Shown one piece after another: positions 1 through 32,173 of a stretch of DNA of 32,173 nt. The notes under the pieces are model-generated. The model was not told the origin of the DNA. It did no database searches and saw only the letters and a program-made list of their open reading frames with translations. Origin of the DNA: a virus; the IMG/VR virus record IMGVR_UViG_3300010370_000142, positions 1 to 32,173 of that record; one strand, written 5' to 3'. Numbering within the stretch: position 1 is the stretch's first letter; each line of letters opens with the position of its first letter. The position numbers and the translations under genes are program-made.

Positions 1-298
1 ATCTTTCTGGTTGATATCTCTGTGCGTTTTTAACTTTTACTGAACTGGTTGAGTTTGGATAAATGTTATGAACGATTGCACCTGGATATTCATCTTGCAG
101 TTGTTCTGCAAGATCATTCTTACTCATCATCTTACCTTCAACTTCCATACGATAGATCTTACCCTGCCAAACTACATCTGCAATAAAAGATTCTTTGACT
201 GGTTCGGGTTGGGTTTCGGAACCATTGATGTAGAGATTTCCGTTGAAATCTCCAGAGATGTTAATACTTTCTGATAAAAATTGTTTAAAGGATTTCAT
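1..298 (-). CDS. Conserved hypothetical protein with W-x-G-K / YPG domain (3' part beyond window)
   Basis: The frame is open from the ATG at 298 to the window edge, so only the first 99 residues are seen. The protein starts MKSFKQFLSESINISGDF. Its centre (about residues 38-80) reads FIADVVWQGKIYRMEVEG followed by a helix-like stretch ending LQDEYPGAIVHNIYP. I know similar sequences from T4-like cyanophages near the terminase genes, without a known function. The start is chosen because its ATG shares one base with the stop of the 541-residue gene upstream (TAATG), the same junction type used by gp6 and gp14 here. The central domain is clearly related to residues about 369-414 of that 541-residue protein (same W-x-G-K-x-Y and ELQ-x-x-YPG spacing), so the two genes share a duplicated domain. 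No membrane segment or signal peptide is visible. Confidence 0.75.
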   Translation of the reverse strand, partial: MKSFKQFLSESINISGDFNGNLYINGSETQPEPVKESFIADVVWQGKIYRMEVEGKMMSKNDLAEQLQDEYPGAIVHNIYPNSTSSVKVKNAQRYQPER

Positions 299-1923
299 TA
301 GTTACAGTTCCAACGACGAAGGGCTTTGTTGATTCTGGAATCTGGATCTCTGGAAGTTTTTGCTGAAGTCAATTTTGACTTCATACCTTTCATTCTTCTG
401 CAAAAAGACTTACGACGTTCTGCTCTTTTACCAGAAGGATTTTTTTCAGTTACCGCAGTTTGTAATTTAGAACCTGGATTTTCTCTACGATATGCATTAA
501 CTGCTTTTTGACTTAAACCATCAGTCTTGTCTTTGCGATTGACTGATTGCCAATCTTCACTAAATTGAACTTGTTCTCCATATGGTTTCACGTATTTTTT
601 GGATGGGCCTAAAGATGCTGATGATCCACCTTGAGGACCAAATGCTTGAATTAATGGTTGACCCGGTTGAAGATCTGAAACAATATGATTTACTACAATT
701 GATCCTGGATAAACTTTTTGAAGTTCTGTATTAATTTCTTTACGACTTGGAATTTTTACTTGAGGGAAAAACATTTTTAAAGAATAATATTTCCCTCTCC
801 AACTTAACGTTATCATCACAACATTACCAGTTTGTGCTTGTAAACGGGTTGCTTCTTTGATCTGTGATTTAAATCCTTTAATTGGTTCCGGTTTAATTAC
901 ATCAATTACTTCTGCAAAAGTATTTCCATTTGCATCTTGTATGGTAATTTCTTCAGACTTATTTCCCCAATTTGAAGCACCTGCTTTGCGACACTTCACA
1001 AGAGCACCAGATGCATAAGCAGAAGGCCAAACCCTATATCTTGATTTTACTTTATGGTAACATGCATCTTTCTTTCCACTACTTTTACCTTTAATGTCTT
1101 CTTCAGACATTGCTTCTTCTGGAACACAATTAGGAACAACTTTTTTTCCCTTCTTTTTCATTCCAACCTGTTTATATCCAGACCAACATGCTTCATCTAC
1201 ATCATGTTCACCACTATCAATATAGTCGGCAGCAGTGTCCAAGTAATCTGCTGCTTTAGTAATTTTTGATTGTACCCATGCCTCAATATTTCCTTCACCT
1301 TTCATTTTTTTCTTCAGTCTTTGGGCAGCATTAATAATTGTGGCAATTTCAGATCTAGCCATTGAGTACTCGTGGTCTTTTGCTTCTTTCATTTCTTTCT
1401 TTGGTTTATCTGTCGAAACATAAGTTGGTTTAGATGCACCAGATTTTTGTTGTTGTCCTGGATCTGCTGCTTTTTTTCTTCCGGAAGCAGAACGCCTTTC
1501 TGCTGGCGTCATACTTGCTCTTTTTTCGGAAGAAACGCACTTTGGAGTTCCTTCTCCAGGTTCGTCACTTGCACAAGTACCACCAGTTACGACATTTACC
1601 CAACCAGGTTTTCCATCTTTCGATTTCGAAGATTTAAACCATTTGTGCAAAGAACCTTCATATGCAAGACCTCTCTTTGTATGCTTAACTTCTCCCTTAT
1701 ATTTTGACATCATTTTTTTTGTGATTGCCGTACTTGTTGGCGGCAATTCATCCGGAATTTTTTTATTTGGATTGTCATATATATCCACATCACCATCATT
1801 GTCACGATCAACATAATGAACTGTTGTATCGTGAACTATGTGCTTTAAATCAACATTAGGGTCCAACGGATGTTGTTTTCCTTTTAAATGTGGTGTTTTA
1901 TGGGAGAACTTAATTTTTTTCAT
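298..1923 (-). CDS. 541-residue mosaic protein of small cyanophage/algal-virus-type domains
   Basis: A soluble, lysine-rich protein built from separable pieces. Residues 39-50 (DRDNDGDVDIYD) look like a Ca2+-binding thrombospondin-3 or EF-hand-type loop. Residues about 85-172 (EGSLHKWFKSSKSKDGKPGW, Cys117, Cys129, MTPAERRSASGRKKAADPG) resemble DUF5872. Residues 186-240 form a likely helical segment (IEAWVQSKITKAADYLDTAA). Residues 244-270 carry a CWSGYKQVG...NC motif. Residues 283-323 carry DACYHKVKSRYRVWPSAYAS and CRKAGASNWGNK. Residues 369-425 repeat the W-x-G-K/YPG domain of the neighbouring gene. Residues 456-540 (DWQSVNRKDKTDGL, SFCRRMKGMKSKLTSAKT, ALRRWNC) resemble DUF6321. The family names are from memory. 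No enzyme active site is seen. Its place between gp16 and the expected gp17 and its basic character allow a guess at a DNA- or capsid-associated protein, but that is only inference. The start overlaps the preceding 55-residue gene. Confidence 0.85.
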   Translation of the reverse strand: MKKIKFSHKTPHLKGKQHPLDPNVDLKHIVHDTTVHYVDRDNDGDVDIYDNPNKKIPDELPPTSTAITKKMMSKYKGEVKHTKRGLAYEGSLHKWFKSSKSKDGKPGWVNVVTGGTCASDEPGEGTPKCVSSEKRASMTPAERRSASGRKKAADPGQQQKSGASKPTYVSTDKPKKEMKEAKDHEYSMARSEIATIINAAQRLKKKMKGEGNIEAWVQSKITKAADYLDTAADYIDSGEHDVDEACWSGYKQVGMKKKGKKVVPNCVPEEAMSEEDIKGKSSGKKDACYHKVKSRYRVWPSAYASGALVKCRKAGASNWGNKSEEITIQDANGNTFAEVIDVIKPEPIKGFKSQIKEATRLQAQTGNVVMITLSWRGKYYSLKMFFPQVKIPSRKEINTELQKVYPGSIVVNHIVSDLQPGQPLIQAFGPQGGSSASLGPSKKYVKPYGEQVQFSEDWQSVNRKDKTDGLSQKAVNAYRRENPGSKLQTAVTEKNPSGKRAERRKSFCRRMKGMKSKLTSAKTSRDPDSRINKALRRWNCN

Positions 1924-2077
1924 TCAATTGGTTTTGATTTAGTTTCTTCGCCTTTTGCTCTTTTTTTTTTCTTCCCGCACAATGAGCACGTTGAGAAAAT
2001 CCTTTGGGATTAGAGCAATCAATACTCTTTTTATATTTATTGCTCCACTCTTCTTGAAAATCTTTAAATGTTTTCAT
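1910..2077 (-). CDS. Small basic Cys/His protein, DCSNPKGFSQRAHC motif (55 aa)
   Basis: The frame from the ATG at 2077 encodes 55 residues: MKTFKDFQEEW..., then IDCSNPKGFSQRAHCAGRKK, then a lysine/glutamine-rich tail. I remember the C-x-NPKGFSQ-x-AHC-x-GRKK motif from small proteins of T4-like cyanophages; the two Cys and one His could bind metal, but the function is unknown. The start lies 14 bases inside the end of gp16, and the stop is 14 bases inside the 541-residue gene. A run of ten A (1961-1970) encodes the RKKK stretch. Read as printed, the tail is KEQKAKKLNQNQLNEKN. With one extra A, or a -1 shift, it becomes KRAKGEETKSKPIE with a TGA at 1920-1922 that forms a clean ATGA overlap with the next gene. 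The true C-terminus is therefore uncertain. No clear ribosome binding site is visible. Confidence 0.7.
   Translation of the reverse strand: MKTFKDFQEEWSNKYKKSIDCSNPKGFSQRAHCAGRKKKEQKAKKLNQNQLNEKN
1961..1970 (-). other. A10 slippery run (possible frameshift or sequencing-error site)
   Basis: Ten consecutive A residues on the coding strand inside the basic patch of the 55-residue gene. A shift of one base here (a -1 ribosomal shift, an extra A added by RNA polymerase, or an assembly error) changes the C-terminus from 16 residues ending NEKN to a tail ending TKSKPIE and moves the stop so that it overlaps the next start codon as ATGA. The sequence alone does not tell which product is made. Confidence 0.45.
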
Positions 2078-2498
2078 TTTGAGTTTGTTGCTTTAAAAGT
2101 TTTGAAAGTTCTGCTGTTGATCCAACAAATAATGCATTTGTAACGTTTGTTGGACCTCTGACTTGTTTATCTTCTTCAACTTCTTTGAGTTTCTTCTGCA
2201 AATCCATTAACTTATCAGTTGCATCAGCAACATTTTTAATTAACTGTCCTGCAACTTCATATGCCCTTGGCATTTCACTTTCTTGTGCCAATTCAAGAAT
2301 TCCATTAATTGCTTCTTGACCTTTTTCTATAATTGAGTATAAATTTCCTCTTGTATATTCATAATCCTTTTTAATATCTTCTGATGATGAAGATATTTTT
2401 TCTATAGTCTTATCAACGGATAGTTTTTCTGAAGACACTATTTCTCCAGTTACGTTAAAAGTGTCATTTAAGTCATCAAATTTTTTTGTCATTTTCAT
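2064..2498 (-). CDS. gp16: Small terminase subunit gp16
   Basis: DNA-packaging recognition and regulatory subunit that works with the large terminase gp17 at the prohead portal. It has 144 residues against 164 in T4. The acidic N-terminus is followed by DYEYTRGNLYSIIEKGQEA (about residues 45-63), matching the [20 protein letters not shown] region of T4 gp16. Next come SEMPRAYEVAGQLI and a long helix with the ATDKLMDLQKKLKEVEED coiled-coil heptads, equivalent to the T4 central oligomerisation domain. The C-terminal NVTNALFVGSTAEL matches T4 NIQNATVFMGSPTEL. The ATG overlaps the gp15 stop (ATGA); a second in-frame ATG two codons later is an equally possible start. In T4 gp17 follows directly, whereas here at least three other genes intervene. 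Confidence 0.93.
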   Translation of the reverse strand: MKMTKKFDDLNDTFNVTGEIVSSEKLSVDKTIEKISSSSEDIKKDYEYTRGNLYSIIEKGQEAINGILELAQESEMPRAYEVAGQLIKNVADATDKLMDLQKKLKEVEEDKQVRGPTNVTNALFVGSTAELSKLLKQQTQNENI

Positions 2499-3496
2499 GA
2501 AACCACACCACTAAATCCAAAGTCATCGCCTTCTTCAACTAAAGCATTATCTGCCGTTGTGATTGATTTAACTTCAGCTCCAGCAACGTGCGCTGTAATT
2601 TGAGTTGAGTCTCTTCCTCTTTCTACTAAAAGTTTATTTCCAGTTATTGATTTTACATAAATTTCTTCACCTTCAATGTCCAAATACACACCTTGAGTAA
2701 TTTCAGATCCGCTATTCACTTCAAATACAGTATCTGTAGCAGAAACGTCGGCAGATAGGTTAGTTAATACAGTTCCTGTATAATTCTTAATTGCTCTTGG
2801 TTCAACAGAATAACGCAAATCTCTTGCGGAAAGTTGAGATTGTTCTCCAGCAATGAGAGTAACAGTTGACTTCTTGATAATATCTTTGTTGGCAGAAGAT
2901 ACGGGACCAAAGAGATAAGTCTTTGCAGTAAATCTTAAAGTATAAATTAATGCTCTTCTTGTGGTATAATCACCTTCGTAGTCATCTTGCATTGTGATGT
3001 TATCCAAATTCACTGCAACATCTCTTTTTTCAGCCATGCTTGAAACTAAATCAACTGTAAGGCTATAATGTGGTTGAAAATACGGCAAAATTTGTTCTAT
3101 TATTTGAAGTGCGTCATCATTCAACTTGCAAATAATAGACAATTCAAAAATCATATTATATGGAACTGGCATGTATGACTTTTTAAAGTCTGTTCCATCA
3201 TTTGGATTTGTAGTTAAAAAAGTTTGAGTTGTGGTAACCTTTCTTGAAGAATCGTAATTAACTCCTGTTAACTCAAATGACATTCTTGGCAGTGTAATTT
3301 GAGTTGATTTGTTTAAATCTGGAGATTGCTCTAAACGTGCCAGAAATTTTTGAGTTGGACCATATGCTAAAGGAACTTTTATAATACTAGTAATATTTCC
3401 AGAGGAATCTACCTTTCTTATAGAAATATCATTGAATAATGATCCAAAAGCAATTACAGTTTTTCTAAAAATTTCGTGATAAAAATACTCAAACAT
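2495..3496 (-). CDS. gp15: Tail sheath terminator / tail completion protein gp15
   Basis: Forms the hexameric ring that caps the tail tube and contractile sheath and joins the tail to the neck. Residues 1-200 follow T4 gp15 closely: MFEYFYHEIFRKTVIAFGSLF (T4 MFGYFYNSSFRRYATLMGDLF), VPLAYGPTQKFLARL, TLPRMSFELTGVNYD, PVPYNMIFELSI, and above all QIIEQILPYFQPH, which is nearly identical to T4 (QIVEQILPYFQPH), then RRALIYTLRFTAKTYLFGP. It is 333 residues against 272 in T4. The extra C-terminal part (about 240-312) is a module with the pattern VNSGSEIT-GVYLDIEGEEIYV-...-LLVERGRDST-...-AHVAGAEV, also recognisable in the two giant proteins of this window. The downstream gene overlaps by four bases. 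Confidence 0.95.
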   Translation of the reverse strand: MFEYFYHEIFRKTVIAFGSLFNDISIRKVDSSGNITSIIKVPLAYGPTQKFLARLEQSPDLNKSTQITLPRMSFELTGVNYDSSRKVTTTQTFLTTNPNDGTDFKKSYMPVPYNMIFELSIICKLNDDALQIIEQILPYFQPHYSLTVDLVSSMAEKRDVAVNLDNITMQDDYEGDYTTRRALIYTLRFTAKTYLFGPVSSANKDIIKKSTVTLIAGEQSQLSARDLRYSVEPRAIKNYTGTVLTNLSADVSATDTVFEVNSGSEITQGVYLDIEGEEIYVKSITGNKLLVERGRDSTQITAHVAGAEVKSITTADNALVEEGDDFGFSGVVS

Positions 3497-3521
3497 TTTA
3501 TTATTAAATTTTAGATTTAAC

Positions 3522-3529
3522 TATTTAAC
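3522..3529 (-). promoter_or_regulatory. Weak late-promoter-like element before gp15
   Basis: GTTAAATA on the coding strand, 25 bases before the gp15 start, in the 44-base gap after gp14. It differs from the NATAAATA pattern at one position and the whole gap is A/T-rich, so chance is a real possibility. Confidence 0.3.
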
Positions 3530-3540
3530 ACATCTAGAAT

Positions 3541-4983
3541 TTATGGCATTCCAAATGGGTTTGTTTCTGTAAAATCAATTATGGAATCTGATGCAATTTC
3601 AATGTTATCGTTATCAGCATATCCATCATTGGTTGCAAAGGTATCTATTATTCTTATAACTCTTGATGCTCCAGATTTCGATCCAACTACTCTGTCACCA
3701 ACTACAAAGACCCCAGAAACATTTGAAATTTGCAATTCATTTGTTACAGAATTCCAACTTCTTACTCTTGCAGTTACACCACTGGATGATCCCGTAATTA
3801 TTTCATTAAATACAAAGTCTCCATATGAAGTTGATCCGACTCCAACGTTATTAATTACAATTGATGGAGCAATGCTGTAACCAAGTCCAGCGTTTGTAAT
3901 TCTTATTGATGTGATAGTTCCAGCAGAACTTACTACAGCAGTTGCAGCTGCTGACACAGTTGCAACTCCAGATAAAAATACCTCATTTGTAAATGATACG
4001 GATGGGGAAGAAACATATCCTCCACCACCGTTTGTAATTGCAATCGTTCCTAAAACACCATTACCTATTGATGCTGTAGCAGCTGCTCCCGATCCACCTC
4101 CACCAATAAATCTGATGGTTGGGACTGATGTATATCCATAACCGCTGTTTACAAGTGGAGCACTTTGAACTGACTTGCGATTTGGATCAATGTTGCTGTT
4201 ACAAACAACAACTCCAGAAATAAGTTGAGCAGTTGCTATTCCTGTAAGACCACCAGTTGGTGCAGAAGATATAGCTACTCTTGGCGCAGTAAGATAACCT
4301 CCACCCCTATTTGTTACCGTAATAAATCTTATTCCACCATTGACAATGTTTACTGTTGCTGTTGCTGATGATGCAGTTCCAACAAGAGTTAATTTTTGAA
4401 TTGCTCCAACAATTATTGGATCAGTATCATTATCATCTCCTGGAGTTGGTTCTAAAGTATCATCAATTTCATCAATACTAGTATCAATAATTTCATCTTC
4501 ATAACGAAATAATTCACATCTCAATTCATAAGTATAGTTTCCCTGGAGTTGGTAAAATGGTTTTTCATGCTCAACGTATTTTATTTCAAATAATCTATCG
4601 CCCAATGGAAAATAAACCAAATCACCTTCTTTTGGTCTGGTGTATAATTTAATATTGCTTTGATTTTTTATAAGTGGGGAAATATAAGTCTCAAATCTTT
4701 CTCTTGATATGGTAATTGTCAATTCATTTAAAGCTTGAATTCCAAATTTGGAAAGAATGGTTGGATTATTTCCATATCCATCATAATTTTCAACATATGC
4801 TTCAATTGGATATGCATTATCAAATTTTGATTCTATTAATTCCCTTATGACTGTTTTTTCGGTGATATACTTTCTTGGCAAATAATAAACTTCAACACCA
4901 TACATTCTCAACTGTTCGTTAATAAGATCTTGAACTAAACCTTGTTCAGTTTTTGATCCTTGAAGGAAAAAGGGGTTTAACAT
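3541..4983 (-). CDS. gp14: Neck protein gp14 with large GGxGY-repeat insertion
   Basis: Head-completion/neck protein needed for joining heads to tails. Residues 1-165 match T4 gp14: MLNPFF, LINEQLRMYGVEVYYLPRKY (T4 MRGVECYYVPREY), YVENYDGYGNN, SKFGIQALNELTITISRERF, RPKEGDLVYFPLGDRLFEI (T4 KEGDLIYFPMDNSLFEI) and KPFYQLQGNYTYEL. The last residues TETNPFGMP correspond to the NPFG-type ending of the family. It has 480 residues against 256 in T4. The difference is an insertion at about residues 195-447 that holds four GGxGY repeats (near 217-237, 278-296, 311-330, 357-377) and one SGA module (395-447, SGSSSGVTARVRSW ... GDRVVGSKSGASRV). The insertion probably forms a beta-rich decoration on the neck (inference). 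The start ATG shares a base with the gp13 stop (TAATG). Confidence 0.94.
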   Translation of the reverse strand: MLNPFFLQGSKTEQGLVQDLINEQLRMYGVEVYYLPRKYITEKTVIRELIESKFDNAYPIEAYVENYDGYGNNPTILSKFGIQALNELTITISRERFETYISPLIKNQSNIKLYTRPKEGDLVYFPLGDRLFEIKYVEHEKPFYQLQGNYTYELRCELFRYEDEIIDTSIDEIDDTLEPTPGDDNDTDPIIVGAIQKLTLVGTASSATATVNIVNGGIRFITVTNRGGGYLTAPRVAISSAPTGGLTGIATAQLISGVVVCNSNIDPNRKSVQSAPLVNSGYGYTSVPTIRFIGGGGSGAAATASIGNGVLGTIAITNGGGGYVSSPSVSFTNEVFLSGVATVSAAATAVVSSAGTITSIRITNAGLGYSIAPSIVINNVGVGSTSYGDFVFNEIITGSSSGVTARVRSWNSVTNELQISNVSGVFVVGDRVVGSKSGASRVIRIIDTFATNDGYADNDNIEIASDSIIDFTETNPFGMP

Positions 4984-5828
4984 TAGCCTATCATGTCAAG
5001 TGGTGGAAGTTCGTAACTATTTGACATTTTTTCCATTAAAATATCAATTTCTCTTTGAGCATCCTCATATATTTGTCTTCCATTAAGTTCTACGCCGCCA
5101 GGGAGTTTTACTCCTTGAAACTTAATAAGATTTTGTCCCCATTGTTTTTTAATCAATGAAGTTAAATATTGCTTTAAAAATGAATCATTCCAAACCCTAG
5201 AGTAATCATTTGGGTCTAAAATTGCATAACAATCAATGATAATATAGTCTTCCACACTAACAGATGACCAATCAATATCAAGATAAAGTCTATCCTGGCG
5301 TTTGTTAAATCTTATTTGCTTTTGGGTATTTAATAAAAAGTCCAGGTCTTCAAGATATGTTTTTACCATAGCGTAACTTAAGAGTTCAATTGTTCCCCAA
5401 TAATAAATATCGTTCAAAAACAATTGGTACTTAACACTAAACATATTATTTGTGATAGTATTAGAACCATCAAATCTAAAAATTTTATTGACTCCAATTA
5501 CGGATGGAGGCACTTGCAAATAGTTGCTATTTTCTTCAAAAGTGAATGTTGTTGTTATTCCAGCAATAGTTGTAGTTGCAGTTGTAGTTGCAATACCAAC
5601 AGGATTGTTTCCTCCTCTTGCTCTTCCTCTATCAATATCTGCTTGAGTTAATTTATATTTAAAAAATGCGGGATAAACACCATCAAAATGTCTTTCCTGA
5701 AAAAATTGAACTGCATCATCAACTAAATCATCTATTTGCTCATCTGCAACATTAATTTCTAAAACTGGCGCACCAAGTTTTCTTTTACAATAATCTATTA
5801 ACTCTTGCCTTGTGTTTGGTTGCGCCAT
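4983..5828 (-). CDS. gp13: Neck protein gp13
   Basis: Head-completion protein that binds below the portal and carries gp14. It has 281 residues, close to T4 gp13 (309). Features typical of cyanophage gp13 are the N-terminus QELIDYCKRKLGAPVLEINV, the pair DDLVDDAVQFFQERHFDGV and KYKLTQADIDRGRA, and the C-terminal KKQWGQNLIKFQGVKLPGGV. The N-terminal residues (about 5-45) look like the helical gp6/DUF3199-type head-tail connector fold; the later WNDSFLKQYLTSLIKKQWG segment is helical. A Thr-rich insert (ATTTATTTIAGITTTFTF, about residues 80-97) is unusual and could be a surface loop. The start is the first ATG after a late-promoter-like element and a GAGG at 5842-5845, about 13 bases upstream. 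Assignment is from family memory and synteny with gp14-gp15-gp16. Confidence 0.88.
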   Translation of the reverse strand: MAQPNTRQELIDYCKRKLGAPVLEINVADEQIDDLVDDAVQFFQERHFDGVYPAFFKYKLTQADIDRGRARGGNNPVGIATTTATTTIAGITTTFTFEENSNYLQVPPSVIGVNKIFRFDGSNTITNNMFSVKYQLFLNDIYYWGTIELLSYAMVKTYLEDLDFLLNTQKQIRFNKRQDRLYLDIDWSSVSVEDYIIIDCYAILDPNDYSRVWNDSFLKQYLTSLIKKQWGQNLIKFQGVKLPGGVELNGRQIYEDAQREIDILMEKMSNSYELPPLDMIG

Positions 5829-5849
5829 TTTAATTTTGTTCCCTCAAAA

Positions 5850-5857
5850 TATTTATG
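5850..5857 (-). promoter_or_regulatory. T4-type late promoter upstream of gp13
   Basis: CATAAATA on the coding strand, a perfect match to NATAAATA (T4 late consensus TATAAATA, read by the phage sigma gp55 with the sliding clamp). It lies 21 bases before the gp13 ATG in a 42-base non-coding gap, the same arrangement as before gp8 and gp25. Confidence 0.6.
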
Positions 5858-5870
5858 GAATGGTGGTTTA

Positions 5871-6044
5871 TTATAATTTGGCTAAATCTGCAACAACTTC
5901 TTGTTGTTTTAAGTATAATTTGCAGTAGCATTTTGCTACATTTCTCAAAGTATCTAAATCTTCAATTTCGTCTACTTCAGAACAAAATTTAAAGAACTCA
6001 AAACTTTTTGATAAATTTTTAAGTTCTATTTCATTATGATCCAT
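5871..6044 (-). CDS. Small hypothetical protein, CKLYLKQQE motif (57 aa)
   Basis: The frame from the ATG at 6044 encodes 57 residues: MDHNEIELKNLSKSFEFFKF, then an acidic stretch (EVDEIEDLDTLRNVAK), then CYCKLYLKQQEVVADLAKL. It looks all-helical and acidic. The start is supported by a strong AAGGAG eight bases upstream (6053-6058), the best ribosome binding site in this half of the window. The gene overlaps the end of the 74-residue gene by 11 bases. The function is not recognised. Its place just before gp13 in a late structural operon suggests an assembly or virion role, but nothing in the sequence proves it. Confidence 0.75.
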   Translation of the reverse strand: MDHNEIELKNLSKSFEFFKFCSEVDEIEDLDTLRNVAKCYCKLYLKQQEVVADLAKL

Positions 6045-6258
6045 TTACCAAACTCCTTAATAGGTTTTTAATTTCATCTAGGTCATTTTTCATATTAGCG
6101 AGATCGGACTCAAGAGATTGTACTTTTTCAATTTCTTCATTTTTTTTGTCTCTTTTAGAGATATACTCTTGATATTCTGTCATGTTTGTGTTAATAATAG
6201 AATTGGTTCTTGGATCTCTTTTTAAATGATTGTGACCCTCTACAGAGATATAGTCCAT
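6034..6258 (-). CDS. Small conserved hypothetical protein, VEGHNHLKRDPRT motif with C-terminal coiled coil (74 aa)
   Basis: Seventy-four residues: MDYISVEGHNHLKRDPRTNS, then IINTNMTEYQEYISKRDKKN, then a heptad-like helix VQSLESDLANMKNDLDEIKN ending LLRSLVNGS. I remember small proteins with an N-terminal (V)EGH-x-x-L-x-RD-x-x-(T/S) motif and a C-terminal IKNLL helix from most T4-like cyanophages, without an assigned function. The ATG at 6258 is one base after the stop of the 2833-residue gene, which supports coupled translation. A longer reading would need a TTG at 6273 inside that gene and is not preferred. The coiled coil suggests a small trimer or dimer, perhaps a fibre- or neck-associated assembly factor; that is inference. 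Confidence 0.82.
   Translation of the reverse strand: MDYISVEGHNHLKRDPRTNSIINTNMTEYQEYISKRDKKNEEIEKVQSLESDLANMKNDLDEIKNLLRSLVNGS
6053..6058 (-). promoter_or_regulatory. Shine-Dalgarno AAGGAG for the 57-residue gene
   Basis: AAGGAG with an eight-base spacer to the ATG at 6044. It sits inside the 3' end of the 74-residue gene and decides the start of this short gene. Confidence 0.7.
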
Positions 6259-6259
6259 T

Positions 6260-9200
6260 TTATGCCAACGCAATAGTTCTCAAATCCTTTATTCTAGGTA
6301 CATATACTTGACTTGATGAAGTAGCTATGATCTTAATTCTATATGATCTAAATGGTGGAAGTTGATCTGCAGTAAATGAATATTCTGCATAATCTAAATT
6401 CTCTGATATAAATCCAAGTTTTGATGATGGTTGAATATAGAAATCTGGATGACCAGTACTGTTGGCAACATCATAAGTTCCAAGAGAAAGATTTTCATAA
6501 CCTACAAATGGTCTGTAAATTGCAGAGAATCCTTCCTTTTCGCTAATAGCATAGAATGCTCTTATATCAGAATAACTATTGACGTGTGCATTCAAAAGCA
6601 ACTTGAGAGAGGTTGCTGGATTTTCAAGAGTAATTTCTTTACTAATATACTGGAATGCATGTGGATCCTCTGTAGCAGAATTTACTCTATTATCTGTAAT
6701 GTATTCCTGATCAGTAAATGGCTTGTTAATCCTATTTGATGTAAGAATTAAATTAACCCTTTGGAGATCAATTACAGGACTGATTCTTGCATTACTTGTT
6801 TCCAAGACAAGTCTCATATTAAGAGATTTGTTTCCTGGTAAATTTTCGAGATAATTTGACTCGTTTATATTTGAATAAATTGCTCTTGGTGAAGTGAAAT
6901 AATTTGTTGTATTGAGAGTAATAGATTGGAATCCATTATCAACATGAGGAATTTCATTTCCTCCCAAACTTACAGAACTTACAGTTCTTACTAATGCTCC
7001 TATTGAGGTTCCAGTTACTGTTGTATTGTGGACTTGTGGTGTGATTAATTCATAAGGAATATTTTGTGTTGCTTTAATATCATTTCCTCCTGCAGATTTT
7101 GTATCATTTACAAAAAGTTTCAGGAATCCACTACCATCTGATCTTCCAGTGCTTACAGTGCTTGGTCCCATATCAAGTTTAATAGTATAACTATCAAATG
7201 ATATTGGATCTTCAAGAGTAACATCTTCTAGGTTGTGAGTTTTGTTAATTCTATTCAACGAAACTCCACTCAATTCATACTTATAAACAGGTGTTCCTGC
7301 TGGATACGTTTTAACAGTACTTCCTGCACCTAAAGCTGCACCAACTGCTCTTGTAATTTGTCCTCCAATTGATCCTGTCGAAGTTTCTGTATAAGAAATA
7401 ACTTCATTTCCTATGAGCAAATATCCACGATTAGTTGTTCCAACTCCAACATGTTCAAAAGATGCAAAGTTTGTTGAATCTGCAACAGGAATTGATCCTG
7501 TTGAATTTGAAGCATACTCTGAAGTTAAAATTGTTGGAGTAACATCAGGCATTACATTTGAAATGGTAACTCTATTTTCATTAAAATACATTCCATGATT
7601 TTTATGATTTACCACTACATGTAAACCGTCAGTAATGTTAGTAACACTATCAATTGTTACTAAACCACCATTTAATGCAGTTGTTATTCCAGAATTGTTA
7701 ATGTATCTAACTGTGTTTCCAGCACCACTGGTAGCAAATTCTCCTTGAACATTGTCCAAAATAAGAGTGTTTGTATTCGCAATAGAGACAAGAGATAATC
7801 TCATATCTCTTCCAACAGAACTGATGCCAAGTGTATTGACTGTAAACACATCTCCAACCTGATATCCAAATCCAGGATTAGAAATAGTTGCTGCAACTGC
7901 TACTCCGTTTGAAATCGTGATATTTGCGGTTGCATTTGCTCCAGATCCTGTAACATTAATCAAGTTGACATTGGAATATGTTCTTGCTCCTGCTCCAATA
8001 GCTGGAGTGTATCCAATTCCAGAATTAATAATATTTAAATCACCAGTTGCAATTCCCGCATTACCAACATAGTTTCCATATGCCCCAGAACTTGTTTGTA
8101 GTACTGTATTACCAAGTGTTAATCCAGAATCTTGAACTGATGCTCCTAATCCAATTCTAACTCTTCTTGAAGTAAGAGCAAGAGAATTTGGCATTAAAGT
8201 TGCAACTTGGTTATTACCAAGAGTTAAATTTGGATTATAAAATTCTACTGATCCACTGTTACTAAAGTCTGCTCTGTAAAGAGCGAACTTCAGATCTTCC
8301 CACTGACTTGCTTCCCATGTAGAGGCATTTTGTGACTTGAAGAGTGATCCAAGATATGGTTGTTGTGCGACAAATGCTTGAGTTATTAAATCATTTTCGC
8401 CAACCCTAGAAATATAAACTTTATATTTTGTTGAAATTGCAGCAACACAAATTGCATATTCAGTCTCACCCTCCAAATAAACAGGAGCACTAAATCTAAA
8501 TGTAGTTGGAACAGATCCATCGGTGGAAACATTAACTTCATCTGGATTTAAAACAACTTCAGAGAAAGGAAGTATATTTGTTGTTGGATATCCACCCTTC
8601 ATCGTTCTAATTTGAAGAGTTACGGGCATACCCATATCATCTTTTTCTTGGAAGAATACATCACATTTTGTAATGAAAATTCCAGACTTGTCTTCAACCA
8701 AGAATGATTGTGCAAGAGGATCATACCAAATAATTCTACTATCAGCTCTACTGATTGAATCAACTTGTCTTGTTCCAACAACTTGAGAACTTACAAGACG
8801 ATCTACATTTCTAGATTCTGGTTGAACATCTCTAGTTTGAATTCTTGCATTTCTAATTGAAATAATGTTCTCTTGAATTGTTTCAATAGTTCCGCTAGAT
8901 GTAAATCTTTCAGTTGCCATCGTTTGTGCAGTGGCAAAATTATTAGTAGAATCATTGATTAATGTAAGAACTTTTTCTCCAGTTGAGAATCTTGGATTTG
9001 CTTGTATTGTTGGATCTGGAACAAAGAAACTTCCAATCAAAGTTGCAGAAATATCGGAAATAAGTCTGACATTTGATATAGTTGCTTGTGCCCCACTTGT
9101 TTGTCCAACAAGTGTCATACCTTGCTCAACATATCCTCTATATTCTGGATTATCATTCATGCTCGCAAGAGATGCAGTATCAATATTCAGAATAGTTGAA

Positions 9201-12200
9201 GTTGCAGAATATGTTGCTGGGATTGTTTGATCTCCAGAAACATATGGATTTACGGTGTAAACTTTTGTTGGTAAATTATATGGTCCAGTCTTATGATTTG
9301 ATTGAGCAACTCTAAAGTTTATTTTTGCTCTAGAAGCACCATTTGTTACCGCAGTTCCATTAGTTCTAACTTCTCCAATAACTTCTTCTCCAACCTGGAA
9401 TGTTCCAGAGATCATACTAATTTCAAGAAGTTTTGGTGTACAGTATTTTGTTACATCGACTCCATCAAAGAATGCATAAATTCTTGAATTTGGAAGAAGA
9501 CGATTAGAAACAAATTGAATGTTTCTAGATCTCATTGTCGTTATAATACTTCTATCAACAACTCTATCGCCAGTAGAAACTCTATCAAAATATTCGGTAA
9601 ATTCTGTTCTAGTTCCCGTTCTAGTTTGAATTCCAGTCTCTCTTACTTCTTGGAAAGTATCTTCCCAAACTTGAGTTACTCTATTGAAGTTCCATACACC
9701 ACCGGTTAATCCTCCATTACCACCAAAACCTCTTGCACCCCAACTTCCGCCTTGCTCACCAGCATCAACGTTTCTGTTTCTTCTTGGATTTGTTGTAGTT
9801 GTTTCGCCAGTCCAAGTTGTTGACCATGCACTCCAAACCGTTGGAGCAAATCCAGTATTTGGATCAACACCAAAATCTCTAGTTGCTCTTGACAGTGTTT
9901 CTGCATAGTTACCTTCAACCTGCTGAACATTTGCCTCAATTCTATTTGGTGTTACCCAAGTATCAGATGCGGGGGTTAATTCAAGAGTTCCGCTCCAAAA
10001 ACTTACAAGATATGGAGTTACGCTTTCTGAACGAGTTGCAAAGTTTTGGCGTAACCATTCTACTTCTCTATAATCTAGAGTAAGCACATCACCATTTCTT
10101 CTAACGTTTGTTCCCTCTGGATCTCTAAAAGATGCATCAGATGCTGCATTAATTCCAGTAACTGGTCCAAGCGACAAATCAATAGAAGTTGTATAATGAG
10201 ATGGACGAAGTTCTTTATTTCTTGGATCAATACTATTTTTAATTGGAACACCGTCTTCTTGTGTTAAAGTATTTGTAAAATTATCCACATAAAAACCAGA
10301 CTTAAATCTGTTCAATCCATTTGAATCTGGAACAAAAAGATTTGCAGTGTTTGTCTCTAATAAAGATAGAGATGTGTAATACTCAAGATTTTTAATTCTT
10401 CCTTCAAGTTTGTTGATATCAACCATTCTATATCTCTTGTAATCCAAGAAAGACACAGATGCTTGAGCAACATTATAAATGTAAGGTGGTAAAGTGATTT
10501 GAGCTATTTCTAATGAATCATCAATAGGAACTGGCAGTTCGGGAGTTTCTGATGGAACTCCATATTGAACTTGGAACTTACCTTCTTTTGATACAAAAAT
10601 TCTATCAATTCTTCCCAAATAATATGCAAAACTTATTTCAATATTTTCGTCAGATGCCAGAATATTTGGAGCAGAATTTCCAGAAGCACTAAATGTTCTA
10701 CCTAAAAATTCCAATGGAGATCTTGATCCAAGCGTTGTTGAATAATTACTAACCCTTGGTCTAATATCAATAATGTCCGTATTTCTTAAACCATTAACTG
10801 TTTTAATTTCATTAGCATAGTCAAATGAATTATAAGATTCTTTAGTTGTTATATCTCCAGTGTCAGCGGATTCATAATACCCATTTGAAAAATATACTTT
10901 AATTTTTCTTGATGGAGCCTGCGCTTCAGGTTTTCTGGTAATTCTACCATAATCATAGAACGTTGGACTTTGCCCAGTTTGGAAAGTATAATTGAATGAA
11001 ATGTCCGAACTTGAGAATGTTGTAGAACTAATAGTGCCAAGAATTCTTGACTCTTCAAAAATTACATTTTCTCCATTGATAAAATTGCCTTGATTTCTTA
11101 CGATATATTCAATTTGATAATCTGTTGTTCTAGATGCAACATAAGCAACGGCATTACTTGTTTGTCCTATAATTTTTTCACCAATAATAATGTCACTGGT
11201 TCTTCCTGAAGGACCATTCAGTGAAGTAAACGTCATTAATGGAGCAGAAGGAGTATCTGAATTGAGTGACTCATAAATTGCTAGAATTTCAATAACATCT
11301 GGTGTATTCAGAGAAATAGTTTCATCTTCGACACGAGTTCCATATGGATAGTTACCATATGTTAATCCATTATTTAAACTTGTGCTTCCAATTCCAGATC
11401 CAACATATTTTGATTTATCAACAATAACACTATTGACTCTATTTTTGTACTTCACCTTTGAAGAAATTTTTTCTTTTCTTCTTGTTGTAATTAAAGTTGC
11501 ATTACCACTCGTATCGTCAGCACCGAGATTGAAAATTTGAAGTTGCTTTCCGTTGGCAGAAATTGAAATTTTGTCTCTTGTTAAAACTTCAGAAGTTCCA
11601 TCTGAACGAACGAGACTATATCTTTCTTCATCAAATGGTAAGAATATTTCATTTGCTCCTGCAACAAGAGTTGCTCCAAGTTGATTTCCTTCAATGGTGA
11701 CATTATCTACTTTACGAATTGTAAGATTTGCTGTTGTAAGATCTACAGTTGCAATATTTCTTTTTGGAAGAGGTGTAAACAAACTGTTATCAACAGAAGA
11801 CTCTAAACTAGTCTTTTGTAGTGTAAAATCTGATACTTGTAAAGTTGATGCTGGAAGAATTGATGAGGTAATACCTGTGACTGTTCTAACCGCTGCAATT
11901 TCTATTGAGGTTGTTCCAACACTTACAACGCGAGCAAAAACAGGATTTGGGAGTGAAGTATCAGTATACGTTACAATATTAAATGGGTTGAAATTATTGG
12001 AATTAAACGCAGGAACGTTTGACCTAACAGTGCTAGTGTTCAAAACATAGCTAATTGTAGAAGCTGTTCCAGAGATTGCATCAGAAACTCCAGTAAATGT
12101 TACTGCATATCCAGAAAGGATATTTGAAACATTTGTTATTGATACTGCAGATCCAACAATCATTGATGAAACGTTTCTGAAAGTAACAGCTGTACCAGAA

Positions 12201-14761
12201 TTAATGGAATATGCTACAGTTGATCCCGTCCCAATGAAAACAAAACTATTTCCAACAGAAACAATAGAAACATTTGTTAATCCAGCACCAACACTCATTG
12301 AGGATCCTGCCCCAATTCCTGTTCCTGTAGTAAATCCAATAAAGATTTGAGTTGATCCGATACTAACAGTTTGTGATAATGCTGTAGTGTATCCAACGGA
12401 AGAAGTATTTGCCGTACTAATTGTGACAAAGTTACCATAAATTCCATTAATTGCAACATTTGTCAAAGCTGCAGTAGTTCCAACACCTGTTACCGATATT
12501 GTGCTAAAAGTTGATATTCCTGAAGTGTTTGCAACAAAAATTACGGTAGAACCAAAACTAACAACCTCTGAAATTGTAGAAGTTGTTGTAATTCCCGAAA
12601 TTGTTGATGCAGTTCCAATTTGGAAAAATGTAGATCCTACTCCAACAACTCTTGCATCTGTAATAGCGATTCCAGTGGGAGTATTTGGAGAAAAGACTGA
12701 TACTGAACTTCCAATAGAAACTCCAGTTGTAAATCCAACATAGAAAATTGTAGATCCTACAGAAACATCTGAAGTTAAAGTTGTTTGTAACCTTGTTCCT
12801 GGAGTAGTGGACGCTGAACTTATATTAACATAAGTTGCTGACACAGAAACAATTCTTGCATTTGTGTATGCAATTCCAATTGATATTGAGTCTCCTACAG
12901 ATACGTTTGCTGTTGATGACAAATAAACTGATGTAGAACCAACACCAACATTTTGAGTGAGAGTTGGGTTAAGATAAGTAATGTTTGAATTATATTTTGC
13001 TGCAGAAATAGTTGCCAGTCCAATAACAATGTCATTAGATTGAATTACATCTGCACTGAAAGTAGATGCCGCACTTACTTGACCATAAACTGACTTGACA
13101 TCTGCAATTGAATATGTTGTTACTGCTACTGCAACTCTTGGATTTTCAATTCCATCAAAAATAAAATTTTCATTTTTGATAAATTCTCCAGTTTTTTGAT
13201 ATACTGTTAATGTTGTTTCTGCATTAACATTATTTCTTAAAAATCCAGTAGCTCCACTATACTTTCCTTTGATGAATGTCGGAGTAGAAAGAGTTATTGG
13301 TTCGTTTAAAGTAATTTCAGTAAAAGTTTGTACATCATAAAGTGATACATTCCACTTATTTCTGTTTAGATTGTCGGCATCATATTGACCGGATTCTAAT
13401 TTAAAATCATAAACTCTTGCTAGTCCAATTTCTTTTCCAGATGCTTGAACTGCAGGTGCTTCCGATGCTCCATAAGAAGCAGCAAATCCAACTCTTTCAT
13501 TTCTCAAACTTAAGACAAAAGTATTTCCAATACCAATGACTGGATTACCATATACCCTATTCAAGGAAATAGTTGGACCAGTATAGTAATCAATCAGTTG
13601 GTTATTTAAACTTTTTGTTGCTCTTGGTTTTGGTGAATCGAGATATGTTGGACTAATTGTTTCTACTTCATATCCTCTAACAAGTGCTTTTCCTGGGGAA
13701 ATTTGATATAAAGCCAAACCATCTGAAGGAACAGATCCGCCATCAGTTGTTTGATTTGAGGTAAATACTCCATTATTCCCCAAATTGTCATTTAAAGACT
13801 CTTTTACGGAAACTGCAAATGGAGAAACGTAATAATCTCCAGATTCCTGATATGTTCTTCTTGCTAATTCTTCAGATAAACCTCCAAGATTATTATTCTT
13901 GGATAGAGAGCGCAAAACTCCAGCATTTACTGTAGCAAGTTCAACGAAATCATTATCGTTGAAATCATTCAAACTCTTTTTATAAAGTCTAGCAGTAATT
14001 TTTAATCTATCTGCTCCTGGAGCAGAAAAATTGTTAAATCCTCTTGAATTGTCATTTAAAGTAGGATCTAAATCAGAACTAACAACTTCTTCTCTTAAAA
14101 GAAGACCTATTCTATAAGAAGGTGTACTTGCATATTGATCTAAAAGAATAGTCTCATCCTGAACGGCAATAAATTGTCCTTTTGCAAAATAAACGCCGTT
14201 TGTAATGGAAAATGCGGAGGCAATAGAGGTGCAATTTAATGAAATTGTTGATCCAAATGGTTCTCCCGCCGCAATAACTCTTCCTCCAAAAGATACGGTT
14301 TGGTCAAGAGTTAATAGTTCACCATCTGCAAAAAATGTTGTTTCATTATCAACTGTGCTGGATCCAATATAGCTGATATAAAGAGTAGCATTTCCTCTTT
14401 CTGATTGATCTGCTCTCAAATAGTTTTTAACAACGGCAGTTACCCCAGATGATCTCCCAGTAATTTTTCTATCTACTAATTGTGGAAGATATTGAGATAA
14501 AGTAATTCCAAGATATTCGTTACTAATCTCTATAGCATGGTAGATATTGTTATACGCAATATTTCCCGGTATTACTTTTGCACCTTCTTTGAAAAAGTGC
14601 TGTCCAAATTTTTCAATTTGATTTTGCAGTATTGACTGCAATGTTGTCAATTCTCTTGCCTGTATTGGATACCCAGGTTTAAACAATACTCTATAATAAT
14701 CCTTATTTGGATCAAAATCATCAAAATATGGAGCTACGTTTAAATTAGTTTCCTGTGGCAT
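6260..14761 (-). CDS. Giant DUF4815-type virion structural protein (2833 aa), in the gp9-gp12/wac position
   Basis: The N-terminus (about residues 12-70: YFDDFDPNKDYYRVLFKPG, then PIQARELTTLQSILQNQIEK, then FFKEG) is typical of DUF4815 proteins, known as cyanophage virion structural proteins. Four tandem repeats of 61-68 residues follow at about 605-865. A Trp/Gly-rich stretch (about 1635-1690) precedes a region with RTEFTEYFDRVSTGDRVVDR and YAFFDGVDVTKYC. The most conserved part is near 2010-2160 (DPLAQSFLVEDKSGIF, KCDVFFQEKDDMGMPVTLQI, PYLGSLFKSQNASTWEASQW), a beta-sandwich-like domain known from many cyanophages. Two GGxGY repeats lie near 2240-2305. By synteny with T4 (8-9-10-11-12-wac-13) it fills the slot of the outer baseplate and short-fibre genes, so a role at the baseplate periphery or in host contact is plausible. 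The start ATG is six bases after the gp8 stop. No frameshift is visible. Confidence 0.9.
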   Translation of the reverse strand: MPQETNLNVAPYFDDFDPNKDYYRVLFKPGYPIQARELTTLQSILQNQIEKFGQHFFKEGAKVIPGNIAYNNIYHAIEISNEYLGITLSQYLPQLVDRKITGRSSGVTAVVKNYLRADQSERGNATLYISYIGSSTVDNETTFFADGELLTLDQTVSFGGRVIAAGEPFGSTISLNCTSIASAFSITNGVYFAKGQFIAVQDETILLDQYASTPSYRIGLLLREEVVSSDLDPTLNDNSRGFNNFSAPGADRLKITARLYKKSLNDFNDNDFVELATVNAGVLRSLSKNNNLGGLSEELARRTYQESGDYYVSPFAVSVKESLNDNLGNNGVFTSNQTTDGGSVPSDGLALYQISPGKALVRGYEVETISPTYLDSPKPRATKSLNNQLIDYYTGPTISLNRVYGNPVIGIGNTFVLSLRNERVGFAASYGASEAPAVQASGKEIGLARVYDFKLESGQYDADNLNRNKWNVSLYDVQTFTEITLNEPITLSTPTFIKGKYSGATGFLRNNVNAETTLTVYQKTGEFIKNENFIFDGIENPRVAVAVTTYSIADVKSVYGQVSAASTFSADVIQSNDIVIGLATISAAKYNSNITYLNPTLTQNVGVGSTSVYLSSTANVSVGDSISIGIAYTNARIVSVSATYVNISSASTTPGTRLQTTLTSDVSVGSTIFYVGFTTGVSIGSSVSVFSPNTPTGIAITDARVVGVGSTFFQIGTASTISGITTTSTISEVVSFGSTVIFVANTSGISTFSTISVTGVGTTAALTNVAINGIYGNFVTISTANTSSVGYTTALSQTVSIGSTQIFIGFTTGTGIGAGSSMSVGAGLTNVSIVSVGNSFVFIGTGSTVAYSINSGTAVTFRNVSSMIVGSAVSITNVSNILSGYAVTFTGVSDAISGTASTISYVLNTSTVRSNVPAFNSNNFNPFNIVTYTDTSLPNPVFARVVSVGTTSIEIAAVRTVTGITSSILPASTLQVSDFTLQKTSLESSVDNSLFTPLPKRNIATVDLTTANLTIRKVDNVTIEGNQLGATLVAGANEIFLPFDEERYSLVRSDGTSEVLTRDKISISANGKQLQIFNLGADDTSGNATLITTRRKEKISSKVKYKNRVNSVIVDKSKYVGSGIGSTSLNNGLTYGNYPYGTRVEDETISLNTPDVIEILAIYESLNSDTPSAPLMTFTSLNGPSGRTSDIIIGEKIIGQTSNAVAYVASRTTDYQIEYIVRNQGNFINGENVIFEESRILGTISSTTFSSSDISFNYTFQTGQSPTFYDYGRITRKPEAQAPSRKIKVYFSNGYYESADTGDITTKESYNSFDYANEIKTVNGLRNTDIIDIRPRVSNYSTTLGSRSPLEFLGRTFSASGNSAPNILASDENIEISFAYYLGRIDRIFVSKEGKFQVQYGVPSETPELPVPIDDSLEIAQITLPPYIYNVAQASVSFLDYKRYRMVDINKLEGRIKNLEYYTSLSLLETNTANLFVPDSNGLNRFKSGFYVDNFTNTLTQEDGVPIKNSIDPRNKELRPSHYTTSIDLSLGPVTGINAASDASFRDPEGTNVRRNGDVLTLDYREVEWLRQNFATRSESVTPYLVSFWSGTLELTPASDTWVTPNRIEANVQQVEGNYAETLSRATRDFGVDPNTGFAPTVWSAWSTTWTGETTTTNPRRNRNVDAGEQGGSWGARGFGGNGGLTGGVWNFNRVTQVWEDTFQEVRETGIQTRTGTRTEFTEYFDRVSTGDRVVDRSIITTMRSRNIQFVSNRLLPNSRIYAFFDGVDVTKYCTPKLLEISMISGTFQVGEEVIGEVRTNGTAVTNGASRAKINFRVAQSNHKTGPYNLPTKVYTVNPYVSGDQTIPATYSATSTILNIDTASLASMNDNPEYRGYVEQGMTLVGQTSGAQATISNVRLISDISATLIGSFFVPDPTIQANPRFSTGEKVLTLINDSTNNFATAQTMATERFTSSGTIETIQENIISIRNARIQTRDVQPESRNVDRLVSSQVVGTRQVDSISRADSRIIWYDPLAQSFLVEDKSGIFITKCDVFFQEKDDMGMPVTLQIRTMKGGYPTTNILPFSEVVLNPDEVNVSTDGSVPTTFRFSAPVYLEGETEYAICVAAISTKYKVYISRVGENDLITQAFVAQQPYLGSLFKSQNASTWEASQWEDLKFALYRADFSNSGSVEFYNPNLTLGNNQVATLMPNSLALTSRRVRIGLGASVQDSGLTLGNTVLQTSSGAYGNYVGNAGIATGDLNIINSGIGYTPAIGAGARTYSNVNLINVTGSGANATANITISNGVAVAATISNPGFGYQVGDVFTVNTLGISSVGRDMRLSLVSIANTNTLILDNVQGEFATSGAGNTVRYINNSGITTALNGGLVTIDSVTNITDGLHVVVNHKNHGMYFNENRVTISNVMPDVTPTILTSEYASNSTGSIPVADSTNFASFEHVGVGTTNRGYLLIGNEVISYTETSTGSIGGQITRAVGAALGAGSTVKTYPAGTPVYKYELSGVSLNRINKTHNLEDVTLEDPISFDSYTIKLDMGPSTVSTGRSDGSGFLKLFVNDTKSAGGNDIKATQNIPYELITPQVHNTTVTGTSIGALVRTVSSVSLGGNEIPHVDNGFQSITLNTTNYFTSPRAIYSNINESNYLENLPGNKSLNMRLVLETSNARISPVIDLQRVNLILTSNRINKPFTDQEYITDNRVNSATEDPHAFQYISKEITLENPATSLKLLLNAHVNSYSDIRAFYAISEKEGFSAIYRPFVGYENLSLGTYDVANSTGHPDFYIQPSSKLGFISENLDYAEYSFTADQLPPFRSYRIKIIATSSSQVYVPRIKDLRTIALA
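12150..12950 (-). repeat. Four tandem 61-68-residue repeats in the DUF4815-type protein
   Basis: Repeat starts are marked by the codons for GST at 12933-12940, 12750-12757, 12546-12553 and 12351-12358, giving spacings of 183, 204 and 195 bases, all multiples of three. Each unit reads approximately (V/F/I)GST-x-(I/V)(F/Y)(V/I/L), then a GVS-(I/V)G-x-S(I/V)SV stretch, a TNA/TDA-x-(I/V)V-x-V turn, an (F/Y)(V/F)-x-I-(S/G)-x-A-x-T strand and a T-T-x-x-LS/SE-x-VS end. The units are enriched in Ser, Thr, Val and Gly. Positions of the outer borders are approximate. Confidence 0.75.
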
Positions 14762-14767
14762 AGTCTT

Positions 14768-16321
14768 TTAGAATTGCAAAATGATTTTGATATCTTCTTT
14801 TTGATTTGAAGACCTAGTTATAGATGGTCTGTTGTCAATGTAAATAATATTTCCACTATATTTTTGAACTTCTGGCTCAGAAATACCATTAGTAAATTCT
14901 TGACCCAAATAGTAGGTCCTATTATTTATTACCGTAGAAAGACCACTAAAAGAAGTGTGAATCGCTAAAGTGCTTGCTGCACCAACGATACTTATAGATC
15001 CTGTATTTGCTGGAGATCCTGTAAAACGGTGTAAAGTGTAACCATACGTTGGAGAAGTATTTTGGGTTCCATTCGTATTAAAACCTGCAAAGGTTCTGTC
15101 CTGCCAATATTTTAAAACTCCAGTTGTTGAATCATAAGAGATAACTCTACCAACAGCCGTGGATCCAACTCCAATTGTTTGGGTTATGTAACTATCCGCT
15201 GAAAATGTTGCTGTTGTATAGTCTGCTCCAGTTAATTTTATTGCATACACAGCACTTGCTTTTTCTAAAGTTAAATTGTCGGTAGTTGAATTTAAAACTT
15301 TAGGACTTTCAACGATGCCAATTCTAGCAATTTCATTTCCTGTTATAAAATCTGGATTTGATGTATCATTTTCAATCCTGCTATAAATCAAAACATTTTT
15401 TGCACCCAATTCTCTATAAATATCGGCGCCATGACCTCCTTGTGGAGGTATAATTACATTAAAAGATGGTGCTGATGTTCCTACCGGAATTTTTCCAGTT
15501 AAATCTAAAGTTCCAAAGGTATATCCACTACCTCCACTCGAAACTGTTACAGATTCTACTTTTTGGTCATTGTTAATAGTTACAATTGCTTCTGCACCAC
15601 GCCCATCCCCTCTGATAGGAACTCCTGTATAAGTTCTATTTGCAGTTCCTACACCAACGCCTCTATTTGTAATTGTAACTATCTTTATTTGACCACTTGT
15701 TGCCGCATTATCTCTTACTGCAGCGACATCGGAATTTGTTGCCCAATCAATAGGGACTGGCATATAATTTGTAGTATCAAATTTAATAATATCACTTGGC
15801 TTTATTGTATAAAGATACTTCCAAATATACCCATCGCCACTAGATCCAGCTTCTCTTGGTTCCAAATCAATAAAAGTTGGTTCATCAAGAGAAGGTCTTC
15901 CCTCTGGATAATCTGGACTGGTTCCATTATGTAAGCAAATATAAACTCTATAATCACTATTCATCACATAGTAGTTTGCATCATACAAACTAAATGCATT
16001 TGATGGTTTTGATCTATTTTCTGCTCTAATGTCATGACGATACATATCATATGTAATACCAGATTGCCAAGCAATTTTTTTGATTACTGGTTTTACATCT
16101 GAAGGAGTTATTTTCTTCAGAGCAATCATTGTATCCCAATAACTAAATTCTTGGTCAAAATTATCTCTTGGATCTGGTGGACTAGAATTCCAAGTTGAAC
16201 TTATTTCTGTTGCATTTGGTAATCCAACAAAAGTGTAATATGAGTTACTTGTGGATGCAACACCGGCAATAAAGTTTTGGGCATTTAATATACGAAGTTG
16301 ATCAGTTATAATTGCAGACAT
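14768..16321 (-). CDS. gp8: Baseplate wedge subunit gp8
   Basis: Wedge protein that dimerises and joins gp10, gp7 and gp6 in the T4 baseplate. The N-terminal half matches cyanophage gp8: MSAIITDQLRILNAQNFI, SNSYYTFVGLP, WDTMIALKKITPSDVKPVI, WQSGITYDMYRHD, NYYVMNSDYRVYICLHN, and then GYIWKYLYTIKPSDIIKF followed by YMPVP. It has 517 residues against 334 in T4. The extra length is mostly in the C-terminal half, which holds two GGxGY-type repeats (about 210-224 and 253-266, VESVTVSSGGSGYTFG) and an SGA-like unit (about 386-406, GRVISYDSTTGVLKYW). The start follows a late promoter element at 16340-16347. No Shine-Dalgarno sequence is seen in the 18-base leader. Confidence 0.93.
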   Translation of the reverse strand: MSAIITDQLRILNAQNFIAGVASTSNSYYTFVGLPNATEISSTWNSSPPDPRDNFDQEFSYWDTMIALKKITPSDVKPVIKKIAWQSGITYDMYRHDIRAENRSKPSNAFSLYDANYYVMNSDYRVYICLHNGTSPDYPEGRPSLDEPTFIDLEPREAGSSGDGYIWKYLYTIKPSDIIKFDTTNYMPVPIDWATNSDVAAVRDNAATSGQIKIVTITNRGVGVGTANRTYTGVPIRGDGRGAEAIVTINNDQKVESVTVSSGGSGYTFGTLDLTGKIPVGTSAPSFNVIIPPQGGHGADIYRELGAKNVLIYSRIENDTSNPDFITGNEIARIGIVESPKVLNSTTDNLTLEKASAVYAIKLTGADYTTATFSADSYITQTIGVGSTAVGRVISYDSTTGVLKYWQDRTFAGFNTNGTQNTSPTYGYTLHRFTGSPANTGSISIVGAASTLAIHTSFSGLSTVINNRTYYLGQEFTNGISEPEVQKYSGNIIYIDNRPSITRSSNQKEDIKIILQF

Positions 16322-16339
16322 TTGACAGTGTTTTTTATT

Positions 16340-16347
16340 TATTTATC
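16340..16347 (-). promoter_or_regulatory. T4-type late promoter upstream of gp8
   Basis: GATAAATA on the coding strand, a perfect NATAAATA, 18 bases before the gp8 ATG in the 32-base gap after the giant gene. The following leader AAAAAACACTGTCAA closely resembles the gp25 leader. Confidence 0.6.
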
Positions 16348-16353
16348 AAGTGA

Positions 16354-19300
16354 TCAGATGTAATTATTGTATTTGAGTGGTATTACTCTAGAAACTAATG
16401 CTGAAGTTGAAATGCCATTTGATCCATTTCTGGTATATGCATCAAAAGATTTTGCATTTACCCTTTCGCCCAAAACAACTCTTCCCCAAGAGTAATTTCC
16501 AAAAAATGTAGTATGACTAATTCCACTTATTGAATTATTTGTTACACTAACAGTTACTTTGGCAACAGTGGTTGTTCCTACTCCCGGAATTGAAGTTTGA
16601 GCAGTAGAAACAGATGCAACTTCGTAAACATTATCCAAGAATTGTGTTCCTATACCTAAAATTGATCCATCGCCATAAAGTGAAGTTGATGGATTACCAA
16701 CATTACTGTTATTGACAACAAAATAATAACCAGTCTGTATTCCACTAACTGTAGTTATTCCAGAACCACCCATTATATTCGCAGATCTTAAATATGAATC
16801 TGATGGAATATAAAAATTGAATGTAATTCCTGTTTGTGCTACTCCAACTATTGATGTTGTAGCAATTCCAACAATTACCCCAAAATCTCCAGAGTACGAT
16901 AAAACATTATTAGTTTCATATGTTGGTGTTGGGGGTGAAATCAAAACAACTGGTGGATTGGTTGAGGTATATGCTGATCCAGTTGTAGTTCCTCCATATG
17001 AAACAATAATAGATGTGACAATACCAGAAGTTATTGAAGAAATTGCAACTGCTCTTTGTGTTGTTCCAAGACCAACAGGAGTTGCGATGGTGACTTCTGG
17101 GGCAGCACTGTATCCACTCCCTCCATTTAAGATTGATACTGAAGTTATTGTTCCACCAGATGAAACAATAGCAGTAGCTGCAGCAGATATTAATTCATTA
17201 TTTGAAATAATAGAAATCTTTTTCTGATTTATTGAAGTCTGATTTTCTCTCACAGAATCAAAGAAAGTTTTTACATTATCAACAAAAATTACTGTTGATG
17301 CAATACCAACACTTTGAATTATATAAGCAGATGGTAAAACAAGAGGTTCATATAAAGTTCTGCTCTTACCAACTACAATATTATTAACCAATTTGTCACT
17401 TCTCTGGTGACACCAGGTTACAGAACGAATACAATTTGGATCATCACTAATTCCAGGACCAACATATGGATTGGTTTCTACAGTGTCAGAAGAAATGATT
17501 TTGGTTACAAGTCTTTCATCTTGCTGAATTGAGTCTATGCAAAGAGATTCATTGGCATTTATTGTCAAAGTATCACCAACTTTTACAGTTTCTATAACAT
17601 CAGTAAATTGTACGTCAATTTCTCCACTACCCTTATAGAAAAGAATTTTGCATTTATCTCCTGTACCATCAATTCCATCTACTGGAGCTTTTGGTGGTTC
17701 TGCAAACGTAATGACACTTCCTCCAGTGAAAGTATAACCGTCTCCAGGAACTTGAAGGATGTCATTCAAGAATACTAATAACGTTGCTTGTACATCAATA
17801 TTGGATCCTTGTTTTGATCTGATTGTAACAGGAGATCCATTCTTATTAATTGTAAATTTCCTCTTGACTCCATCAAATTGATCTTCTATTTTATCAAATA
17901 CTTCCAATTCACCGATGTTCCATCCAGAAAAACTATCTGATGCAACTTTTTCAACTGTAATTTCAAAATTTGAAAATAGTTTAGAAGGGTCTGTTGGAAT
18001 ACCAGTTAATCCACCAGTTGCAACTGTAAGAATTTGTTTGTTTTGATATCTATATCCAAGATTTGAGATTTCAAAATCAATAACACTTGATCCCTGACCA
18101 ACAACAATATCAATAGTTGCTTCTGTTCCAATTCCAGATGGACTAGAAGAACTATAAATCAAAGGTATATTGCTATAAGATAATGGAGCATCAAAAATGA
18201 CATTTGGTGGGTTGGTGGCGGTATATCCAGAACCAGGATTGGTAATTGTAACACTTACAATATGACCATTACTTACAGAAGCAGTTCCTATGAACTGAAT
18301 ATTTGGATTACCTACTGATGAAGTAAATACGCCAACATTGACTACTGTTTGAATTCCTGCTCTATACCCAGATCCACTATTTCCAATACTAATTGAAGAT
18401 ATTGTCCCTGCAATTGAAACAATTGCTGTTCCACCAGCAGAAACTAATGGTTGATACCCAAGTCCTGCAGTTGAACCTACTGATACAATAACTCCACCAA
18501 CCGGGATAGTTGCAGTATTTGGATCTGAAGAAACCGATGTTGCTGCTCCAAGGAAAGAAATTGAAGTAATTCCTGCATTTTCAGATAAATTATAATCTTG
18601 TGTTTGAAGAAGAGTTCCTTGTGGACCTTGGAAAACACCATTAATTAATACAATAGAATTGTTTGTGGAAAATCCAGTAATATTCTGCCCATTTGCCTTT
18701 AAAATAAAATGTTTTGTCGATGCATCAAATTGATCTGAAATATCATCGAAAATATAATTTTTAGAATATGTTTCATTTGTTGATCCAATCGAAGCATTTC
18801 TTAAGAAGGTTCTTCCTTGGAATTTTGCCGATGTTGAAATTCCGGTCCAGTCTCTTTCATCTGGACTGTTGGTAGATGAACCAATTGGAGTCAATCCTTT
18901 TGGAGCATCAACAAAATTAATAGTATTATCAACAATATTGTAATTTCCAGTTATTTTGGTTACTAGTGAAGATGTAGAATGTGTTGACAAACCTGTTCCC
19001 ATCCATGGTCTTTTAACTAAAATATAGTTTGTACTTCCAAATCCAACACTCTCAATTTTCATTATCTCATCATTGACTTTTATAAGATCACCGCTAAAGA
19101 ATGACGTTATTCCAGAGAATTTAAGAACGTTATCAGTTCTTGATACGCTTGTTGTAATTCCCGTTGTTACTGACGTTGAAACAATTGGTGATTGGATATA
19201 GTTATCAATTGCGATTAAACATCTACCATTTTGGTTTTTTGATGTTAATGTATGCGAAGCTCCTATACCAACGCTTACAATATCTAAAGCAGCAGGAGTT

Positions 19301-22300
19301 GTTTTTAAAGCATCTTCTGCACTTCTCGCAAGTTTAACTCTTCTTTCATCAACTTTGATTGCAAAAACTTTAGAAGGAACTTTATTAGTTACACCAATAC
19401 CAGTACCAAAATCAGTTGATGCAATACCAATTGCTTGTGTACTTCCAGCTCCAGAATGTGTATAAATGAGTTCCTCTCCAGTAACAAAGAAATGTCCAGA
19501 GATAACAATACTGTTAGAATCAGTATCCACGACAGAACTATCATTTCCTAGGAAATCTCTTTGGAATATATTTCTTCCACCATGTGTCAATCCAAATGCT
19601 CTCTTTACGTCGGAGAAAGTTCCTTCGTACATTGCAAATCCCGCATTTATTTCTCCATTGTTCATGTCAATATTTAAATTTGATGTCAATGATGTTGGGT
19701 TTACCAACTGTAAAGACATTTGAAACACTCTAACTTGAACATTAATGTTTGGATTTGGGGTAAAATATAGTTGAGTGTGTGTTGTACCAGCACCAGCTCC
19801 TATTGTTCCAACTCCTGATACTGTTTCTATGCTTCCATATTCAGTTATAAATGCTTCACTATCATCATCAACAACAATAACTTCAGACATTTGATAATGT
19901 CCATTGGTTACATCTTCAGCACAAACTATGAAGTATGATGCATCATGCTGATCCTCAAGATCTGTGGGATCAAAGATATTATTATTATATTGGGCAATTA
20001 CATGCTGTGTAGGTGTTGGTGACGATGAAATTGTAGTGATTGTAGAATCAATAAATCCAATGCTTTCATCAACAGGTCCAAAAATGTAAGTGCCAATGCC
20101 AGTTGATGAAGTATTCGCTATTGAAACTTGTATCGTGTTTACATTTACAGTTCCTACACCTGCATTTACAGTAAAATCTACGTTTATATTTGATCCAGAT
20201 ATGTAAGCAGAATATGTTCCTAATCCAGACGATGCTTCAAAAGTGTCTAGACCAAATGTTGTCATCTGCCCATATTCTAAAAGATAAACTTCACTGTTAT
20301 CATGAATAAGACTTAACTCATTAACCTCATAAACAGTGCTATCTCCAACCTTATCAACTTCAACTAGTATTTTTGATGCTCTGTAAGAATTTGCAATTGA
20401 TACTATAGTTCCTGTAGATGCTGGTGCAATTGATGTTTTGTTAGTTTTAATTAAAACAGTATCACCTAAAGAAGTAGATCCAACACCAGAGACAGAACTA
20501 TCTAAATTAAAACTAATATAACTTATATCAAAATCATTAACTTCATATAATGTGGGATAGAAAAGAAGATAACCATCACCTTCACTGAAGGTTACATCAA
20601 AACTACCCAAATCATAAGCAGTTTCAACTCTACCATATTGACTTAAGTATCCTCTTACTCCATTATGAGCAATACTAACCATCATAGATTGTCTTTCACC
20701 AGTATATCTCTTATCCCTCATATAGGTGAAATACTTCTTAACTTTTTGTCCAATATCGAAACTGTCTACTATAGCATATGGGGTTGATCTTGGTTCACTG
20801 TTAAATTGTCCACTAATGTCATCTATTATTAAGACTCTGTTACCAATAGATTCAAAAAAGTCTGTTAAAACTCTATTTGAAAAATAAATTTCAGATGATA
20901 CAATTCTATCTGAAACATTCAGTTTATTTTCAAAAACAGAATCATAATCAACATAACAAGACAAATCATATTCACTTACCAAGTCATTAAATGTGTCTAC
21001 TGTACTTCCAGAGTTTGGTGTATTTGATATAATTTGCGTTCCTGCTGATGATTCTATTTGTAAATCAGAAAATTTAACAAATCCAGAATTGTGAGAGAGT
21101 GAACTAACAACATTGTTCCATTCTTCAAAAGGAACATGAGATTTAATTGTATATGAGAAGTTTTGATAATACTCGTTATTTTGAATTCTGTGAAGATTAT
21201 TATTTAAAAATCCAACTTCATTTTCCCAACCAATTATAACTTCTGAAGCAGCATCTGTATCAACATATGCATTAAAGTTGTATTTTTTACCAACTACACC
21301 TGTTGTTTTTGTTCCCAATCCTTTAATGATATCACCTGGATTAAATTCTTTTGATGATGAAAGTTTTAAAATATTGACTTTTTCATTCCAACTTTCAACT
21401 TGTCCGACTTTGTTTTCGGATACAACCAATTCTCCTTTGGCAAAAGAACTTTTCTTTAATTTTACGTCAAAAATTGGAAAATCCTTTTGAGCAACAATTC
21501 TTCCTGAAGAATTAAGTGCATCAAAATTACCTGGAATTTCCCCTCCATTTAAGAAGTTGGACATATTAAAAGTAACTATTCCAACATTGCCACCTAACCC
21601 AGAAGTTCCCTGTGGAACAGCAGTTAAAGTAAATAATTCATATCCATAATTTGAAGAATTATATCCTTTTCCAGTTGTAGCAATACCAACACTAACATTT
21701 TCAATTAAAACTTTGTCTCCAACAGAAAATGGGAAAATATCACTAAAACCAGTATTTAATCCAACTGAAACATCTTTTGTTATTGGATTGTAAGTGATAG
21801 ATTCTATTCTACATCCGTTAGAATTGTTGATTGGAATAATTTTTGGTTTTCCGGTTATTCCGTCAGTGTTTTTTAATATTTGAACAAATTTTTGACCAAT
21901 AGAAAATTTCAGATCAGTATCATCAACTATTTCGTTAGTATATTCGTCAATTAAAACAAGTCCTGGTGATAAAGAATATCCATTACCGGCAGAAGTAACA
22001 CCAATGTAATCTAATTTGTTTAATGGGAGAACTTCAAATACTTCTGGAAGATTGCAAGAAGGTCTTAAAGTTTTATCTGTCGGATAATCATATCCAAGTA
22101 AATCTGATGAAATAGAGACAACAGTTCCGATACCAGCACCAAAAGGAGTAAGTATTGCATCAATACCACCTTCACTTGTTATAGTTGATATTCCTGGCAG
22201 TTTTGTGTAACCATATCCATTGTACTGCACCTTTATAGTTGAAATTCCACCAACTGCTTGTGATGATGTAGTTTTATACGATAAACTGCCTTGAGTTAAA

Positions 22301-25300
22301 GTATATGAAGATGATTCTGGCGATCCAATAAGATTGTATGTGAAAGTTGTACTTCCTACTCCAGAAACAGTAAAAGAACCATTGTATTTGCTTGAAATAA
22401 TATTCAATAAATTGTTATTCTTGACATCTTCATCTAAAACAATTTCAGATTTTACTGGAGGAATGAAATTCGACTTGGTTGGAACTAATTTATAAAATAG
22501 TTTAGATGGAACTCTATCATCTACTGTTAAAGTTAGTTTAGCATTTGAAGAAATACCAACTGCTCCAATAGAAGAAACATTGAATACATTTCCGGATAAA
22601 GTGCCATAAAATTCTTGAGTAAATTGTTCGTCAGTATACAACTTTAATTCAAATGCAGAATATACTGATGATCCAGAAACAAACGATAATGAACTATCCG
22701 ACAAATCAAATACAACTCTATTATCTCTATAAACCAATACTTCTGGATTAATTGGAGATAGTGTCCCTGATGATGCAGATGTTATATTTACAATATCTTT
22801 TTCAAATGTACTAGTACCGTATTTTGAAGTGGATAATTTAATTGAGTCATTTGTATAACGAATCGCATAATAAATTTTTTCACTTTGAAGTCCACCACAT
22901 GGCGAAGATGCTGTATGAATAACACTATCACCAGTCTTTAAATTGTGATTTAAAATTTGAATGGTATCCGTGACTATATCAACATCAGATGCTGTAAATG
23001 TTCTTGGATTTACGACCATTCTTCTGTGATAATCATTATATTTTATAGTTACAGTATTTGTTGTAGATGGTTTAATAGATACTGTAACTTGATCGGAAAT
23101 TGCCAAATTATGAGTTGATGCTGTAGATACCGTTACAATATTTTTTGTGACTTCAGACTTTACAGAATTTTGTTTGATAGTTTTAAAACTATGATAAACA
23201 TCAGTTCCAAAATCAAGGAAATACAATAATCCACCAGTCGTTCCTACACCAGCAAAAGTTCCTGTTGTTCCTATTCCTATCTTAACTGTTGAAATTCCCA
23301 AAAGATTTTGAGAAATATTCGCTGCGTATACTGTGCTAGAATCTTGTAGTCTGAAAATACTGGATCCTGTTGATACTTGAATTGGTGTTCCACCATTACT
23401 TGAGTAAATTAACGGGTCTCCAGTGGTAATATTATGTTGTGGTATATAAATTGATTGTGTTGGAATAAAAATTTGAGTAATTCCAGCTCCAACATTTGAA
23501 AAGACTATAGTTGAACCTATTCCAACACCAGAAATACTTCCTAGTCCAACAGACTCTCCTGGGTTGAAGTAAATTTGATAGTCTCTTTCAAAAACTACAT
23601 TTGATTGTGGTTTAGAATTAAAAGTAAATTTTCTAGAAATTTCAGTAACAACAGATGTTGCAGTGTGTGCTGATCCAGTTGTTCCTTCAACTTCTCTTAA
23701 AACTCTTAATCTGGACGATAATAAATCTACGTTTAAAACTTTAAACTTTTCATTTTCAATTTGAACAATATCATTTTCTCTAACTGTAGAGTTACTTAAA
23801 TTTCCAGATAATGAAATATAAGTAACTATTCCAGTGGTAGATGTGTTACCTATTGATGTTGCAAGAGAATATTTTTCACTTGTAACTCCAATTACATGCG
23901 CTCCATCTAGTCCTGATGAAAAAGTCGTAATGCCAGAAATAGTAACCAGATCTCCATTCAATAAATTATGGGGAGAATTTGAATAAACTACATATCTACC
24001 ATCTGCATTTAAAGGAGATATTTCGGCATTATAAATTACAGTCGATGCAGCACTAACAGAAGAAATTTCTTTTCCTGTAACCTCACTAACTATTGCAGAT
24101 GCTCCAGTTCCTCCTGTTCCTTCATTGTCAAATACTATTTCATCGCCAACTTTATATCCACTTCCACCATTATCAATGACAATACTATCAATCTGACCTT
24201 CTGATGCAACTTTAATGTTTGCCAAGTAATTCTTATCTCTCAATGGAGAGAAGAAGTAATCATAAAAAGTGTTAAGACTTTGCGTATTGTAAGGAGAGGT
24301 ATTCCTCAACCATGGATTTGTACGATTTTTATCGGACAAGTCATATTTGCTCTGATTTGATTCTTTATCAAAATTAAAATCTATTGGTTTTGATTTAAAA
24401 GTATTTCCAATTACATATGGGAATACTGGTTTTTTATATCCAGTAAATGGAAAGACAGACTCAACAAACGAAACATCTACAGTTGTAAAGTATGCATAAG
24501 TTCCATTTGGATACTCTGGTGTTACACAGTATCTTCCATTATGCTCGTCTAAATCTCCATTTCCTTTAAATTCATAGTCTTCTACAAAAAACCCTTCAGG
24601 AAAACGTGGTCTATTTTCTTTGGATACCAATTCATATCCAGACTTCATAAGTCTAGTTGTTCCGCCAGTTCTACTTGCAAATCCATATGGACCATAAATT
24701 GGATTTCCATCATATGCCCATCCAATAATTGGTGAATGATATCTTGAATTTATTTCAGAACCATTCACAAGTTGCAAATCAAAAACACCATATTTTGTCT
24801 CATTATTTTGAATTTTTTGATATACAGATTCTCTTAATTTTCTAGGAGTATATAAGTGAGAGTATTGTAATCCGTTATTGTCATTCAGTGACTGTTTAAT
24901 ATATCCATCATCCAACGAAGTAATATTTAAATTCTTTTGGAATGCATTTACGTTCCACTGTTTTATATCGAATGATAGATCAGCACCTCTTCCCGAAGGA
25001 ACTACCGTAATTGCAGTAGAAGAATTAAATCCAGATCCGCCATTTATTACTTTTACTGAAGATAATCTTCCGTTTCTTAAAACAGGAGTTAAAACTGCAT
25101 TAGTACCAATTCCAGATATTAAAAGATCTGGAGGAGAATTATATTGTTCTCCTCCATAATTAACAATTACTTCTGTAATAGATCCATCATTGACGATTGG
25201 AAACAACTCTGCATCTTTTCCACTTAAAAATTCATAATTTGGTTGACGACTATAATTCAAAATTTCGGATGATCCATAACCAATTCCACCAGATTTTATG

Positions 25301-28300
25301 TCAACTGATTCAATTCCACCTCTAAAAATTGGTTGAATTTTAGCATTAAAATCCTGACCAGAAAATGTTGATACTCCAATTAGACCAGAAATAGTTACAG
25401 TTATTGGTTCATAATTAAACGTATGTACACCACTTCCTGTTGAAGTCAATTGCACATACTGTTGAGTTTCATAATAAAAATACTTGTTTGTAGATGCTAC
25501 TCCAACTGGAGAAAGTTTAAAATTGTCATCATCTACTTTTGTAACAATATATCTTGAAATTGTGGATAATCCTGAAATAATATTTCCAGATGAATTGTAT
25601 ACTATCACCTCTCCAGAATTATATCCATGATCTTGAATATTAATGTATCCTAAAGATGTATTAATTCCTGAAATTTGACAAGTTCTTTCTTTATTTTGAT
25701 AATTCTCTCCTGAATTTGTAACTAAAATACTTGTAATTATTTTCTTCTTATCGAGAGATTCAAATCTATGATTTCCTGTTCCATAATCATTAAGTGAAAT
25801 AGCATTTGTTCCAGAGAGTGCGTCTCCTTCCGTATTATAGAGTTTAATAGTCTGCTCATCTATAACATTAGCATAATATAATGAATTGGTTGTTAACCCA
25901 GATATTGCCTTTTCACCATCTGTTTTATAAACAACTTGCTCAATGCCTCTAAACTTATGATAAGTGGAAAATCCGATTGTATCGTTTGAAAGATTTACAT
26001 ATCCAGAAACTACAGTTGAATCAAAAGAAACAGAATGAACAATTAAAGATGTATTAACTTTTGCTTCTGCTCCAATTCCATTGCCACCAGTAATATCAAT
26101 TACTGGATCTCCCATATAATCAAATCCAGTTTCTATTACATCAATTCTTTGTAAATTTCCAGATACTGATACTGTTCCAGTTGCCCCAATTCCAATTTCA
26201 TCTGTTATTAAAAGTTTGGGTGGGTTTATAATATCATAGTTATCACCGGATCTGTTTACAAAACATTTTTGAATTTCTCCATATCTAACAAAATCAGTGG
26301 CTTTATAGTTTGTCAGTTCAACTCCGTTTACAAACATTCCAATATTTGAACCAATAGGAGTTGGATATGTCCCGCTTTCGTTATTTGGTTCTGGGAAAAA
26401 CCTTAATAAATTTTGAGATTTAATGGGAGCATCTTTAAATTCAGCTGGTTGAATATAATTGGATGTTACAATTCCAGAAACAGATAAAAAGTTATTTTTG
26501 AAAACATCTGCTCTACTTCTTGCAAGTTTTAATTGATTAGAATTTATTCTCTTTACAAAATATATTCCTTCATCAAACGCTGTAAATTTACTTTCAACCT
26601 CTACAGATACTCCATCTCCATCATCATCATTAAATAAAATTCCTTTTTTATAATAAATGGAATCCCCAGTATAATATCCATGATCATTGATATTTGATGG
26701 ATAATTATTAATCGTTAAAGTGTCTCCAGAAAAAGTTCCATTTAGAGGAATAACTCTGTCATAAAATGATAAAGGTTGATTTTTATATGATGGTATTGAT
26801 GGTGAAGCAACTAAAACTTCTCCATCAAAATTGCAATAAACACTTTGTATATCTGAATTATAACTGTTAATATATGAATACTTTTGTAAGTTTGTGCTTA
26901 CTTGTGATTTTTTTATTTTTCTTTCAATAGAATACTTTCCATTTACACCTAAAAGTCCTTGACCACGTATAGTGAAAGTTTTCCTATCAAAAATTGCAAC
27001 TATATTGCAATCGTATGAATTATCATTGCTATCTTTTAAAGTTGCAGCATCTCCTACAAAGAAAATATTGTCATCATACGTTTTTACTCTATATGTTTGA
27101 TTAGAACTGTCAATTAAAGATATTTGTTCTATGTTATATCTTAATGGAATATTTAAGACCCAATCAACTGCTTTTGAAGTTGTATTTGCAATTCCAGGAT
27201 AAGTTAAACTTGCAGAATCACCTTTTGAAAAATAAAATGTATCATCTACAATTTGTACATTCTTAAAAATAGATCCGATCCTAACCTTAACTGGATTGGA
27301 TGTGGATAATCCCGAATATCCATATGCATAAGCATCAAGCCTAATTGTTGAACCGATACTAACTGAAAATGAAGTTGGTTCTACTCCAAAAAATTGTGTT
27401 AATGTCTTTGAGGAATATGATAGACTTTCATTACTTCCATTTGAAAGAGATACAACAATTTTTCCAGAATCTGGGAATCCAACTGTTGAATCTACATCGA
27501 GTGTTGTTGAACCTGAAGAAACTTGTGTAGTAGTTCTTGTGTTTGGATGAGGTACAAACGGTGCATAAGAATTTCCAGTTGTATTTTTTGGATCATCATA
27601 ATCATAATTTAATTTTAATCTATAGTAATCTTTAGTATCTGTTTTTAGGACTTCAATATCAGCAATTGCTGCTTCTGAACGTTGAATTCCATAATTGCTA
27701 ATGGCATCTTGATATAATGTTCTGTTTTTTAAGGTTGATGGATCTCCTTCTATTGCTTCAACGATAATATCTTTTGTTTTTCTAAAAATAGCGTCAGAAG
27801 GTTTTAACAGAAAATCTTTTGGATTGATAACTCTAATATCATCTCCATAAAGCATTCCAAAAAGAATTCTAACTGATTCTTCAGTTCCCTTTGAATCATA
27901 AAAATCCGAAATTTTACCAATCAGAGTCTTTTGATTGACTTTTGAAGAAATGTCCCTATCTTCAAACCCAGGAAGAAATTGGTCTTTTAATTTTCTTAAA
28001 AACTTTTCTAAAAATAAAACGCTTAAGTTTTCAATAGTAGATTCACCACTATGTGCTGCCGCTTCGGTTTCTTTAAAAACTAATTGTTCTGGACTATCTC
28101 CCTTTCCATATTTTACAACCCCACTAAAACCACGAACACACTCATCAAATGTCCTGTCGGTTTTTGATTTATAAAGAATAATTTCATCATTTATTTTTAA
28201 TAAACCATATCTATCGGGAAAACCATACGTTCCCAAAAGATTTTCAGATGGATTGTATACAGCTGATATAGAAGTGCTGAACTCATCTAACTCTCCATCG

Positions 28301-28515
28301 AGAACACAATTTTTGCTGTGGTTTGTCAGTGAGTCTAAATCAAAATATTGGTCTATATTTTGCAATAGATCTAAAGTAGAACCAGTATATCCCTGTGACG
28401 CATAATATTCTTTAAAAAATTCATTTATAAGTGGATATCCGTCTCTTACAAAAGCAGGAAGTTGTGAAGAGATAAGATCTTTAATTTTGACTCTGGTTCT
28501 ATCTGTTGATATCAT
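16354..28515 (-). CDS. Giant 4053-residue YHYH-domain virion structural protein, in the gp7 position
   Basis: A 12.2-kb uninterrupted gene between gp6 and gp8, where T4 has gp7 (1032 residues). I see no convincing similarity to T4 gp7, so equivalence is by position only. The N-terminus (RTRVKIKDLISSQLPAFVRD, then LINEFFKEYYASQGYTGSTL) and about the first 240 residues are helical and of a type known from cyanophage structural proteins. Residues about 1215-1345 hold a YHYH-type domain: LYTPRKLRESVYQ, HSPIIGWAYDGNPIYGPYG at 1260, FFVEDYEF, HNGRYCVTPEYPNGTYAYF. The His pair that names the family is replaced by Ala-Tyr. The rest is a string of short beta modules: at least a dozen GGxGY repeats (about 745-3830), five or more HxxxxGE...Y units (about 605-3090) and others. 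It is probably a long baseplate or host-contact protein. Its start is 18 bases after the gp6 stop. Confidence 0.9.
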   Translation of the reverse strand: MISTDRTRVKIKDLISSQLPAFVRDGYPLINEFFKEYYASQGYTGSTLDLLQNIDQYFDLDSLTNHSKNCVLDGELDEFSTSISAVYNPSENLLGTYGFPDRYGLLKINDEIILYKSKTDRTFDECVRGFSGVVKYGKGDSPEQLVFKETEAAAHSGESTIENLSVLFLEKFLRKLKDQFLPGFEDRDISSKVNQKTLIGKISDFYDSKGTEESVRILFGMLYGDDIRVINPKDFLLKPSDAIFRKTKDIIVEAIEGDPSTLKNRTLYQDAISNYGIQRSEAAIADIEVLKTDTKDYYRLKLNYDYDDPKNTTGNSYAPFVPHPNTRTTTQVSSGSTTLDVDSTVGFPDSGKIVVSLSNGSNESLSYSSKTLTQFFGVEPTSFSVSIGSTIRLDAYAYGYSGLSTSNPVKVRIGSIFKNVQIVDDTFYFSKGDSASLTYPGIANTTSKAVDWVLNIPLRYNIEQISLIDSSNQTYRVKTYDDNIFFVGDAATLKDSNDNSYDCNIVAIFDRKTFTIRGQGLLGVNGKYSIERKIKKSQVSTNLQKYSYINSYNSDIQSVYCNFDGEVLVASPSIPSYKNQPLSFYDRVIPLNGTFSGDTLTINNYPSNINDHGYYTGDSIYYKKGILFNDDDGDGVSVEVESKFTAFDEGIYFVKRINSNQLKLARSRADVFKNNFLSVSGIVTSNYIQPAEFKDAPIKSQNLLRFFPEPNNESGTYPTPIGSNIGMFVNGVELTNYKATDFVRYGEIQKCFVNRSGDNYDIINPPKLLITDEIGIGATGTVSVSGNLQRIDVIETGFDYMGDPVIDITGGNGIGAEAKVNTSLIVHSVSFDSTVVSGYVNLSNDTIGFSTYHKFRGIEQVVYKTDGEKAISGLTTNSLYYANVIDEQTIKLYNTEGDALSGTNAISLNDYGTGNHRFESLDKKKIITSILVTNSGENYQNKERTCQISGINTSLGYINIQDHGYNSGEVIVYNSSGNIISGLSTISRYIVTKVDDDNFKLSPVGVASTNKYFYYETQQYVQLTSTGSGVHTFNYEPITVTISGLIGVSTFSGQDFNAKIQPIFRGGIESVDIKSGGIGYGSSEILNYSRQPNYEFLSGKDAELFPIVNDGSITEVIVNYGGEQYNSPPDLLISGIGTNAVLTPVLRNGRLSSVKVINGGSGFNSSTAITVVPSGRGADLSFDIKQWNVNAFQKNLNITSLDDGYIKQSLNDNNGLQYSHLYTPRKLRESVYQKIQNNETKYGVFDLQLVNGSEINSRYHSPIIGWAYDGNPIYGPYGFASRTGGTTRLMKSGYELVSKENRPRFPEGFFVEDYEFKGNGDLDEHNGRYCVTPEYPNGTYAYFTTVDVSFVESVFPFTGYKKPVFPYVIGNTFKSKPIDFNFDKESNQSKYDLSDKNRTNPWLRNTSPYNTQSLNTFYDYFFSPLRDKNYLANIKVASEGQIDSIVIDNGGSGYKVGDEIVFDNEGTGGTGASAIVSEVTGKEISSVSAASTVIYNAEISPLNADGRYVVYSNSPHNLLNGDLVTISGITTFSSGLDGAHVIGVTSEKYSLATSIGNTSTTGIVTYISLSGNLSNSTVRENDIVQIENEKFKVLNVDLLSSRLRVLREVEGTTGSAHTATSVVTEISRKFTFNSKPQSNVVFERDYQIYFNPGESVGLGSISGVGIGSTIVFSNVGAGITQIFIPTQSIYIPQHNITTGDPLIYSSNGGTPIQVSTGSSIFRLQDSSTVYAANISQNLLGISTVKIGIGTTGTFAGVGTTGGLLYFLDFGTDVYHSFKTIKQNSVKSEVTKNIVTVSTASTHNLAISDQVTVSIKPSTTNTVTIKYNDYHRRMVVNPRTFTASDVDIVTDTIQILNHNLKTGDSVIHTASSPCGGLQSEKIYYAIRYTNDSIKLSTSKYGTSTFEKDIVNITSASSGTLSPINPEVLVYRDNRVVFDLSDSSLSFVSGSSVYSAFELKLYTDEQFTQEFYGTLSGNVFNVSSIGAVGISSNAKLTLTVDDRVPSKLFYKLVPTKSNFIPPVKSEIVLDEDVKNNNLLNIISSKYNGSFTVSGVGSTTFTYNLIGSPESSSYTLTQGSLSYKTTSSQAVGGISTIKVQYNGYGYTKLPGISTITSEGGIDAILTPFGAGIGTVVSISSDLLGYDYPTDKTLRPSCNLPEVFEVLPLNKLDYIGVTSAGNGYSLSPGLVLIDEYTNEIVDDTDLKFSIGQKFVQILKNTDGITGKPKIIPINNSNGCRIESITYNPITKDVSVGLNTGFSDIFPFSVGDKVLIENVSVGIATTGKGYNSSNYGYELFTLTAVPQGTSGLGGNVGIVTFNMSNFLNGGEIPGNFDALNSSGRIVAQKDFPIFDVKLKKSSFAKGELVVSENKVGQVESWNEKVNILKLSSSKEFNPGDIIKGLGTKTTGVVGKKYNFNAYVDTDAASEVIIGWENEVGFLNNNLHRIQNNEYYQNFSYTIKSHVPFEEWNNVVSSLSHNSGFVKFSDLQIESSAGTQIISNTPNSGSTVDTFNDLVSEYDLSCYVDYDSVFENKLNVSDRIVSSEIYFSNRVLTDFFESIGNRVLIIDDISGQFNSEPRSTPYAIVDSFDIGQKVKKYFTYMRDKRYTGERQSMMVSIAHNGVRGYLSQYGRVETAYDLGSFDVTFSEGDGYLLFYPTLYEVNDFDISYISFNLDSSVSGVGSTSLGDTVLIKTNKTSIAPASTGTIVSIANSYRASKILVEVDKVGDSTVYEVNELSLIHDNSEVYLLEYGQMTTFGLDTFEASSGLGTYSAYISGSNINVDFTVNAGVGTVNVNTIQVSIANTSSTGIGTYIFGPVDESIGFIDSTITTISSSPTPTQHVIAQYNNNIFDPTDLEDQHDASYFIVCAEDVTNGHYQMSEVIVVDDDSEAFITEYGSIETVSGVGTIGAGAGTTHTQLYFTPNPNINVQVRVFQMSLQLVNPTSLTSNLNIDMNNGEINAGFAMYEGTFSDVKRAFGLTHGGRNIFQRDFLGNDSSVVDTDSNSIVISGHFFVTGEELIYTHSGAGSTQAIGIASTDFGTGIGVTNKVPSKVFAIKVDERRVKLARSAEDALKTTPAALDIVSVGIGASHTLTSKNQNGRCLIAIDNYIQSPIVSTSVTTGITTSVSRTDNVLKFSGITSFFSGDLIKVNDEIMKIESVGFGSTNYILVKRPWMGTGLSTHSTSSLVTKITGNYNIVDNTINFVDAPKGLTPIGSSTNSPDERDWTGISTSAKFQGRTFLRNASIGSTNETYSKNYIFDDISDQFDASTKHFILKANGQNITGFSTNNSIVLINGVFQGPQGTLLQTQDYNLSENAGITSISFLGAATSVSSDPNTATIPVGGVIVSVGSTAGLGYQPLVSAGGTAIVSIAGTISSISIGNSGSGYRAGIQTVVNVGVFTSSVGNPNIQFIGTASVSNGHIVSVTITNPGSGYTATNPPNVIFDAPLSYSNIPLIYSSSSPSGIGTEATIDIVVGQGSSVIDFEISNLGYRYQNKQILTVATGGLTGIPTDPSKLFSNFEITVEKVASDSFSGWNIGELEVFDKIEDQFDGVKRKFTINKNGSPVTIRSKQGSNIDVQATLLVFLNDILQVPGDGYTFTGGSVITFAEPPKAPVDGIDGTGDKCKILFYKGSGEIDVQFTDVIETVKVGDTLTINANESLCIDSIQQDERLVTKIISSDTVETNPYVGPGISDDPNCIRSVTWCHQRSDKLVNNIVVGKSRTLYEPLVLPSAYIIQSVGIASTVIFVDNVKTFFDSVRENQTSINQKKISIISNNELISAAATAIVSSGGTITSVSILNGGSGYSAAPEVTIATPVGLGTTQRAVAISSITSGIVTSIIVSYGGTTTGSAYTSTNPPVVLISPPTPTYETNNVLSYSGDFGVIVGIATTSIVGVAQTGITFNFYIPSDSYLRSANIMGGSGITTVSGIQTGYYFVVNNSNVGNPSTSLYGDGSILGIGTQFLDNVYEVASVSTAQTSIPGVGTTTVAKVTVSVTNNSISGISHTTFFGNYSWGRVVLGERVNAKSFDAYTRNGSNGISTSALVSRVIPLKYNNYI

Positions 28516-28533
28516 TTTACTGCTTTAATTAAA

Positions 28534-30516
28534 TTAGTTAATGGTAGTTGAGGAAGGAGTTGTGGTAGTTGCGAGTATTGGTGTTCCTCGTACTAAACTT
28601 GTATTTGCATAACTTGAAGAAACAATGTAACTACTTCCAGAAACATCAGCTCCAGATGAAATGGTATCTGGTAAAGCATTGATAGTGCTGTTATTAATAT
28701 CTATCTGCAAATAAAGATCCTGTAATCCGATAACATCATTTGAATGAGGAGAAACTGAAATTTGAACAATAGAGACTCCACCATCCTGAAGTTCAGTTCT
28801 GATTATGTTAATTGGATTGAGTCTAATTTCACCTTTCAAATAATCAATTTGACCGATTGAGTCTCTTACAATTTCTGGATTTCTTGCAGAATTTAACTTG
28901 AATAAGAATATTGTACCGTATCTTCTACTACTTGTGCTTGTTGTATTTGGTCTATCGCCAAGATAGACTGCATATGGATACCCACTTACATAAAATGCAC
29001 TTGTCTTAATATTGTATCCAGTTTCATTTCCGATATGGAATTGATTTCCATAGCATATTTCATATTCTGCTAAAGTATTGATAGCGGCTTTTAAATCTCT
29101 TCTCATCGTAACATTTGTAATGTTAGATGTAATTGACTGGTGACTATCATCAACCAACTTTAAGAATTTACTATATTTGAAACGAGCACCAAAAGTATTT
29201 AATTCTGGAGACTCTGCATATTCTTGAACATTTTGTAATGCAAGAGAAGTTACAAATGCTTGACTTGGAGCTAAATTGCTGTTGTAATAAGCGACAACAT
29301 CAGTCTCAAGATACAAATATTTTAGATCAACAATTTCGGGTTGAATTCCTGCTACCGCATATTGACGCAATTTCGTCTTGATTTCATTCTTTGCAGAGTT
29401 TGACAAATATGGTCCATTCGTCGGTTTAATTGCCAAGAATACTTTTCCATATTGAGGTGGATTCAATTCCTCTCCACCATAGGCAGCAATTGCATCAATG
29501 AATGGATATACTTTGGGAGTAATGATTTCATAATCCCTTGATGTCACTGCTCTATATCTTGCTGAATAAAATCTTGGAGCATACTTTTTAATAGAGTCAA
29601 CACTTTCTATAGATTTTCCGTTTGATGAGACCTCTTGTGTAGTGATTTGAGAAATTCCAGACAATGCGACAGTTTCTGCACCACTTGAAGTATATGTTAT
29701 TCTTCCAGTAAATCTAAAGGAGTCAATTCTATTCGCTAGTGCTCCATTTGTTGTGATGTAAGAAACTTCAATGTAACTATTATCAGGTGGTTTTACCCCA
29801 AAGACATCATCTCCAAAAATTAATTCATATCTTTCATCTTCAATTTCATTAATATAAAAAACTGGTTCTGTTGGACCAACTCCAAAAATTGAATCTGTTT
29901 GTCTATATTCTCTTGATATTGTTGATGTTCTAGATGGCTTAACAGTGACTCTAATAGTTTCAGTGTCAATTCCTGCGTTTGGTAAAATATATCTTTGTCT
30001 TGGAGTAAGAGGATTTACAGTAAAATCTGCCGTTAAATATGTTCCCTCATAAACTTCTACATTTTCAAACAAAGCAAAGTTTGAAATAACTGGAACAGTT
30101 ATGTCTGACAAAGATGCAAATGTAAAATTATCCCCAACATATCCAGTTCCTGTAGCACACACCAAACCTTTATGTAGAGTAAGAGATGCTGGTGGTGTTT
30201 GATAACCTGTTGATGTATCTACAAAAAATGTTATAAGTGCTTTTGCACATTTTTTAGATCTTGGTACGTAACCAATATTTCTTGCAAGAGAAACAACATT
30301 TTCTCTTAGAGTTGCACTATCAATAAAGACTTCGTTTGTCACCATGTTTGCATTATATGATGCAATATAGGTGTTATATGCAAGCATATCAACAATCACA
30401 GAAAGATTTGATCCCTCAAAATCATAATCAGTGAAATTTGAGTTATTTCTTAAGTAATCTCTGATTGACTGCTTAATCTGGTCAAAATCCAGATTTGTAA
30501 AATTAATAAGTGACAT
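28534..30516 (-). CDS. gp6: Baseplate wedge subunit gp6
   Basis: Baseplate J-like protein; in T4, gp6 dimers form the inner ring that holds the wedges together and drives baseplate opening. Here 660 residues, the T4 length. The N-terminus (NFTNLDFDQIKQSIRDYLRN, then DYDFEGSNLSVIVDMLAYNT, then NEVFIDSATLRENVVSLARN, then IGYVPRSKKCAKALITFFVD) is the typical family opening. The middle carries RQTDSIFGVG, FYINEIEDERYELIFGDDVF, SYITTNGALANRID and KYAPRFYSARYRAVTSRDYE (about residue 310), the gp6/J hallmark, followed by YPFIDAIAAYGGEELNPPQY and GKVFLAIKPTNG. The start overlaps the gp25 stop by one base (TAATG), as expected for two wedge subunits made together. Confidence 0.96.
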   Translation of the reverse strand: MSLINFTNLDFDQIKQSIRDYLRNNSNFTDYDFEGSNLSVIVDMLAYNTYIASYNANMVTNEVFIDSATLRENVVSLARNIGYVPRSKKCAKALITFFVDTSTGYQTPPASLTLHKGLVCATGTGYVGDNFTFASLSDITVPVISNFALFENVEVYEGTYLTADFTVNPLTPRQRYILPNAGIDTETIRVTVKPSRTSTISREYRQTDSIFGVGPTEPVFYINEIEDERYELIFGDDVFGVKPPDNSYIEVSYITTNGALANRIDSFRFTGRITYTSSGAETVALSGISQITTQEVSSNGKSIESVDSIKKYAPRFYSARYRAVTSRDYEIITPKVYPFIDAIAAYGGEELNPPQYGKVFLAIKPTNGPYLSNSAKNEIKTKLRQYAVAGIQPEIVDLKYLYLETDVVAYYNSNLAPSQAFVTSLALQNVQEYAESPELNTFGARFKYSKFLKLVDDSHQSITSNITNVTMRRDLKAAINTLAEYEICYGNQFHIGNETGYNIKTSAFYVSGYPYAVYLGDRPNTTSTSSRRYGTIFLFKLNSARNPEIVRDSIGQIDYLKGEIRLNPINIIRTELQDGGVSIVQISVSPHSNDVIGLQDLYLQIDINNSTINALPDTISSGADVSGSSYIVSSSYANTSLVRGTPILATTTTPSSTTIN

Positions 30517-30917
30517 TATCGTGACTGTTGTAAAGCAAAGTCTAACTGTTGTGGTTGAGCTTCGATACCAATAATATCATAGACAATTCTGACATAATAC
30601 CCAGTATCATTTTCATCCACTTCAACATTAACTTCTTTTAAACTAACTCTCGGTTCAAATGTTCTGATGGTATCTTCAATACTCGATTGAATTGCTGCAG
30701 CACTGATAAAGTCAACATTTTCAAAAAGGGTTACAGAAACGTCAGATCCGAGTCTTTGATTAAAAGGTCTTTCCCCTCTTTGAGTTAAAACCAAATTTTG
30801 AATTGAACGAGCAATAGCACTTTCATTTCGCAGGTCAACCAAGTCACGATTCAACGGATTAGTCCCAAAAGAAAGACTAATGTCTCTAAATGCTTGGCTG
30901 ACCCTTTCGATTGGCAT
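30516..30917 (-). CDS. gp25: Baseplate wedge subunit gp25
   Basis: GPW/gp25 family (lysozyme-like fold name, no enzymatic role), the core wedge protein that starts sheath assembly and is conserved in all contractile systems. It has 133 residues against 132 in T4. Family marks visible: FRDISLSFGTNPLNRDLVDL at about 10-29, ESAIARSIQNLVLTQRGERP at about 32-51, then FNQRLGSDVS, where the glutamate of RGERPF is the conserved EPR-type core contact, and a C-terminal VNVEVDENDTGYYVRIVYDI strand pair. Transcription probably starts at the NATAAATA element 20 bases upstream, which overlaps the stop of the 83-residue gene. No Shine-Dalgarno sequence is visible. Confidence 0.96.
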   Translation of the reverse strand: MPIERVSQAFRDISLSFGTNPLNRDLVDLRNESAIARSIQNLVLTQRGERPFNQRLGSDVSVTLFENVDFISAAAIQSSIEDTIRTFEPRVSLKEVNVEVDENDTGYYVRIVYDIIGIEAQPQQLDFALQQSR

Positions 30918-30936
30918 TTAAATTACAGTATTTTTT

Positions 30937-31188
30937 CTATTTATTAGGTTCATAGAGGGGTTCAGTGCCATATTCCCAGTCATCATAATCAGCATCATTA
31001 CGAATTTTTGAGTGTAATTCGTTTTGATACTTAAAATTATGCTTTTTTTTGTTTAAGTCATAGTTAGCAATCTCTTGAATCACTTTTTTTGACTTAATTT
31101 TTTCTTCCCAACCATACTCACTTGACAAATATTGAGTTCCCCACTCATTTTTCATAAAATTTTCGTCTTTATCGACTTGTTTGGTCAT
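30937..31188 (-). CDS. Hypothetical charged protein (83 aa)
   Basis: Eighty-three residues: MTKQVDKDENFMKNEWGTQY, LSSEYGWEEKIKSKKVIQEI, a KKKHNFKYQNELHSKI stretch and an acidic, Asp/Tyr-rich end (DADYDDWEYGTEPLYEPN). The function is not recognised. It has no membrane segment and is hydrophilic throughout. The start is well supported by AGGAG at 31196-31200, seven bases upstream. It overlaps the end of the 231-residue gene by 20 bases, so the two are translated from one message. The stop codon lies inside the late promoter of gp25. Confidence 0.72.
   Translation of the reverse strand: MTKQVDKDENFMKNEWGTQYLSSEYGWEEKIKSKKVIQEIANYDLNKKKHNFKYQNELHSKIRNDADYDDWEYGTEPLYEPNK
30938..30945 (-). promoter_or_regulatory. 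T4-type late promoter upstream of gp25
   Basis: AATAAATA on the coding strand, a perfect NATAAATA, 20 bases before the gp25 ATG. It overlaps the last codons and stop of the 83-residue gene. Confidence 0.6.
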
Positions 31189-31864
31189 TTTTTTGCTCCT
31201 GATTTTGTAAATCAGAACTTTTTACGGGGTTGCTATCCCGAATTTCTGTAATTTCGTACATAAAATCATCGGAAGTCTCAATTTTACGACGATTTTCGAC
31301 GGAATATTCGGTTAAATCTATTTCGTACCCTGGATTTTTGGTAATTCTATTCTTTGTCCAGGCATCATCATACCATAAAATCTTATTATTGGGATATGCA
31401 TAGAAGTTTCCATTATCCATCTTGAAAAAATGAGCACATTTATGCTCTGGAGTCTCACTAAAGTTGGTATTCAGTGTAGATTTTGACTCCCAGGACCAAT
31501 CAAGAGTGAACAAATAGGTCCCTTCGTTCTTCTGCCCCTTATAATTGATTAATTCTGCACGCAATCCTGCTAATCTTGAACGAATTTGAACATCAATATA
31601 AGGAGAAAAACAATCCCACCACATACATTCTTCTAGTTCGGGAACTGGTGCATCTGGTTTCCAGCAAAATGCATGAATTGGTCTGCGAGTCCAGTTAACT
31701 CCATTCTCTAAAAATGCCTCAAACAGTGGTACATGCTTCTCTAATGATGCTACAGAGTGTACGTCACATAAAGTTACCTCTCCATGTCCTTTTTTATGAT
31801 TATAAAGAAACTCATTACGAATGTAACAAGTAATTGTTGGAAGATTGTGATTGAGATATGCCAT
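31169..31864 (-). CDS. Conserved cyanophage hypothetical protein (231 aa)
   Basis: The protein begins MAYLNHNLPTITCYIRNEFL, then YNHKKGHGEVTLCDVHSVAS, and has ENGVNWTRRPIHAFCWKP, ECMWWDCFSPYIDVQIRSRL, then LAGLRAELINYKG, YLFTLDWSWES and HKCAHFFKMDNGNFYAYPNN, then KILWYDDAWT. I know relatives in T4-like cyanophages next to the gp25 region, always without a function. It is rich in aromatic residues and Cys/His, which hints at a compact globular domain; it has no signal peptide or membrane helix. The last 30 residues are polar and probably unstructured. The ATG at 31864 is preferred to a TTG four codons upstream because that TTG lies in the T-run of the terminator and because relatives begin MAYLN. 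No ribosome binding site is clear. Confidence 0.8.
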   Translation of the reverse strand: MAYLNHNLPTITCYIRNEFLYNHKKGHGEVTLCDVHSVASLEKHVPLFEAFLENGVNWTRRPIHAFCWKPDAPVPELEECMWWDCFSPYIDVQIRSRLAGLRAELINYKGQKNEGTYLFTLDWSWESKSTLNTNFSETPEHKCAHFFKMDNGNFYAYPNNKILWYDDAWTKNRITKNPGYEIDLTEYSVENRRKIETSDDFMYEITEIRDSNPVKSSDLQNQEQKNDQTSR

Positions 31865-31876
31865 ATAAAAATCCAA

Positions 31877-31901
31877 TAAAAAAGCATGTATTGCTACATG
31901 C
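31877..31901 (-). terminator. Rho-independent terminator after the 46-residue gene
   Basis: On the coding strand GCATGTA and TACATGC form a perfect 7-bp stem (31884-31901) with a GCAA tetraloop, followed by six T (31878-31883). It begins 8 bases after the stop at 31910 and separates the glycosyltransferase/46-residue transcript from the structural block. Confidence 0.85.
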
Positions 31902-31909
31902 CATTTAAT

Positions 31910-32050
31910 CTATTTACCTTGTCCGCGATATTTTTTCTTTCTTCCATTGCGAGAGGTTGCTGAAAGTAATGTGCGAGGAGAACGCCCTTGGCGAGTTTTC
32001 TTCGGTGCTCCAGGTTCGAACAGTATTTTATTTGATCCACCTTTAGCCAT
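31910..32050 (-). CDS. Small highly basic conserved cyanophage protein (46 aa)
   Basis: Forty-six residues beginning MAKGGSNKILFEPGAPKKTR and ending GRKKKYRGQGK, with 14 Lys/Arg residues. Short proteins with this FEPG-x-PK-x-TRQG opening and RKKKYRGQG(K/R) ending are, from memory, very widespread in T4-like cyanophages; the function is unknown, and binding to nucleic acid or ribosomes would fit the charge (inference). The start is fixed by GGAGGTG at 32055-32061, six bases from GGAGG to the ATG, the strongest ribosome binding site in the window. A longer overlapping frame (31894-32166) lacks such support and is rejected. A terminator follows at once. Confidence 0.85.
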   Translation of the reverse strand: MAKGGSNKILFEPGAPKKTRQGRSPRTLLSATSRNGRKKKYRGQGK

Positions 32051-32054
32051 AAAT

Positions 32055-32061
32055 CACCTCC
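32055..32061 (-). promoter_or_regulatory. Strong Shine-Dalgarno GGAGGTG for the 46-residue gene
   Basis: GGAGGTG starts immediately after the stop of the glycosyltransferase-like gene and ends four bases before the ATG at 32050. It decides between two overlapping frames. Confidence 0.85.
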
Positions 32062-32062
32062 A

Positions 32063-32173
32063 TCAAATAATACGAGTCTTTTCGTGTCCAACACGAATCC
32101 GAGGATCGCACCAGATTTCAAAGCCTTCTTCTTTGGCATCCAGACAGAATGAAACATCCTCACCACACATATC
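32063..32173 (-). CDS. C-terminal end of a glycosyltransferase-like protein (5' part beyond window)
   Basis: The last 36 codons of a gene that enters from the right edge, ending at TGA 32063-32065. The sequence contains CGEDVSFCLDAKEEGFEIWC and DPRIRVGHEKTRII. The (G)EDVSFC-x-x-A-x-x-x-G(F/Y)-x-(I/L)-(W/Y) pattern, followed by a D-x-x-I-x-V-x-H end, is the acceptor-side ED motif and C-terminal strand of GT-A fold family-2-like glycosyltransferases. In phages such enzymes modify DNA, virion proteins or host surface sugars; which applies here cannot be told. The stop is 12 bases before the start of the 46-residue gene, so both are probably on one message ending at the terminator. Confidence 0.65.
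   Translation of the reverse strand, partial: DMCGEDVSFCLDAKEEGFEIWCDPRIRVGHEKTRII

Follow-up and report, generated by a model that had tools for sequence, protein, structure and literature searches.

The 4053-residue protein encoded between gp6 and gp8 in a viral DNA sequence of 32,173 nucleotides (hereafter the window, a metagenomic fragment of ~32 kb) is, by profile homology to T4 gp7 as well as by position, a true gp7. As read from sequence alignments, the gp7 core has been retained, yet it is interrupted by an insert of 2133 residues and then followed by a C-terminal extension of 1569 residues. What is new here is the profile demonstration of gp7 identity and the split-core anatomy. Taken as a whole, we consider it highly probable that the protein is the gp7 orthologue of a marine, cyanophage-type T4-like phage and has a split core, whose insert and extension may belong to the periphery of the baseplate.

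The initial annotation had described a single unbroken gene of ~12.2 kb filling 38% of the window. The coordinates, the size and the share are all correct (one uninterrupted frame of 4053 codons, 12162 of 32173 nt or 37.8%), and to these can be added the strand, which had not been given and is the minus strand. At the GC content of the window (33.6%), a run of 4053 codons without a stop would arise by chance with a probability of ~1e-144. An assembly artefact is ruled out by the existence of 41 complete open reading frames of related architecture. Pfam and PHROG profile matches of the neighbouring genes establish the order gp25-gp6-giant-gp8, so that the giant occupies the interval in which the initial annotation had put it, the same interval that holds the 1032-residue gp7 in T4. 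Downstream of gp8 lie a second very large structural gene, coding for a DUF4815 protein in the position of the one named VrlC in P-HM1, followed by neck proteins, a tail sheath stabilizer and the small terminase subunit (Table 1).

Table 1. Coordinates of features in the window; residue numbers within the giant refer to its 4053-residue translation
Feature	Position	Strand	Description
235-aa ORF	31169-31876	-	TTG start; matches PHROG 3704, labelled ferredoxin; no Pfam match
gp25	30516-30917	-	133 aa; Pfam GPW_gp25 E 7e-14; upstream of gp6
gp6	28534-30516	-	660 aa; Pfam Gp6-like_1st E 4.6e-18, PHROG 219 E 1.9e-197; expected wedge partner of the giant gp7
gp7-slot giant gene	16354-28515	-	ATG start; 4053 aa, 438 kDa, pI 4.9
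gp7 core, first half	27739-28497	-	residues 7-259; predicted N-terminal helices and FYxSKGTxxS...LFxxLYG motif
small beta module	28027-28320	-	residues ~66-163, within the first core half; similar copy at 281-397
insert	21340-27738	-	residues 260-2392, 2133 aa; diverged repeated modules including YHYH
YHYH domain	24454-25047	-	residues 1157-1354; PF14240 E 1.4e-26, 94 bits against a cut-off of 25
gp7 core, second half	21064-21339	-	residues 2393-2484; motif DNxYYQxFSYxIxSxxPxxxWxxxVxSxxHxxGF
C-terminal extension	16354-21063	-	residues 2485-4053, 1569 aa; repeated modules
gp8	14768-16321	-	517 aa; Pfam Phage-Gp8 E 9e-16, PHROG 438 E 6e-164
DUF4815 protein	6260-14761	-	2833 aa; also PHROG 358 (function not known)
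gp14-like neck protein	3541-4983	-	480 aa; several diverged G-S-G-Y module copies
541-aa protein	298-1923	-	adjoins small terminase subunit gene; C-terminal DUF6321; matches 14 PHROG families, each without assigned function

The window giant adds one more member to an established family, PHROG 2885, whose proteins go by the name 'baseplate wedge initiator'. The PHROG 2885 profile, labelled 'baseplate wedge subunit', spans residues 5-3402 (profile positions 6-3359; E 0, 3514 bits). A tblastn search with the first 251 residues matched 481 phage records in which Synechococcus and Prochlorococcus phages predominate, bearing out the earlier description of the N-terminus as cyanophage-type. The closest isolates are Synechococcus phage Bellamy, whose gp111 (4067 aa) is 44% identical to the window giant over nearly its full length, and Prochlorococcus phage P-TIM68 (4307 aa). 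A megablast comparison at the nucleotide level, with the gene as query and phage records as targets, returned nothing beyond a stretch of ~60 bp in other cyanophages. Giants of 3000-6600 residues in the gp7 slot are usual among T4-like cyanophages, and GenBank depositors named them gp7 (P-HM1, S-SSM7) or 'baseplate wedge initiator' (Bellamy) years ago; elsewhere the same slot has been labelled virion structural protein (S-PM2) or putative fiber (Syn9 gp101). With so many giants in this slot, several of them already named gp7, a giant there is normal, the novelty implied by the initial annotation was overstated, and the giant gp7 does not amount to a new kind of system.

The identification as gp7, which had been made from position, also holds at the level of homology. 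In blind profile searches against 177,635 distinct PDB sequences, the profile of residues 1-262 had T4 gp7 (residues 725-758) as its top match (E 7.7e-5 and 2.4e-4), with the next unrelated match at E 0.13. For the profile of the second half, T4 gp7 was the only match at E<1 (0.053 and 0.089), in an alignment that is short (23-46 columns) and weak taken alone. HMMs for the two halves were then grown without any T4-family protein and tested on a set of 347 proteins, on which the following E-values are based. The first-half HMM finds T4 gp7 at residues 702-760 (E 8e-9) and the second-half HMM at residues 840-892 (E 1e-3); of 30 gp7s of the T4 family they recognize 29 and 22, respectively, without a single match among 298 background proteins. 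Alignment of profiles (hhalign) gave Prob 96 for the first half and 69 for the second. Both halves map to the C-terminal part of T4 gp7, in the same order as in T4, which indicates that the core has been retained but split. Within the second half, W2466 and H2475 are invariant in all 44 relatives aligned. A bridge between compact and giant forms is provided by the gp7 of the Xanthomonas phage X1 (498 aa), which matches annotated T4-type gp7 by tblastn and aligns to window residues 193-302 and 2428-2532, while its middle resembles repeats in the window insert (1057-1183, 1426-1479 and 2087-2144).

These profiles bear directly on an alternative in which gp7 has been replaced by a giant of other descent, a fibre or structural protein, the wedge role having moved elsewhere, for example to the VrlC/DUF4815 protein. 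T4 gp7 has been stated to be absent from cyano- and pelagimyophages and to be substituted by VrlC (PMC7029224), the Syn9 giant is annotated as a fibre, and a phmmer search of PDB with the whole protein did not find gp7, giving chance matches only. However, the profiles of both core halves have T4 gp7 as their first match in the PDB, the core HMMs have no match outside gp7-slot proteins in the background set, and a survey of ten complete genomes, of which nine belong to marine or freshwater relatives, found each core half once per genome, in the same open reading frame, in the gp6-gp8 slot. Replacement thus appears highly improbable, and the published statement of gp7 absence is corrected by the core homology. 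VrlC as the substitute for gp7 is likewise rejected, given that the core-half profiles find T4 gp7 and that the core is confined to the gp7-slot gene in these ten genomes. In the same survey of relatives a true gp7 encoded elsewhere in the genome, a search for which had been suggested at the outset, was not seen; the extra matches of the core HMMs in the ten genomes involve the small beta module only.

Given that the giant is a gp7, how does its architecture compare with that of other members? In T4 gp7 (PDB 5HX2 and 5IV5) the C-terminal core motifs stand in the same order and the gene likewise lies between gp6 and gp8, but T4 gp7 has an N-terminal part of 650 residues, only ~100 residues between the core motifs, and neither G-S-G-Y repeats nor a YHYH domain. 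T4 gp7 residues 1-650 have no detectable counterpart in the window giant (hhalign Prob <=0.3). The initial annotation's picture of a wedge protein four times the size of T4 gp7 is accordingly right in that the protein is a gp7 and a giant, and needs amending in that the extra length lies inside and behind a C-terminal core and the T4 N-terminal part is undetectable. That part does not seem to define the wider family, since compact gp7s of 482-503 residues have no room for it. Such compact forms, from X1, Stenotrophomonas phage Ps15 and Acidovorax phage ACP17, share both halves with the window giant, set ~205 residues apart, but are without the long insert, the long extension, the beta module in the first half and the YHYH domain.

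Across the gp7-slot proteins tested, lengths range from 482 to 6076 residues, and both core halves are present in every non-T4 member. Given as total length with the gap between the halves in brackets, the series runs from ACP17 at 482 (210), X1 at 498 (201) and Ps15 at 503 (208) through a Desulfovibrio phage at 586 (55), Cr30 at 767 (492), Melnitz at 896 (332), phiM19 at 1007 (754), HTVC008M at 1016 (460) and S-CRM01 at 1454 (1029) to S-SSM7 at 3007 (2125), S-PM2 at 3048 (1528), the window at 4053 (2133), Bellamy at 4067 (2166), P-TIM68 at 4307 (2164), P-HM1 at 4446 (2286) and Syn9 at 6076 (2656). The giants of Bellamy, P-TIM68, P-HM1 and Syn9 (gp101) share with the window the slot, the split core, a similar insert and the YHYH domain, with differences confined to the sequence and to the detail of the extension, except that Syn9 has a longer extension and an additional insert in the first half. 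The latter (gp101 residues 112-603; positions 11096-12571, plus strand, of the Syn9 sequence) is ~490-500 residues long, sits at the small beta module, contains many G-S-G-Y motifs and constitutes a third growth point of giant gp7.

Marine contigs extend this comparison. These were picked by similarity to the window, so represent its clade and not marine phages overall. Searches for related loci with single sequences, from cyanophages or X1, had retrieved nothing beyond close relatives. Among the matches listed, 104 contigs carry both halves in one frame, 41 of these frames being complete open reading frames, and the insert is 2070-2303 residues long throughout; extensions in relatives are mostly of 1484-2650 residues. 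An alignment of 44 full-length proteins, which are 39-65% identical to the window giant, has 425 positions that are at least 95% invariant. Conservation extends through insert and extension alike, with minima near residues 401-550 and 2801-2850. Insert length is kept so strictly that a fixed structural scaffold seems likelier than a rapidly changing tip for receptor binding.

Searches with tile HMMs detected several families of internal repeat. One module type, recognizable by its G-S-G-Y motif, has copies around residues 735-830, 1050-1165, 1421-1498, 3350-3460 and 3750-3870 of the giant, and also in gp8 (188-285) and the neck protein (~185-400), and weakly in the 2833-residue protein; its presence in the neck protein, the giant gp7 and gp8 places one module type at both ends of the tail. 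A second type lies near residues 585-670, 820-900, 925-1005, 1780-1930 and 2980-3093, copies of a third fall between ~2590 and ~2960, and a fourth is common to residues 1542-1634 and 3109-3204 of the giant and residues 239-321 of the sheath-stabilizer protein. In X1 gp7 a G-S-G-Y module is located between the core halves. The simplest history would be that the insert grew by duplication of modules at an old insertion point. The long string of beta modules that had been read from the sequence is thus borne out as several diverged repeat families, while a beta fold is modelled fairly confidently for one module only, that at residues ~66-163.

The small beta module itself is a variable part of the first core half, as positions 58-161 or 58-185 of the HMM are skipped in phiM19, Cr30, X1, Ps15 and ACP17. 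In AlphaFold2 (AF2) models its residues 71-130 form a block with a pLDDT of ~77-84, and the module can be superposed on the JBD30 baseplate chain 8rk3_b (VIA-align Z 8.7, rmsd 2.1 A, 78 residues aligned). Such likeness to beta domains of phage tails and baseplates may reflect a common arrangement only. The core was otherwise modelled mostly with low confidence, the mean pLDDT being 60 for residues 1-262 (48 relatives) and 66 for residues 2312-2500 (46 relatives). With these low-confidence models neither Foldseek nor VIA-align retrieved T4 gp7: the best Foldseek match to the first model had an E-value of 3e-3, the second model had no meaningful match, and VIA-align matches were to the small beta module only, with Z <=8.9. 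Poor folding of isolated halves would be expected if the two halves and gp6 together form one domain, though it is not evidence that they do.

The YHYH domain called central in the initial annotation is present, at ~30% of the length of the protein rather than at its centre. YHYH domains of phage tails have been predicted to be Zn-dependent hydrolases (review, PMC7824862), raising the question of whether the tail here carries a metal-dependent hydrolase for opening the cell envelope, the giant then being gp7 with an added envelope-degrading arm; this would be compatible with the gp7 identity and split core proposed above. Every giant gp7 tested has the domain and the compact forms all lack it; neither H1260 nor D1269 varies among the 44 relatives. 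However, once the domain is aligned with a pair of bacterial YHYH proteins, the tetrapeptide after which it is named proves to be YSHL in the window (Y[STGA]HL in relatives), and the histidine of an upstream NAH motif has been lost while D1269 is retained. The sole nearby histidine, H1220, is present in 35 of the 44 relatives, and no conserved canonical histidine triad that includes the eponymous motif was found among these relatives in comparison with the two bacterial proteins. Loss of the eponymous and NAH histidines, together with the variability of H1220, weakens the hydrolase idea for this clade, and we regard this activity as doubtful.

Is the protein part of the virion? A check had been suggested for its absence, and published proteomics of relatives points the other way, giant gp7-slot proteins having been found in purified virions of two cyanophages. 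The 6619-residue 'baseplate wedge initiator' S-SZBM1_208 was identified by mass spectrometry with 71 peptides and 13.5% coverage (PMC9146016), and ORF122 of S-CREM2 (77594-83407, 1937 codons), which is flanked by ORFs 121 and 123, both annotated as wedge ORFs, with 91 unique peptides (PMC10665884); we assign both proteins to the giant gp7 family by position, size and the names given by the authors.

The S-SZBM1 peptides were assigned to the entire open reading frame and are compatible with either a whole or a cleaved chain. This leads to another alternative, namely that gp7 is cleaved after synthesis into separately acting core pieces, insert and extension, and that no 438-kDa chain is present in the virion. 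Some head proteins of T4-like phages are indeed processed. Moreover, in six loci on five contigs (L068/L148, L140, L179, L192 and L200) the core halves of a giant gp7 lie on adjacent separate open reading frames, so the halves could perhaps function from separate chains. Set against this is the unbroken chain of most relatives, as seen in the 104 both-halves frames and their complete members noted above, and we judge such cleavage to be improbable. As to the broken giants themselves, split genes, frameshifting and sequence errors are all compatible with what is seen; in two different contigs (L192:2514-15238 and L200:76-12827) the break falls at a similar place, ~500 codons after the start.

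Returning to an intact, split-core gp7, what might such a protein do? In T4, XM1 and the type VI secretion system (T6SS), a gp7-type protein joins two gp6-type chains per wedge (PMC10457771, PMC6300606), and the T4 tail contains six copies of gp7 (PMC3004832). XM1 gp17 (242 aa), P2 gpI and TssG of the T6SS are far smaller than the window giant and are likened to it by role, being expected to take the corresponding place in a (gp6-like)2-gp7-like heterotrimer (PMC10457771, PMC6300606). In XM1 gp17, a loop at residues 80-106 (inside the first domain) and the C-terminus, both flexible, hold the tail spikes (PMC10457771). By analogy, the two core halves of the giant would come together in one fold and connect a pair of gp6 chains in a (gp6)2-gp7 heterotrimer in each of the six wedges. 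If the halves do fold back together, insert and extension would emerge from the wedge as a pair of long protrusions, and these could make up the baseplate periphery as a covalent scaffold that carries or anchors receptor-binding parts, possibly including the fibres. The protrusions would in this way do what falls to gp10, gp11 and the gp7 N-terminal domains in T4 and to the two spike-binding parts of the gp7 orthologue in XM1. An outer baseplate skirt or parts that contact the host, as proposed in the initial annotation, are likewise possible roles for the extra mass.

How baseplates function without several T4 proteins is at issue in T4-like phages, the dominant viruses of marine cyanobacteria; gp10, gp11 and gp12 were not found in cyanomyoviruses (review, PMC2984593). 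We tentatively suggest, as a possibility that we hold with rather less than even confidence, that six single-chain giant gp7s do the job of the T4 gp7 N-terminus, gp10, gp11 and gp12, forming a covalent skirt on which the receptor-binding proteins are mounted and by which contraction is triggered, with a fixed-length insert and an extension grown by module duplication at two points of an ancient core. For structural biologists, the split core and the two growth points indicate which ends to seek.

The core homology also exposes misnamed genes. In Pelagibacter phage HTVC008M the gp7 core is held by I899_gp055 (33435-36485, plus strand, 1016 aa), annotated 'head closure Hc2', a wrong name probably due to the repeat module that it has in common with neck proteins (PHROG 460), while two other genes of this phage, I899_gp059 and gp062 (44145-46025 and 46673-49735), are called 'baseplate wedge initiator' and are without the gp7 core. 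Similarly, S-SSM7 has two genes named gp7, of which only the first has the core; the second (SSSM7_103, 29550-38555) codes for a protein of 3001 residues.
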